IMG/VR virus record: IMGVR_UViG_3300005577_000052
Coordinates: 1-43,122 of that record
Source of the DNA: a virus
Direction: 5' to 3' (one strand)
DNA: 43,122 nt
This document shows, piece after piece, positions 1-43,122 of the stretch. The translations under genes were made by a program, and so were the position numbers. The number at the start of each line of letters is the position of its first letter. Position 1 is the first letter of the stretch. Below the pieces are notes generated by a model. That model was not told the DNA's origin. It saw only the letters and a list, made by a program, of their open reading frames with translations, and made no database searches.

Positions 1-100
1 CCCGGCCGGTCGCCAGCAGATGGTGTCCGAGCTGTACCAGCAGGGCATGATTTCCCAGGAGACGGCCAAGACGCTCATCGGCTGGCCCGACCTGGACAAC
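1..100. repeat. terminal direct repeat, left copy
   Basis: These 100 bases are identical to 43023-43122. The repeat lies inside the portal coding frame, and joining the ends restores one uninterrupted frame. That is the expected signature of a circular assembly with a k-mer overlap. A true physical terminal redundancy is less likely, because it falls mid-gene and is a round 100 bases. Confidence 0.97.
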
Positions 101-526
101 GAGCTCAATCTGGAGACGAGCGCCCAAGAGTACGTGGACGCGCTCATTGATACGTACCTGGACGCGGACCCCGACACTTGGGACGCCATGTCGTACCAGG
201 CGCCCGAAGGCTACCTGCCGAACAAGCCGGCCGCGCTCCTTCGCTTCTCGAGCGCCCTGTTCAAGGCGCGCACCGACCAGTTGACGCTGCCCAAGGAAGA
301 GAAGGCCAAGGCGCAGTTCAACATGGACCTCCTGATCCGTTGGATCAAAGAGATGGACGGGCTACTCAATCCGCCCGCGCCCCCAGCCGTTCCGGGCGCT
401 GCAATGGGACCGCCCGGACTTCCCCCAGGCGGACCGTTGCCGCCCGGGGCACTACCCCCGCCGCACCCGGGCATGTTGCCGCCTGGGATGGCGCCGCCAC
501 CGGCCGCCCCGATGGCAGCCGCATGA
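1..526 (+). CDS. portal protein, C-terminal part (gene wraps the contig ends)
   Basis: This is the 3' part of the portal gene that begins near 41596. The frame enters at position 2 and ends at the TGA at 524-526. The segment holds a helical stretch (DLDNELN, then KARTDQLTLPKEEKAK, a region consistent with the portal crown) and ends in a tail of about 50 residues made almost only of Pro, Gly, Ala and Met. Such low-complexity portal tails are probably disordered. The next gene is the scaffold-like protein 8 bases downstream, the usual portal-scaffold-capsid order. Confidence 0.85.
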   Translation, partial: PAGRQQMVSELYQQGMISQETAKTLIGWPDLDNELNLETSAQEYVDALIDTYLDADPDTWDAMSYQAPEGYLPNKPAALLRFSSALFKARTDQLTLPKEEKAKAQFNMDLLIRWIKEMDGLLNPPAPPAVPGAAMGPPGLPPGGPLPPGALPPPHPGMLPPGMAPPPAAPMAAA

Positions 527-534
527 GAGAATGA

Positions 535-1569
535 ATGCCCGACGAAGCCGCAGCCGTACAGCTACCGCCCGCAGACCAGCCCCCGCCCGTGCCGCCCGCG
601 CAGAAGCCATTCGCTGAGCGCTGGGCGGCCGTGGAAAGCACGGTCACTGACGACGCGGACGAGTCGCCCGAGCAGCCAGCGGGCGAGCCTGCGAAGCCGG
701 CCAAGGCAGTCGACCCGAAGGAGGCCAAACGGGCACAGCTGAAGGCCCTGGCGGATGAGCTCGGCCTCAAGCTGGACGATGCTGGCGTCACCATCGAGGA
801 GCGCGCCGAATGGCGACGGGCCAAGGCACGCGAGAAGCAGCGTCTCGAAGCTGAGCGCGCCGAGTGGGAAAAGACCAAGTCGCTCACGCCTGAGGAAAGG
901 GCGGCCGCCGAGCGTGGTCAGGCGCTGATTGCGCTGCTCGAGGCTGGCGATCCGCATGGGTTCGCTGAGAAGGCTGGCTTCAAGGACTGGAACGACCTTC
1001 AGCACAACTTCCTCAAGCGCACAGCGGACCCGAACTACGCCGAGCTGCGCAAGCTGCAGCAGGAGCTTGAGGCGCAGAAGGCCGAGAAGAAGAAGGCCGA
1101 GGAAGAGGCCAAGCAACGCGCCGAGAGCCAGACGAAGCAGGAGGCCATGAACAAGTACATGGACAACCTGTCGACTCAGTGCAAAGCGAGCAAGAACCCG
1201 GTGGTAGCCGCGTTCGGCGACGATCCGCTGTTTTTGCAGGCGGTATTCCAGATTCAGAAAGAGAACTGGGACCCGGAGCTGCAGCAGACGGTCCCGGTCG
1301 AAGTGGCCATCAAGAAGGCCATGCGCGGCGCGAAGCAGGACCTGGAGAGCGAGCTGCGCATCATCTACGAACGCGGCAAGAAGGCGTTCGAGGTTGGCGG
1401 CGCGGCTCCGGCGAGTGCGCAGAAGAACAACGGCAAGAAGCCGGCGCCCAAGACGGCCGTTACCGGACCGAGCTCGGGCGGTGAGGGCGCACCGAAGCGA
1501 CCGGGCGAGATGTCCCAGCAAGAGTGGGCCTCGTACCGCGCCAAGCGACTGGCGGAAGCCGAGGACTGA
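535..1569 (+). CDS. probable capsid scaffolding protein
   Basis: This 344-residue protein lies between the portal and the major capsid gene, where short-tailed and many other phages encode the scaffold. The sequence fits: a Pro/Ala-rich acidic start (residues 1-60), then long Glu/Lys/Ala/Arg-rich helices with strong coiled-coil character (about 95-125 and 160-205, including EAQKAEKKKAEEEAKQRAES), a short more globular part (about 215-290), and a Pro/Lys/Gly-rich end. There is no recognisable protease domain. Scaffolds are poorly conserved, so the call rests on position, length and composition. The stop overlaps the next start by one base (TGATG). Confidence 0.7.
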   Translation: MPDEAAAVQLPPADQPPPVPPAQKPFAERWAAVESTVTDDADESPEQPAGEPAKPAKAVDPKEAKRAQLKALADELGLKLDDAGVTIEERAEWRRAKAREKQRLEAERAEWEKTKSLTPEERAAAERGQALIALLEAGDPHGFAEKAGFKDWNDLQHNFLKRTADPNYAELRKLQQELEAQKAEKKKAEEEAKQRAESQTKQEAMNKYMDNLSTQCKASKNPVVAAFGDDPLFLQAVFQIQKENWDPELQQTVPVEVAIKKAMRGAKQDLESELRIIYERGKKAFEVGGAAPASAQKNNGKKPAPKTAVTGPSSGGEGAPKRPGEMSQQEWASYRAKRLAEAED

Positions 1570-2111
1570 TGCGCATCGTGGTCATCGGCGGTCCGCGCAC
1601 CGGTAAGACCACGTACGCCACGAAGCTCGCGCGCCAACTCGGGGCGCACCTGGCCAGCACCGGCAAGCGCACTGAGGACGAATCCGGCCTGGTTTCGACG
1701 GACAACTACATGCGGCGCGCCAACTGGGGAACGCTGCCGGATGTGGTGCTGAAGGACCTGAAAAACAGGGAAAACTGGGTGCTTGAGGGCACGCAGGCCG
1801 CGCGCGTTCTGCGCCGAGCACTCAAGGAAGACCCGACGTTCAAGGTCGACAAGGTCCTCGTGTTCAACCGCCCGTGGGTAGCTCGCAACACGGGGCAAGA
1901 GGCCATGGCCAAGGGGGTGAAAACCATCTTGAAAGACATGGCGCCGCTTCTGGAAAAGGCCGGCATTGAGGTCGAGCACATGACCCCGCCTCAGATGACC
2001 GAGGAGGACTGGCGGGAGCACCGGTCCGAGAAGCTCGCTGAGGCCGCCTGCCAAGATATTGGCACCGCTGCTATTGCATTGGCAGAGCCTTCGGAGCAGA
2101 ATACGGACTGA
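1569..2111 (+). CDS. P-loop NTPase/kinase-like protein between scaffold and capsid genes
   Basis: The protein has 180 residues starting at MRIVVIGG; an upstream in-frame start at 1524 lies inside the scaffold gene and is not favoured. A clear Walker A motif, GGPRTGKTT (about residues 7-15), follows a first hydrophobic strand, as in nucleotide kinases and small NTPases. Further on, NWVLEGTQAARVL and KVDKVLVFNRPW look like the Walker B-side strands of kinase-like folds. The substrate is unknown. Its tight coupling to the scaffold (TGATG) and its place upstream of the capsid gene suggest co-expression with the head, but a role in assembly is only inferred. It could instead be a cargo gene. Confidence 0.65.
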   Translation: MRIVVIGGPRTGKTTYATKLARQLGAHLASTGKRTEDESGLVSTDNYMRRANWGTLPDVVLKDLKNRENWVLEGTQAARVLRRALKEDPTFKVDKVLVFNRPWVARNTGQEAMAKGVKTILKDMAPLLEKAGIEVEHMTPPQMTEEDWREHRSEKLAEAACQDIGTAAIALAEPSEQNTD

Positions 2112-2211
2112 AACGGCGTCCGTGCGCCTAATCACGAGTGCTGCCCGGGCAGCTTCCTACCCGCGAGACCGATAGCCAAACGGCTGTTCGCCGCGAAACA
2201 GGAAGCGTTCG
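2112..2211 (+). other. intergenic leader of the capsid gene with two hairpins
   Basis: This 100-base gap is long for this module, where most junctions overlap. It contains a perfect 14-base palindrome GCTGCCCGGGCAGC at 2140-2153 and a smaller hairpin (AGCC-N4-GGCT, about 2174-2185). An AGGAAG ribosome-binding site lies just before the capsid ATG at 2212. No T run follows the palindrome, so it is not a classic terminator. It may be an mRNA processing or stabilising leader that favours capsid expression. Confidence 0.5.
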
Positions 2212-3543
2212 ATGTTCAAAGCAGTACTCAACGATTTCGGACAGGCGGAAACGCTCTATGCCGACCCCGGCGTAGCGTTCGCTGGTTCAACCCTTTCCAC
2301 CTTCGATGCGCTCATGAAGGAGCGCTACATGGATTCGAGCATCGTCGAGAAGCTCGTTTATCCGGAAAATCCGCTGCTCGCGAAGCTCCAGAACTCGGGT
2401 GACACCGAGATGGTCGGCGACGTGATGCCGGTTCCCATCTTCACCGCTCTCCCTCAGGGCCTGTCCGGTGGCTTCACCACGGCGCAGACCAATGCGGGCC
2501 TCACCAGCGGCAACACCACTTCGTACAAGTGGCAAATCCAGGCCGGCGAGTACTACGGCGTCACGTACATCGGCGACAAGCTCATCATGGCGTCGCGCAC
2601 CAACAAGGGCGCGTTCCTGGCCAACAAGGAGATCGAGCTCGATGGCTTGTTCGAGCAGGCCGGCGAAAACATGTCCGTGTACCTGTGGGGCAACGGTGGC
2701 CAGGCCATCGGGCGCCGCGCGACGCTGAGCGGCAACGACGTCACGCTCGTTTCGGACATTGACGCGCAGAACTTCGAAGTCGGCATGAACCTGAAGGCCT
2801 CTTTGGCCGATGGTTCTACCTCGACCGATACTCAGCGCGGTGGCACGGCGGCGACGGTCACGGGCGTGAACCGCTCGACCGGCGTTGTGACGGCCACCAC
2901 GTGGGGCAACATCACGAGCTTCGCGGACAACGACTACCTGTTCCGTGAGGGCGACTTCTTCGGCGACCAAAGCGTCACGGTCATCAAGGGCGTTCAGGCG
3001 TTCTTGACGGCCAGCGACGCGCCGCCCGCTCTGTGGGGCATCACTGCCGCCCAGCGCGCGACGGACCCGCAGCGCTACGCCGGCTGCCGCGTGGCGTCCG
3101 GAACGGTCGCCGGCAAGACGTACGAAGAGCGCATCAAGATTCTGCTTTCGCAGATGACGGGTCGCTTCAAGGCCAAGGCGCCCACGGCCGGCTGGATGAA
3201 CCCCGAGGACTTCCAGGTGCTCGAGACGCTCATGTCCGCCCGCGGCGTGCGCCCTCTCGAGGACGACAGCACGAAGTTCGGTTTCATGAAGATCGACATC
3301 GCCACCGGTGCCGGCCGCATTCCGATCTACTGCGACCGCCACTGCCCCAAGGGCACGTTCTTCGCGCTGCGCATGGAGGATTGGGGCATCAGCTGCATGG
3401 GCGAACTGCTCCACTTCCAGAACGGCGACGGGATGGAAATCCTGCGCGTCTACAACAGCACGAACTACGAGGCGCGTCTCATCTCGTACCCGCTGCTCTA
3501 CAACCGCGCCCCCAAGAACAGCGGCCGCGTGCCCCTGACCTGA
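2212..3543 (+). CDS. major capsid protein
   Basis: This 443-residue protein directly follows the portal and scaffold genes and has the length and look of an HK97-fold capsid protein. It starts with an N-terminal helical arm (STFDALMKERYMDSSIVEKL), followed by a Gly/Thr-rich loop (GLSGGFTTAQTNAGLTSGN, about 82-105) that could be the E-loop. A long spine-like helix region rich in Glu/Leu (about 140-165, EIELDGLFEQAGENM) is followed by alternating beta segments and a C-terminal domain ending in RAPKNSGRVPLT. It starts at ATG 2212 behind a good AGGAAG site. There is no sign of a fused protease. The family assignment is inferred from position and layout rather than from a single diagnostic motif. 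Confidence 0.85.
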   Translation: MFKAVLNDFGQAETLYADPGVAFAGSTLSTFDALMKERYMDSSIVEKLVYPENPLLAKLQNSGDTEMVGDVMPVPIFTALPQGLSGGFTTAQTNAGLTSGNTTSYKWQIQAGEYYGVTYIGDKLIMASRTNKGAFLANKEIELDGLFEQAGENMSVYLWGNGGQAIGRRATLSGNDVTLVSDIDAQNFEVGMNLKASLADGSTSTDTQRGGTAATVTGVNRSTGVVTATTWGNITSFADNDYLFREGDFFGDQSVTVIKGVQAFLTASDAPPALWGITAAQRATDPQRYAGCRVASGTVAGKTYEERIKILLSQMTGRFKAKAPTAGWMNPEDFQVLETLMSARGVRPLEDDSTKFGFMKIDIATGAGRIPIYCDRHCPKGTFFALRMEDWGISCMGELLHFQNGDGMEILRVYNSTNYEARLISYPLLYNRAPKNSGRVPLT

Positions 3544-3549
3544 GGTCAC

Positions 3550-4041
3550 ATGCCCAGCTTTGGAGAAAAATACCAAGGTCCGTTCAATGCGTTCTTCCCG
3601 AAGGGGCAAAACGCGGCGTTCGGCGTGCATTCACTCCGGGCTATCGGGTCGGGCGTCATCGGTACTCGTACCCCGGCGTTCATGGCCTTTCAGTCCGGGG
3701 CATCCACCGGCCTCGTGCCGGCGACGGGCATCGCAAGCGGAGGCGTCCCGGACGTCTCCGCCACGCTGCTCGCCACCGGCGTCTACGATATCCGGTTCCC
3801 GCCGACCAAGAGCGTGGACATCAACGCGCAGGTCTACAGCTCGAGCGGCTTCGCCTTCCATGCCGCGGTGAACAACATCAGCGGCCCGAGCGGCTCTGCC
3901 CAGCTCGAGCTCCGGCGCGTGTTCAACAACGGCACGGGCCTCATCACCACGGCTTCCGGCCAGGGCTTCCTGCCCACCGGCAGCACGATCGCGCTCTCGT
4001 TCTTCGCGGCCCCGAACAGCGATGGCCTGGTGAATTTCTGA
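3550..4041 (+). CDS. small head-associated structural protein (decoration or head-fibre candidate)
   Basis: This 163-residue protein lies immediately after the capsid gene. It is almost entirely beta-rich, with Gly, Ser, Ala, Thr and Val, and shows repeated strand-turn patterns (STGLVPATGIASGG; TASGQGFLPTGSTIALSFF). It has no membrane segment or signal peptide. Decoration or cement proteins often occupy this place, but I recognise no family motif. Similar Ser/Thr/Gly-rich beta character is seen in the 155-residue protein at 15100, so the two may be related accessory virion proteins; that is only an impression. Confidence 0.5.
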   Translation: MPSFGEKYQGPFNAFFPKGQNAAFGVHSLRAIGSGVIGTRTPAFMAFQSGASTGLVPATGIASGGVPDVSATLLATGVYDIRFPPTKSVDINAQVYSSSGFAFHAAVNNISGPSGSAQLELRRVFNNGTGLITTASGQGFLPTGSTIALSFFAAPNSDGLVNF

Positions 4042-4235
4042 TGCCGAACGACTTCGAAGCTTTCGCCAAAACCGCTCTGGGGACCTCCGACCCGGAGCGG
4101 ATCGCCGCCTTCAAAGAGGCCGTCATGGCCTGCATGGAGACGGAGGAAGAGGGCGGCTACGAGGAAGAGGAAGGCGAGGGTCACGAGGACATGGCCAAGG
4201 GCAAAGGCCCGTCGCTTTCGAAGCTGTTTGGATGA
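4041..4235 (+). CDS. small acidic protein of the head module
   Basis: The protein has 64 residues and starts at the ATG that overlaps the previous stop (TGATG at 4039-4043). It has an N-terminal helical half (FEAFAKTALGTSDPERIAAF) and then a run of Glu and Gly (EEEGGYEEEEGEGHED) before a basic tail, KGKGPSLSKLFG. Highly acidic small proteins near capsid genes can act as DNA mimics or assembly chaperones, but no function can be assigned. The start is certain from the coupling; the longer open frame upstream is only an alternative frame of the capsid gene. Confidence 0.65.
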   Translation: MPNDFEAFAKTALGTSDPERIAAFKEAVMACMETEEEGGYEEEEGEGHEDMAKGKGPSLSKLFG

Positions 4236-4250
4236 AAGGGAGCACCGTGG

Positions 4251-5024
4251 ATGCGAACCGTCACGCTCGCGCAGTTGCGGCAGGACATTCAGAACCAAGC
4301 CGACATTGCCGGGCTTACGCAGCGCCACGGCCCGACCCTACTCACTCGCCTAGCTAACCAGAGCATCCAGCGGTTCCGCGAGAAGCTCTCGAACGAGGGC
4401 GCGCGGCACTTCCTCACGGTGGCGACCGGGACCATGCAGGCCGGCGCCACCTCGGGCTTCCCGTTCTACTCGCTGAACGCCGGCGCGCTTGCGTCCGGCA
4501 TCGTGCGTGTCTTCGGCGTGGATGTGAAGACCCAGGGCGGCTCATGGAAGCGCCTGGAACACACGACCTTCGAAGACCGGACCGTCTACGGTGGCGGTCA
4601 CCCGGCTTCGATCGGAGAGCCGCGCGTTTGGGCCGAGTACCAGACGACCACGCTGGCCATTCTCCCGCCGCCCGACCGCGCCTATGACTTCGTGGTCTGG
4701 TACCTGCCGGTCCTGAACGACCTGGCCGCCGACAACGACCGATTCGACGGCGTGAGCGGCTGGGAAGATTTCGTTACGTGGGACGTGGTCTGCCGCATCA
4801 TCGTGCGCGACCAGAACCCCGAGGCGTACCAGATGGCCGTCACGTACAAGGCCGAAATCTGGGCTGACATCCTGCGCAACTCCACGCGCGTGACCGGTGC
4901 GGGCGGCGCCGTGGTGGGCCGCGACTCGATGGGTGCCAAGGGCCACTACCGCCGGCGCGGTCTGCCCGGACAAGGCGACGACGGGCGCACCTTTGACGAC
5001 ACGTTTGACGACTCCTTTGGGTGA
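4251..5024 (+). CDS. head-tail adaptor/connector protein (gp4/gp11-like position)
   Basis: This 257-residue protein starts with a helical DNA- or portal-facing part (TLAQLRQDIQNQADIAG; LTRLANQSIQRFREKL) and then a beta-rich core with aromatic residues (EYQTTTLAILPPPDRAYDFVVWYLP). It ends in an Asp/Phe-rich tail, DDTFDDSFG. The pattern of an N-terminal helical bundle plus PPP-D-Y strand resembles adaptor proteins that close the portal in P22- and T7-type phages. Position between the head genes and the tail spike/nozzle genes agrees. The exact family is inferred. Confidence 0.65.
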   Translation: MRTVTLAQLRQDIQNQADIAGLTQRHGPTLLTRLANQSIQRFREKLSNEGARHFLTVATGTMQAGATSGFPFYSLNAGALASGIVRVFGVDVKTQGGSWKRLEHTTFEDRTVYGGGHPASIGEPRVWAEYQTTTLAILPPPDRAYDFVVWYLPVLNDLAADNDRFDGVSGWEDFVTWDVVCRIIVRDQNPEAYQMAVTYKAEIWADILRNSTRVTGAGGAVVGRDSMGAKGHYRRRGLPGQGDDGRTFDDTFDDSFG

Positions 5025-5026
5025 CC

Positions 5027-6745
5027 ATGGCCGTAAAGACTAGGGAACAGCTCCAGGCCGAGGCCGCTCAGATCGCAAACGAGACGGGCAAGCGCCTCAA
5101 CACGGCCTTGCGTGTCGGCAACGCCATGCGCGACATCATCGACTCGGCGCCGTCCGTGCTCGATGTGACCGGCTTCGGAGCGCTTACGACCGCTTCCGGA
5201 GTGGACAACGACGTCGCCATTGCTGCTGCCATCGCCGCAGCCTCAGCGGTCGGAGCGGACCTCTATTGGCCAGCTGGTACGTTCACCAGTGCCGCCAGCA
5301 TTGCGAGCCTGCACAGCGTGAGGCACCGCGGTCCCGGCGCAATCCAGCGCGGCGCCGATGTGTTCTACGTCGAGCCCAAGTCCAGCAGCTCGAATACGCT
5401 CTATGTCGCCGCCACGGGTAGCGCCGCGAACGACGGGCTCTCTTCGGCGCAACCGATGCGCGGGTTCCAGAACGCGATCGATGCGCTGAAGAACTACGGC
5501 CCGACGCTGGAGGGGACTTGGACGGTCCAGTTTGCCGCCGGCACCTACAACACCACCGTCACCGATTACGGCACCACGAATCGCGGTATCCGCAGCCGGA
5601 ATCCGATCATCCTGAAGGGCGCGACTGTCGGCGGTTACCCCAATGTCCCGACCACCATAGTCGCCTACACGGGCGGAACGGCACAGGGTTGGGCTTTCGT
5701 GGACTTCATGAACGTGGACATCCGCGACGTGAAGTTTCAGGACTTCACGACCGGTCAGGCCGTACTCGTGGAATACGGGTCCCGCGTCAAGCTGACCAAC
5801 GTCCACGGGTTCAACAACCTGTACGCGCTCTATGCTGCGCTCGGCGTCAACGCCGAGGTGGTGAGTGGCGTTTTCGACGCCAACAGCTTGGGCTCTGGAA
5901 GCCACGGGCTCATCGCGCTGGATGAGTGCTTTCTCCAGGTCGGGGTCACCGGAGCTGTGCCAACTGGCGTGGTCTGCAAGAACGCCGGGCAAGGTGTCGG
6001 CATCTACGAGGCCAGCTCGGCGCATGTGAACGCGACGCTCCAGGACAATGCTTATGGCGCGCGCCTGGACTCGAGTGCGCGGTGCAACTTCGACACGGCT
6101 GACTTCAAGCGCAACACCACAGCGGCGATTCGGCTCGGCGGCAACAGCAACGGGCAGAGCGATACGTGCACGTTCAATACTGGCGGCGCTGACGCGAACA
6201 CGCGCAATATCGTGGCCGGTGGCGGAGGCGTGGATTCGACGGTCGATGAGAATACGACCACGCCGCGCGTGTACCTCGGAACTCAGAACCAGGTGACGCA
6301 CACCGGTACCACGACGGAGACCGTGGTCGGCTCGTTCGCAGCCTTTCCGGCCAAGCGTTTTCCGCACACCTTCAACGTCTCCAAGATGCTCGAGGCTCTC
6401 TGCTTCGGCACCTACTCTGGCGCGTCCGGGATTCGGACCTTTCGCGCTCGCCTGCATACCACGGCAAGCGGCGGCGCCACCGGCACGGTGCTAGCTGCGG
6501 CGGTCGTGTCGGGCTGTCCCACCGGCTCGTTCCGCTATGACTTGCGCTCAAGCTTCGGAACCACTTCGCAGCGCGCGAACCTGGCGATCTACAACGAGGT
6601 CAACGGGCAGCACGCGATGGGCCACAACGAGAACAGCGTCGCGACCAACGACGGCTCGGATTGGTACGTGCTCATCACGGTACAGCTAGGCAGCAGCGGG
6701 GACACCGTCGTTTTTAACCATCGGGAGATGCGCATTTCCGGATGA
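5027..6745 (+). CDS. tailspike-like protein with right-handed beta-helix
   Basis: This is a 572-residue protein from the ATG at 5027; a GTG at 5021 overlapping the upstream stop would add two residues. After an N-terminal helical adaptor-like part (1-45), the segment VLDVTGFGALTTASGVDND is the typical head of pectate-lyase-fold tailspikes (normally DV.dFGA..dG..DdT.A). Many short Asn/Gly/Val-rich coils follow (about 120-420, for example GVFDANSLGSGSHGLIAL), as in parallel beta-helices with depolymerase activity. The last 150 residues form a separate beta domain (residues about 430-572). It probably binds or cleaves a surface polysaccharide. Catalytic residues cannot be read from sequence alone. 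Confidence 0.75.
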   Translation: MAVKTREQLQAEAAQIANETGKRLNTALRVGNAMRDIIDSAPSVLDVTGFGALTTASGVDNDVAIAAAIAAASAVGADLYWPAGTFTSAASIASLHSVRHRGPGAIQRGADVFYVEPKSSSSNTLYVAATGSAANDGLSSAQPMRGFQNAIDALKNYGPTLEGTWTVQFAAGTYNTTVTDYGTTNRGIRSRNPIILKGATVGGYPNVPTTIVAYTGGTAQGWAFVDFMNVDIRDVKFQDFTTGQAVLVEYGSRVKLTNVHGFNNLYALYAALGVNAEVVSGVFDANSLGSGSHGLIALDECFLQVGVTGAVPTGVVCKNAGQGVGIYEASSAHVNATLQDNAYGARLDSSARCNFDTADFKRNTTAAIRLGGNSNGQSDTCTFNTGGADANTRNIVAGGGGVDSTVDENTTTPRVYLGTQNQVTHTGTTTETVVGSFAAFPAKRFPHTFNVSKMLEALCFGTYSGASGIRTFRARLHTTASGGATGTVLAAAVVSGCPTGSFRYDLRSSFGTTSQRANLAIYNEVNGQHAMGHNENSVATNDGSDWYVLITVQLGSSGDTVVFNHREMRISG

Positions 6746-7128
6746 ACAAGCGCCCCTTCTTCCCCACCTCCGCCGCCGACCCTGAGGCACAGCGTCTGCT
6801 CAATGCAGCACGCGAGCTGATGGCTTTGGCGCTGGAGCGTGACATCGAGTCGGCGCCGCCGGTGTCGATGCCGAGTGGCAGCATCGTGGCGCTGAGCTTT
6901 GGTGTGCTGAACCGCGTTCGCCCGCCCTACGACGGCATTGCTGTGCTGCCGCCCATTCGCCCTGAAAACGTGAATGTTCCGCTCTACGTGGCCAAGACGG
7001 CGGCTACCGGCACGATGCGAACCCGCTCGGTTGAGTCATCCCTGAACGCATCGGCGACGGGCGCATCGCAGGCAGCGGCTGGCCTGCGCATTTTCATCAA
7101 CGACGGCTCTGCCTGGTGGGGCACCTGA
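6742..7128 (+). CDS. small unknown tail-region protein
   Basis: The 128-residue protein is coupled to the spike gene by an ATGA overlap and to the next gene by TGATG. It has an N-terminal helix with PEAQRLLNAARELMALALER, then Pro/Val-rich beta segments (MPSGSIVALSFGVLNRVRPP) and ends with INDGSAWWGT. There is no signal, membrane segment or known motif. Its place between the spike and the nozzle suggests a small tail-hub or spike-attachment part, but this is inference only. Confidence 0.5.
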   Translation: MNKRPFFPTSAADPEAQRLLNAARELMALALERDIESAPPVSMPSGSIVALSFGVLNRVRPPYDGIAVLPPIRPENVNVPLYVAKTAATGTMRTRSVESSLNASATGASQAAAGLRIFINDGSAWWGT

Positions 7129-10100
7129 TGGCGCAGACCAAGACCATGGAGGTTCCGGTCATCCCTGGCATGCGTCAGGACTTGTCGAGCCGCGTCGCTC
7201 CGCCCGGGACGCTTTCGTACGCCAAGAACGTGCGCTTCCCGATTCAGGGCGAAGTGGAGGCGCGGCCCGGCACCACGGCGCTCGATTCGAGCTCGGAAGC
7301 GCTGATGCCGTACTCGACCATCATGACCGGCAACGGGCCGGACTATCTGGCGCGGGTGCCCGGTGGATTCCTGTTCGGCTGGGGGGGCTTCGGCTTCCGG
7401 TACGACTTCGGCAAGTCTCACGCGCACGTTGCTGGCAGCTACGCGAACGCGCTCCCCTACAAGCGCCTGACTTCGATCGCGCGTGAAGAGCTGCTCCAAG
7501 CGGACAGCAACCTGTCCACGCCTTGGCCGCTCTCCCAGGCCTGCACCGGCGGATACATCGGCGTTTTGTACAGCATTGCCGAGGGTGGCGGCGTGGACCC
7601 GGAAGACAACGGCCTGTTCTTTCAGGTGTTCACCGAGGGCGGCACCGTCGTCGGCTCGCTTACCCGGGTGGCCGTAGGCAATGCGCTCGGCGGCTTCGTG
7701 GTGGTGGACAGCTCGGCGGCGAATCGCTTCGTTGTCGTCTACCAAGACGGAACGGACCTCCAGGCGACGGTCATCACACTGGCCGCGAGCGGCATCAGCG
7801 TCGGCTCGTACACGTCCGTCGGTACGCTGGGGAACACCTCCACCAGGTGGGCTGCCTGCAACTGGCCCGGTATCGGCTGGGCGCTCGCGTACCAAAGCTC
7901 AGCTCTCGGAACAGTGACGGTCAAGAAGATGGCCGGCACCGCGACTACGACTAGCACCACGTTTGCCGTGACTGGGACAACGTGCCCGGCCAGCTGCTAC
8001 GCGAACTCGACTTACCTGTACGTCGGGTGGCGCGATGGCACCGTGACCTCTGACTCAAGCGCGCGCGTTTATGACACGTCGCTCACGCTGACCAGCGGCG
8101 GAACCATCTCGATGATGACGGACGGCACGGCAGGCGTACTCACGCCGCCCCTGTTCGGTTCGCATGTTGCCGGTGATGGCACCGCGTTTTGCGTCGTCGC
8201 GTTTTCGCAGGGCCCCGAGGATTTCGGCACGTTTATGCGGGCTTTTACGCTGACTTCTGCCGGCGCGAAGATCAGCGGCGACTCGTCGCGCGACGCCTAC
8301 GGCCTTCTGCCCGTCACGATGCCGTTCAACAACGGGATGGTGTGGTGTCGCCGCAGCGTCGGCACGAGCATCCCGTCCGTTCGAAACGTGCTGGTGGACT
8401 ACCAGATGGATCGGGCCGGGGTGAGCTACTTCTCCTCGAACTACCTGGTTGACCCGAAGACCGCGCTCGTCACTGAGGAGTTCGTCAACGACCCCACCAC
8501 GGGCAGCGCGTGGCGCGGCGGCTGGTACCGCCAGCACCTTGGCACGCCAGTGCAGACGAGCAGCCTCTACTGGGTAGCCGGGCTTCCCCGCATCGTTCGT
8601 CTCGAGCCGACCGCCACGACCTCCGGTGGCTTGGCCATTGCCGAGTGGTGCATGTTCAAGACCGAGCAGGCGCGCGTGCCGTGCGGACTCGGATCGGACG
8701 TCATCATCCCGGGCGACCCGGTGCTGAGTCAGCATCCCTGGGGGACCAAGTTCAGCGGCAGCGACACCCAGCAGCAGATGGGCTCGGATCTCGGGTTCTA
8801 CTCCGCCCCGCAAATCAGCTCGATTTCGCCCAGCACGGCCACCGGCATGCTGTTCGGTGGAACCACGTATCAGTACCGCGCCGTGGTCGAGCGCATCGAT
8901 TCAGCTGCCCAGCGTCACCGCTCGGCCCCCAGCGCGGTTGCCTCGGTCACGACTGCAGCGGCAAACAACCAGACTGCGGTGACCGTGCGCTACCCGAGCA
9001 ACCTGCTCCGGAGCTACTCGCAGGGCAACATCACGCCCAGCCGCAACGTGATTCACCTGTACCGCACGGCATCGGTTGCCAGCGGCGTGATGGGCGAAGC
9101 GTTCCAGCGGACAACGCCGCCCCAAGGCGTGCCGTTCACGACCAACGCCAGCGTCGTCATCAATGACTTCCTGAGCGATGCGTCCCTTGCGCGGCGCGAA
9201 TTGCTCTACACGGACGGCGGCGTATTCGCCAACGACCATCCGCCCAGCTGCCGATTCGTCAGGGCGACAGAGGACCGCGTCTGGCTCGGCGGCCTGTGGG
9301 ACACGAACCAGCTCCAGAGCAGCAAGATTCTGGTGCCTGGCGAGCCGCCGCAATTCAGTGACGACCCGGCCTATCGCGTCGTTCTGCCCGATGCTTGTAC
9401 GGGCGTTGCTGTTCAGGACGGCATCGTATTCGCCTTCTGCCGCTCGGCCATCTACGCCATCCAGGGCAGCGGCCCGAGCGACCAGGGGCAGGGCGCGTGG
9501 GACAGCCCGCGCTGCATCACGAGCTCCACTGGCGCAATCAACGAATTCGGCATCGTCGAGACGTCCATCGGCATCTTCTTCGAGTCGTCGCGTGGCATTG
9601 AGCTGATGCCACGGGGCGGCGGCGAGCCGCAATTCATCGGCGAGGGCGTCATGGATTTGCCGGGGCAGCTCGGCTCGGGCGGCGTTGTGTCGGCGTGCGT
9701 GGTGACGACCACCAACACCAAGACGGTCCGGTTCTGCTTGGGCAGCGTCTACGTGCTGGTGTTCGACCTCGACACGCGCGCCTGGAGCTTCGACGAATAC
9801 CCGGCTGCAGTGACGGCCATTTGCGACACGGACAACGGCGCCGTGTTGGCTCTCCAGGACCGCAGCACGGGGCCAGGTGGCGACTCGCTGATGTTCTACC
9901 TGGAGCAGGCGAACGACACGGTAGACGACGCGGGCAGCCTGAATGCGGACATCGCATCCGATATCGTCTGGGTCGACCTTCGCCCGTTCGGCGTCGCCGG
10001 GTACGGCAAGTTCTCCGGCGTCGTGGGGCTTTTCGATCGCGCGCCGAACTATCTGAGCGGCACGTGCAAGCTGCTGCTGACCGTCGATACTCAGACGGAT

Positions 10101-10292
10101 GCGGGAGCGTCGTTCAACATGAGCACGTTCGCGTCGCCGGCCTACAAGCGCCACGTGCCGCAGTACGACGTGGGCACCGCTGCACAGCTGCGGCTCACCA
10201 CGACGGTGGCCGGCTGGAAGTTTGCTGGAGCGACTCTGGAACTTGAGACCATCGGCGGCGCGCGCCGCGTTGGGGAAACGGAGCAGGGCTAA
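7128..10292 (+). CDS. large tail nozzle/hub protein
   Basis: This is a 1054-residue protein from the ATG overlapping the previous stop; an upstream in-frame GTG at 7116 is less likely. It opens with VPVIPGMRQDLSSRVAPPGT..AKNVRF..QGEVEARPGT, the common opening of phage tail nozzle proteins (normally gG.n...p......a.N........l..R.G). It is beta-rich throughout with repeated Gly/Ser/Thr strands, and includes an Ig-like stretch near residues 565-640 (TTYQYRAVVERIDSAAQRH). Length and position suit the T7 gp12/P22 gp10-type nozzle in an enlarged form. No enzymatic motif is visible. Confidence 0.7.
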   Translation: MAQTKTMEVPVIPGMRQDLSSRVAPPGTLSYAKNVRFPIQGEVEARPGTTALDSSSEALMPYSTIMTGNGPDYLARVPGGFLFGWGGFGFRYDFGKSHAHVAGSYANALPYKRLTSIAREELLQADSNLSTPWPLSQACTGGYIGVLYSIAEGGGVDPEDNGLFFQVFTEGGTVVGSLTRVAVGNALGGFVVVDSSAANRFVVVYQDGTDLQATVITLAASGISVGSYTSVGTLGNTSTRWAACNWPGIGWALAYQSSALGTVTVKKMAGTATTTSTTFAVTGTTCPASCYANSTYLYVGWRDGTVTSDSSARVYDTSLTLTSGGTISMMTDGTAGVLTPPLFGSHVAGDGTAFCVVAFSQGPEDFGTFMRAFTLTSAGAKISGDSSRDAYGLLPVTMPFNNGMVWCRRSVGTSIPSVRNVLVDYQMDRAGVSYFSSNYLVDPKTALVTEEFVNDPTTGSAWRGGWYRQHLGTPVQTSSLYWVAGLPRIVRLEPTATTSGGLAIAEWCMFKTEQARVPCGLGSDVIIPGDPVLSQHPWGTKFSGSDTQQQMGSDLGFYSAPQISSISPSTATGMLFGGTTYQYRAVVERIDSAAQRHRSAPSAVASVTTAAANNQTAVTVRYPSNLLRSYSQGNITPSRNVIHLYRTASVASGVMGEAFQRTTPPQGVPFTTNASVVINDFLSDASLARRELLYTDGGVFANDHPPSCRFVRATEDRVWLGGLWDTNQLQSSKILVPGEPPQFSDDPAYRVVLPDACTGVAVQDGIVFAFCRSAIYAIQGSGPSDQGQGAWDSPRCITSSTGAINEFGIVETSIGIFFESSRGIELMPRGGGEPQFIGEGVMDLPGQLGSGGVVSACVVTTTNTKTVRFCLGSVYVLVFDLDTRAWSFDEYPAAVTAICDTDNGAVLALQDRSTGPGGDSLMFYLEQANDTVDDAGSLNADIASDIVWVDLRPFGVAGYGKFSGVVGLFDRAPNYLSGTCKLLLTVDTQTDAGASFNMSTFASPAYKRHVPQYDVGTAAQLRLTTTVAGWKFAGATLELETIGGARRVGETEQG

Positions 10293-11308
10293 TGAGTCAA
10301 GGAAAGATCACCGAGGGCGGCTGGGACCCGCTCAATGTCGGCAGCGGAAACGGCGACCCTGACAACCTGTACGGGAGCGACTACACCACCCGCCCGATTT
10401 ACCAAACCAATGCCGGGACGAGTTGGGAGAAGAGCTACGACCCGAACCACGCTGCCACCGACAACCCGAACTATGGGAACGAGCTGTACGACTTTCAGCA
10501 GGGTGGCATCGACCAGCGCAACTACATGTACGGGCGCACCCCGAACGGCGCGAACGATGCCGTCAACAAGGCGTGGGTCACCGGTGACCAAGCGACCATG
10601 GTTGGTGGCTGGGCGGGCCAAGCCGGCAACGATGTGGCGAACCAGGGCAACAACCTGCTGAACCAGCGCACGAACGACGCTGCGTATTTCGACAATCGCC
10701 AGACCGGTCTAGCCAACGCGAACCTGATCGGGAATCTCGAGCAGAGCCAGGGACCAAGCGCAGCGCAAGCACAGCTACAGAACGGTACCAATCAAGCGCT
10801 ATCGAGCCAGATCGCATTGGCGCGCTCGGGTCGCGGCTTCGGCGGCAACGGCGCCGCGATGAATCAGGCGCAGGGCAACCTGGCTGGCATTCAGGCGGCG
10901 GGCGCGAACAACGCGGCCGGGTTGCGTGCTCAGGAGGACGCCGCGTGGCGACAGCGACAGGCGAGCAACATGCTCAACGCAAACGGCCAAATCCTCCAGA
11001 GTCAGGGCCAGAACGACGCCATGGTCAACAACATGGTCGGCTACGGGCAGCAGGCATGGGGGCAAGGCGCCGGCATCCAACAGCAGGGGTACGGCAATCA
11101 ACTCAAGAGCTACGACACCGCCGTTGGCGCCCAAAACGTCGGCAACCAGATTCGCGGCACGGAGGCAGACCAGGGTAAGACGTTCGAGGACAACCAGCTG
11201 CGCGCCTGGGCCGCTCAGCATGGCTACAACCTGTCGCAACAACAGCGCGACGATCAGAACAAGGCAGCTGCGGCACAAGCCGGCATGACCTTGTTGGCGA
11301 TGCTCTGA
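10292..11308 (+). CDS. ejection-type (internal virion) protein, Asn/Gln/Ala-rich
   Basis: This 338-residue protein is very rich in Asn, Gln, Gly and Ala with few hydrophobic stretches (for example LLNQRTNDAAYFDNRQTG; QAQGNLAGIQAAGANNA). The second half looks like long polar helices. This composition and its place after the nozzle gene match DNA-ejection proteins of short-tailed phages (P22 gp7/gp16/gp20 and T7 gp14-16 roles). It shares the QN-rich style of the next protein. There is no domain motif, so the function is inferred from context. Confidence 0.6.
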   Translation: MSQGKITEGGWDPLNVGSGNGDPDNLYGSDYTTRPIYQTNAGTSWEKSYDPNHAATDNPNYGNELYDFQQGGIDQRNYMYGRTPNGANDAVNKAWVTGDQATMVGGWAGQAGNDVANQGNNLLNQRTNDAAYFDNRQTGLANANLIGNLEQSQGPSAAQAQLQNGTNQALSSQIALARSGRGFGGNGAAMNQAQGNLAGIQAAGANNAAGLRAQEDAAWRQRQASNMLNANGQILQSQGQNDAMVNNMVGYGQQAWGQGAGIQQQGYGNQLKSYDTAVGAQNVGNQIRGTEADQGKTFEDNQLRAWAAQHGYNLSQQQRDDQNKAAAAQAGMTLLAML

Positions 11309-12945
11309 TGGCCTACGGACTCATCACTGGCTATGAACCGCACCCGGAGATTCCGGGCGCGTACAATTTCATCACGCCCAGTGGTCCACTCACGTTCGGT
11401 GGGCCAGAAGCGGAGAACCTGAAGAAGCGCATTGATGCGTCCGACTCGGTCAACACGACGGCGGGGCCGGGCGGTGGGTTCGACCCGAAGCAGGCCGCGG
11501 CGGACTTGACCGGCGTGCCTCCAGGCGCCCAGCCGGGCCCGTTGCCGGCTTCGGCTCCCCAAGCCGCGCCCCCCCAGCAGCGCCCCCTCACGGTCAATGG
11601 CATCAACACCGGCTACGAGCAGGGCCCCGACGGGCGCCTCTATGAGCACGTGGCTGGAACGAAGGGCACCAGCAAGGCGGACCTGGAAAAGAAGGCTGGC
11701 CAGGGCACGGTTTTGCCGACTGCGCAGAGCCAAAGCGTGGCCGGCGGATTCGAGCGCGACCCGGAGTACGAGGCAAACAAGGCGCTGGCGCAGGATGTCG
11801 AGCGCGGTGGCATCGAGGACCAGCGTGCGGCGGACCTGAAAGCTGAGACCGCCGGGCGTGACGTCGCGCAGCAACAGTTCGTTGCTCAGACGGCACAGCT
11901 CGATGAGCAACAGAAGCTTGCCAATCACATCCAGGGCCAGGTCGACCAGCAGCAGGCAATTCGCGACCAGGCGCTGAAGGACTACACGTCCACCAAGATT
12001 GACCCAGAGCGCATCTACAGCGGCGGTCTCGGCGCGCTGAAGAAGTTCAAGAACGCCATCGCTGCGGCGGGCGGCGCGTGGGCAGCGACTATTGGTCACA
12101 CGCAGAACTACGCCCAGCAAATCATCGATAACGCGGTGAACCAGGACATTCACGCGCAAGAGGTCGACCTTCACACGAAGAAGGACAAGGCCGACAACGC
12201 GCTGGCGGACCTCACGCGGCGCGGCATGTCGCTCGACCAGGCTAAGGGTACACTGGCGAGCATTCAGCGCGAGTGGGCCAAGAACCAGATCGCTCTAGCT
12301 CGCGGCTCCAGCAATGACGAGGCCATCAATGCCAAGTACGACCAGCTGCTGGGGCGCTTCGACCAGCAGAACTTCGACGAGGCCGAGAAGTACCGACGCG
12401 ATGCGCTCGGAACCGCGACGAAGGCGACTCAGGCGCAGATTGTGTATCCCCAGGCGGGCACAGCTGGCGGCGTGCGCGCGGTCGCTCCGAGCAAGGCGCT
12501 TGGTATCGCCGGCACGACTGCTGGCACGGAGGGCACTGTTGCGAGCACGGCCGGCACCATCAAGAAGCTCAGCGAGGACGGCGCGGGTCAGGGCCAGTAC
12601 AAGGGACTCAGTGAGGCGCAGACCAAGAGCGTGGCTGAGCTTGACTCTGCGCTCGCTGGTCTCTCACGCATGCGCGAGCATGACCAGAAGTATGGCAATC
12701 CGATGATTTTCACCACCGGCACGCTTGGCAGCGAAAGCAGCCAGCGTCTCGGTGCAACCGCTAACGCTATCGGCCCGGTAGTGGCTCGCGCGACAGAAGG
12801 CGACGCGGCCACAAAGGACTCTATGGATCGCGCCATTGGCGGCTTGACCGCGATGGACCCCAAGCAACGTCAGGCAGCGTACGAGCAATACGCAGAGCAG
12901 CTTGAGGCCAAGAAGCGCGCAATTTTGGAGGGCGCAAAGAAGTGA
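11308..12945 (+). CDS. ejection-type (internal virion) protein, 545 residues
   Basis: The protein overlaps its upstream neighbour by one base (TGATG). The N-terminal 100 residues are Pro/Gly-rich (PPGAQPGPLPASAPQAAPP), and then come long Gln/Asp/Lys-rich helices (about 150-240 and 270-365, for example AQLDEQQKLANHIQGQVDQQ). A short hydrophobic patch, NAIAAAGGAWAATIGHT (about 245-261), could touch the membrane. The C-terminal part is Ala/Gly/Thr-rich. Together with the genes on both sides it forms a three-gene ejection set. I see no lytic transglycosylase signature. Assigned by composition and order. Confidence 0.6.
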   Translation: MAYGLITGYEPHPEIPGAYNFITPSGPLTFGGPEAENLKKRIDASDSVNTTAGPGGGFDPKQAAADLTGVPPGAQPGPLPASAPQAAPPQQRPLTVNGINTGYEQGPDGRLYEHVAGTKGTSKADLEKKAGQGTVLPTAQSQSVAGGFERDPEYEANKALAQDVERGGIEDQRAADLKAETAGRDVAQQQFVAQTAQLDEQQKLANHIQGQVDQQQAIRDQALKDYTSTKIDPERIYSGGLGALKKFKNAIAAAGGAWAATIGHTQNYAQQIIDNAVNQDIHAQEVDLHTKKDKADNALADLTRRGMSLDQAKGTLASIQREWAKNQIALARGSSNDEAINAKYDQLLGRFDQQNFDEAEKYRRDALGTATKATQAQIVYPQAGTAGGVRAVAPSKALGIAGTTAGTEGTVASTAGTIKKLSEDGAGQGQYKGLSEAQTKSVAELDSALAGLSRMREHDQKYGNPMIFTTGTLGSESSQRLGATANAIGPVVARATEGDAATKDSMDRAIGGLTAMDPKQRQAAYEQYAEQLEAKKRAILEGAKK

Positions 12946-15095
12946 CTCAAACGGCCCTCTCCGAACAGATGGCAAAGCTGAACCCCAGCTCCGGGGCGCA
13001 GCAGTTGCTCACGCGCGTCAACTCCGAGCAGGCACAGGCGCGCGCTGCGCAAGGGGACGTCGTAGGCCAGATGACCCTGGCCCAAGAAACGGCCATGCGC
13101 GATGCCGAGACGGCGCGCATTCGCGCCGAGCAAGGGCAGCTGGAGTCTGAGCACGGCAAGCTGGCCACGGTCGGTGCCCAGTTCGGCCGCGGTGTCCTGG
13201 ATGCCATCCTGGCCCCGGGCGCACTGGTCGGCTTGGCGGCAGAGGGCGCCGGTGCGGCATTCGACTCCAAGGGCCTAGAGGACTTCGGGCGCGGGCTGGG
13301 CCAGGCGTCCAGCGGTGACGCGGCGATCGAGGCCGCCTCGTACCTGTTCGGCGGCGGCGGCAAAGCAGGTCTGACCACGGCCGAGCGCGTTGCTCGAGAC
13401 GTTGACGAGCAGCAGAAGGCCTGGCCGACCCTTTCCGCCATCAGCCACACGGCGGGTATGGTGGCCCCGGCCGCTCTCGGCGGCATCGCTGGCGCGGCCA
13501 AGGCGGGCGTCGCCGGGATGGTGGCGATGGGCGGCATGGAGGGAGCCGCCACGGGTGCTCAGGCGGCCTACGAGAACAACGCGGCGCTCCGGGACGTGGT
13601 GTCCTCTGCGCTCGTCGGCGGAGCGCTGGGTGCCGGCGCAGCGGGCATCGGCGAGGGGCTCCAGGGTCTCATCAAGTCCAAGGCGCTCAAGGCCGCCGCG
13701 CGCGAGCTCCAGGACGATGCGAACCTGCAGGCGGCCGGCATCAGCCGGAAAGCGATCGGCGGGCTGGTCGATGAGTCCGGTGCGCTCGACTCCAAAGCAG
13801 CCGACCTGGCAGGCGAGCTTTCGAGCTACCGTTTCCAGTCCGGCCCGCTTGAGGGCAAGCCGCTGATGCGTGCGCTCCGGACGCCCGAGGGCATTCAGGA
13901 CGGCATCCGGCAGGCGGCAACGGAGACGGCCGAGGCGCTCCAGGCGGCCAAAGAGACGCTCGTCCAGAAGCTCCAGGCCAACCCCGAGGTTCTGGCGTCG
14001 CTCGAGCAGCAGGTGGCACAGGGCGGCATTCCGTCCGCTGACCAGGCCGCTGCGCGCGCCCTGACCGCGCTTGGAGAGGACCCGGCAGCCTTTCAGCAGC
14101 TGTCCAAGCAAGCGCAGAACTTCGCCGACATGGTCGACCTCATCCAGAAGTCGGCAAGCGCGCCATCGCAGGACGTGGCCGGCTCGGCTCTCGGCGCCAT
14201 CTCTGGCCTTTCTCAGGTCGCAAAAGGGCTGGGCGCCCCGCAAGCGCTCGCTGCCGGCCTGCTCACGAAGGTGGCGCACAACGTCGTCAAGCAACGGGCC
14301 GCCAGCACCATCGCCACGATCGCCAACAACCTGGTCACGGATACCGTCTCCAGCGCACTCGAGCACGTCATCCCGACCGTTGAAATCGCGGCATCAACTG
14401 CATCCGGCGGCCAGGCAAAGGGCGACAGCAAGCCTCCGAAGCGCGCCGCTCCTCTTGCTCCAGAAGATGAGCAGCGCCGCTACCGTGAGCAGCTCGACAA
14501 GGTCAACAAGGCCGTAAACGAGCCGGACCCACAGGCGCACATGGACCTGCTGGACAAGGTCGGCGACTTCTCGGCGCCTTTCCTCATCGCCGCAAGCTCG
14601 GACATGTCGGCCAAAATGGCGCAGCTCCAGCTCGACATGCCCAAGCCTGAGCCGAACATCCGCGGCAAGGCGTACGAGACGCTCAGCAGTCAGCAGGTGA
14701 AGCTGGCCAACTCGATGTACGAGGCGACAACGGACCCCATGTCCGTCTTCTCGGACTTCGCGGGCGGGACCATCGATTACGACAAGGTCCAGTATGCCTG
14801 GCGCCAGTACCCCGCGCTCAAGGAAGCCGCGCAGGCCGGCCTCATGGACGTGTTTCAGACGCGGCTCGATGAGAAGCAGCGCGGCGCCGTTCCGGACAGC
14901 ATCCTGACTCAGCTCGACAACCTGTTTGGGTTCGAAGGGAAGCTGCAGCCGTCGCTCGACCGTGGGTTCGCGTCGCGCATGGAGCAGCTCATGAAGCCCG
15001 AGCCGCCGCAGCCCAAGCCGCAATCGTCCGGTCCGCTCAAGCTGCCCGGAAGTCAGCCCACCTACACCGAGCGACTCTCGGGACAACGAGGATAG
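12942..15095 (+). CDS. ejection-type protein with glycine-zipper membrane segments
   Basis: The 717-residue protein starts with GTG, which overlaps the previous stop as GTGA. Three Gly/Ala-rich hydrophobic segments stand out: residues 85-107 (VLDAILAPGALVGLAAEGAG), 168-205 (AGMVAPAALGGIAGAAKAG) and 219-237 (VVSSALVGGALGAGAAGIG). Such glycine-zipper segments can pack into membrane pores. The rest is long amphipathic helix, and the C-terminus is Pro/Gln-rich. It is the best candidate for the protein that crosses the host envelope during DNA entry. Membrane insertion is inferred from sequence only. Confidence 0.6.
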   Translation: MTQTALSEQMAKLNPSSGAQQLLTRVNSEQAQARAAQGDVVGQMTLAQETAMRDAETARIRAEQGQLESEHGKLATVGAQFGRGVLDAILAPGALVGLAAEGAGAAFDSKGLEDFGRGLGQASSGDAAIEAASYLFGGGGKAGLTTAERVARDVDEQQKAWPTLSAISHTAGMVAPAALGGIAGAAKAGVAGMVAMGGMEGAATGAQAAYENNAALRDVVSSALVGGALGAGAAGIGEGLQGLIKSKALKAAARELQDDANLQAAGISRKAIGGLVDESGALDSKAADLAGELSSYRFQSGPLEGKPLMRALRTPEGIQDGIRQAATETAEALQAAKETLVQKLQANPEVLASLEQQVAQGGIPSADQAAARALTALGEDPAAFQQLSKQAQNFADMVDLIQKSASAPSQDVAGSALGAISGLSQVAKGLGAPQALAAGLLTKVAHNVVKQRAASTIATIANNLVTDTVSSALEHVIPTVEIAASTASGGQAKGDSKPPKRAAPLAPEDEQRRYREQLDKVNKAVNEPDPQAHMDLLDKVGDFSAPFLIAASSDMSAKMAQLQLDMPKPEPNIRGKAYETLSSQQVKLANSMYEATTDPMSVFSDFAGGTIDYDKVQYAWRQYPALKEAAQAGLMDVFQTRLDEKQRGAVPDSILTQLDNLFGFEGKLQPSLDRGFASRMEQLMKPEPPQPKPQSSGPLKLPGSQPTYTERLSGQRG

Positions 15096-15099
15096 CCAC

Positions 15100-15567
15100 A
15101 TGGCAAAGCTAGCATTTCAGGCCTACAACGTACTTCCGCCCTACCGCAACTCGAGCGGGCTCGCCTCGCAAGCTGCGGTCATCGTCACGCAAAACGCGCA
15201 GGCGTTCAACCTGTCCGATTACTTCGGCAACCTGGGGAACGGTAGTTTCATCACGCTCGAAGCGGACGGCGGCAAACTGTACGTGGCCATCGCCTCGAAC
15301 ACAGGCGGAACGGCAATCGACGAGCAGGCGCAGGGCGTTGGCAACGCCATCTGTTTCCCCATCCCGGACGGTCAGCAGCTGCCGATGCGCATCTTGGGCG
15401 GCCGGGAGCTCGGGACCGGGTACGCGACCAACGTCCAGTACGCATCAGGCATCATCGTGCACGCCAAGCTTCCGCTCAGCGGCGTCGCGACCGCGTTTAT
15501 GCGCATGTACCGCAGCAGCGTGGACGAAACGCAGGGCATTGGCCAGCTGCGCCCCAAGGGGTTCTGA
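15100..15567 (+). CDS. small beta-rich virion-associated protein
   Basis: This 155-residue protein starts behind a GAGGA ribosome site. It is beta-rich with many Gly/Ala/Asn (FITLEADGGKLYVAIASNT; GYATNVQYASGIIVHAKLPL) and ends in GQLRPKGF. There is no membrane segment or catalytic motif. It sits between the ejection proteins and the SGNH tail protein, so a head-fibre, decoration or spike-base role is possible. I do not recognise the family. Confidence 0.5.
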   Translation: MAKLAFQAYNVLPPYRNSSGLASQAAVIVTQNAQAFNLSDYFGNLGNGSFITLEADGGKLYVAIASNTGGTAIDEQAQGVGNAICFPIPDGQQLPMRILGGRELGTGYATNVQYASGIIVHAKLPLSGVATAFMRMYRSSVDETQGIGQLRPKGF

Positions 15568-17033
15568 TGCGACGCGGCGGGACACATGAGAGGCGTCTGC
15601 TGGGCGGGAGCAGGCTGTTGCCAGCCGGTCCGGCGTTGGCCTCGTCTGGTGGGGCCGTCTCCCCGACGACGCTCATCAGCCAATTCACCGCCGCTGATAC
15701 ATGGAAGATTTTGAGCGTCGGCGATCTGGGTGTCGGCGAGACCACTGTCTCAGGCAGAGCTGCCACGTGGGCCAGCCAACAGGGCGGCATCAACTGGGCC
15801 ACGGCGGTATCAACGAACGAGCCGACTACGGCGGTGGACACGCGCATCAGTCGCCGGATTCTGACTGGCGACGCGGCGGCGTATTACATGACCAACGCCT
15901 ACAATCCGCCGGCGCCGCTGACAACGCCGTTCTATCGCATCGCCGTTGCGCGAATGAACAGCTGGGCCGCGGCGCGCACATTCCATACCCAGGGCTCGTC
16001 CACGTCGCGAACGGGTCTTGTTGGCGCATCAGTCCCGTCGCGTTGGAACGTCTTCAACGGCACAACGCTTGGGCCGCACCTCGAGATGGGCGCTGAGAAG
16101 TGGTACATTATCGAGGAGTGGTACGACGGCACGACAACGTCGTACTGCCGCTTCGACGTCAGCGGCGACCTGGGCGGCATCGACGTCGGCAACTTCAACT
16201 CCTCTGCTTTTGGCCTCTTTGGGACGAGCACGGGAACAGCTCTCGCGTCATCGTCCGTCGCCTTCTATGCCTTGAAGGAAGGCGTACCGAGCAACAGAGC
16301 AACCCTGCGGGGGTACCTCAAGGCGTTCATCCCGCAGATTTACAACGGTCGAAAGTTGCTGCGGTACAACTTCATCGGCGACTCGCAGACGCGCCACGAC
16401 GTCTCGTACAACTACGCCGGGTTTCGCAAGCGGCTGTTTGATGACTTCGACCAGTATACGGGCGCGGACTACCCGACCCGTGCTCTCGGTTCTGCCGGCA
16501 ACGGCACGTGGCGCGACAACTCCCACAGTGGGGTCAGCGGCAACACGATCGAAAACTGCACGACCGCCGTGAATGCCGAACTTGGTTCGGCCGGCACGAT
16601 GACGGGGGCCGGATGGGTAAACTTGGCCATTCTGTGCATCGGAGCGGCCAACCTGATTGCCGGCGAGACGGCGGCGGTGGCGCTTCCGAAGCTGCAGACG
16701 TGCGCGCAAGCTGTGCTGGACAAGGAGAAGATTGCGTCCGGCGGTAACGTCGACTGCGCGCTCGTGATTTGTTCCCCCGCGCCATTCCTGAGCGACCCGC
16801 CACAATTCGCCGACTTCGCCGATGGCATCCCGGCCATCGTAACGGCGCTGCAGGCGGCTAATCCGGGCCGCACCATCCAGTACGTCGACTACTTCACGGC
16901 GCTTGGACGAGCCTACAATGCCGCTTACTACGTTGACGACCGGCACTTGAACGCGACGGGGTCTTACACGCTGGCCGGCGGCGCGCTCTCAACGGGCATT
17001 TCTAGCCTGATGAACACGCTCACCACATATTGA
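15567..17033 (+). CDS. tail protein with C-terminal SGNH/GDSL esterase domain
   Basis: This 488-residue protein has two parts. Residues 1-260 are beta-rich and lectin-like (FYRIAVARMNSWAAARTFHT). The C-terminal half is an SGNH hydrolase: block I FIGDSQT with Ser273, block II glycine near SGVSGNTIEN (321-330), block III IGAAN (359-362) with Asn362 where the family usually has GxND, and block V DDRH with Asp457 and His460. Such domains on phage tails deacetylate surface glycans or O-antigens. No signal peptide is seen, which fits a virion protein rather than a secreted enzyme. It could be a second receptor-binding protein beside the beta-helix spike. Confidence 0.75.
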   Translation: MRRGGTHERRLLGGSRLLPAGPALASSGGAVSPTTLISQFTAADTWKILSVGDLGVGETTVSGRAATWASQQGGINWATAVSTNEPTTAVDTRISRRILTGDAAAYYMTNAYNPPAPLTTPFYRIAVARMNSWAAARTFHTQGSSTSRTGLVGASVPSRWNVFNGTTLGPHLEMGAEKWYIIEEWYDGTTTSYCRFDVSGDLGGIDVGNFNSSAFGLFGTSTGTALASSSVAFYALKEGVPSNRATLRGYLKAFIPQIYNGRKLLRYNFIGDSQTRHDVSYNYAGFRKRLFDDFDQYTGADYPTRALGSAGNGTWRDNSHSGVSGNTIENCTTAVNAELGSAGTMTGAGWVNLAILCIGAANLIAGETAAVALPKLQTCAQAVLDKEKIASGGNVDCALVICSPAPFLSDPPQFADFADGIPAIVTALQAANPGRTIQYVDYFTALGRAYNAAYYVDDRHLNATGSYTLAGGALSTGISSLMNTLTTY

Positions 17034-17039
17034 GGACCG

Positions 17040-17225
17040 ATGAAACATGCGCTGGTTATTCTGCTGCTGGCTTCTTGGGGTTGTGCAACGACAGGCCCGG
17101 AGCGCGAAGCCGCGACAGTCCGGACCGCAATCGACGCCGGCCGACTCGGCTGCGGGCTGGCCGCCGTGAAGCGGGTCAAGTTGACCGATGAGCAGCGCAA
17201 GTGGTGCGCGGGAGAGGCGCCGTGA
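17040..17225 (+). CDS. small lipoprotein (outer spanin candidate)
   Basis: The protein has 61 residues. A signal peptide MKHALVILLLASWGC (lipid-carrying Cys15) is followed by TTGPEREAATVRTAIDAGRL, so a lipoprotein is likely, although Trp at -2 of the lipobox is unusual. After the Cys comes a short polar helix with two further Cys (38, 56). Position at the head of the lysis region suggests an outer-spanin role, but typical o-spanins are Pro-rich and this one is not. It could also be a receptor-blocking lipoprotein. Confidence 0.55.
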   Translation: MKHALVILLLASWGCATTGPEREAATVRTAIDAGRLGCGLAAVKRVKLTDEQRKWCAGEAP

Positions 17226-17449
17226 ACATCGGAGGCGATACGCCTTGCCACTGCGGTTGTGGCGGCTGGAACCAATGCGTTGGCCCCCAGTTCTGGAACC
17301 GGCAGGCGCAACTGCAACAGCAGTACTACCTGGGTAACCAGTACTTGGGAAACCAGCACTTCGGTCAGTTTGACTTCCCGCCGCCGCGAGAGACGGTTCG
17401 GCCGAAGGGCTTCAGTTCTTGGCGCATCAAGCCGCGGAGGTCACGGTGA
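17222..17449 (+). CDS. small cysteine-cluster protein of unknown function
   Basis: The 75-residue protein starts at a GTG overlapping the previous stop (GTGA at 17222-17225). The N-terminus has the cluster CHCGCGGWNQC (about residues 9-19), which could bind metal. The middle is Gln/Tyr/Asn-rich (QAQLQQQYYLGNQYLGNQ) and the end is basic (WRIKPRRSR). There is no signal peptide. Its coupling on both sides (next start GTGA at 17446) supports real translation. No function can be assigned. Confidence 0.55.
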   Translation: MNIGGDTPCHCGCGGWNQCVGPQFWNRQAQLQQQYYLGNQYLGNQHFGQFDFPPPRETVRPKGFSSWRIKPRRSR

Positions 17450-18000
17450 CCACTCGCGATCGGATTCTCGAAATCGCCCAGGCCGAGATAGGCCCGCAGT
17501 CGAAAGGCTCGCTCAAGGTCGAAGCGTACTGGCGCTCCGTGCTCCCGCCCGAGTGGACCGACGCGCAGGTGCACCTCTACGCCAAGACAAAGGAGTGGTG
17601 CGGCTGCTTCTCCCTGTGGTGCCTCAAGCAAGCCGGCCTGGCGCAGGACGTGTTTTGGCACGACGGGCTAGGATTCCTCGGCCCGGCCAAGCTGCACATC
17701 ACCAAGACCCCTTCCCGGGGCGACATCGGCTATCGCGCCCAGCCGTTCCAGCACCACTTCCTCTACGCCTATGAGGACGGCAACGGCTGGATTCACGGCG
17801 TCGGCGGCAACACCCCTGGCGTGTCGGAGCAGCGCTTCCGAAAGGACCAGGTCGTGTTCTACAGCATCGAGCCGCTCCTGGCTCAGGTGCCCGATACCGA
17901 GCCCGCTCCGCCGCCTGAAGAGCCGCTGCCGGAAGCCGGGTTCCTTCGCGGCCAGAAGTACAGCGTGCCGGGGATTCAAGACGAGCCGGAGAAGCCATGA
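17446..18000 (+). CDS. endolysin-like cysteine peptidase/amidase (CHAP or NlpC/P60 type)
   Basis: The 184-residue protein starts at GTG 17446, which overlaps the upstream stop and has a strong GGAGG site 7 bases before it. The catalytic signature KEWCGCFSLWCLKQAG places the nucleophile at Cys52; the TPSRGDIGY motif (88-96) is the family's P.GD. loop, and QHHFLYAY (102-109) holds the catalytic His. The C-terminus (145-184) is Pro/Glu-rich. It is expected to cut peptide cross-links in peptidoglycan at lysis. There is no signal peptide, so export needs a holin. A neighbouring tail-anchored protein (18289) is the best holin candidate. Confidence 0.75.
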   Translation: MTTRDRILEIAQAEIGPQSKGSLKVEAYWRSVLPPEWTDAQVHLYAKTKEWCGCFSLWCLKQAGLAQDVFWHDGLGFLGPAKLHITKTPSRGDIGYRAQPFQHHFLYAYEDGNGWIHGVGGNTPGVSEQRFRKDQVVFYSIEPLLAQVPDTEPAPPPEEPLPEAGFLRGQKYSVPGIQDEPEKP

Positions 18001-18296
18001 GCGACCCTATCGAAGCAATCGCGCAAGCCCTGGAGGCGTTCGACAACCGGCTAGCGGCAATGGAGCTGCGGTTCGTTGCGGTAGAGGGCCACCTGGCCGA
18101 CGCCGCGCGCCACGCTGACGAGCAGTCCAAGAGCCTCAAGAGCATCCAAGAGGGGTTCGTGGCGATGGACGGCAAGCTGGATGACAACATCGCCATCATG
18201 CAGAACTACATCAACGAAACCCGGACGCTTCGGGACGTGACACGGAGCCTGCACAGTGAGGTACGTGAAAAGCTCAAGGTTGCCAACGGTGGCTAA
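17997..18296 (+). CDS. coiled-coil protein of the lysis region
   Basis: The 99-residue protein is ATGA-coupled to the endolysin. It is one long amphipathic helix with heptad character (IAQALEAFDNRLAAMELRF; LHSEVREKLKVANGG) and no membrane segment. It may work with the next gene product, which also has a helical polar domain plus a membrane anchor, since they overlap by eight bases. The pair could replace a holin/spanin system, but this is inference. Confidence 0.55.
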   Translation: MSDPIEAIAQALEAFDNRLAAMELRFVAVEGHLADAARHADEQSKSLKSIQEGFVAMDGKLDDNIAIMQNYINETRTLRDVTRSLHSEVREKLKVANGG

Positions 18297-18567
18297 CGGC
18301 ACCGTTGACGAGCAGGTAGCACGCGCCGATCGTATTGAGGAGAAGTCGCGCAAGGCACAGGAGCAAGCGGAACAGCACCGAAAGGGCACGGCGAACGCCA
18401 TCGCCGCCGTGCGCCGCTCTCAGCTTCCGAGCTACACGGACGAGAACGAAATCAGCGAGGTCACGGTAGGCAAGGAGGGCATCAAGGCCAAGGCGCCACC
18501 ATGGACGCTACTCGGTCTCGCCCTCCTCGCCCTGGCCGCTTTCCTGGCTTGGCTGAGGTTTCGGTGA
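18289..18567 (+). CDS. tail-anchored membrane protein, holin or spanin candidate
   Basis: The 92-residue protein is read from GTG 18289 (AAGG site nine bases upstream; the frame stays open to 18256). Residues 5-35 form a charged coiled coil (DEQVARADRIEEKSRKAQEQ), 40-68 a polar region, and 72-90 one hydrophobic segment (WTLLGLALLALAAFLAWL). A single C-terminal anchor next to an endolysin fits a holin-like or membrane-tethered lysis protein. Its 3' end overlaps the converging leftward gene (18508) by 60 bases, so the late and early operons meet here with no visible terminator. Confidence 0.6.
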   Translation: MANGTVDEQVARADRIEEKSRKAQEQAEQHRKGTANAIAAVRRSQLPSYTDENEISEVTVGKEGIKAKAPPWTLLGLALLALAAFLAWLRFR

Positions 18568-18807
18568 GCCGTCGCATACTGGGCAGTCATGAAGGTCCTG
18601 GTGGTCGTGCAGTAGGTATTGCAGATCACGCTCCAGCACCATCCAACCGGCGTTTTGCCCAGGCTTCTCTGCGACCTCGACGACAGTGTCGGGCTTGCTG
18701 ATGACGTAGACGATCTGACCGATGCGCAAACCGATGCCGTCTTCTTCCAGCGCAGTCTCGGTGCTCTCGCCCGAGCAGCCTCGCAGGATCGCTTTGCGTT
18801 CGCTCAC
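18508..18807 (-). CDS. unknown protein, last gene of the leftward operon
   Basis: The 99-residue protein is ATGA-coupled to its upstream neighbour. A beta-rich core (LRIGQIVYVISKPDTVVEVA) is followed by HDHQDLHDCPVCDGSP, with one CxxC pair and nearby His that could form half a zinc site. The C-terminus is Pro/Gln/Glu-rich. The last 60 bases overlap the converging gene at 18289-18567, so each mRNA is antisense to the other there. No family recognised. Confidence 0.5.
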   Translation of the reverse strand: MSERKAILRGCSGESTETALEEDGIGLRIGQIVYVISKPDTVVEVAEKPGQNAGWMVLERDLQYLLHDHQDLHDCPVCDGSPKPQPSQESGQGEEGETE

Positions 18808-19100
18808 TTCCCACCGCCATTCTCCCGCACCCAGGCGGCGGCTTTTTTCATCGCATCGACCTCATCTGAGCCGTAAAACGGAGGAGCCACATCGCTCCCT
18901 TGCGACTGCAACCGGCAATAGACCTCGCCGAAGCGACTACCCAGAACCCACTGGCGAATCATCGGAGCCTTCCTGCGCCACGTCGTTAGCGTCCGCACAT
19001 CGGCCAGCTCGGCTTCCAGGGCGGCAATGCGGTCGTTCAAGTGCGCCACCTCGGAGTCGCGCAGGAACTGGCCCAGGCACTTTTCACAGAAGGCGCTCAC
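18804..19100 (-). CDS. unknown early protein with CxxC and helix
   Basis: This 98-residue protein starts with MSAFCEKCLGQF, a possible half zinc knuckle, followed by a short coiled coil (VAHLNDRIAALEAELADVR) and an Arg/Trp-rich middle. The C-terminal DEVDAMKKAAAWVRENGG is helical. It overlaps both neighbours by four bases. Function unknown. Confidence 0.55.
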   Translation of the reverse strand: MSAFCEKCLGQFLRDSEVAHLNDRIAALEAELADVRTLTTWRRKAPMIRQWVLGSRFGEVYCRLQSQGSDVAPPFYGSDEVDAMKKAAAWVRENGGGK

Positions 19101-20473
19101 TTGCCCGCCTTGCTTTCCAGCTCGTCAGCCAGGAGCTTGAACAACAGGCCGCCCAGGCGTGTCTCAATACGCTCACTGCGGCTGCTTTGATGGATCCAAT
19201 GCAACGCTGACACTAGCTCGCCCACCATCACCGGCCTGTCTCTGCCTGGACTGGCTGCTGGCGCGTAGTCGGCCAACTCAAGGTCGTTCGGTTCATCGAA
19301 CCCAGTGCGCCCGATGTCGTCGATGAACTCTACACAGCCGTCCGGGCGAAAGCCCGTCACCTTGGCAAACTGCCCATGCTTGTCAGTCTCGTAGCGTTTC
19401 CGGATGCGCGCCCCGATGGTGAACCCACCGAGCGGCGGCTCGACCTTGGCGGAGGTGGGGGATTGCTGGGCGCGCTCCATATCCATCAGTCTTTGCCAAA
19501 GCGCCAGGGCAGAGGTCATCACGAGCTGTTTGCCCAAGAGGCCCGCCTGGCGCTCAACTTGGCACTCGCGCAGTAGCAGCGAACGCACCACCTTCCCGTG
19601 CGCCTGGACTAGGTCGCGCAGCGTCTGGAGCTGCTCCCGCAACCCATCCCGCTCCGCCTTCAGCTCAGCCACCTCGGCGCGCAGGGAGTTGTTCGTGTCC
19701 AGCGCCGCGTCTCGCTCGCTGCGAGCTTCCTTGCGCTGCTCCTTCAGGTCGTCGACTCGTTCTTGTAGCTCTGCCGCTTCGCGCTCGGATTGCTCTTGCT
19801 GGAGCACTGCTTTCCGCAGCGCGTCTAGACACTCCAACCGCTTGTCGGTGCCCAGGGAAAGCGCGCCAATCGCCGCAAATGCCGCCTCCACCGTCACCCG
19901 CTCCTCGCCTCCGCCAGGGTCTCCAGCGCCGTCACCGGGGCTGTCGGGCGCCAGTGAGAGGGTTGGCGCTGCCACCCGATGCTTCGCAGCACCAGAATCA
20001 GCGTCTGCGTCCGGAGCGCCCGGTGATGGGCTGGAGTCTTTTGAGCCGGCAGGGGGTTGGGGCTCGGTGGGCTTGAATCCAGGGCAGTCGCATCCGTCCT
20101 CGGTAGCGGCTCCGCACCTGCCACCACGCGGGTGGTCCGTTTCGTAGTGTCCACAGCGCTCGCACCAGGGCTCCATCTCGCCTTCCGCTGCCGTTGCGGC
20201 TTCTGGTCCGTCGTGCGTGCAGTCGGGACAGCACTTCCGCTGACTGGGCCACAGGTGAGCACAGTTCAGCCCATCGCAGCCGCCGCAGAGATCGTGGCGC
20301 TTGCGGAGAGCATCAAGCTCCGCCTTGGGCACGAAGCAACCGACCGCGTCATCTGGGTCGGCAATGGCTCGCGCGCTCTGCTCTTCTAGATGCGCGTGAT
20401 GCCCCTCAGCAGCGGCGATTACCCAGATGGCGGCAGGCAATTCTATCGGTGCCCCGGGCTCGGGTGTGGTCAT
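19097..20473 (-). CDS. large early protein with zinc-binding N-terminus and coiled coil
   Basis: The 458-residue protein has two cysteine clusters in its first 135 residues (CGGCDGLNCAHLW and CCPDC at about 63-85; CERCGHYETDH and CDCPGF at about 104-134). A Pro/Ser/Asp-rich linker (135-200) follows. A long coiled coil (about 225-300, with DDLKEQRKEARSERDAALD) leads to a C-terminal beta part (FTIGARIRKRYETDKHGQFA) that looks like a small SH3/KOW-like barrel. The combination suggests a nucleic-acid or protein-binding regulator. No known family is recognised. Confidence 0.6.
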   Translation of the reverse strand: MTTPEPGAPIELPAAIWVIAAAEGHHAHLEEQSARAIADPDDAVGCFVPKAELDALRKRHDLCGGCDGLNCAHLWPSQRKCCPDCTHDGPEAATAAEGEMEPWCERCGHYETDHPRGGRCGAATEDGCDCPGFKPTEPQPPAGSKDSSPSPGAPDADADSGAAKHRVAAPTLSLAPDSPGDGAGDPGGGEERVTVEAAFAAIGALSLGTDKRLECLDALRKAVLQQEQSEREAAELQERVDDLKEQRKEARSERDAALDTNNSLRAEVAELKAERDGLREQLQTLRDLVQAHGKVVRSLLLRECQVERQAGLLGKQLVMTSALALWQRLMDMERAQQSPTSAKVEPPLGGFTIGARIRKRYETDKHGQFAKVTGFRPDGCVEFIDDIGRTGFDEPNDLELADYAPAASPGRDRPVMVGELVSALHWIHQSSRSERIETRLGGLLFKLLADELESKAGK

Positions 20474-20679
20474 GGTTTCTTCCCGCCGATCTCCGGGTCA
20501 GTGAACGTCAACAATCCACCGTCGATGCGCTTTGCGTATGCGGGCGCGTCCCAGGAACGCTCGTCGCTCTCATCGAGGTTGGTCCACTCGAGCCACTCTG
20601 CGTGCTTGTCGAGCGGGACCAAGTAGCGATGAGCGGAGCCGTCGCTGCCGATGAACCAGCGGTTGGGTGTGGTGGTCAT
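20470..20679 (-). CDS. small early protein, unknown
   Basis: The 69-residue protein starts at the ATG preceded by GAAAGG and overlapping the upstream stop (ATGA at 20679-20676). A longer frame to 20787 is actually a different small gene read in another frame. The sequence WFIGSDGSAHRYLVP..DKHAEWLEW looks globular and aromatic-rich. It ends in EIGGKKP. Function unknown. Confidence 0.55.
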   Translation of the reverse strand: MTTTPNRWFIGSDGSAHRYLVPLDKHAEWLEWTNLDESDERSWDAPAYAKRIDGGLLTFTDPEIGGKKP

Positions 20680-20825
20680 TTGCGGGCCTTTCGGCAGTCG
20701 TTTTGTTTTACACACGCGCGGTCTTGTCCGCGAAACATCGGCCGTCCGCAGTGAGAGCAGCTTCGATAGATGGGGCGATAGACGCACTTAGGAACAGGCG
20801 GGCTGCACGGCTCAGGTTTACTCAC
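20676..20825 (-). CDS. 49-residue zinc-ribbon protein
   Basis: This short gene runs from GTG 20825 to the TGA at 20678-20676. Its start overlaps the stop of the upstream gene (GTGA) and its stop overlaps the start of the next one (ATGA). The protein reads CSHCGRPMF in the middle and CVKQNDCRKARK near the end, giving a CxxC...CxxxxxC zinc site, plus two N-terminal Cys. Perfect coupling at both ends is strong evidence for translation. It probably binds nucleic acid or a protein partner. Confidence 0.65.
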   Translation of the reverse strand: MSKPEPCSPPVPKCVYRPIYRSCSHCGRPMFRGQDRACVKQNDCRKARK

Positions 20826-21058
20826 GCCTTCCCTCCGCTGCTCTGGTTTGCCTGCTCGCGCTCAACCGCGCGCTCCAGCGTGCTAAGCACCAACGACTGC
20901 ACGCGCTCCTCATTGGCGACACGACTCAGGAACGAGAGCGCCATGGCGCAGCCCAACACGGACTCGTCAAGCATGCCCTGGTCTACGAGGCGTAAGGTGT
21001 CGATGAGCGTCGTGCGGGCCAAACGCAGGGCCTCTTCGCGGTCCGAGTGGCGCCTCAC
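20822..21058 (-). CDS. small helical early protein
   Basis: This 78-residue protein starts at GTG 21058, overlapping the upstream stop as GTGA. It is all-helical and charged (DREEALRLARTTLIDTLRLV; EERVQSLVLSTLERAVEREQ). No motif recognised. The first bases, GTGAGGCGCCA, are shared with the start of the gene ending at 24769. Confidence 0.5.
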   Translation of the reverse strand: MRRHSDREEALRLARTTLIDTLRLVDQGMLDESVLGCAMALSFLSRVANEERVQSLVLSTLERAVEREQANQSSGGKA

Positions 21059-21924
21059 GGCTTCTCCGGTGCTGGCGGCAGCTCTCGCCAAAGTTTCACC
21101 CTGTCTGCGGGGTAGACCTCCGGCATTCCGTCACTGTCGGTGTACGAATCGTCACGCCACTCGGTGCCATCCCAACGACCGACGAAGCGCGCGTCTGACC
21201 GCGGCCAGCCGTCTACGTGGAACTGCACCAGCGTAAACGGCTCCGGCAACCTATCCTCAACCCGAACCCACCCGCCCGCAGCTTGGGAGGGGACGGTGTT
21301 CTCGGGGACGTAGCGCGTCAGGGTTCGCCTCCTGCTTGGGTAGCAGTCGACGTTTGCCTGTGCGGCGTTTCGTGACTCGGAAGCGAACACCGGCAACGGA
21401 TAACCGACGCCGCTCGGCTCCTCAGCGACCCAAACCTCGCGCATTGTTTGCCCAGTATCTCCGCTCGGCTCGGGCTGTACGTTGAGCGAGGGATGAAGCT
21501 CTACGATTGCTTCGGCCGCTTTGATTCGACACGCATCAGGAGACTCGGCCGTAAAGCACGACGCGAGCAGCGGGATAAACCAACGCCCGTCGCCATCCGG
21601 GCATGGCCCGCACGACTTGCCGATGCGCTCAGCCCACGCATCCAGCACCCTCACGGCCCACGTCGCCCTGTCCTGACTCCCAGAGCTACCCACAGAGGAG
21701 TCGGGGCGGGATTGGGCGCCACGGGATTCGGCAAGCGCCTTCTGCTGCCGGATGTACGCCATCATTCGCACGTCAGTGTCTTGCGGGCTGACGGGGATTG
21801 ACGCTTGCCAGCGACGACCGGGCTTCTCCGGGTTGTTGAAGCACTTGTCAATTAGACACAACGCGAGTTGCTGTGCCTCTTCATGGGTGACGGTGCCGAT
21901 TTCTTCGTCGAGGTTGCGGGTCAT
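21055..21924 (-). CDS. DUF551-containing early protein
   Basis: The 289-residue protein starts at the ATG overlapping the previous stop (ATGA). The C-terminal 75 residues are a DUF551 domain: GWVRVEDRLPEPFTLVQFHV, then a W-D-G-x-x-W strand pair (GRWDGTEWRD) and VKLWRELP at the end. DUF551 is widespread in phages and of unknown function. The N-terminal 200 residues hold an MMAYIRQQKALAES helix and a segment with Cys pairs (SCGPCPDGDGRWFIPLL) that I do not recognise. Confidence 0.65.
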   Translation of the reverse strand: MTRNLDEEIGTVTHEEAQQLALCLIDKCFNNPEKPGRRWQASIPVSPQDTDVRMMAYIRQQKALAESRGAQSRPDSSVGSSGSQDRATWAVRVLDAWAERIGKSCGPCPDGDGRWFIPLLASCFTAESPDACRIKAAEAIVELHPSLNVQPEPSGDTGQTMREVWVAEEPSGVGYPLPVFASESRNAAQANVDCYPSRRRTLTRYVPENTVPSQAAGGWVRVEDRLPEPFTLVQFHVDGWPRSDARFVGRWDGTEWRDDSYTDSDGMPEVYPADRVKLWRELPPAPEKP

Positions 21925-22430
21925 TTGGTGGGCTTTCTGTCTTGGCAATTCTCAGCGTGAAACGGAGCGGTTTCGCAGCATGACTCGCCGGGCTTCCCAA
22001 GCGCTCCCCGACAGACGCCGATAATTCTGCGCAGCTCGTCAACTGCTGCGCTTTGTCTCTGCGTAACGGGCGGGCCTCGCGTGTCGTCAATCGTGACGAG
22101 CGCCGACATGGCCAACTCCAGCGCCGACTCGAGCCGTTCGAGCTTCTGTTCCGCACGCTTCGCTCGGTCGTGCACGTACACCGCTAGCGCCGTGCTTGGC
22201 CCGGCACGCAGCACTACGTCCATTCGCTCCTTCGCTTCAGCTAGCTCGCGCTCTGCAGCCTCGAGCCTCGCCTTCGCCTCCGATGCTGAGCGGGCGAGGG
22301 CTACCAGCCTGTCGTAGTCCGTGCCAAGCAAGCACCGCTGACCGGTCAGCGTGTCTGCGGGCGACTGCTCTTCAAGACGCTCCAGGAAGCGATCTAGCTC
22401 GTCTGGCGAGGGGTGGGAGGGGTAGGTCAT
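21921..22430 (-). CDS. coiled-coil early protein with Cys-rich tail
   Basis: The 169-residue protein starts at the ATG overlapping the previous stop (TGATG). Residues 45-120 form a long charged coiled coil (ARLEAAERELAEAKERMDV; RAKRAEQKLERLESALEL), and the tail has CRGALGKPGESCCE plus FHAENCQD. It could be a dimeric DNA- or protein-binding factor. No known family is recognised. Confidence 0.5.
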   Translation of the reverse strand: MTYPSHPSPDELDRFLERLEEQSPADTLTGQRCLLGTDYDRLVALARSASEAKARLEAAERELAEAKERMDVVLRAGPSTALAVYVHDRAKRAEQKLERLESALELAMSALVTIDDTRGPPVTQRQSAAVDELRRIIGVCRGALGKPGESCCETAPFHAENCQDRKPTK

Positions 22431-23608
22431 CAGCCCTCCTCGCCGGGTTCCCGCTCGGTCTCATCGCCCGCAATCGCATCTTCCGGTCCCGTCGCCAGCT
22501 GCTTTTCGAGCTTCGCAACTTGCCGGTCGCAGTGCATCCAGAGCTTGCCGATCTCCTGGCCCTGCGCAGGACTGATGTCGCCGCTTTCCTTGCCTGCCTG
22601 AGCCCGGGCCATCAGCTCTGACTGCACGGCCCTGGTCCCGAGGATGGCGCGCAAGGCCAGCGCCTTGTCGTAGCTATCACATCGAGCCAGCGCGTCCTTG
22701 ACCTTGTTCAGCTTGCGGGCGATCTCCTCGCCAACCGCGCCGCCGTCTCCGGGCGGTGAACCGTAGTCGCGGTCCGGCGCGGCGTGCGGAGAGATATTCG
22801 GCGCGTAGTCGTCATCTCGCTCGTCGCTGTCTTCAACGTCCTGGGTGAAGATTTCGGAAGCGCAGGTAGCAAAGAGAATGGCGGCCACGTGGGCGCGCTT
22901 GCAGGCCATCTTGCGCACGGTGTTGTAGTTGTCGGCCAGGTCCGGGTTCGGGACACGGCCCTCTTTTTGGGACAGAATGCGCTCGTCCTTCGCCGGGAAC
23001 GTCGCACCGCATCCGTCCTTTTTGCGCCAGCAGAACCACTCCGGCTTGTCCTTGCTCTTCAGCAAAGAGCCCTCTTTGCCGCAACTCGGGCACTTCCGGC
23101 CGCCGTTGCGCCAAGCGTATTTCTTCTCGCGCGTTGAGCACGAGCCGACAGCCGCCGTCACCTGGTTCCCGGTCGGGATATGGTTGAGAACGCACGTCAC
23201 GACGCTCTCCAGGTGCTCGCCGTCCCAACGGTCCTCGCATTTGAAGACGGGGCCGAGTTGGAAGGTGAGTCCGAGAATCTCGGCGCCAGGCTTGAGCAGG
23301 CAGTCCTTCTGCGTGCCCGGAACCTTCCCGTAGTGCACATCGAGCTTCATGATCCGCTTTTGGACCTCGCGGACCTTTTCGACGCGCGCCACCACCACGT
23401 CGACACTGACGCCCTGGTCATCGGTGGCCCGGGCAATCGCACGCGGTTTGTTTTCAACAACAGCAATCGCTTCTGACATCTTCCTAGTCCTCTTCAGCCG
23501 CTTCGGCGGCACCGGTACGGCATCAAGCCAGTCGTCGATATCGTCTCGTTTGCGCTGCTGCACTTCGGCGACGGAGGCCGCAAGCTGGCGCTCAAGTAGC
23601 GTCGGCAT
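22430..23608 (-). CDS. conserved phage protein of the HYGKVPGT/TVRKMACKRA type, with zinc insertion
   Basis: The 392-residue protein belongs to a widespread phage family recognisable by HYGKVPGTQKDCLLKPGAE (about 92-110), an NQVTAAVGSCSTREKKYAWR strand, and NTVRKMACKRAHVAAIL followed by SEIFTQDVED near 230-265. A zinc ribbon is inserted between them (CPSCGKEG...WFCWRKKDGCGA). Members are usually uncharacterised and sometimes sit beside recombination genes, so a role in ssDNA handling is possible but unproven. An internal ATG at 23479 (MSEAIAVV, AGGA site) is an alternative start, but the longer form avoids an empty 113-base gap in this dense operon. Confidence 0.65.
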   Translation of the reverse strand: MPTLLERQLAASVAEVQQRKRDDIDDWLDAVPVPPKRLKRTRKMSEAIAVVENKPRAIARATDDQGVSVDVVVARVEKVREVQKRIMKLDVHYGKVPGTQKDCLLKPGAEILGLTFQLGPVFKCEDRWDGEHLESVVTCVLNHIPTGNQVTAAVGSCSTREKKYAWRNGGRKCPSCGKEGSLLKSKDKPEWFCWRKKDGCGATFPAKDERILSQKEGRVPNPDLADNYNTVRKMACKRAHVAAILFATCASEIFTQDVEDSDERDDDYAPNISPHAAPDRDYGSPPGDGGAVGEEIARKLNKVKDALARCDSYDKALALRAILGTRAVQSELMARAQAGKESGDISPAQGQEIGKLWMHCDRQVAKLEKQLATGPEDAIAGDETEREPGEEG

Positions 23609-23891
23609 CTTGCAATGCCTCCCACTCCGCCGCGGTCAGCCCGTGCTGCGCGGCCAGCCCCGCATCAGGCGCGCCGTCGATGTTGGCGACGTTTACGAGG
23701 CGGGGGCCGTCGTCAAACCCAGACGGGTCACCAAGCACCTTCCGGTACGGGGCCTGGCAACGGAGGTACCCGCGATAGAACGCCAGCGCCATTTCGAACG
23801 AGGCGAACGCGACCTTGTGGCAGCAGCTGTAGCCGAACTGGACCTCGTAGCAGAGGGGCGCGGGGGTCAGCTTGTAGGTGAGGCTGTCCAT
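23592..23891 (-). CDS. small early protein, aromatic- and Cys-containing
   Basis: This 99-residue protein starts at ATG 23891 (TGATG overlap). The first half, CYEVQFGYSCCHKVAFASFE and MALAFYRGYLRC, is compact and aromatic. The second half, LTAAEWEALQDADAT, is acidic-helical. The last 17 bases overlap the next gene. No family recognised. Confidence 0.5.
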   Translation of the reverse strand: MDSLTYKLTPAPLCYEVQFGYSCCHKVAFASFEMALAFYRGYLRCQAPYRKVLGDPSGFDDGPRLVNVANIDGAPDAGLAAQHGLTAAEWEALQDADAT

Positions 23892-24091
23892 CAGACTTCG
23901 CCTTTCTTGATTTCGGCGGCGCGGGCTTTCCACCCAAAGCCTTTGACGTATTCGATGAGCCCAGCGCGCCGCAGCTCTTGCTGGAGCTTGTCGACATCAC
24001 GGTCGCAGGACTTTCGCCCAACATGCTGGCAGATGCTGCCTCCTTTGCAGCCAGGATTAGCCTTGATGAAGGCAAGAATCTGTTCGCGCAT
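23891..24091 (-). CDS. winged-helix DNA-binding protein
   Basis: The 66-residue protein starts at ATG 24091, overlapping the previous stop (TGATG). The fold reads as winged helix: REQILAFIKANPGCKGGSIC (helix 1-2), HVGRKSCDRDVDKLQQELRR (recognition helix region) and AGLIEYVKGFGWKARAAE (wing). This pattern is typical of small phage regulators with one wHTH and nothing else. It probably binds DNA as a dimer and may regulate this operon. The larger open frame upstream is in the shadow of other genes. Confidence 0.6.
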   Translation of the reverse strand: MREQILAFIKANPGCKGGSICQHVGRKSCDRDVDKLQQELRRAGLIEYVKGFGWKARAAEIKKGEV

Positions 24092-24327
24092 CACGCTGCC
24101 CCCTTGTCCAGGTACCTCTGCGCCGCCTTGTCCTCCTCGGGCGTCCGCTCCGGAACGCTGCGAATCAGGTCGAGATGGGCGCGCCAAATCATCTGCTCGG
24201 CGAAACTTGCACTGCCGCGAATCAGCCGCGCGTCGCACATCTCGGGCAGCTCGCCCTGTTCGAGCTTGGCCTGCGCGGCCGAGACGAACCGGGCCAGGTC
24301 GGCGAGTTGTTTTTGGAGTTCGGTCAT
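24091..24327 (-). CDS. small helical early protein
   Basis: The 78-residue protein contains LQKQLADLARFVSAAQAKLE (helix), then a Cys and Arg-rich turn and ERTPEEDKAAQRYLDKG. It is coupled on both sides (ATGA with 24324, TGATG with 24091). No motif or membrane segment recognised. Confidence 0.5.
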   Translation of the reverse strand: MTELQKQLADLARFVSAAQAKLEQGELPEMCDARLIRGSASFAEQMIWRAHLDLIRSVPERTPEEDKAAQRYLDKGAA

Positions 24328-24512
24328 TTGCTGCTGCCTCCAGCCCGGAAGATGCTGCCGATGATGAAGATGGCGACGGAGCAGACGTACCAGGCCACGT
24401 GCACACCGAAGTGCGCGAGGACCCAGGACGCGCCAACGCCGAGCAGAGCGCTAAGGCAGAACGAAAGGGCTATGGAGAAAACCAACACACCAACAAGAGC
24501 CAAACCTTCCAT
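24324..24512 (-). CDS. small two-segment membrane protein
   Basis: This 62-residue protein starts at ATG 24512; a GTG three bases upstream is an alternative. It has two hydrophobic segments, about 3-27 (LALVGVLVFSIALSFCLSAL) and 36-55 (GVHVAWYVCSVAIFIIGS), with a short GASWVLAHF linker, so an inner-membrane hairpin is likely. Early-expressed membrane hairpins in temperate phages can exclude superinfection or lyse prematurely if overexpressed; which applies here is unknown. It is the only clear membrane protein of the leftward operon. Confidence 0.6.
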   Translation of the reverse strand: MEGLALVGVLVFSIALSFCLSALLGVGASWVLAHFGVHVAWYVCSVAIFIIGSIFRAGGSSK

Positions 24513-24772
24513 CACGCCGCTCCTTTCTCGCCGCTACGCATCTGCTGCCAAGCGGCTTCAATCGCTTGCTCTTCCGCCCCAATCCACTCCTCGCCGCCCT
24601 CCGGCCCGACCGTATCGAGCCAGTGCGCGCGTTCGAGTGGCGTCACGGTCGGTTCGTCCAGCACGCCGCGGAACGTCACCTCAGCGCGGAGTTCGTGCGT
24701 GACCTCGTAGTACGCCCCGTTGCGGTCCTCGCGTTCGAGGGTGACGGGGAAGGTGATGCGGAGGGTGGTCAT
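24512..24772 (-). CDS. small early protein, unknown
   Basis: The 86-residue protein has a beta-rich first half (MTTLRITFPVTLEREDRNG; YYEVTHELRAEVTFRG) and an acidic helical second half with EAAWQQMRSGEKGAA. The ATG overlaps the upstream stop (ATGA). No family recognised. Confidence 0.5.
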   Translation of the reverse strand: MTTLRITFPVTLEREDRNGAYYEVTHELRAEVTFRGVLDEPTVTPLERAHWLDTVGPEGGEEWIGAEEQAIEAAWQQMRSGEKGAA

Positions 24773-24966
24773 GTTCCGCTCGTGTCGGACATGAACAGGA
24801 TTTCGCTGTCCGCCTCATGGTCCGTGTTGAATGGCCCAGCCTCAATGCGCCCCTTGTCGTCGATGACGTAGAACTTGTCAGCTTGAACGGGTCGCCCTCG
24901 GCACTCGGTTGCTGCCAACTCAGAGCCGAGGGCAATCCAGTCCATGAAATGCTCATGGCGCCTCAC
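24769..24966 (-). CDS. small early protein, unknown
   Basis: This 65-residue protein starts at GTG 24966, whose last bases form the stop of the upstream gene (GTGA). It contains ADKFYVIDDKGRIEAGPF, a beta hairpin, and an acidic end (HEADSEILFMSDTSGT). The start shares GTGAGGCGCCA with the gene at 21058. Function unknown. Confidence 0.5.
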   Translation of the reverse strand: MRRHEHFMDWIALGSELAATECRGRPVQADKFYVIDDKGRIEAGPFNTDHEADSEILFMSDTSGT

Positions 24967-25175
24967 CGCGCACCGCCCTTCCGTCGCCGCTCGGGCAAAG
25001 CCTCCGCCGGGCACTTGCGCAGGCCGGCAGCTCGGGTGACGTGCGTGATGTCTTCGCCGGTCGTCTCGACCACGGGGATGCCGGGGAGGCTGGGCGTCTC
25101 TTCTTCTTCGAATTCAGCGTCGATGGTCGCGCAGAGGCGCAGTCGAACGCGGGTTGGGGTTAGTCGGGTCGCCAT
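24963..25175 (-). CDS. first gene of the leftward (PL) operon, unknown, probably leaderless
   Basis: This 70-residue protein starts at ATG 25175. A GTG at 25196 is in frame but lies inside the promoter spacer and would need transcription to begin upstream. With the -10 hexamer at 25189-25184, transcription should begin within about two bases of the ATG, so this mRNA would be leaderless. The protein is Arg-rich at both ends with an acidic middle (RVRLRLCATIDAEFEEEETP), no motif recognised. First genes of such operons are often host-takeover or antitermination proteins, but nothing here proves that. Confidence 0.6.
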   Translation of the reverse strand: MATRLTPTRVRLRLCATIDAEFEEEETPSLPGIPVVETTGEDITHVTRAAGLRKCPAEALPERRRKGGAR

Positions 25176-25183
25176 GTCCACCC

Positions 25184-25212
25184 AATCTACTGTCACAAGA
25201 CAGTGCTGTCAA
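25184..25212 (-). promoter_or_regulatory. leftward early promoter PL with operator in spacer
   Basis: On the minus strand, TTGACA (25212-25207) is followed by exactly 17 bases and TAGATT (25189-25184). The ATG of the first gene begins eight bases after the -10. The spacer and the end of the -35 carry GACAG-N2-CTGTC-N4-GACAG, the same half-site order and spacing as in the rightward promoter. A bound repressor would cover both hexamers. Confidence 0.75.
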
Positions 25213-25233
25213 GGGACAATCGTCATGGTACAC

Positions 25234-25262
25234 AAAAGCCACGGCCCGTCGCCCGTGGTTTT
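25234..25262 (-). terminator. hairpin terminator of the repressor gene
   Basis: The hairpin CCACGG - 8-base loop - CCGTGG (25239-25244 with 25253-25258) is flanked by AAAA and TTTT, so it can work in both directions. On the minus strand it lies 6-30 bases after the repressor stop at 25268 and ends in a CTTTT run. It would keep the repressor transcript out of the PL operon. Confidence 0.7.
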
Positions 25263-25267
25263 ACCTA

Positions 25268-25615
25268 CTATCCGGGCCGGTACGACGTGCGGCGCTGCGA
25301 GCTCGGCGCGGTCTCCGCGACGTTCGCCGGGCGCTGCAGGCCAGACGGTTCCTCGCCGAGTAGCAGCCAGGCTGGGCGCACACCGAGCGCGCGAGCCAGC
25401 ATGATGACCGTGTTGGCGGTCACTCCGACCACTTTATCGCCAGACATGTACTTACTGAAATTGCCGCTATCGACCCCTGCTGATGCGGCGATCTCGTTCT
25501 GTGAGAGACCGGGTCTCTCCGCAATTCGTTCGTTCACCGCGTAGCGCAGTCGTCCAGGAAACCCCCGCCACTCTGGTGCAACTGCGCGAGAGGAATCGTT
25601 CTTTCGCGCTGCCAT
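25268..25615 (-). CDS. XRE-family repressor (CI-like)
   Basis: This 115-residue protein has an XRE helix-turn-helix: GLSQNEIAASAGVDSGNFSK (about residues 36-55) followed by YMSGDKVVGVTANTVIMLAR and ALGVRPAWLLLGE. It lacks the S24 peptidase domain of LexA-cleavable repressors; after residue 90 the tail is short and disordered. Its recognition helix shares GNFSK with the Cro-like protein at 25708, so both probably read the same GACAG/CTGTC operators. It ends just before the hairpin terminator at 25234-25262. A weak promoter may lie at 25676-25649. As it cannot be cleaved like LambdaCI, induction must use another route. Confidence 0.8.
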   Translation of the reverse strand: MAARKNDSSRAVAPEWRGFPGRLRYAVNERIAERPGLSQNEIAASAGVDSGNFSKYMSGDKVVGVTANTVIMLARALGVRPAWLLLGEEPSGLQRPANVAETAPSSQRRTSYRPG

Positions 25616-25648
25616 GCCGATGATGGTGCCTAACTGCTGACGATTGAC

Positions 25649-25676
25649 AACATAGACAGCCGGAGTCTCTTGACAG
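25649..25676 (-). promoter_or_regulatory. possible repressor promoter (PRM-like)
   Basis: On the minus strand CTGTCA (25676-25671), 16 bases, then TATGTT (25654-25649), 33 bases upstream of the repressor ATG. Each hexamer matches the sigma70 consensus at four positions. The -35 overlaps the outermost half-site of the rightward operator, and an extra GACAG half-site lies at 25655-25659. Weak candidate. Confidence 0.35.
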
Positions 25677-25698
25677 TGCTGTCACAAGACAGTAATAC
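25670..25698 (+). promoter_or_regulatory. rightward promoter PR with operator in spacer
   Basis: TTGACA (25670-25675), a 17-base spacer (25676-25692) and TAATAC (25693-25698). The ATG of the Cro-like gene starts nine bases later, so the mRNA should be leaderless. The operator 25672-25692 reads GACAG-N2-CTGTC-N4-GACAG, as in PL and in the same orientation relative to transcription. The spacers differ outside the half-sites, which argues for selection on the half-sites. Confidence 0.75.
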
Positions 25699-25707
25699 TG
25701 GGGTGCG

Positions 25708-25944
25708 ATGAATCGAGGAGCACAGCACCTGGCCGCTCGCGTAGAGGAGTGGGTGGCGGAAGATCCGAAGGGCCGGTCCCAGAATGCGGCGGCAGCCCTT
25801 GTCGAATGCGACACCGGCAATTTCAGCAAGATTCTGAAGGGCGACGGGCGCTCGCCGGGGCGAGCTTTGGCGATTCGAATCAAGGAGCACTTCGGGACGG
25901 AGCCTCAGTGGTTCGATGAGCCAGCAGAGGAGCCCGCCGCGTGA
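25708..25944 (+). CDS. Cro-like XRE protein
   Basis: The 78-residue protein carries one helix-turn-helix: GRSQNAAAALVECDTGNFSK (about 22-41), then ILKGDGRSPGRALAIRIKE. The turn and recognition helix closely match those of the opposing repressor (DSGNFSK against DTGNFSK). It is the first rightward gene, directly behind PR with no room for a ribosome-binding site, so the start codon is at or near the mRNA 5' end. The divergent arrangement of a longer leftward and a shorter rightward XRE gene is the classic lysis/lysogeny switch. Confidence 0.75.
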   Translation: MNRGAQHLAARVEEWVAEDPKGRSQNAAAALVECDTGNFSKILKGDGRSPGRALAIRIKEHFGTEPQWFDEPAEEPAA

Positions 25945-25946
25945 CC

Positions 25947-26249
25947 TCACCTCACCGAGCATACCCGGCGACCTTCGTATCGCTTCGACTCGACACACCG
26001 GGCTCCGTTGGGACAAGGCTGCGACTCGCAGAACGTCGGCGGGCGGCAATGGACAGTCAGCTCACCGTTGCCGCTGACCACGCGCTTGTCACTGATTTCG
26101 AAGCCGTACGGGCAGACGGTGCGAGCGTAGCGGTAGCAATCAAGGGGCTCCTCGCACTCGATTGCGTATTGGCGCGGTCCGATTCGTTGCCAGCCGCCTG
26201 ACGTGCAGGCCGAAACAAGTACTACGCACAGAAAGGTGATGACTCGCAT
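25947..26249 (-). CDS. cysteine-rich lipoprotein, antisense between cro and the next gene (moron candidate)
   Basis: This 100-residue protein has a textbook lipoprotein signal: MRVITFLCVVLVSAC with Cys15 in the lipobox, then TSGGW. The mature part has YAIECEEPLDCYRYARTVCP and ends in an EGF-like run of Cys (CESQPCPNGARC). It lies on the minus strand inside the rightward operon and converges on cro with two bases between the stops. Upstream, TTGACC (26286-26281), 17 bases and TGTTCT (26263-26258) sit eight bases before the ATG. This is the same geometry as PL, although the -10 is poor. An independently expressed surface lipoprotein suggests lysogenic conversion or superinfection exclusion. The open frame on the other strand is its shadow. 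Confidence 0.65.
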   Translation of the reverse strand: MRVITFLCVVLVSACTSGGWQRIGPRQYAIECEEPLDCYRYARTVCPYGFEISDKRVVSGNGELTVHCRPPTFCESQPCPNGARCVESKRYEGRRVCSVR

Positions 26250-26520
26250 GACAGCGCAGAACAGCCGACCCGATTCGGTGGGTCAAGTTCCCGGGGAAAG
26301 TGGCCACGCTGCGGAAGGCGTCAATGCTGAACGGGTGGCTCCTAGCTTCACGGTTCAGCTGCTCGTGAAGGACCCCGATGCGTTTCAGGAGCTCTGTTGG
26401 GAGCTGGGTGAGCGCAGGCGCGACTGGTTCGAGTTTGGTGAATACGCGACCGTGAACCTCGAGGTCGAGGTGCGGGAAGGTGCCCCGGTGATCACCGCTG
26501 CGGAGTTCGCGAAACGATGA
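26248..26520 (+). CDS. small early protein, unknown
   Basis: This 90-residue protein is read from ATG 26248 with AGAAAGG upstream; ATG 26239 would leave almost no spacing. After a polar start it has PSFTVQLLVKDPDAFQELCW and FGEYATVNLEVEVREGAPVI, an alpha-beta fold typical of small phage accessory proteins. It overlaps the divergent lipoprotein start by two bases. No function assigned. Confidence 0.5.
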   Translation: MTAQNSRPDSVGQVPGESGHAAEGVNAERVAPSFTVQLLVKDPDAFQELCWELGERRRDWFEFGEYATVNLEVEVREGAPVITAAEFAKR

Positions 26521-26609
26521 CTCCCTCTTTTTTTGTCTTCGGACCTGAACGCATGCACGGCGCCGATGCGACAGCCGCCTACATGCCTCGCGGGGCAAAG
26601 GGGAACTGA
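26517..26609 (+). CDS. 30-residue micro-ORF, coupled at both ends
   Basis: The ATG at 26517 overlaps the previous stop (ATGA), and the TGA at 26607-26609 overlaps the next ATG (TGATG). The peptide begins MTPSFFVFGPERMHG and ends MPRGAKGN. With an AAAGGGGA site for the next gene inside it, this could be a true microprotein or just translational coupling. The exact tiling favours translation. Confidence 0.45.
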   Translation: MTPSFFVFGPERMHGADATAAYMPRGAKGN

Positions 26610-26836
26610 TGGGTCCGATTGAACGGGAACTGCGCACACAAGCAGAGTCTTGCCGTTGCGGCACCGGCACAGGTGGGACGCCGTACGAATTCTTGGCCGG
26701 CATTGGCGGTTGGTCCCTGGGTTCATCCGCACAGGAGCTACTCGGCGCCTGTGTCTCTCACCCAGAAGACGGTGAGTGGACGAACGAGGAGTCGTGGTCC
26801 GAGGCCATCGAAGCGGCGGAGGCGCTCGGCCTGTGA
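26609..26836 (+). CDS. small early protein, unknown
   Basis: This 75-residue protein is read from ATG 26609 behind AAAGGGGA. It contains SCRCGTGTGGTPYEF with a CxC pair and ends in an acidic helix (NEESWSEAIEAAEALGL). Its GTGA overlap with the next gene supports the frame. No family recognised. Confidence 0.5.
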   Translation: MGPIERELRTQAESCRCGTGTGGTPYEFLAGIGGWSLGSSAQELLGACVSHPEDGEWTNEESWSEAIEAAEALGL

Positions 26837-27156
26837 CCCTCCTCGAAGCCGCGGACGTCATGAGCCGCACGAAGCTGGGCCGAACCAAGGCCTACGCGCT
26901 CATGAAGCGGCACGGCTTCGTGTTCGAGGGCAAGCGCGTCATCTCCGAAGAGACTCTGGAAAGGCTGATTCGCGAATGTCAGACGGGTTCTTCAAGCGCG
27001 GCAAAGTCTGGTGGTTCCGCACCGACCCGATCACGGGGAAGCAGGCGTCGAGCGGCAAGCGGGACATCGAGTCGGCGCGTCTCGAGTACCGCGAGCGCAG
27101 CCGTCGCGCTTCCAACCCTGAATACCAATCCGAAGCCCAAGAGGATTCGGGCTTGA
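26833..27156 (+). CDS. excisionase-like helix-turn-helix protein
   Basis: This 107-residue protein starts at GTG 26833 (GTGA overlap). Residues 1-46 are a MerR/AlpA-like DNA-binding domain: TLLEAADVMSRTKLGRTKAY, then ALMKRHGFVFEGKRVISEE and TLERLI. The C-terminal 60 residues are Ser/Arg-rich and low in complexity, and they overlap the start of the integrase gene in another frame by 181 bases. Position before int and domain type support Xis (recombination directionality factor). The long overlap means the tail is constrained by the integrase frame and may be dispensable. Confidence 0.6.
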   Translation: MTLLEAADVMSRTKLGRTKAYALMKRHGFVFEGKRVISEETLERLIRECQTGSSSAAKSGGSAPTRSRGSRRRAASGTSSRRVSSTASAAVALPTLNTNPKPKRIRA

Positions 27157-28553
27157 ACCACTGGGCGGTCAAGTTCGTCGAGCACAAGCGCGCGACCAAG
27201 TCGGCCGCGACTGCCAGTTTCTACGCGAAGAAGCTCGGGCACATCGTGCGCATCTTCGGGGCCGCCACTCCCATCGACAACGCGCTCCGGCCCAGCAACT
27301 TCGATCGCTACTTCGTGCAGCGCAAGGAAGAGGGTGCTCGCTCGACTACCATCAGCAAAGAGATTCGGTCCGCTCAGACGCTGGCCCGCTTTGCCGCCCG
27401 CGCCGGCGCCTACCACGGCCGTCCCGAGCTGTTCCGCCCGTCCGAGCTGAGCGATGACTACGAGCCCGGCGAGCGCTTCCTGACGCCCGAGGAGCTGGTG
27501 CTCCTGCTGCCCGAGCTCGCCCCGAAGCGTGCCGCCGATGTCTGCCTACGCATCGCCATCGGCAGCCGCTACTCTGAGGCCTACCGAGTCCAGCCCGGCG
27601 ACGTCGACACCGAGCGCTGGCTGGTCCACGTTCGCGGCTCCAAGACCAAGAAGGCACGGGCCACCATCCCCATTGCCGAGCCATTCAGGAACCTGCTGAC
27701 GGCCGCGCTGCCCTATCTGCCGCTTGAGCCCTGGCACAACTCCAACATGGTCCGGGACCTGGCCAAGGCGTGCAAGCGGGCTGGTGTGACGCGCGTCACA
27801 GCCAACGACCTCCGCCGCACGCATGGCAGCTGGCTGTCCCAGGCTGGCGTCGGCGACGAGCACATCGGCAAGGTTCTCCGCCACGCTGACGGGAGGATGG
27901 CGCGCCGGGTGTACGCGAAACTGCCTGCCGAGCAGCTCGGACGACTGATCGACGCGACAATTGTGACAACGGAAGGAGCCGAGGATGAAGGAATCAGCAC
28001 ACGTGGCTTACGACGCATACGGGGACTTCGTGGAGTGGAAGAACTACGCGGGGCTACCAATGCCGAAATGGCACGAGCTACCGGAGAAAATCCAGGGAGC
28101 GTGGCGAGCCGCAATAGCGGCCGTGACTGGCTAACTGAGAATGAGCGCGCCGCGCGGGCGTGTCATTTTTGGGAGGATCCGCCCGCGGCGGGCGCAACAA
28201 TAACGCAACAATTGCCCGCTCGCGGTGAATCGGCCGCGGCGGATTCCTCAACAATTCCCGATGAGTCAACGGAGGTGGATATGCGGATTGAAAATCCTCG
28301 TGTCGGCGGTTCAATTCCGTCCCGGGACACCGAAGAAACCACGCGGTTTCCGGTAGATACGACAGGCGAAGAAGTTCGCGGCGTATCGCCAAGTGACGCT
28401 AAAGACCGCAGCGTCCGCAACGAAAACGCAACAGCCCCGTCCGTAACCGTTCGCGGCGTCACCTACTACGCCGACCCGAACGCTCCGCGCGGCGGGCCCG
28501 ACCTGCACCTAGACGCCGCCCAGTCGCTTTACTGGCTCGGGGGTGGGCGGTGA
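26976..28553 (+). CDS. int: tyrosine integrase with attP-spanning C-terminal extension
   Basis: The 525-residue protein is read from ATG 26976. It has an N-terminal arm-binding part (1-50, KRGKVWWFRTDPITGK), a core-binding part (about 55-150) and the catalytic domain: Arg198 in GSRYSE, the Lys region KTKK (223-226), NDLR280 where the canonical box is HxxR, His303 in LRHAD and the nucleophile Tyr313. The first box II His is an Asn. The catalytic domain ends near 330; about 195 more residues follow. They first run over a nested small gene (27985-28134) in a frame that looks non-coding, then through attP (about 436-453), then a normal-looking coding stretch (about 480-525). The next gene starts in GTGA overlap with its stop. 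Confidence 0.85.
   Translation: MSDGFFKRGKVWWFRTDPITGKQASSGKRDIESARLEYRERSRRASNPEYQSEAQEDSGLNHWAVKFVEHKRATKSAATASFYAKKLGHIVRIFGAATPIDNALRPSNFDRYFVQRKEEGARSTTISKEIRSAQTLARFAARAGAYHGRPELFRPSELSDDYEPGERFLTPEELVLLLPELAPKRAADVCLRIAIGSRYSEAYRVQPGDVDTERWLVHVRGSKTKKARATIPIAEPFRNLLTAALPYLPLEPWHNSNMVRDLAKACKRAGVTRVTANDLRRTHGSWLSQAGVGDEHIGKVLRHADGRMARRVYAKLPAEQLGRLIDATIVTTEGAEDEGISTRGLRRIRGLRGVEELRGATNAEMARATGENPGSVASRNSGRDWLTENERAARACHFWEDPPAAGATITQQLPARGESAAADSSTIPDESTEVDMRIENPRVGGSIPSRDTEETTRFPVDTTGEEVRGVSPSDAKDRSVRNENATAPSVTVRGVTYYADPNAPRGGPDLHLDAAQSLYWLGGGR
27985..28134 (+). CDS. 49-residue protein nested in the integrase frame
   Basis: This gene lies fully within the int frame in another reading frame, behind a strong GGAAGGAG site. 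The product, with VAYDAYGDFVEWKNYAGLPM and WHELPEKIQGAWRAAI, belongs to a very common small phage/actinobacterial-type family (AYxAY...PxWxxLPexIqxAW). In this stretch the int frame is rich in Arg and Gly, as a shadow frame would be. The nested gene therefore looks like the older one and the integrase like the one that lost its stop. Confidence 0.6.
   Translation: MKESAHVAYDAYGDFVEWKNYAGLPMPKWHELPEKIQGAWRAAIAAVTG
28148..28190. other. GC-rich hairpin upstream of attP
   Basis: Near-perfect inverted repeat: 28148-28160 pairs with 28180-28190 (11 base pairs, two-base bulge), with a 19-base loop containing a T run. It sits between the nested small gene and the arm repeats. It may shape the intasome or end transcripts; no proof. 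Confidence 0.4.
28195..28255 (+). other. candidate integrase arm-type repeats
   Basis: CAACAAT occurs at 28195-28201, 28206-28212 and 28249-28255, that is, 11 and 43 bases apart, close to one and four helical turns. All three point the same way and lie just upstream of the attP core. This is typical of integrase arm-binding sites. A weaker partial copy, CAACGAA/CAACAGC, lies downstream near 28418-28434. Confidence 0.45.
28281..28553 (+). CDS. possible separate gene starting at attP (in frame with int)
   Basis: ATG 28281 has a GGAGG site five bases upstream and lies four bases left of the attP core. The frame is the integrase's own, giving 90 residues: the tRNA-derived part RIENPRVGGSIPSRDTE, then a plausible coding region ending SLYWLGGGR with strong GC bias at third positions. 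It may be the 3' end of int, a separate protein made from its own start, or both. In a prophage this start and its ribosome site are replaced by host DNA. Confidence 0.35.
   Translation: MRIENPRVGGSIPSRDTEETTRFPVDTTGEEVRGVSPSDAKDRSVRNENATAPSVTVRGVTYYADPNAPRGGPDLHLDAAQSLYWLGGGR
28285..28331 (+). other. attP: attP core, equal to the 3' half of a tRNA-Phe(GAA)
   Basis: The 47 bases match the anticodon loop (TTGAAAA), the 3' anticodon strand TCCTC, variable loop GTGTC, T-arm GGCGG-TTCAATT-CCGTC (five pairs, one G-U) and the 3' acceptor strand CCGGGAC with ACC of a tRNA-Phe. The 5' half of a tRNA is absent. Phages of this type insert into tRNA genes and restore the 3' end, so the host target is predicted to be tRNA-Phe with acceptor GTCCCGG. 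The core lies inside the integrase reading frame. Confidence 0.8.
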
Positions 28554-28783
28554 GGGCCAAGTGCGAGCTCTATTGCCCACTCTGTGGGAGACCCAAGGGC
28601 TTCTACCGGGCGTCGCCGTCCGCATGCGTCCAGCAGACTTGGGGGGATTGCCTTCCATGGATCGTTGAGGTCGCCCGCGCGCTGACCCGCGACTCGGAGG
28701 ACGAGCGGATCGTCGACGAGCTCATGGCCAAGGTCCAAGCGGGTCGCGCTGAGCGAAAGCTTGGTCCGGCGAGGTCCGCATGA
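28550..28783 (+). CDS. small zinc-ribbon protein
   Basis: The 77-residue protein starts at GTG 28550 (GTGA overlap with int). The start YCPLCGRPKGFYRAS..ACVQ gives a CxxC plus a later Cys, probably half of a zinc ribbon, then a Trp-containing helix and ERIVDELMAKVQAGRAER. The first gene to the right of attP. No function assigned. Confidence 0.5.
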   Translation: MRAKCELYCPLCGRPKGFYRASPSACVQQTWGDCLPWIVEVARALTRDSEDERIVDELMAKVQAGRAERKLGPARSA

Positions 28784-28938
28784 CCCGCGACGACTTCGAC
28801 GACGTCCAGGGCTGGCCGGCGGTGGCGACGCGGGTCTACCGCCTCCGAGCGCGCTCCCGCTCGTACCGCAACTGGCGGCACCGGAAGAACAAGCCGCTCT
28901 GGTACCGGGCGCTCAAGGCCAGGGGGAGTTTGCGATGA
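28780..28938 (+). CDS. 52-residue basic protein
   Basis: It is read from ATG 28780 (ATGA overlap) to the TGA at 28936-28938, which overlaps the next ATG. The peptide is rich in Arg, Trp and Tyr (YRLRARSRSYRNWRHRKNK), so it may bind nucleic acid. It tiles perfectly with both neighbours. Confidence 0.5.
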   Translation: MTRDDFDDVQGWPAVATRVYRLRARSRSYRNWRHRKNKPLWYRALKARGSLR

Positions 28939-29222
28939 GTACGTGCTCAAGATGCGGGCTGCCTGTCGGTGACCCCTTCATCGACTCAGAGAAGGCTGGT
29001 CGCGTTTGCCTGGCCTTCGAATCGGAGAACCATCCCGAGCACGAGGTGCACGTTCTTGCCTGCCGCGATCGCGAGCTCGCCAACCTGCGTTCCCTGCTCC
29101 GGTCGGTGACGGGCAAGCTGGAGCGTGTGTCCGAGCTGATGGACACTCCGTTGGCAGAGGTCTCGTCTGAGTTGGTGCGAGCCAAGGCGCTCGTCGATTC
29201 GGTACTGGAGGCGTTGTCGTGA
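28935..29222 (+). CDS. small zinc-finger-like early protein
   Basis: This 95-residue protein is read from ATG 28935 behind AGGGGGAG. The start MSTCSRCGLPVGDPF has a CxxC, with Cys and His again at VHVLACRDRE; a helix ELANLRSLLRSVTGKLE follows. It is coupled to the next gene by GTGA. No family recognised. Confidence 0.55.
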   Translation: MSTCSRCGLPVGDPFIDSEKAGRVCLAFESENHPEHEVHVLACRDRELANLRSLLRSVTGKLERVSELMDTPLAEVSSELVRAKALVDSVLEALS

Positions 29223-29533
29223 GCGAAACCAAGCTCTCCGCCGCCATTGCGTCTGCGCTCGCGAAGCTCGGCTACCCCGTCGTGCGCGTCCAGTCCGGCA
29301 CGGCTCGTATGGGCCGGTACTACGTGCACATGGCTGCGCGTGGCACTCCGGACCGCATTGTGCTGCTCCGCCGTGGCCGCGTCCTGTGGCTCGAGGTGAA
29401 GACGCCTAGCGGCATTCTCAGTGCTGACCAAGTGGCGTGGCATGCGCGTGCTGCAGAACGTGGCCACGCCGTGCGCGTCGTCAAGAGCGTGTCCGATGCA
29501 ATCGCTGCGGTGAGGGAGGTTGATGCGGCATGA
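29219..29533 (+). CDS. VRR-NUC-type nuclease (Holliday-junction resolvase-like)
   Basis: The 104-residue protein is read from GTG 29219. The VRR-NUC signature is visible: RGTPDRI (Asp45) on a strand, LWLEVKTPSG (Glu59-x-Lys61) on the next, and the helix with Gln71 (SADQVAWHARAAE). These are the metal-binding residues of the PD-(D/E)XK fold. Such phage nucleases act on branched or broken DNA. It sits at the front of the replication gene group, so roles in replication restart or recombination are plausible. Confidence 0.75.
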   Translation: MSETKLSAAIASALAKLGYPVVRVQSGTARMGRYYVHMAARGTPDRIVLLRRGRVLWLEVKTPSGILSADQVAWHARAAERGHAVRVVKSVSDAIAAVREVDAA

Positions 29534-29886
29534 ATGCTGTTCTGGATAAACCGTACCTGGACGTTCCGATTGCGCCGCTCGCGAAGTGCGTCGCGGATGG
29601 CCACATGATTGTCGAACTAGTTGCCACGGCCTATCGCATCGAAGCCCAGACGGTTGTCTTCGGCGGCAGAGAGAAGCTGGTAATGGAAGCCCGCAAGGTT
29701 GCGTACTGGCTTCTGCGCACGGTGGCCAAGAGGAGCTGGGGGGAGGTTGCCAGCACACTATCGAAGGACCATTCCACAGCCATATCAGGCGTTCGTGGCT
29801 GCGAGAGCAAGCGCGCCAATGACCCGGCGTTTCGGGAGTTCACGGACCAGCTGGCCATCGTGGTTGCTCAGAGGATTCAGGGATGA
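29530..29886 (+). CDS. stand-alone DnaA domain IV-like DNA-binding protein
   Basis: The 118-residue protein is ATGA-coupled on both sides. Residues 50-105 match the C-terminal DNA-binding domain of DnaA: ARKVAYWLLRTVAKRSWGE, then the signature SKDHSTAISGVRG (78-90; DnaA has GRDHTTV.HA). The AAA+ ATPase domain of DnaA is missing; residues 1-48 resemble no known domain. It probably binds DnaA-box-like sites and could help recruit host DnaA or mask its boxes. It lies directly before the replisome organiser, so it is likely an origin-recognition accessory. Confidence 0.8.
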   Translation: MNAVLDKPYLDVPIAPLAKCVADGHMIVELVATAYRIEAQTVVFGGREKLVMEARKVAYWLLRTVAKRSWGEVASTLSKDHSTAISGVRGCESKRANDPAFREFTDQLAIVVAQRIQG

Positions 29887-30656
29887 GCTGGGCGAAGCTC
29901 GATGACCGTGCCAACGAGCACCAGAAGCAGCTCCTGGCTGGCCCCGAGGCGTGCTGGTTGTGGGCCTGCGGCTTGATGTACGCGAACCGGCAGGCAGCTC
30001 GAGACGGCTTCATCCCGTCGCTCGTGCTGCCGATGCTCTACCCGTTCAAGAGTCCCAAGCGTCTCGCCGAGCGCCTGGTCGAGGTCGGGCTGTGGGACGC
30101 GACAGACAACGGGTACGTGGTCCACAACTTCACCAAGTGGAACAAGACGCAGGAACAGGTACAGGCCGAACGAGACGCCACCCGTAACAGGGTTCGAGAC
30201 TACCGAGCGCGCAACGCTACCGGTAACGCCGTTACACCACCGGATGTAACAGACCCCTGTAACGCTCCTGTACCGGATCCACTCCACTCCACTCCGCTAC
30301 CAATCCAGGAGAGATCCGAGAGGGGCGAATCTGCGGCTGGCGCCGCCGGCCCAAAGAAACCACGGCGGGTATCCCGGGTGCCTGAGGCATGGGAACCTAA
30401 GCCCGAACACGTGAACCTGGCCATGCAGCTCGGGGCGGATTTAACCGCTGAGTTGGCGAAGTTCCGGGACCACGAGTTCAGAAACCCGAAGTCCGATTTC
30501 GATGCCTGTTTCCGGACCTGGCTCCGGCGAAGCATCGAACTGCGCCGGCAAGCGATTGGGCAACGGCTGACCGAAGGGCGCGCCGCGGATGCGCTGGAAA
30601 AGCAGGTGGCTCGAGCCAATGCGCTGCGAGTTTTGGAGCGAAAGGCACTGCCATGA
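29883..30656 (+). CDS. replisome organiser/initiator (O-like)
   Basis: The 257-residue protein has a two-domain initiator layout. The N-terminal winged-helix part (1-95) ends with GYVVHNFTKWNKTQEQVQA, a hallmark of phage replisome organisers. A Pro/Thr-rich linker (about 110-160) follows. The C-terminal helical domain (170-240) has FRNPKSDFDACFRTWLRRS, like helicase-binding ends. The linker DNA carries five GTAAC/GTTAC repeats (30184-30263), as in Lambda where iterons lie inside O. The next gene looks like the helicase loader. Confidence 0.75.
   Translation: MSWAKLDDRANEHQKQLLAGPEACWLWACGLMYANRQAARDGFIPSLVLPMLYPFKSPKRLAERLVEVGLWDATDNGYVVHNFTKWNKTQEQVQAERDATRNRVRDYRARNATGNAVTPPDVTDPCNAPVPDPLHSTPLPIQERSERGESAAGAAGPKKPRRVSRVPEAWEPKPEHVNLAMQLGADLTAELAKFRDHEFRNPKSDFDACFRTWLRRSIELRRQAIGQRLTEGRAADALEKQVARANALRVLERKALP
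30184..30263. other. ori: candidate origin of replication: GTAAC repeats in the initiator linker
   Basis: GTAAC occurs at 30184-30188, 30223-30227, 30246-30250 and 30259-30263, and its reverse complement at 30231-30235: five copies in 80 bases. In a GC-rich genome that is dense. The repeats lie in the linker of the O-like initiator gene, the position of Lambda's iterons. No clearly AT-rich unwinding element is seen right after them. Confidence 0.45.
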
Positions 30657-30985
30657 CCAAGTCCGAAGTGACCGAATTGGTTGCGATTCTGATGTCCTGT
30701 TACCCGAACGCGCGGTTCCCGGACGGCACCGTGGTGGCGTACGAAATGTTCCTCGGCGAGCTCGAGCACGAGCGGGCAAAACAGGCCGTCGCGAACCTGG
30801 TCCGCACGAGCAAATTCATGCCGACCATCGCCGAAATCATGGCGGCATACGGTGCTGGCAAAGAGCCCGTTCAGGCCCCGTACCACCGGCTTTTCCTGCC
30901 CAGGCCAGAACCGTCCAACGTGATGGCGCCAGGTGAGCTCAAGTCGGCAATCGACGAATTCCTGGCCGGAAAGGGCCCGTCGTGA
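30653..30985 (+). CDS. G39P-like helicase loader
   Basis: This 110-residue protein matches the N-terminal domain of SPP1 G39P-type loaders: LVAILMSCYPNARFPDGTVV followed by a helix pair and VRTSKFMPTIAEIMAAYG (about 43-66). In such loaders the FxPTIAEI helix binds the replicative helicase. Here the partner would be host DnaB, because no phage helicase exists in the window. It is ATGA-coupled to the initiator. Confidence 0.7.
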   Translation: MTKSEVTELVAILMSCYPNARFPDGTVVAYEMFLGELEHERAKQAVANLVRTSKFMPTIAEIMAAYGAGKEPVQAPYHRLFLPRPEPSNVMAPGELKSAIDEFLAGKGPS

Positions 30986-31152
30986 GTCAGCGCGACAGTT
31001 TTCGCCGGATGTACGGCGACGAGCTCGCAGACCAGGTCGAGCAGCTCAAACGCAAGCCGCGCGGCGTCGAAGTGCTGCCGGTCAAACCGCGCAAGCCTGA
31101 GCCGAAACAGCAGGAAAAGCGCGACGACATCGAGAATTGGTGGGACAAGTGA
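30982..31152 (+). CDS. 56-residue basic protein of the replication group
   Basis: It is read from GTG 30982 (GTGA overlap) to TGA 31150-31152. The sequence is Lys/Arg/Pro-rich (VEVLPVKPRKPEPKQQEKR) and ends in DDIENWWDK. Small basic tails like this can bridge loader and initiator. No known family. Confidence 0.5.
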   Translation: MSQRDSFRRMYGDELADQVEQLKRKPRGVEVLPVKPRKPEPKQQEKRDDIENWWDK

Positions 31153-31219
31153 TTGCTAATAGGTCAACATTCGTGCCAATAAATCATCATCCATCGCGCG
31201 TGCGTGCGCAGGAAATCCC
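31153..31219 (+). other. AT-rich gap before the sugar island
   Basis: This is a 67-base gap with locally higher A+T (ATAAATCATCATCC). It contains TTGCTA-N19-AATAAA (about 31155-31185), a poor sigma70 match that would allow independent expression of the sugar genes, for example in the lysogen. A CAGGAAAT ribosome site ends the gap. Confidence 0.3.
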
Positions 31220-33640
31220 ATGAAAATCAGCTGCACCATGATTGTCCGGGACGAGGCGAGCACGCTCCGAGCCTGCCTGGAAAGCATCAAACCGCACGTC
31301 GATGAGCTGGTGATTGTCGACACGGGCAGCACCGATTCGACGCCCGAAATCGCGCGAGAGTTCGCCGATCGCTTCGAAGTTTGGACCGGCTGCAACGATT
31401 CGGAAGGGCGCATCGCGGACTTCTCGGCCGCCCGAAACTATGCGCTCGAGCTCGCAACCGGTGACGCCGTGTGCTGGTTTGATGGCGACGACGTGGTCCG
31501 AGGCGCTGAGAACCTGCGCCGGCTGGCTCAGGAATCGTCCGGCGAGGCTTGGGCATGGCTGGCCCCGTACGAGTACGAACGCGACGCACAGGGCCGCGTG
31601 GTGACGCTGCAGTGGCGCGAGCGGCTGGTCTATCCGCGAACCGGCTGGGAGTGGCGTAGCCCGGTGCATGAGGGCCTCTTGGGCAAGGCCGGGACGTCGC
31701 CGGCGTACCAGCAGACCGATGCGTTGGTCGTCGAGCACCAGCTGCACCGCTCGAGCAAGCCGCGCGACCCGCAACGGAACCTGCGCATCTTGGAGGGCCA
31801 CGTGCGCAAGGTCGGCGAGACGGACGCGCGCTCGCTGCACTACTTGGGCGCCGAGTTGATGTTCAACGGCCGGGTCGGTGAGGCCTGCTACTGGTTCCGC
31901 CGACACACACAGCTCAGCGGCTGGAGCGACGAGCGCTGCCTGAGTCTGCTGCATCTGGCCCGCATCACGCTGGCGATGGGCGACTGGCAGGCGAGCATCG
32001 ATTGGGCGCTACAGGCCGTTGCAACGAAGAGCTGGCCGGAGCCGTACTGGCTGATGGGGCAGGCCTGCTGCATGATGGCCGAGGCGGGCATCGAGCCGGA
32101 GTACAACTACCGCCGCGGTGCACACATGCTGCAGCAGGGCTTTGCGTGCGACAAGCCGGAGCTGGGCGGCTCGCTGTTGATGAAAGACCCCACGGCGCGC
32201 ATCGAGGCGCACCGATGGCTCGCTCCGGCGCTGGCCAAGCTAGGCCGAGTGGACCAAGCCATCGAGTCAGCGCAGACCGGTCTGGCAGGCAATGCCAAGG
32301 CCGAGGAGCTGCGGCATCTGCTGGGCCTACTGAAGCGCGAGAAGGTCCTGGCGCAAGTGGCCGAGCTCGACCAGCTGGGCGCGCTGCCGCAACACGCGGG
32401 CGTCGTCATCGCGGCAACCCTGAAGGGTGAGTTTAAGGTCGAGCGGGAGCGCTCCAAGGTCGAGCGTCATACGCGGGAATACTCGCCTGGCGACCGTGAA
32501 TGGCGAGAGGTGAAGAACGCGCACCCGCTGTTCCTTGGGGACCGCTCCGTGCGCCTCCGCATCGCCTTCTACCTCGGCCATCAGCTCGAGCCGTGGACGC
32601 CCGAGACGCTTGAAGCGAACGGCATGGGCGGTTCAGAGACGATGGCGTGGGAGATGAGTAAGCGGCTGGCGAAGCTCGGTCATGCGGTGACGGTCTTTGG
32701 TCACTGCAGCATGCTCAGCAAGGTTCAGGTATTCGACGGGGTCGCTTGGACAGACTCCAGTCGCTTTCCTAGCGATGTGCCATACGACGTCCTCATCGTC
32801 TCGCGCCAACACTGGGCGGTCGAGCTGCCGCATATCGCCAAGACGCGCGTCCTTTGGGTGCATGACGTCCATGTCGGTCCCGAGTTCACACCGGCCATCG
32901 CGGCGAAGTACGACCTCGTGTGGTGCCTGTCGAATTGGCACCGTGAGTTCTTTCTGCAGACCTATCCGTGGCTGCCGCCCGGCAAAGTGGAGGTGACGCG
33001 CAATGGAATCGACCCCGCTCGTTTTGGTCGCACTGACGTACCTCGCAATCCTCACCGGGCTATTTATTCGAGCAGTCCTGACCGTGGTCTGGAAGAGGCG
33101 GTCAAGGCGTGGCCAGCCGTGCGCAAGGCGGTACCCGATGCCGAGCTGCACGTGTATTACGGGTTCGAGAATTGGGAACGCTCCCTCGAGCTTAACGGTG
33201 ATAACGGGCATCCGAACTGCTCGCGGGCTGCGCTTACTCGGCTGAAGGGGCTCGTTGCGGAGACGCCCGGCATCGTCATGCACGGTCGCGTCAACCAGCG
33301 CGAGCTGGCCGATGCAATGCTAGGCGCCGGCGTCTGGTTCTATCCGACCTGGTTCAGCGAGACGAGCTGCATCACGGCCATGGAGGCGCAGGCAGCGGGG
33401 TTGTGGTGCGTGTGCCCGTATCGAGCTGCGCTGGCCGAGACGGTCCCAGACAGCGCTCGATGTTGGGACGTCGAAGGAGACCCCGTGAAGGCGGTACTGT
33501 GGGCAATTCGACTGGCGCGAAAGAGCACCGTGCATGAGCCATGCAACGTGTCCCTCGACGCTCTCGCCGCCGACTGGGACAAGCGCCTCCGTAAGCTCGT
33601 AGACGACGTGGTGCCAGCATTCTCGGAGGCGGCGCAGTGA
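31220..33640 (+). CDS. bifunctional glycosyltransferase (GT2 + GT4-like)
   Basis: The 806-residue protein is a fusion. Residues 1-110 are GT2: ISCTMIVRDEASTLRACLES opens the fold, DTGSTDST binds the nucleotide, and DGDD (88-91) is the metal site. Residues 170-430 are helical repeats, TPR-like. Residues about 446-800 are a GT4-like domain with NGMGGSETMAWEMSKRL (nucleotide loop), SSPDRGL and the EX7E pair Glu714/Glu722. It starts behind CAGGAAAT. The C-terminal half resembles the single GT at 34739, suggesting shared ancestry. Such fusions build or modify surface glycans or glycosylate proteins; the acceptor is unknown. Confidence 0.8.
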   Translation: MKISCTMIVRDEASTLRACLESIKPHVDELVIVDTGSTDSTPEIAREFADRFEVWTGCNDSEGRIADFSAARNYALELATGDAVCWFDGDDVVRGAENLRRLAQESSGEAWAWLAPYEYERDAQGRVVTLQWRERLVYPRTGWEWRSPVHEGLLGKAGTSPAYQQTDALVVEHQLHRSSKPRDPQRNLRILEGHVRKVGETDARSLHYLGAELMFNGRVGEACYWFRRHTQLSGWSDERCLSLLHLARITLAMGDWQASIDWALQAVATKSWPEPYWLMGQACCMMAEAGIEPEYNYRRGAHMLQQGFACDKPELGGSLLMKDPTARIEAHRWLAPALAKLGRVDQAIESAQTGLAGNAKAEELRHLLGLLKREKVLAQVAELDQLGALPQHAGVVIAATLKGEFKVERERSKVERHTREYSPGDREWREVKNAHPLFLGDRSVRLRIAFYLGHQLEPWTPETLEANGMGGSETMAWEMSKRLAKLGHAVTVFGHCSMLSKVQVFDGVAWTDSSRFPSDVPYDVLIVSRQHWAVELPHIAKTRVLWVHDVHVGPEFTPAIAAKYDLVWCLSNWHREFFLQTYPWLPPGKVEVTRNGIDPARFGRTDVPRNPHRAIYSSSPDRGLEEAVKAWPAVRKAVPDAELHVYYGFENWERSLELNGDNGHPNCSRAALTRLKGLVAETPGIVMHGRVNQRELADAMLGAGVWFYPTWFSETSCITAMEAQAAGLWCVCPYRAALAETVPDSARCWDVEGDPVKAVLWAIRLARKSTVHEPCNVSLDALAADWDKRLRKLVDDVVPAFSEAAQ

Positions 33641-34308
33641 AGCTCAACCTCTGCTGCGGCACGAACCTCTTTCCCGGCTGGCTCAACATCGACCAGAGCG
33701 ACGTGGAGCAGGACTACCTGCGGCACTTGCGAGACGCGCCGGAAGGATTCGTCTGGCCGCCTGAGCAACAGCGACTGGCTGATGCGGTGAAGGCTGGTCA
33801 GCTCGACTTTCGCCGGCACGATGTGCGCCATGGCCTGCCGTTCCCGGATGGCTCGGTCGAGGCCATCTACGTTGGGCAGGCTATCGAGCACTTCAACAGG
33901 CGGACCGAGGCGCCGCGGTTTCTGAAGGAGTGCTGCCGCGTGCTGCGGCAGTACGGGGTCATCAAACTGACCACGCCGGACCTTGGAAAGCTGGCGCTTG
34001 CTTACTATGACTCGACGGAACGCGGTGGCGGCGGACTGGGCGAGTTTACGGGGGAGCAGCCTGCTTTCTATGCCAGCGCCGAGCCGGCGGACCAGCTCGC
34101 GTATCTGCTCTTTGGCGCCTCGGGTGAAAACAGCACGAACGAGAACTACGAGGGGCACCACCACTGCTACACGAGCCGTTCGCTCGGGACGCTGCTGGAG
34201 GAATGCGGCTTCCAGGTCCGGTTCACGGATAACGTCGAGTTCCGTGACTGCATCGACAAGGGCATGTCGCACAGCTTCGCCATCGAGGCGGTGAAAGCCT
34301 TAGGATGA
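33637..34308 (+). CDS. SAM-dependent methyltransferase
   Basis: This 223-residue protein is read from GTG 33637. It opens with LNLCCGTNLFPGWLNID, a class I motif I/II pattern. FPDGSVEAIYVGQAIEHF and RVLRQYGVIKLTTPDL are the next two core strands. These are Methyltransf_11-like and common in sugar clusters. The substrate is unknown. It is coupled on both sides to sugar genes, so it probably methylates a sugar or the glycan end. Confidence 0.75.
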   Translation: MKLNLCCGTNLFPGWLNIDQSDVEQDYLRHLRDAPEGFVWPPEQQRLADAVKAGQLDFRRHDVRHGLPFPDGSVEAIYVGQAIEHFNRRTEAPRFLKECCRVLRQYGVIKLTTPDLGKLALAYYDSTERGGGGLGEFTGEQPAFYASAEPADQLAYLLFGASGENSTNENYEGHHHCYTSRSLGTLLEECGFQVRFTDNVEFRDCIDKGMSHSFAIEAVKALG

Positions 34309-34742
34309 AAATGAAGCGCTTTTGGTCAAAGGTAGACACGTCTGGGGAATGTTGGAATTGGACCGCATCCACCGACCATGACGGCTATGGCTACTTCGCC
34401 ATTGGCCTAAAGACCGCGAAGTCGCACAGGGTTTCCTGGGAGATTTCCAATGGGCCAATCCCGGCAGGGATGCATGTTCTTCACAAGTGCGACAACCCAA
34501 GGTGCGTCCGCCCATCCCATCTCTTCCTGGGCACCAACTCCGATAACATGTCGGACAAGGTCACCAAGAGGCGACAGGCGCGCGGCGTGCGACATGGACA
34601 CGCTGCGCTGAATGTCATCGACGTTTGGCTCATGCGGAAGGCCTGTGAATTATTGCCGGTATCGCAGCGGCAAGTAGCCAGAACCTGGGGCGTTGACCAG
34701 AAAACCGTGAACAATCTTGTGCGCGGAAAGTCTTATCAATGA
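34305..34742 (+). CDS. HNH homing endonuclease
   Basis: This 145-residue protein is read from ATG 34305 (ATGA overlap). It has the HNH_3 layout: ECWNWTASTDHDGYGYFAIG, then LHKCDNPRCVRPSHLFLGTN (about 59-79) with the metal Cys/His. A C-terminal helix-turn-helix, SQRQVARTWGVDQKTVNNLV (about 118-137), completes the typical homing endonuclease. It is less GC-rich than its neighbours and splits the sugar genes, so it is probably a mobile insertion. No intron or intein boundary is visible. Confidence 0.8.
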   Translation: MKMKRFWSKVDTSGECWNWTASTDHDGYGYFAIGLKTAKSHRVSWEISNGPIPAGMHVLHKCDNPRCVRPSHLFLGTNSDNMSDKVTKRRQARGVRHGHAALNVIDVWLMRKACELLPVSQRQVARTWGVDQKTVNNLVRGKSYQ

Positions 34743-35797
34743 GAATCGCCGTCACCTACGGCCCGATGTGCCTGCTCCGGTCTGCCGAGGAGACCTGGGA
34801 CGATCCGCGCACGGGCAGTGAGATTGGCTGGAGGCGGATTGTCGAGGGATTGAGGGCGCGTGGGCATCAGGTTGTAAGCAACCCGTCGGAGCCACCCACC
34901 TACTACATCGCCTCTCAGCTGTTCGATGCCGTGATTTCCATCAACGAACCGGACTCGCTCAGGCCGTGGCGCTCGAAGCTCCGAATCTGCATGTTTTGGC
35001 TGAACGAGTTTTCGTTCTGCAAGGAAGGATTTGACGAGCATGTCGACTGGTATTTCTCGCCGTCTGAGGCGCACCGGCAAAAGGCAATCGGAGACTGGGG
35101 AGCGCCGCGTCCCGAAAAGTGGCGGACCAACCTCCTCGGGTGTGACGAACGCGGAGCTGTGGGCCGAGCTGTATCGCGCATATCTGGAAGAGCCGTTTAT
35201 TGCTCATCCCCTGACAGGGGGCTCCACCGGGTCCTTGAGCAGTGGCCGTCAATCATTCGCTCTGCACCTCACGCGACGCTCAAAATCTTCTACCGGCTCG
35301 AACCCTGGCTCCGCGGATTCGACACCACGCCGTACTACCCGCCGATCGAACGCAACCGCACGCGCGCGCTCTACATCGAAGAAGCGCTGAAGCGGATGAG
35401 TGGCCCGGAATGGGGCATCACGGTGGTGGACAGCATCCCGCGTGACCAGTTGCAGCTCGAGCTCGCGCAGGCCGAGGTGTTTCTGCATCCGTGCGAAACG
35501 CTTTCGTGGAGCGAGGGCTTCAGTTGCAGTACAATGGAGGCGTGCGCTGCTGGAGCGGCGCCCATCATCACTGATTGCGACGCGCTTGGAGAAGTTTACG
35601 CGCCGCTCGACCCGGTCAAGACAGGCGACTGGGTCGGGTGGCGGGAACGCGTCATTAGGGCGCTAAAAGACGGCGAATTCCGGGAAGATTTGAGCAAGCG
35701 GGCACAGCGGCTCGCATCGGAGCATTCATGGGAAGCACACGTATCGAGATTGCACGAGTTCCTGATGACGCATTCGTCAACGATGCGGGCTGGATAG
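34739..35797 (+). CDS. GT4-like glycosyltransferase
   Basis: The 352-residue protein has the GT4 C-terminal fold: RAVYCSSPDRGLHRVL (about 151-166), VVDSIPRDQLQLELAQA, and the EX7E pair in SEGFSCSTMEACAAGAAP. The N-terminal half has an INEP..RP loop and a W-N-E-F stretch in place of the common glycine-rich opening. It looks like a shorter relative of the C-terminal half of the protein at 31220. The acceptor is unknown. The 3' end overlaps the next gene by 70 bases. Confidence 0.75.
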   Translation: MRIAVTYGPMCLLRSAEETWDDPRTGSEIGWRRIVEGLRARGHQVVSNPSEPPTYYIASQLFDAVISINEPDSLRPWRSKLRICMFWLNEFSFCKEGFDEHVDWYFSPSEAHRQKAIGDWGAPRPEKWRTNLLGCDERGAVGRAVSRISGRAVYCSSPDRGLHRVLEQWPSIIRSAPHATLKIFYRLEPWLRGFDTTPYYPPIERNRTRALYIEEALKRMSGPEWGITVVDSIPRDQLQLELAQAEVFLHPCETLSWSEGFSCSTMEACAAGAAPIITDCDALGEVYAPLDPVKTGDWVGWRERVIRALKDGEFREDLSKRAQRLASEHSWEAHVSRLHEFLMTHSSTMRAG

Positions 35798-36114
35798 CCA
35801 ACATCGGCTTCGGCGAGTTCCGATGCGTCGGGCTCATCTTCAGCAAGGCCGGCTCGTGGCGCTCCAAGCACTTCCACAAGACTGATGCGCACGTGCTCTA
35901 CGTGCTGAGCGGCGAGATGCACTACTGGGAACGCGACCTCGATGGCGAGTACGCGGCCGAGCCGGTCATCCTCAAGGCGAGCGAGCAGTACTACACGGGC
36001 CCGCTGCTCGTGCACAAGACGTTCTTCCCGGTCGACACGGTGCTCATCAGCATGAGCAAGAACCCGCGCGACCATGTTTCACATGAAACGGATGTGGTGC
36101 GCATCGATGGTTGA
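35728..36114 (+). CDS. cupin-fold sugar-modifying protein
   Basis: This 128-residue protein is read from ATG 35728 behind GGAG, overlapping the GT gene by 70 bases in another frame. SKHFHKTDAHVLYVLSGEMH (about 46-65) is a cupin motif with metal-binding His; a second strand set follows with HKTFFPVDTVLISMSK. Small cupins in deoxysugar clusters are often ketoisomerases or epimerases, which fits the dehydratase-like gene nearby. It could also be a regulatory cupin. Confidence 0.65.
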   Translation: MGSTRIEIARVPDDAFVNDAGWIANIGFGEFRCVGLIFSKAGSWRSKHFHKTDAHVLYVLSGEMHYWERDLDGEYAAEPVILKASEQYYTGPLLVHKTFFPVDTVLISMSKNPRDHVSHETDVVRIDG

Positions 36115-36130
36115 AGGGAGCAATGGGCGA

Positions 36131-36310
36131 ATGAGAACCGAGACCCAGCTTGTGCTTTTGGTGGCATTCCTGGCATCGCTCTGGGCCGTCTACGGTCTGC
36201 GCAGTGGTGCCGATAACGGCGAGTTTGGTAACACCAGCGTACGGTGCGTTAAGCTCAACGGTAACTGGCACGAGCCGCATGGCATCAGTCCAGGGTGGTG
36301 CGGTAAGTGA
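36131..36310 (+). CDS. small single-pass membrane protein
   Basis: The 59-residue protein is read from ATG 36131 with GAAGGGAGC upstream; an in-frame ATG at 36107 is possible. TQLVLLVAFLASLWAVYGL is a single hydrophobic segment, and the rest is polar with two Cys (CVKLNGNWHEPHGISPGWCG). It could anchor the sugar machinery or exclude other phages. The stop overlaps the next start (GTGA). Confidence 0.5.
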   Translation: MRTETQLVLLVAFLASLWAVYGLRSGADNGEFGNTSVRCVKLNGNWHEPHGISPGWCGK

Positions 36311-37611
36311 ACAACCATATCGGCCTTGACTACACCGAGCGCACGACTTGCCGGCTCTGTGACAGCTCGAACCTGTCGCCTGTGCTGGACTTGGGCGAGA
36401 CGCCGCTGGCGAACGAGCTCGGCTTGCGGGAGCAGCGTGGTACCTGTCGCAAATGCGGAGGCCCCGTTGGCCTGAGACAGACCTACTATGACGGCACGGA
36501 TAGCCTCATTTGCGTGACATGTGGACTCAGGTACGGGGCGGAACATGAGCCACCGCTGCCGACTCAACCCCAGGAGCTGTTCCCGCTCGTGGTAAACCGG
36601 TGCGGCAACTGCGAGCACCATCAGCTCAGCATCGCAGTGAAGCCGGAGCGGCTGTGGGGCCCGAGCTACCCGTACCAAAGCGGCACGTCACCGGTGTTCC
36701 GGAGGCATCTGGAGGCGCTGGCCGATGAGGTCGCGGCGCTAAAGCCGGGCGGCCGCGTGCTGGAGATTGCGAGCAATGATGGGACTCTGGTCAAGATGCT
36801 TGGAGAGCGTGGCGTGGTGGCCATGGGTGTCGACCCGAGTGGCCCGGACGATGATGCGCGAATGCTCTGGTCGCTGACTTGGCCGCCGCCCAGCAGAGAC
36901 TGGTATGGGTCGATAGGCTTCGACTGCATCATCGCCCTGAACGTGTTTGCCCACGTGGACGACCTGCACAGCTTCACCGCGGCCGTAAAGGAAGCGCTTG
37001 CTCCGGACGGCGTGTTCATCGTCGAGGTGGGCTACCTGGACAGCGTCGTAGCCAATGGGCACTTCGACACCATCTACCACGAGCACATGAGTTACCACTC
37101 GCTCAACCCGCTGGTGAGGTTCTTCGCGCGACATGGTCTGTACGCACACAACGTCAAAGGTAGCAAGTCGCAGGGTGGCTCTATACGGCTGTACCTGATG
37201 CACGAGCGCCTTCCGTTCGGCAGCGTCGGTAATGAGCACGAGCCGGACATTTCCAGGCTAGAGGCTCTCGCTACGGCGCGCGCGGCAGCTCTTCTGGTTG
37301 CTTTTGGCAAGCTCCAGAAGCGCGGCGAAAAGGTCGCCATCTACGGCTGCCCCGCCAAACTCACGACGCTGCTCTACGCGACCGGGCTGCAGTCGTTCCC
37401 GTTCGACTGTGTCGGCGACGACAACCCGCGCAAGGTTGGCCGTACGACGCCAGGCAACCACATCCCGATCGTGTCGGTGACGGAGATGCTGGAGCGGCGA
37501 CCGGACACCATCGTTGTCGCGGCCTGGAACTTCTTCGACGACATCCGGGACAAGCTGAGGCGGCTCGGGTTCAGTGGCGTAATCATCAACCCGATGGGGA
37601 GAGTCGAATGA
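36307..37611 (+). CDS. sugar C-methyltransferase with an extra zinc ribbon
   Basis: The 434-residue protein matches NovU/TylC3-type C-methyltransferases: CRLCDSSNLSPVLDLGETPL (Cys15, Cys18) and CGNC (Cys99, Cys102) form the usual zinc site. RVLEIASNDGTLVKMLGERG is the SAM motif, the HxxHxSY-like YHEHMSYHSL is the catalytic loop, and KVAIYGCPAKLTTLLY opens the C-terminal domain. Between residues 40 and 92 an additional ribbon (Cys47/50 and Cys69/72) is inserted that family members normally lack. Substrate is probably an NDP-4-keto-6-deoxysugar made by the next enzymes. Confidence 0.8.
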   Translation: MNNHIGLDYTERTTCRLCDSSNLSPVLDLGETPLANELGLREQRGTCRKCGGPVGLRQTYYDGTDSLICVTCGLRYGAEHEPPLPTQPQELFPLVVNRCGNCEHHQLSIAVKPERLWGPSYPYQSGTSPVFRRHLEALADEVAALKPGGRVLEIASNDGTLVKMLGERGVVAMGVDPSGPDDDARMLWSLTWPPPSRDWYGSIGFDCIIALNVFAHVDDLHSFTAAVKEALAPDGVFIVEVGYLDSVVANGHFDTIYHEHMSYHSLNPLVRFFARHGLYAHNVKGSKSQGGSIRLYLMHERLPFGSVGNEHEPDISRLEALATARAAALLVAFGKLQKRGEKVAIYGCPAKLTTLLYATGLQSFPFDCVGDDNPRKVGRTTPGNHIPIVSVTEMLERRPDTIVVAAWNFFDDIRDKLRRLGFSGVIINPMGRVE

Positions 37612-38552
37612 AGCGCGTGCTCGTAACCGGCGGCGCTGGATTTATCGGTCGGCACTTCGTTCGCTACCTGCTGGCCAACACGGACTGGCACATCAGCGTG
37701 CTGGACCGACTCGGCGAAGGCAGCGAGCTGACCCAGCTGTGGCGTGAGAACTCGTCCCGGCTCGACTTCATTTGGCACGACCTGCGCGCGCCCATGAAGG
37801 TGAACAACCCGCTCCGGTACCGCTACATCGTGCACATGGCGGCCGGCTCGCACGTGGACCGGAGCATCAAGGACCCAATGGGGTTCGTCGCGGACAACGT
37901 GACCGGCACGGCCAACCTGCTCGAGTTCGCACGGCACGTGGATGGCTTGGAAAAGCTGCTGCACTTCAGCACCGACGAGGTGTTCGGCGCGGCGAACGGA
38001 AAGGCGTTCGATGAGTACGACTCGTTCTACCCGACCAACCCTTACTCGGCTTCAAAAGCTGCGGCCGAAGCGCTCTGCCCGGCTTGGGCGAACACTTTCG
38101 GGCTGCCCATCGTCGTTACTCGCTGCACAAATGTGGCCGGTCCAGGCCAGGATGGCGAGAAGTTCATCCCGTCTACCATCGCCAAAGTGGGACGTGGAGA
38201 GGTGGTCCAGATCCATTCGCGCAACGGTGCCGCCTCCTCCAGAAAGTATATCGATGTTGAGGACGTGTGTTCCGCCGTTCATCAAGTTCTCATTCGGGGA
38301 GGAGTCATCGCCGGTCGAGGCACCGGCTACTACAACATCGCCGGAGAAACCGACTACTCCAACGTCGACGTAGCGGCGCGCATTGCCGAGCTGATGGGCA
38401 AGCGGCTCGAGTGGGAGCTGGTCGAGGACCCGCCGAACCGGCCGCGCCCGGACTTGCGGTACGACCTGAACAACTCGCGCCTGAAGAACCTTGGCTGGGA
38501 GCAGCGCATCAGCCTCGACACCACGCTGCGGAGGATTCTGCAATGCGACTAG
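37608..38552 (+). CDS. NAD-dependent epimerase/dehydratase (NDP-sugar)
   Basis: The 314-residue protein is an extended SDR: GGAGFIG (8-14) binds NAD, HMAAGSHVDRS follows, STDEVFG gives the active-site Thr-Asp-Glu, and NPYSASKAAAEAL holds Tyr-x3-Lys. ProArg-rich substrate loops (NRPRPDLRYDLNNSRLKNLGW) close it, as in 4,6-dehydratases and related epimerases. The Thr-Asp-Glu triad favours a dTDP-glucose 4,6-dehydratase-like reaction. It is ATGA-coupled to the methyltransferase. Confidence 0.85.
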   Translation: MKRVLVTGGAGFIGRHFVRYLLANTDWHISVLDRLGEGSELTQLWRENSSRLDFIWHDLRAPMKVNNPLRYRYIVHMAAGSHVDRSIKDPMGFVADNVTGTANLLEFARHVDGLEKLLHFSTDEVFGAANGKAFDEYDSFYPTNPYSASKAAAEALCPAWANTFGLPIVVTRCTNVAGPGQDGEKFIPSTIAKVGRGEVVQIHSRNGAASSRKYIDVEDVCSAVHQVLIRGGVIAGRGTGYYNIAGETDYSNVDVAARIAELMGKRLEWELVEDPPNRPRPDLRYDLNNSRLKNLGWEQRISLDTTLRRILQCD

Positions 38553-39199
38553 GGCTCATCGGCACGGGCAAACAGGGCCAGCGGTACCTGCAGGAGAAGA
38601 ATGGCGGACGTCATATCGTTGTTAGCGGGTCTCGTCGTATTCCTCTCGATTCTGTCGATGGTGTTATTGTCGCCACCCACCCTGCGGGACATAAGGAGCT
38701 TGCTCTCGAAGCAATCGCGGCGGGCAAGGCGGTCCTGATTGAGAAGCCGCTGGCGCTGAATCTGCGGGACTGCATGGACATCATCGATGCGGCCGAGAAA
38801 GCGGGAGTTCGTCTTGAGGTGGCGCACACGCATCTGTGGTCGGACCGTTGGTCGCGAAAGCCCTCCGATGGGAACATCATTGTTGATGTTCGCTGGAGCG
38901 AGCATGAGCGCGATTATTCGGTCTGGCTCGACTGGGGGCCGCACGTTCTTGCAATGGCGGCTTCGCTGCTGCCCGATGCCGGCCCTGCAGAGTTGAATGC
39001 CGCCGTGTGCTTGAGCAGGTGGAAAGAGCGACGCATCTTCGTGGCCGCTGTGATGCGTGACCGATCGCACTTTATCTACACAGGAGAATCCAACAGGTTC
39101 CCCATGGGCCGGATGACGGACGCGCTCTGTGGCGGCTACGACGTTACCCCTTACGACTTCAACCGGCGCGTCTACCGCGCCCTATTCGCGGAGGACTGA
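38543..39199 (+). CDS. Gfo/Idh/MocA-family oxidoreductase
   Basis: This 218-residue protein is read from ATG 38543, overlapping the previous gene by ten bases. LGLIGTGKQGQRYLQEKNGG opens the Rossmann fold; DGVIVATHPAGHKELAL and LIEKPLALNLRDC are the typical next motifs. At 218 residues it is shorter than usual (330 or more), so the C-terminal substrate domain is reduced. It may reduce a keto sugar in the same pathway, though activity is uncertain given the truncation. Confidence 0.7.
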   Translation: MRLGLIGTGKQGQRYLQEKNGGRHIVVSGSRRIPLDSVDGVIVATHPAGHKELALEAIAAGKAVLIEKPLALNLRDCMDIIDAAEKAGVRLEVAHTHLWSDRWSRKPSDGNIIVDVRWSEHERDYSVWLDWGPHVLAMAASLLPDAGPAELNAAVCLSRWKERRIFVAAVMRDRSHFIYTGESNRFPMGRMTDALCGGYDVTPYDFNRRVYRALFAED

Positions 39200-39456
39200 T
39201 GCCACCTGCAAAAGAGACTGACGGAATCGAGATTACCGGGTTCATTCTGCCTTCAACGGTGCGGCTCACGGCCACGGCCGAGTCGGGTCTGATGGTTGGC
39301 GCGCACTTCTCGACCGGCATGACCATCAGCGGCCGAATCAAGAAGATGGCTGTACTCGATACTGGCGCCGTGCGCGTTACGGTCGACCAGGGCGACGATA
39401 GGCCGCGCAAGTACCTGCTCATCTTCCCGACAGGCATGGTCGCGGAGGTCGCATGA
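39199..39456 (+). CDS. small unknown protein between sugar and chaperone genes
   Basis: This 85-residue beta-rich protein contains GIEITGFILPSTVRLTATAE, GAHFSTGMTISGRIKK and PRKYLLIFPTGMVAEVA. There is no signal or membrane segment. It is coupled to the oxidoreductase and to the GroES-like gene (ATGA). Function unknown. Confidence 0.5.
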   Translation: MPPAKETDGIEITGFILPSTVRLTATAESGLMVGAHFSTGMTISGRIKKMAVLDTGAVRVTVDQGDDRPRKYLLIFPTGMVAEVA

Positions 39457-39806
39457 GGCCCTACGCTGACAACGTGATTGTGCAGCTCGAACCGCTCGAG
39501 ACGATGACGGCGAGCGGTCTGCATCTGCCGCAGCAGTCGCGCCAGGGTGCGCGCGGCAGCCGCAAAGCCAAGGTGATTGCGTCAGGCCCGGGCCATTACC
39601 GCCAGGTGCGTGACGGCGCGAACGGCAGCCGGGACCAAGCGTTCATCGCAAACGAGACGCAGCCGGGCGACACGGTCCTGGTCGATGCGCTCGCGGGCCA
39701 AGCCTGGGAAGCCGACATGTCCATGCCGCGCCACAACAAGGGCGGTGACTTCGGGGACACCCGAATCGTTCGCGAGGCCGAAATTCTCGCAATCATCGAA
39801 GAATGA
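39453..39806 (+). CDS. GroES-like co-chaperonin
   Basis: This 117-residue protein matches the GroES/Cpn10 fold: MRPYADNVIVQLEPLE, the mobile-loop segment TASGLHLPQQSRQGARG where GroES normally has GGIVL-type residues, KVIASGPGHYR, GDTVLVDALAG and the end EILAIIEE. In the loop the GroEL-contacting I-V-L is L-H-L. About 20 residues are inserted before GDTVL. A phage co-chaperonin can enlarge or retune the host GroEL chamber for capsid folding, as T4 gp31 does. It sits right before the terminase/head genes. Confidence 0.8.
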   Translation: MRPYADNVIVQLEPLETMTASGLHLPQQSRQGARGSRKAKVIASGPGHYRQVRDGANGSRDQAFIANETQPGDTVLVDALAGQAWEADMSMPRHNKGGDFGDTRIVREAEILAIIEE

Positions 39807-40150
39807 AACGGCGATTGGGGGCACTCGAGCGCGCGGTCGGCAGCTTCGAAGCGATGGCCGGGCTCGCCACGTTCGAGGAAAAGCGCCGTTCGCTGCTCGG
39901 CAAGGTCGATGAGGTGTACGACCTTGCCGAGACGGGACGAAACTACGAAGACAAGAACGGCATCGAGCATCGCCAGCCCGACTCGAGCGGCATGGTGAAG
40001 TGCGTCGAGCTCGCAGCGCGCCTGCTGGGCGTACTGGCCGAGGCAGAGCGCCGCGCGAAGGATGGCGACGGCGAAACGCGCGAAGCAGACATCGAGACGG
40101 TCATCCAACAGCTGCAGAAGCTCGGGTACAGCGTCAAAAAGGCGGCGTGA
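39803..40150 (+). CDS. probable small terminase subunit
   Basis: The 115-residue protein lies directly before the large terminase gene (GTGA). It is mostly helical and charged (FEEKRRSLLGKVDEVYDLAE; LAARLLGVLAEAERRAKDG) and ends in VIQQLQKLGYSVKKAA. Helical oligomers with position immediately before TerL are typical of TerS. The usual N-terminal HTH is not visible, so the call is by context. Confidence 0.5.
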   Translation: MKRRLGALERAVGSFEAMAGLATFEEKRRSLLGKVDEVYDLAETGRNYEDKNGIEHRQPDSSGMVKCVELAARLLGVLAEAERRAKDGDGETREADIETVIQQLQKLGYSVKKAA

Positions 40151-41568
40151 AGCTCTCGCTCCCGTCAAAGGTGCTCGACTCGCTCAGGGCACTATCGGGA
40201 GCGCCTCACCCGCTCATCGACGGCATGCACGCCGTGCAGCGCTCGTTCGTCACCGACAAGCGAACGCGCAAGGCCTGGAGAGCTGGCCGCCGCAGTGGCA
40301 AGAGTCACGGTCTCGGCGGCTGGTTCTTCGACGGCATGGAGGAGACGCCAGGCGAGCGCTCGGTCTACGTCGCGCTGAGTCGCAGCAAGGCCAAGCAAAT
40401 CCTCTGGGATGGCGCGCTCGAGCGGATGCGGCGCGAGTACAACCTTCCGATCCGTCTGACCACGAGCGACGGGCAGCTGATGGTTCGACACCGCAACGGC
40501 TCGTCGCTGTGGCTGGTCGGATGCAAGGATAAGCAGCAGGCCGAGAAACTGCGCGGCGAGCGATTCAAGCGCGCGGCGGTCGATGAAGCGCAGGCGTTCC
40601 CGGACTGGCTTGAGTACCTGGTGGAGGACTGCCTTGACCCGGCGCTGATGGACTTGAGCGGCTCGCTCGCGCTGACAGGCACGCCATCTGCGCTCGCGGT
40701 TGGCTACTTCTACGAAGTCACGACCGGGCTGCGCCAAGGCTGGTCCACCTATCACTCGACGGTGCTCGACAACACGAGCATGCCGCACGCGCGGGCATGG
40801 CTGGACGAGAAGCGCAGGCAGCTCGGCTGGGGCGACAGTCACCCTACCTACCTCAGGGAGTGGATGGGCGAATGGGTCGATGACCCCGGCGCGCTGGTCT
40901 ACCCGATCCTGCACGAGAACAGCTGGGCGCCGAACAAGGATGGCTCGCACCCGTACGGTCTGCCGCCTGGTGAGTACATCTACGGGCTCGGCATCGACCT
41001 CGGGTTCGGGGAGCGCTCGACCGCCTTCGTTCTGGTCGCGGTCCGGCGCGGCACGGGCGAAATCTACGTCCTGAAGGCCTACACGCGGTCCAGGCTCATC
41101 CCGACGGCCCTGGCGAACCACGTCCAGGCGGTCCGGGACAGGCTGCGCCAGGAGACCGGCGCGGGGCTGCGCGTGGTGGTGGACGAAGGCGCGCTAGGCA
41201 AGGGCTACGCCGAGCAGATGCGGAGCATGGGCGTGGGCTGCGAAGCGGCCGAAAAGACCGAGAAACGCGCGTATCAGGAGTACGTCGGCGGCATCATCAA
41301 AAGCCTCGGCATGAAGGTCGACTTCGGCCAGTGCCAGGAATTGCTGAGCGAAACCCGCAAGTTGCAGTTCGACCCGGAGACGGGCGAGGAGGACGAGCGG
41401 TACCAGCGGCACTGCGCTGACGCCCTGCTCTACATCGTCCGGGCCATGTTCCCTCGGTACGACCCACAGCAGACCGAGCCGGAATATGGCACACCCGAGT
41501 GGCACAAGGCACAGATGGCAGCCGAGCGCGCCCGGGTCATCAAAGAGCACATGAAGCGCAAGAAATAG
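40147..41568 (+). CDS. large terminase subunit
   Basis: The 473-residue protein is read from GTG 40147 (GTGA overlap with the previous stop). Walker A is AGRRSGKS (46-53) and Walker B ends in Asp146-Glu147 (AAVDEAQAF), so the ATPase part is complete. The nuclease part has Asp284 in GIDLGFG, Asp346 in VVVDEGALGKG and Asp425 in HCADALLY, the three metal ligands. It packages DNA into the prohead. The frame upstream of 40147 lies within TerS. Packaging type (cos, pac or terminal repeat) cannot be read directly. Confidence 0.92.
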   Translation: MKLSLPSKVLDSLRALSGAPHPLIDGMHAVQRSFVTDKRTRKAWRAGRRSGKSHGLGGWFFDGMEETPGERSVYVALSRSKAKQILWDGALERMRREYNLPIRLTTSDGQLMVRHRNGSSLWLVGCKDKQQAEKLRGERFKRAAVDEAQAFPDWLEYLVEDCLDPALMDLSGSLALTGTPSALAVGYFYEVTTGLRQGWSTYHSTVLDNTSMPHARAWLDEKRRQLGWGDSHPTYLREWMGEWVDDPGALVYPILHENSWAPNKDGSHPYGLPPGEYIYGLGIDLGFGERSTAFVLVAVRRGTGEIYVLKAYTRSRLIPTALANHVQAVRDRLRQETGAGLRVVVDEGALGKGYAEQMRSMGVGCEAAEKTEKRAYQEYVGGIIKSLGMKVDFGQCQELLSETRKLQFDPETGEEDERYQRHCADALLYIVRAMFPRYDPQQTEPEYGTPEWHKAQMAAERARVIKEHMKRKK

Positions 41569-41595
41569 TGTGCCACCTGTGCCATACTGGGCCAC

Positions 41596-43122
41596 GTGGT
41601 GAAGCGCACGATTACGAGCACCCGTGCCACCGGGACGGCATGGCACAAGCTGCCGAAGTCCGAGATGGGCCAAGGCGTGGCGCGCATGATCGAAGCGTTC
41701 AAGCGCGAGCAGAGCGGCCGGCGAACAAGGTACCGCCGCAATCTCGAGCTGTACGAGCGGCGCAAGGCGAATGACGCCAGCGCTTTCCAGGACGGTGGCA
41801 GCGAGGACTTCGAACGTGACCGGCTCGGGCTGATTCGGTCCGCGGTCGCTACGGCCGTCTCGAGCGTGTACGCGCCGCAGAAGCCGAAGCCACAATTCCA
41901 GACGAGCGGCGCGAGCTGGGCCATCCGGCGCAGAGCCTACAAGCTCGATAGGATTTGCGAAGGCATCATCAACCAGCGGCAGGGGCGTTGGATCAACGTC
42001 TGGGCGCTGATGACCGATGCCGGCACCGAGACTGCCGTGCAGGGTGTCGCACCCATCAAGGTCGTCGCCGACATGGCGAACAAGCGGATTGCGCACAAGC
42101 TCATTCCGCACCCGGACATCTGGTTCGACCCGACCGAAGGGCGACACCCGCGCAACCTGTACCATCGCGAGCCCATCGCGGAGATTGACGCGCTCGCGCT
42201 GTGGCCGAACGCACGCGAAGCCATCATCGGCGCACAGCCGTACGAGTGGTACCAGCAGATTGCGTCGAAGCCGCGCGACTCGAAAACCATCGAGCTGCAG
42301 TACGCCTACTGCCTGCCCGAATCGACCGAGAAGCCCGGCAAGTGGTGCGCCGTCATCGCCGGCACGGTTGTGGACTCAGGCGACTGGGATGCTCCGGACT
42401 TTCCGTTCGTGATGATTGGCTGGGAGCCGCATCGCGAGGGGCCTTGGTACGCCGGCATTGTCGATGAGGGCGCGAGCCAAGCGGAGTTCTGTTCCGAGCT
42501 GTACTTGCGCCTCAAGTACCGCTGCATCATCGCGAGCGGCAAAAAAATCTACTACCCGCGCGACACGGTCAAAGCTGATGACCTGGCTCTGAACGATGCC
42601 ACTGTGGCCGTTGCCTTCGACGGCAGCATTCCGCCGCAAGAGAGCCTGACGCCGCCGTTCACTCCGACCGAGCAAGAGTTCCTCCAGTACAGCATCCAGA
42701 ACTTCTGGGACGCGATCGGCATCAGCCAGGTCAGCGCGGCCGCACGTCGCGAGCAAGGCGTCTCGAGCGGTATCGCGATGATGACGCTGAACGACACCAA
42801 AGCCGGCCGGCAACTGGTCAAGGCGCAGCGCTACGAACAGGCGTTCGTGGACTTGGCGCATCAGTACGTCTGGCGCCTGCGCGAGCTTGCTGCGGAGAAC
42901 AAAGACTTCTCGGTGCAGTGGGCGGGCAAGAAGCTCATCCGCGAAATCAAGTGGAACGACGCGGACGTCGAGGACGACATGTTCTCCGTCACGGTCGGCG
43001 CAAGCTCGGCGCTCCCGCATGACCCGGCCGGTCGCCAGCAGATGGTGTCCGAGCTGTACCAGCAGGGCATGATTTCCCAGGAGACGGCCAAGACGCTCAT
43101 CGGCTGGCCCGACCTGGACAAC
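41596..43122 (+). CDS. portal protein, N-terminal part (continues at 101 through 526)
   Basis: The gene begins at GTG 41596 or GTG 41599 in the same frame as TerL, 27 or 30 bases after its stop; ATG 41665 is a later alternative. The full protein would have about 650 residues. FQDGGSEDFERDRLGLIRSA and YEWYQQIASK are in line with podovirus portals; the DSGDWDAPDFPFVMIGWEP and LYLRLKYRCIIASGKKIYYP blocks form the wing/stem. The last 100 bases duplicate the start of the window. TerL-portal-scaffold-capsid is the usual order. Confidence 0.85.
   Translation, partial: MVKRTITSTRATGTAWHKLPKSEMGQGVARMIEAFKREQSGRRTRYRRNLELYERRKANDASAFQDGGSEDFERDRLGLIRSAVATAVSSVYAPQKPKPQFQTSGASWAIRRRAYKLDRICEGIINQRQGRWINVWALMTDAGTETAVQGVAPIKVVADMANKRIAHKLIPHPDIWFDPTEGRHPRNLYHREPIAEIDALALWPNAREAIIGAQPYEWYQQIASKPRDSKTIELQYAYCLPESTEKPGKWCAVIAGTVVDSGDWDAPDFPFVMIGWEPHREGPWYAGIVDEGASQAEFCSELYLRLKYRCIIASGKKIYYPRDTVKADDLALNDATVAVAFDGSIPPQESLTPPFTPTEQEFLQYSIQNFWDAIGISQVSAAARREQGVSSGIAMMTLNDTKAGRQLVKAQRYEQAFVDLAHQYVWRLRELAAENKDFSVQWAGKKLIREIKWNDADVEDDMFSVTVGASSALPHDPAGRQQMVSELYQQGMISQETAKTLIGWPDLDN
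43023..43122. repeat. terminal direct repeat, right copy
   Basis: Exact copy of positions 1-100. Removing one copy gives a 43,022-base circle in which the portal reading frame continues from 43122 into 101. Confidence 0.97.

Follow-up and report, generated by a model that had tools for sequence, protein, structure and literature searches.

A compact 30-bp unit of two tandem dyads at both early promoters of a probable lambda-like phage immunity region

Two early promoters that point away from a repressor gene and carry the same set of half-sites raise the question of which protein reads them, and in how many copies it binds. We have analysed such a locus in the IMG/VR virus record IMGVR_UViG_3300005577_000052, and the window referred to below spans the whole record, 43,122 bases. 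The terminase, the SU10-like capsid and adaptor proteins and the tyrosine integrase encoded in the window indicate a temperate phage or a prophage. The genes at the locus are ordered as a left operon read leftwards from PL with its operator OL, the repressor gene, the operator OR with PR, and a cro-like gene read rightwards (Table 1). We consider it likely that this is a lambda-like immunity region of a temperate phage, with a 30-bp unit of two dyads at both early promoters, two repressor dimers on each unit, and leaderless early mRNAs.

Promoters and operator unit

The coordinates and sequences of PL and PR, re-read from the record, are those of the initial annotation. In a consensus scan they are the only sigma-70-like matches in 4.5 kb, where 0.6 would be expected. 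A spacer of exactly 17 bases had been claimed for both, and this is clear for PL. For PR the scan prefers a spacing of 18 (AATACT, 4/6) over 17 (TAATAC, 3/6), but a comparison of six promoters from three lineages favours 17, position 2 of the -10 then being an A in all of them.

The pattern GACAG-N2-CTGTC-N4-GACAG is found exactly at both promoters, in the same register and in the same orientation to transcription, as had been described, with no further exact copy among the 43,122 bases of the record. The count of three half-sites was however too low. Upstream of each -35 lies a fourth one, TTGTC at PL and GAGTC at PR; this outermost half-site is the weakest, as seen in GAGTC at PR. The full unit, YTGTC-N4-GACAG-N2-CTGTC-N4-GACAG, is 30 bp long and consists of two tandem 14-bp dyads of the form YTGTC-N4-GACAG, with a gap of 2 bp between them and 16 bp from centre to centre. 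It covers the -35 and the -35/-10 spacer of each early promoter, on either side of the XRE repressor gene, and the GACAG of one half-site is itself part of the -35 (TTGACAG).

Table 1. Features of the switch, with positions in the window
Feature	Position	Strand	Description
First PL gene, 70 aa, function unknown	24963..25175	-	Open frame; ATG at 25175, 37 nt after TTGACA start
PL promoter	25184..25212	-	TTGACA, 17-nt spacer GCACTGTCTTGTGACAG, -10 TAGATT; consensus scan; layout kept in L079 and L010
OL unit	25190..25219		Dyads CTGTCACAAGACAG (25190-25203) and CTGTCAAGGGACAA (25206-25219), gap TG; 19/20 match
XRE-type repressor (CI-like), 115 aa	25268..25615	-	HTH about residues 30-90; PHROG transcriptional regulator/repressor families, E 2e-11 to 5e-10
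Possible third, weak dyad (tentative OR3)	25637..25650		CTGACGATTGACAA, 8/10; over candidate repressor-promoter -35 TTGTCA, minus strand
OR unit	25663..25692		Dyads GAGTCTCTTGACAG (25663-25676) and CTGTCACAAGACAG (25679-25692), gap TG; 18/20 match
PR promoter	25670..25698	+	TTGACA, 17-nt spacer GTGCTGTCACAAGACAG, -10 TAATAC (or 18, AATACT)
Cro-like XRE protein, 78 aa, first PR gene	25708..25944	+	phrog_2328 transcriptional repressor, E 4.5e-5; ATG 38 nt after TTGACA start

Read on the plus strand, both sites hold CTGTC-ACAA-GACAG as well as GACAG-TG-CTGTC. As the TG and ACAA bases are identical at PL and PR, one unit is an inverted copy of the other relative to transcription. The other spacer bases had been reported to differ, which holds when each promoter is read along its transcription but not on the plus strand, where they are the same. 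Inverted copies could have been created by a single duplication, and one might ask if the units are just chance matches or a plain promoter duplication without operator function. We regard this as extremely improbable, since 200 first-order shuffles of the window never reached the unit score (the best was 16/20, and the mean number of sites scoring at least 17 was 0), and in the other two lineages (L079 and L010, see below) the N bases have diverged and the half-sites have been kept.

The half-sites also have a likeness to the core of the E. coli SOS box, CTGT...ACAG, and a host regulator such as LexA could be imagined to bind them instead of a phage repressor. The spacing is however N6 here and not N8, and in three lineages it is the repressor gene of the phage itself that lies between the sites, so that this explanation has next to no probability. 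The E. coli-type LexA box CTGT-N8-ACAG has one match in the record, at 30090, and none in the switch, and host LexA was rejected.

The operators of phage 434 are 14-bp dyads with an A/T-rich centre that is not contacted. The N4 between half-sites 3 and 4, in the dyad that lies between the -35 and the -10, is A/T in 19 of 24 bases over the six sites of the three lineages, compared to a background of 36%. By analogy this would fit a centre of the 434 type, although a high A/T content may in any case be usual in spacers that precede a -10.

Conservation in related phages

Contig L079 came up in a scan for TGTC-N4-GACA-N4-TGTC-N4-GACA; it has two units 788 bp apart, scoring 18/20 each, in the same places as in the window. 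The two are syntenic, with 56% identity for the repressor, 46% for Cro and 55% for the left-arm gene, and with an integrase-like frame to the right in the same order. A contig pair from a distant phage, L010/L018, has two units 893 bp apart, scoring 19/20 each, which flank one XRE gene, and a second XRE gene adjoins the other promoter. The XRE proteins of L010 are 24% and 18% identical to the repressor of the window; they are barely like it despite the same operator, and the pairing of protein and operator there is thus read from the gene order.

The comparison comprises six promoters and sites from the only three lineages found (the window, L079 and L010/L018). TTGACA is invariant in all six promoters, half-site 2, GACAG, is invariant in all six sites, and a pyrimidine followed by a purine (TG, CA or CG) forms the central dinucleotide throughout. 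Between the window and L079, the half-site positions agree in 19/20 and 17/20 cases, against 4/10 and 5/10 for the other positions. The half-sites, TTGACA and the A at position 2 of the -10 are retained in the six promoters, where other bases vary; the half-site that forms the -35 would of course be conserved for promoter function anyway. The related phages L079 and L010/L018 keep the half-sites at the same spacing, and not the promoters alone, and the proposal that PL and PR are the early promoters of a phage switch with one common operator is supported. From the sequences it is a sound inference that one repressor must read both sites. The comparison of the three lineages shows which operator bases matter, and it names an exact operator together with two candidate reader proteins.

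An exact-triplet scan of viral contigs gave 49 stretches, which is about the estimated chance level, most of them without a second unit nearby. Three contigs (L004, L029 and L043) have TTGACAG with all three half-sites, and in L004 and L043, which come from an unrelated phage, the match falls inside a tail-protein-like gene, at its end, so these candidates were rejected. Among bacterial genomes scanned for TTGACAG plus the triplet there were 18 matches and no paired unit, and a further promoter-anchored scan yielded no additional paired unit. Homology searches with the repressor and Cro returned only L080/L102, which is the same contig as L079, plus a CI in L003 for which the match was confined to the tail. 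Tandem 32-bp repeats that contain the half-site triplet, two copies 32 bp apart, were seen in L019 (1208-1260) and L046 (3152-3204).

A weak third dyad might correspond to a site for autoregulation. The one in the window overlaps TTGTCA 35 nt before the repressor ATG, and in L010 another, TTGTCGAACGGCAG (12373-12386), covers a TTGTCG that precedes the repressor ATG by 36 nt; L079 has no such dyad. As the two dyads are each near chance alone, and L079 is without one, an OR3-like role is only suggested.

Reader proteins and working of the switch

The model of the repressor has a mean pLDDT of 71, mostly 78-89 in the HTH part and under 50 for residues 90-110. It is a five-helix HTH domain (helices 19-33, 39-45, 50-58, 67-77 and 81-86) with the XRE fold, and it matches SinR (Z 12.4), P22 c2 (Z 10.8) and C.AhdI (Z 10.4), and also 434 Cro; with Foldseek the matches have E about 0.01 and probability 1.00. 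No C-terminal protease or oligomerisation domain was detected in the 115 aa, where only HTH families match. Since none was detected beyond the HTH, self-cleavage driven by RecA as in lambda CI is not to be expected, and the repressor is probably induced in some other way than by RecA-stimulated self-cleavage.

The model of the Cro-like protein is of low confidence (pLDDT 51). Its HTH has 39% identity to that of the repressor over 66 aa, with the recognition-helix core GNFSK common to the two in the window, and QN..A...[DN][STG]GN[FLW][ST]K is common to the repressor and Cro HTHs in both the window and L079. With a common HTH, both proteins probably read the half-site. Another explanation is that only the repressor uses the sites, and that the Cro-like protein reads something else or works by protein contact. 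There are precedents, as TP901-1 MOR acts through the repressor (PMC7250872) and PY54 Cro binds a single site (PMC4488713), but the core GN[FLW][ST]K, common to repressor and Cro in the window and L079, speaks for a common site, and we give the repressor-only explanation perhaps one chance in a few.

How the half-sites pair with each other is the second part of the question. The initial annotation assumed three half-sites, read by a dimer plus an extra half-site. This reading is not supported, as all six sites in the three lineages have four half-sites, and two dimers on two dyads leave no remainder. One can still parse the unit differently, with one dimer on GACAG-N2-CTGTC, taken as a central dyad, and an additional subunit on an extra half-site. 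The central dyad is perfect in four of the six sites, with at most one mismatch in the others, and the constant pyrimidine-purine step at its centre points in the same direction, but one central half-site doubles as the -35, so this perfection does not discriminate. The central parse also leaves two orphan half-sites in each of the six conserved sites. Its half-site centres are 7 bp apart; reasoning from known operators, the 9 bp of CTGTC-N4-GACAG would suit a lambda-type dimer better, and the weak third matches in L010 and the window are of the N4 type. Composite operators made of a dimer site with flanking half-sites have been proposed for TP901-1 on good evidence (PMC7250872), and for that reason the central parse keeps a low probability; we think it unlikely.

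With two dyads per unit, two repressor dimers would probably occupy each unit in the lysogen, likely in a cooperative manner. Lying over the -35 and the spacer, they would block RNA polymerase and keep PL and PR shut. Going by the helical repeat, dimers whose centres are 16 bp apart would lie on roughly opposite sides of the helix. In the lytic phase the Cro-like protein, whose recognition helix is very similar, would probably compete for the half-sites or supplement the repressor on them, and in this way dampen PL and PR or the expression of the repressor. With its packed dyads fused to the -35, this compact operator lends itself to the question of how 30 bp can accommodate two XRE dimers.

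A more far-reaching and rather improbable idea is that the unit of four half-sites is a common landing strip, where the repressor and the Cro-like protein would sit either in a mixed complex or as a pair of homodimers placed on opposite sides of the helix. With the -35 being a half-site and the recognition helices being near-identical, the operator and the promoter would be unable to drift apart, and one unit would set the immunity specificity in very different phages.

In all six promoters of the window, L079 and L010 the distance from the first base of TTGACA to an ATG is 36-38 nt. The start codon then falls at about +1 to +3, which would make the early mRNAs leaderless or near-leaderless. 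Judged from the promoter positions, the mRNAs of the left operon and of the Cro-like gene are thus probably leaderless or nearly so, and this predicted start of both early transcripts is directly testable.

Comparison with known systems and surroundings of the switch

The locus has much in common with lambda, 434 and P22. A repressor gene lies between two outward early promoters with related operators, next to a divergent cro-like gene, and the products of both genes have a helix-turn-helix. On both sides of the repressor gene the early promoters have the same operator, and this is so in L079 and L010 as well. The XRE fold matches P22 c2 and 434, and the dyads have the size of the 434 operators. 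Lambda-type operators have about three sites, some 22-24 bp apart, while there are two contiguous dyads 16 bp apart here, and instead of three spaced OR sites there is only the weak third candidate at 25637-25650. The position of one half-site within the -35, the repressor of 115 aa without a detected C-terminal domain for self-cleavage and oligomerisation, and the early mRNAs predicted to be leaderless at PL and PR also set this switch apart. It is a compact variant of the lambda-type twin-promoter switch and not a new kind of system.

The arrangement had been called unusual for XRE repressors, which is partly right, but closely packed dyads with adjacent XRE dimers are known in the controller proteins of restriction-modification systems (PMC3758141, PMC4041747). 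OL and OR of C.Esp1396I are two adjacent XRE dyads in a 35-bp operator that two dimers bind cooperatively, and the second dimer is believed to profit from the distortion of the DNA that the first one causes (PMC3758141, PMC4041747). By analogy, the geometry here may be described as resembling that of the C-protein operators: two adjacent dyads fall within about 35 bp (the unit is 30 bp), C.Esp1396I contacts GAC/GTC, and C.AhdI is among the closest folds to the repressor model. The C-boxes are however GACT-N3-AGTC with a TATA centre, where we find GTC-N4-GAC in YTGTC-N4-GACAG dyads, and in contrast to the C-protein systems the locus here is a phage switch that includes a Cro partner and has its units at two separate places.

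The CI/MOR switch of TP901-1 likewise has a small DNA-binding partner adjoining the repressor gene, and a composite operator with extra half-sites that overlaps the lytic promoter (PMC7250872), but its extra (OM) sites differ in sequence from the CI site, whereas all half-sites are the same here. The immB region of the telomere phages PY54 and N15 has the lambda-like order, and the cI and cro mRNAs of PY54 have been found to be leaderless in experiments (PMC4488713). PY54 differs in having a single 16-bp Cro operator upstream of cI, as compared to near-identical units of four half-sites at PL and PR.

Among named phages, none with a close homologue of the repressor or of Cro was found, and family searches gave no match for the 70-aa product of the first PL gene. 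The locus provides a switch at the sequence level for uncultured temperate phages of a group that has hardly any named relatives. The left-arm gene at 22430-23608 belongs to phrog_10048 (unknown function), and its product has 52% identity over 42% of its length to a protein of Myxococcus phage Mx4. Given this likeness, the host may be a myxobacterium-like organism. Although Mx4 shares a gene of this type, 22.6 kb of Mx4 contain no such unit. Contig L082, which is related through the same gene, has an 18-bp perfect palindrome, CAGCTAAAGCTTTAGCTG, over the PL spacer and -10, and a similar site at PR (5980-6160, 6610-6660). L082 thus has a different switch, so the compact unit is not universal among these phages and is probably one of several solutions, and a different switch beside a conserved left-arm gene suggests that immunity modules probably are swapped among them. 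Further to the right in the window, at 31220-38552, there is a cluster of glycosyltransferases (one of them with two domains and 806 aa), two methyltransferases and a GDP-mannose dehydratase-like epimerase, which possibly is cargo of the phage for modification of surface sugars.

Follow-up and report, generated by a model that had tools for sequence, protein, structure and literature searches.

An attachment site inside the integrase gene of a temperate phage, upstream of its replication and late genes

The int gene of phage P2 is under split-operon control, in which integration parts a promoter from genes that it serves in the circular phage. In the Myxococcus phage Mx8, attP lies inside int, and integration gives the gene a new 3' end (PMC6070905). 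In the integration-dependent immunity of mycobacteriophage BPs, attP is inside a switch gene, and integration alters the C-terminus of the product (PMC4557955). In Tn916, upstream promoters read into the distal genes only once the ends of the element have been joined (PMC6540685). Finally, the archaeal SSV-type integrases also have their recombination site within int (PMC8371274).

The window analyzed here is an environmental virus record of 43,122 bases. A direct end repeat of 100 bp and a portal frame that runs over the join show that the record is circular, complete and unintegrated; it is probably the genome of a temperate phage, and its GC content is 64%. Its attachment site belongs to a kind already known, the Mx8-like attP-in-int arrangement with a split operon. 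As in Mx8 (NC_003085), attP lies inside the int coding sequence, a small helix-turn-helix gene (uoi in Mx8) overlaps the start of int, and the order uoi-int(attP)-replication-terminase-portal-structural genes occupies one strand; a tandem 11-bp repeat stands left of the core inside int in both phages. However, the Int proteins are not recognizably similar (blastp E 1.5), Mx8 Uoi has no sequence match in the window, and the Mx8 core derives from a different type of tRNA and runs antisense to int. Because neither Int nor Uoi is recognizably homologous, the likeness is one of layout rather than membership by descent: judged by its gene arrangement, the window follows the same plan as Mx8 and is not a proven descendant.

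The other systems are less close. Tn916 shares the circularization-dependent expression of genes (its transfer genes) that lie behind joined ends, but it is a conjugative element with no tRNA target, and the dependence is experimental there whereas we infer it here. What is split in P2 is the control of int, whereas in the window it would be the replication and late run. The gene that contains attP is the repressor gene in BPs and int in the window, and the window differs from the SSV type in that its site comes after the catalytic domain.

The integrase gene and the attachment site within it

The int region contains the following features.

26836-27156, + strand: HTH_17/MerR-like protein overlapping the start of int (Pfam HTH_17 E 0.003, below cut-off)
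26976-28553, + strand: tyrosine integrase gene int, open for 525 codons (PF00589 E 4e-12), with the Tyr313 codon at 27912
27985-28134, + strand: 49-aa open reading frame in the next frame, overprinting the int tail, with Streptomyces phage matches
28193-28210, + strand: left (P) arm site, CGCAAC-N5-CGCAACA, a motif with just two genomic copies
28281-28283, + strand: in-frame ATG directly left of the core, after GGAGG, a possible internal start for a 90-aa product
28285-28331, + strand: attP core, 47 nt, the 3' half of tRNA-Phe, identical in contig G008
28335-28350, + strand: 6-bp hairpin directly 3' of the core, without a T run, which may give the restored tRNA a new 3' trailer
28416-28433, + strand: right (P') arm site, the second copy of the same motif

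The product of int is a tyrosine recombinase: it scores 46.7 bits against PF00589 (Phage_integrase), for which the cut-off is 27.1, and the catalytic residues R280/R281, H303 and Y313 are invariant among four integrases. Near residue 190 (alignment A1), most tyrosine integrases and the window Int have the first catalytic Arg, and the integrases of G010, G017 and G008 have GAD or AAD instead. Peptide patterns found no close relative of Int in viral contigs, and the genome contigs searched yielded only integrases with 23-26% identity.

No stop codon interrupts the int frame between 26976 and 28553, and so a ribosome that starts at 26976 translates through the core. The core corresponds to Int residues about 437-452 of the 525, beginning 124 codons past the catalytic Tyr313, and the whole attP (about 28193-28433, the core with both arms) lies within the frame. 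A previous sequence-only reading had placed the core between int and the replication genes; it is indeed upstream of the latter, but it does not follow int, which is open to 28553.

The core itself (GGATTGAAAATCCTCGTGTCGGCGGTTCAATTCCGTCCCGGGACACC) extends from the anticodon stem to the CC and includes the anticodon loop TTGAAAA, the T-arm and the acceptor. When 2.9 million viral contigs were scanned, the 47 nt recurred without a mismatch in one of them, the otherwise unrelated 60-kb phage contig G008, which carries the block at each end, beside an integrase 34% identical to the window Int. This argues that the tRNA-Phe core is not due to chance, bearing out the proposal that it is a real tRNA-Phe-like core. 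The flanks differ between the two, except for two bases directly left of the core, and the shared block should therefore be the host target; as in an Mx8-type module, the core matches a tRNA gene, here the 3' half of tRNA-Phe. The half tRNA is reported by neither ARAGORN nor Rfam. The check that the sequence-only reading had suggested, a prophage with attL/attR at tRNA-Phe, has so far given nothing: with two or fewer mismatches allowed, the core is absent from 297 + 199 genomes (about 500, from two phyla), neither a prophage copy nor an empty site was found among them, and the right-hand att junction has no match in viral contigs.

The arm repeat is tandem, with an 11-bp step, and its two copies lie one on each side of the core. 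The similarity extends beyond the motif, since a 28-nt repeat around the left arm matches 28406-28433 at 82%, a value equaled in 0 of 300 shuffles. G017, G010 and G008 have the same arm design around the core, each with its own motif, and in all four phages checked (G008 in its end segments only) the arm repeats flank the core and occur nowhere else. The repeats are probably Int arm sites. Alternatively they may be excisionase sites, because direct repeats spaced by one helix turn are also bound by factors of that type (PMC7498355). The protein encoded at 26836-27156, in the position that uoi has in Mx8, is a candidate excisionase.

Homology of Int to eight relatives (alignment of nine) stops near residue 330. 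AlphaFold assigns pLDDT values below 50 to residues 392-525, and third-position GC falls after 27900 from about 0.86 to 0.5-0.6. The overprinting 49-aa frame is 45-54% identical to hypothetical proteins of Streptomyces phages (E 5e-7). A folded tail domain was rejected for its lack of conservation and low pLDDT; the tail is read-through over attP. Taken together, the missing conservation, predicted disorder, low third-position GC and overprinting mean that an exchange of the Int tail may not matter. The ATG at 28281 could start a separate 90-aa product made only from the circular form; this product has no homologue in phage records.

Gene order and promoters around the circle

The immunity region and the gene runs that flank the site are as follows.

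25184-25212, - strand: leftward promoter-like site (consensus scan), with operator TGTCACAAGACAGT at 25191-25204
25268-25615, - strand: repressor-like protein of 115 aa (PHROG repressors E 2e-11; Pfam HTH_31/HTH_19)
25670-25699, + strand: PR-like promoter TTGACA-18-AATACT (consensus scan), with the second operator copy at 25680-25693
25708-25944, + strand: cro-like helix-turn-helix protein (PHROG 2328 E 4.5e-5)
25947-26249, - strand: small lipoprotein-like gene between the cro and int genes, breaking the + run
28550-31152, + strand: tightly packed replication genes (profile matches), which integration would split off
31220-43122, + strand: sugar genes, HNH nuclease, terminase (40000-41568) and portal, in a run that extends over the join as far as about 18300

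Read around the circle, PR and cro are followed by the minus-strand lipoprotein-like gene, small genes, the helix-turn-helix gene, int with attP and the replication genes, and then by the sugar, packaging and structural genes. The core precedes these last four groups, from replication to structure, and every one of them is on the + strand. Starts in the replication block are at 29219 (VRR nuclease), 29530 (DnaA C-terminal domain protein), 29883 (replication initiator) and 30653 (helicase-loader-like protein). Between replication and packaging, positions 31220-38552 hold a block of sugar-transfer, methyltransferase and nucleotide-sugar epimerase genes that is common to G014 and G015.

The order immunity region - int - attP - replication - packaging - structure is kept in two complete relatives, G010 and G017. 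By terminase, the nearest relative (about 80%) is G014 (L031-L033, circular, 43,387 bp), which has sugar, packaging and structural genes in common with the window, in the same late run. Neither an integrase of the window Int family nor a tRNA half was found in G014, which is probably virulent; a late run kept without such an integrase counts against a regulatory split.

The repressor-like protein is 43% identical to that of G010, and the cro-like protein is 41% identical to the window repressor over 59 aa. The operator occurs in just two exact copies, and the consensus scan placed PR over one and the leftward promoter over the other. The immunity region largely agrees with the sequence-only reading, which had described an upstream PR and a short repressor lacking a peptidase domain (the protein has a helix-turn-helix only). 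Its unbroken + run from PR was mistaken, however, as the minus-strand gene at 25947-26249 interrupts the run, and G017 has a homologous gene in that position (35% identity, E 8e-14). With this gene lying between cro and int, int may be transcribed from a promoter other than PR. The gene is also a candidate for an exclusion protein expressed in the lysogen.

The promoter scan used a sigma70-like consensus, which may not fit the host of this high-GC genome. Within 28200-43122 it found no sigma70-like promoter, against 2.2 expected by chance; a strong promoter between 28332 and 30000, named earlier as what would refute control by integration, did not appear. This agrees with the sequence-only reading but is weak evidence in a genome of such high GC. 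No convincing terminator was found between PR and 31400. A possible terminator at 28145 was rejected as a weak match, and terminator-like sites are fewer than in shuffles.

By gene order and promoter scan, the att site lies between a promoter and distal genes of the same direction. Recombination at 28285-28331 implies that transcripts from upstream of the core cannot reach 28332 onward. Integration would consequently part all that precedes the core from all that follows it, the minus-strand gene notwithstanding, and the genes from 28332 onward would stand behind the restored tRNA-Phe gene, as had been proposed; this follows from the gene order, which is kept in G010 and G017.

Probable consequences of integration and competing explanations

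We consider it probable that, with attP in the 3' part of int and in the middle of the lytic run, integration swaps the Int tail and also splits the run. Recombination by Int would take place between the core and a tRNA-Phe gene of the host, and the last ~73 codons of int would be exchanged for host sequence, much as Mx8 Int becomes IntX. The same event would cut the replication, packaging and structural genes off from cro, the xis/uoi-like gene and int and leave them behind the restored tRNA-Phe. Upon induction, the upstream promoter would yield excision functions only, and the replication and late genes would be reached from it only once excision has closed the circle. Of this picture, the core, the arms, the open frame and the conserved gene order are seen in the sequences, whereas integration itself, its effect on transcription and any function of the Int tail are inferred.

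On a less likely account, this is an ordinary tRNA-targeting module, with attP in its usual place by int and a long int frame that arose by loss of a stop codon. The split would then be non-regulatory, the replication and late genes using their own promoters or a trans-acting phage activator. Several observations are in line with this. The int genes of G010 and G008 stop directly before the core (4-15 nt), and the Int tail is unconserved and predicted to be disordered. Directly before int, G017 (L034:5939-6316) and G010 carry a conserved gene, 59% identical between them and with a helix-turn-helix-like end, whose product could act in trans as a regulator; the window has no recognizable counterpart. 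An open frame over 28134-28550 occurs in 4.4% of dinucleotide shuffles, a chance of about 4%. However, the frame is open over 600 nt (27951-28550) in only 0.25% of such shuffles, and the scan gave no candidate promoter to the right of the core. The relatives also include further int genes that are open through their cores: that of G017 reads through a tRNA-Leu 5' half (core, L034:7477-7517) and both arms, and those of L044 and L048 are open through an antisense tRNA-Phe half. The int gene of L047 stops about 110 nt before its antisense core, and in total int is read through the core in four of the seven members with a recognizable tRNA core. In G017, integration would rebuild the tRNA-Leu gene behind int, severed from its own promoter.

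It is doubtful that integration is the main lytic off-switch, cutting the run from its only upstream promoter while swapping the Int tail or abolishing the 90-aa product. Under that interpretation, the product (ATG 28281 to 28553) would come only from the closed circle. The repressor with operators at PR would make the split an extra layer over ordinary repression, and we favor a split that would add to a normal repressor/operator switch. The idea of control by integration therefore keeps its geometry and loses its simplicity, since a repressor with two operators is also present.

It is improbable that the promoter of the restored tRNA-Phe gene drives the split-off genes in the lysogen, in which case integration would connect rather than silence them. 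The native tRNA-Phe terminator would move to the far end of the prophage, so that read-through from the tRNA could reach these genes, and no U-tract terminator was found directly after the core. On the other hand, a small hairpin lies directly 3' of the core (z -3.3 for 28327-28365, but only -1.7 for 28332-28360), and constant expression of replication genes would harm the lysogen. Suicidal integration of the archaeal SSV type, in which the lysogen produces an inactive Int and excision depends on help, is very improbable in spite of attP lying within int, because integration at an SSV-type site detaches the catalytic part (PMC8371274) and here Tyr313 is upstream of the core and the catalytic domain would stay whole in the prophage.

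Returning to the reading of a split lytic run, the same gene order occurs with unrelated or distant integrases, those of this family and of Mx8, and int is open through cores in both orientations, which suggests that the position of attP is selected and not accidental. A selected position can be tested across environmental phages. If the reading is correct, the phage would enforce excision first and replication later by the position of its attachment site, without repressor cleavage.

Follow-up and report, generated by a model that had tools for sequence, protein, structure and literature searches.

Glycosyltransferases (GTs) that combine a GT-A domain with TPR, as gene A of the locus studied here does, are known in GmaR of Listeria and in the peptide S-glycosyltransferases SunS and ThuS, the former of which comes from the SPbeta prophage. 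SgtA of Clostridioides difficile, also GT-A plus TPR, glycosylates threonines of the collagen-like protein BclA3, whose gene adjoins sgtA (PMC7157674), and in FlmG the protein acceptor is bound by the TPR part (PMC7591256). Virion glycosylation has been documented in few phages; Che8-type mycobacteriophages encode their own GTs and carry glycans on virion proteins (Freeman 2023, as cited in PMC11256854). The GTs of T4 glycosylate phage DNA (PMC13216743), and phage GT clusters have also been interpreted by their authors as host-surface modification (PMC7029224).

We analyzed a window of 43,122 nucleotides, positions 1 to 43,122 of the IMG/VR virus record IMGVR_UViG_3300005577_000052, in which a preliminary description had placed a sugar-nucleotide and GT island on the + strand at 31220-39199. 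The enzymes of this run were all confirmed at the coordinates listed here, with clear family matches and a weak one for the cupin.

Gene A, 31220..33640, + strand: GT-A (GT2) / TPR / GT-B (GT4) fusion, a predicted initiating and extending protein glycosyltransferase (Pfam, NCBIfam, PHROG, PDB profile, AF2)
Gene A domains: GT-A ~31220-31744; TPR superhelix ~31775-32422; GT-B ~32558-33610
Gene B, 33637..34308, + strand: SAM methyltransferase (Methyltransf_11 5e-9), possibly a sugar O-methyltransferase
Gene C, 34305..34742, + strand: HNH endonuclease (PF13392 1e-16), probably a mobile insertion outside the pathway
Gene D, 34739..35797, + strand: GT4-type glycosyltransferase (Glycos_transf_1 3.5e-10), predicted to extend or cap the chain
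Gene E, 35728..36114, + strand: cupin, predicted sugar epimerase/isomerase, the weakest assignment of the set
Gene F, 36074..36310, + strand: 78 aa, a single hydrophobic stretch (read from the sequence), no Pfam family
Gene G, 36307..37611, + strand: sugar C-methyltransferase with Zn, SAM and C-terminal domains
Gene H, 37608..38552, + strand: SDR, dTDP-glucose 4,6-dehydratase-like
Gene I, 38543..39199, + strand: short reductase of the Gfo/Idh/MocA family, 218 aa, predicted to act as a ketoreductase
Gene J, 39199..39456, + strand: small conserved protein, 27-42% identical in relatives
Gene K, 39453..39806, + strand: GroES-like co-chaperonin (NCBIfam GroES 1e-7; phrog_3188 1e-6), an assembly-related neighbor
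Gene L, 39803..40150, + strand: 115 aa, 5' of TerL, a candidate for the small terminase subunit from its position alone
TerL, 40147..41568, + strand: large terminase subunit (phrog_2 3e-27)
Portal gene, 5' part, 41596..43122, + strand: the remainder is found at the start of the window (1-526), across a 100-bp terminal repeat (clade alignment)

Both methyltransferases (B and G), the cupin and the NDP-sugar dehydratase-like SDR named in the preliminary description were recovered, as were its two GT proteins, which carry three GT domains rather than two (GT2 and GT4 in A, GT4-type in D). Its Gfo/Idh gene is present with the start corrected to 38543, where it overlaps the end of the SDR gene, and its list had omitted the HNH endonuclease within the run. 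This endonuclease gene sits at other junctions in two related loci (L018 and L026), and in a third (L002) its place is taken by a gene for an FkbM-like methyltransferase, a family assigned by eye. Since neighboring genes from A to TerL overlap by 1-70 bases, the entire stretch looks like a single predicted operon that includes packaging genes; a promoter and terminator scan gave no signal above chance. The run does precede the terminase as described, but it does not end at 39199, because overlapping genes continue through the GroES-like and 115-aa proteins into TerL. The 115-aa product of gene L has no match in Pfam or PHROG and is 57-62% identical in close relatives.

We estimate a probability of about 0.6 that the phage devotes this island to protein glycosylation, as an operon expressed together with packaging and assembly genes. 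The preliminary description had left the target among virion, DNA and O-antigen; of these, a polypeptide appears the best supported, because of the likeness of gene A to SunS, ThuS and GmaR, the collagen-gene neighborhood of its homologues and the overlap with packaging genes.

The product of gene A (806 aa) contains GT2 (PF00535 1.7e-16) and GT4 domains in one protein, and both the acidic metal motif DGDD of its GT-A domain (D88, G89, D90, D91) and an E-x7-E motif are invariant in five homologues. PDB profile searches gave GmaR (6e-24), SunS (4e-15) and ThuS (2e-11) as the best matches. In the AF2 model (mean pLDDT 67), helices 186-401 form a TPR superhelix directly after GT-A, whereas Pfam alone reached just 0.004 for TPR_2. 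Comparison of this model with SunS yielded Z 22.5 and an rmsd of 2.9 over 267 aa, covering GT-A and TPR, and the best GT other than SunS was WrtF (Z 15.8); in Foldseek the next families were SPINDLY and O-GlcNAc transferase. The cell-surface polymer enzymes TarS, TarP and WrtF also matched the model, more weakly. The N-terminal half of gene A resembles the polypeptide-acceptor enzymes SunS, ThuS and GmaR more closely than any polysaccharide GT, but likeness of GT fold alone does not prove a polypeptide acceptor.

Analysis of the neighborhoods of gene A homologues revealed collagen-like genes in 10 of 16 loci outside the clade, which represent only about six lineages, with every such gene upstream and on the same strand, while none was found in 39 other loci (0/39). 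These collagen-like genes have 45-54% Thr at Y positions and are encoded by the phages themselves, which are unrelated to the phage studied here and are in some cases jumbo phages. In one such unrelated phage (L003), a run A-B-D-E-G-(endonuclease)-H-I starts 39 bp past a threonine-rich collagen-like gene; a phrog_9 search of that record gave no match. L049 is another locus with neighboring collagen-like proteins that contain GXT. Neither collagen-like repeats nor another obvious acceptor gene was found in the window or in its close relatives and clade.

As the preliminary description had proposed, synthesis of a C-methylated deoxysugar by genes G, H and I is supported at the sequence level, because G resembles TylC3 and TcaB9, the motifs of H are intact and those of I are invariant. 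Gene G matched Methyltransf_14 (PF08484 8e-24) as well as PF08421 (Methyltransf_13) and PF13489 (Methyltransf_23), was closest to TylC3 (6e-41) and TcaB9 (7e-34), and retains, from the YHEH motif, the Y-EH residues, which do not vary among nine homologues. Gene H matched GDP_Man_Dehyd (4e-49) and TIGR01181 (2.5e-73, with a score of 247 below the equivalog cut-off of 365), it also matched PDB 2hun (2e-53), and its dehydratase motifs STDEVFG and YxxxK are kept in ten homologues. Gene I matched GFO_IDH_MocA (PF01408 1.9e-15), with EKP and DYSxWxDWxxH residues invariant across eight short homologues; its AF2 model is confident in the N-terminal Rossmann part and unreliable in the C-terminal half. 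The cupin of gene E matched Cupin_2 at 3e-4, under the Pfam cut-off, and phrog_7851 at 1e-7, and is conserved in relatives; no RmlC family match was obtained at E 0.01. An RmlA-type sugar-1-phosphate nucleotidyltransferase (PF00483) is absent from the phage, with positive controls; the NDP-sugar has to come from an enzyme of the host. The pathways of TylC3 and TcaB9 use an NDP-hexose 2,3-dehydratase, the enzyme needed for 2-deoxy 3-C-methyl sugars; the search for it (PF03559) gave no match in the phage, and the controls were silent too.

In the proposed pathway, gene H would convert a host-supplied NDP-hexose to a 4-keto-6-deoxy sugar, which the cupin may epimerize or isomerize; gene G would place a methyl group on a ring carbon adjoining the ketone, gene I would reduce the ketone, and gene B may add an O-methyl group. 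The GT-A/TPR half of gene A would initiate glycosylation at Ser/Thr (or Cys) residues in a TPR-bound phage protein, and the GT-B half of gene A together with gene D would use the new sugar to extend and cap the resulting glycan. A virion protein would be the most likely acceptor, and its glycan would change adsorption, stability or protease resistance.

Modification of the host surface, in which the GTs decorate LPS, capsule or another surface glycan with the C-methylated deoxysugar during infection or lysogeny and so block superinfection or re-adsorption to debris, is unlikely, although it survives best among the alternatives. O-antigen loci commonly contain genes for GT2, GT4, 4,6-dehydratase and C-methyltransferase. 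The phage encodes both an integrase and a tail spike, and the GT-A domain of gene A also resembles wall-teichoic-acid GTs. However, the GtrA flippase (PF04138) is absent, with positive controls, which disfavors O-antigen conversion of the Gtr type, and the remaining 45 ORFs yielded no match to a polymerase, a ligase or any further sugar family. The genes also run into the terminase, an odd site for a lysogenic conversion gene, while the GT-A and TPR parts of gene A, and the collagen-like genes adjoining its homologues, point to a polypeptide. It is rather improbable that, instead of the particle, the target is a host protein or a phage protein outside the virion (one that is injected or secreted, for instance). 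Flagellin, which is exposed on the host surface, is the substrate of GmaR and FlmG, and no feature of the sequence determines the acceptor, but the position is linked to packaging genes and the collagen-like genes beside the homologues are phage-encoded. Glycosylation of modified bases in the phage genome is very improbable despite the two GT genes, because a thymidylate-synthase-type hydroxymethylase (PF00303) is absent in six frames, with positive controls, and no base-modification family occurs in the 45 other ORFs (a search for a Tet/JBP-type oxygenase, PF12851, had no match in the phage, with controls silent too), and we know of no DNA GT of GT-A and TPR make-up.

The phage is uncultivated and temperate, and its description as short-tailed is plausible from SU10-type adaptor and capsid matches together with the tail spike, without being proven. 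Candidate virion proteins are encoded at 2212-3543 (capsid), 3550-4041 and 5021-17033 (tail proteins). GT and/or C-methyltransferase genes are present in all clade contigs longer than 20 kb (11/11). The closest relatives share the island gene order, with gene B 65-66% and gene D 67-75% identical in close relatives, and the island is beyond chance because several relatives that are independent of one another carry these genes as well. The cassette does not always adjoin TerL: it is inverted in L028 and lies 3' of tail and lysis genes in L057. Two genomes (L024 and L034) showed no island in the vicinity of TerL; it lies elsewhere in them (L057 locus). Neither megablast of the 26-43 kb DNA nor portal tblastn against 50,697 phage records gave a match, and a portal scan of bacterial genomes found no prophage. 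One long match among bacterial genomes, an Anaerolineae MAG (L065) found via gene A, was rejected as a clue to the host; its portal gene is split over both contig ends, which suggests that a circular phage genome was binned together with a bacterium.

Returning to protein glycosylation, we also consider, tentatively and at a little under even odds, a broader proposal: the whole uncultivated lineage would depend on its own glycoprotein pathway, in which a C-methylated deoxysugar is made and gene A starts and extends a virion-protein glycan, and versions of the module would circulate among unrelated phages, some of them jumbo, where they would glycosylate threonine-rich collagen-like fibers. If this is true, an operon joining a sugar pathway to a polypeptide-type GT would be a sequence signature for glycosylated phages in metagenomes, GXT collagen-like proteins would form a testable acceptor set, and the cassette might provide new enzymes for C-methylated sugar synthesis. 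Virion glycosylation of phages is already known; in the open-licence papers, we found neither the phage arrangement of collagen-like and GT genes nor a phage C-methyltransferase/deoxysugar cassette described.

Among the closest known systems is SgtA-BclA3, in which GT-A is followed by TPR as in gene A and the GT gene adjoins a gene for a collagen-like GPT substrate, as in the collagen-linked homologues. In contrast, SgtA has 358 aa without the GT-B half and belongs to the spore rather than to a phage, the window has no collagen-like gene, and no C-methylated sugar operon is described in the available part of that report (PMC7157674). SunS, ThuS and GmaR differ from gene A in having a single GT domain and other acceptors, and GmaR also carries an anti-repressor domain. 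For Che8-type virion glycosylation, the accessible text of PMC11256854 notes no comparable sugar-biosynthesis cassette. The Gtr cassettes of P22/Sf-type phages likewise contain phage-borne GTs, whereas the island lacks GtrA and its genes are joined to the terminase. Gene G has the features of the sugar 3-C-methyltransferases TylC3 and TcaB9: three domains, a Zn domain and the Y-EH active-site motif.

Analysis of the island upstream of the terminase, for which the preliminary description had offered the virion, DNA or host O-antigen as targets, suggested an operon dedicated to glycosylating a virion protein, a reading to which we assign a probability of roughly 0.6. Genes A to L and TerL (31220 to 41568) each overlap their neighbour by 1 to 70 bases, mostly 4, in the following order on the plus strand:

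A, from 31220: GT2/TPR/GT4 fusion glycosyltransferase
B: small SAM methyltransferase
C, 34305-34742: HNH endonuclease
D: GT4 enzyme
E: cupin (weak assignment)
F: small protein
G, 36307-37611: sugar C-methyltransferase
H: 4,6-dehydratase-like SDR
I: short Gfo/Idh protein
J, GroES-like K (39453-39806), L, then the terminase: 3' of I

The enzymes inventoried in the preliminary description were recovered here, but it had omitted C and missed the fusion in A. Replication-type genes on the same strand lie just 5' of A, separated from it by 67 bp, and the link to the terminase suggests late expression of the operon. The GroES-like gene adjoins the terminase in nearly all members of the clade (the window phage and its relatives by portal protein), and its product is possibly an assembly co-chaperonin.

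A wider scan showed that other phages also carry homologues of A, several of them on 150-470 kb contigs, and 10 of the 16 loci outside the clade carried collagen-like genes with 154-661 GXY triplets and threonine at 45-54% of Y positions. All of these lie upstream of A on the same strand, at distances ranging from an overlap of 44 bases to 4.6 kb, and no gene of such kind was found at the 39 other loci (clade and controls); collagen-like genes are absent from the clade itself. The Fisher test value of 6.6e-7 overstates this link, because the clade locus L057 was counted in the first group and related loci were treated as independent; there are about six independent lineages. At locus L003 (L064), from a low-GC phage with a major head protein and no match to the window's portal, the order A-B-D-E-G-(endonuclease)-H-I directly follows an 808-aa collagen-like gene. 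On three phage contigs (L054:1-6234, L059:2-5473 and L050:1288-5991), genes of the GT2-TPR-GT4 type are preceded by collagen-like genes with >450 GXY triplets.

The predicted structure of A comprises GT-A, TPR and GT-B parts, and the best solved relatives of its N-terminal half were GmaR, SunS and ThuS. SunS aligned with the GT-A and TPR parts of the model over 267 residues (Z 22.5), and the next glycosyltransferase, WrtF, scored well below (Z 15.8). FlmG binds its protein acceptor through the TPR part (PMC7591256); SgtA of C. difficile combines GT-A and TPR, its gene adjoins that of collagen-like BclA3, and it transfers GlcNAc to BclA3 threonines (PMC7157674).

Relatives were gathered by C-methyltransferase, TerL, GT and portal profile scans, and four phages, including the window's, have their core genes in a common order, the proteins being 40-85% identical to those of the window. 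Across the wider clade, whose portals are 54-85% identical, 11/11 contigs >20 kb had GT and/or C-methyltransferase genes (the window; the L013, L018, L017, L024, L026, L027, L034, L036 and L039 records; and the L065 phage contig), of which L018 and L017 look near-identical over the compared parts; neither kind of gene occurred in two contigs whose portal identity was just 22-26%. The position of the module varies, being inverted in L028 and located after tail/lysis genes in L057. HNH genes occupy three different cassette junctions (window 34305-34742; L018:16649-17095; L026:2756-3409), and thus C would best be seen as an inserted endonuclease. L065 (SCUK01000084.1; ~59 kb), probably a circular phage of this clade, carries extra SDR and GT genes and was binned in an Anaerolineae MAG, a possible hint at its host.

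The predicted product, judged from gene content, is a C-methylated 6-deoxysugar. The nearest solved structures to G were TylC3 (6e-41) and TcaB9, and the Y-EH motif of G does not vary across nine homologues; of nine aligned copies, only the window's carries a zinc-ribbon-like insert (CxxC...CxxC, ~45 aa) in the N-terminal Zn domain. The dehydratase residues of H (STDEVFG and YxxxK) are present in ten homologues, and its score fell below the dTDP-glucose 4,6-dehydratase equivalog cut-off. The EKP and DYSxWxDWxxH residues of I are kept in eight homologues of 218-263 aa, and only its Rossmann half was modelled well. Since the window encodes no nucleotidyltransferase, NDP-hexose would have to be supplied by the host.

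The window (43,122 bases, from the IMG/VR virus records) has an exact 100-bp terminal repeat (1-100 and 43023-43122) with the portal gene spanning both ends across it, and therefore probably represents a complete genome of ~43.0 kb with a circular map. A tyrosine integrase gene, an SU10-type adaptor match, a weak SU10-type capsid match and a tail spike would fit a temperate, short-tailed phage. DNA-level and portal protein comparisons revealed no relative among 50,697 phage records. The tail-region protein at 15567-17033 has a GDSL/SGNH esterase-like domain (PF13472, 7.6e-7) and perhaps acts on host glycan, and a minus-strand block (18508-24515), almost devoid of family matches, is probably an early or accessory region.

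Among the other proposed targets, modification of the host surface by the operon is the main rival, which we consider doubtful; DNA glycosylation is unlikely. In the literature searched, we found neither the link to collagen-like genes, nor the compact sugar pathway, nor the clade-wide retention described. Phage virion glycosylation is already known from Che8 (as cited in PMC11256854), and the operon would thus be a variant on a known theme.
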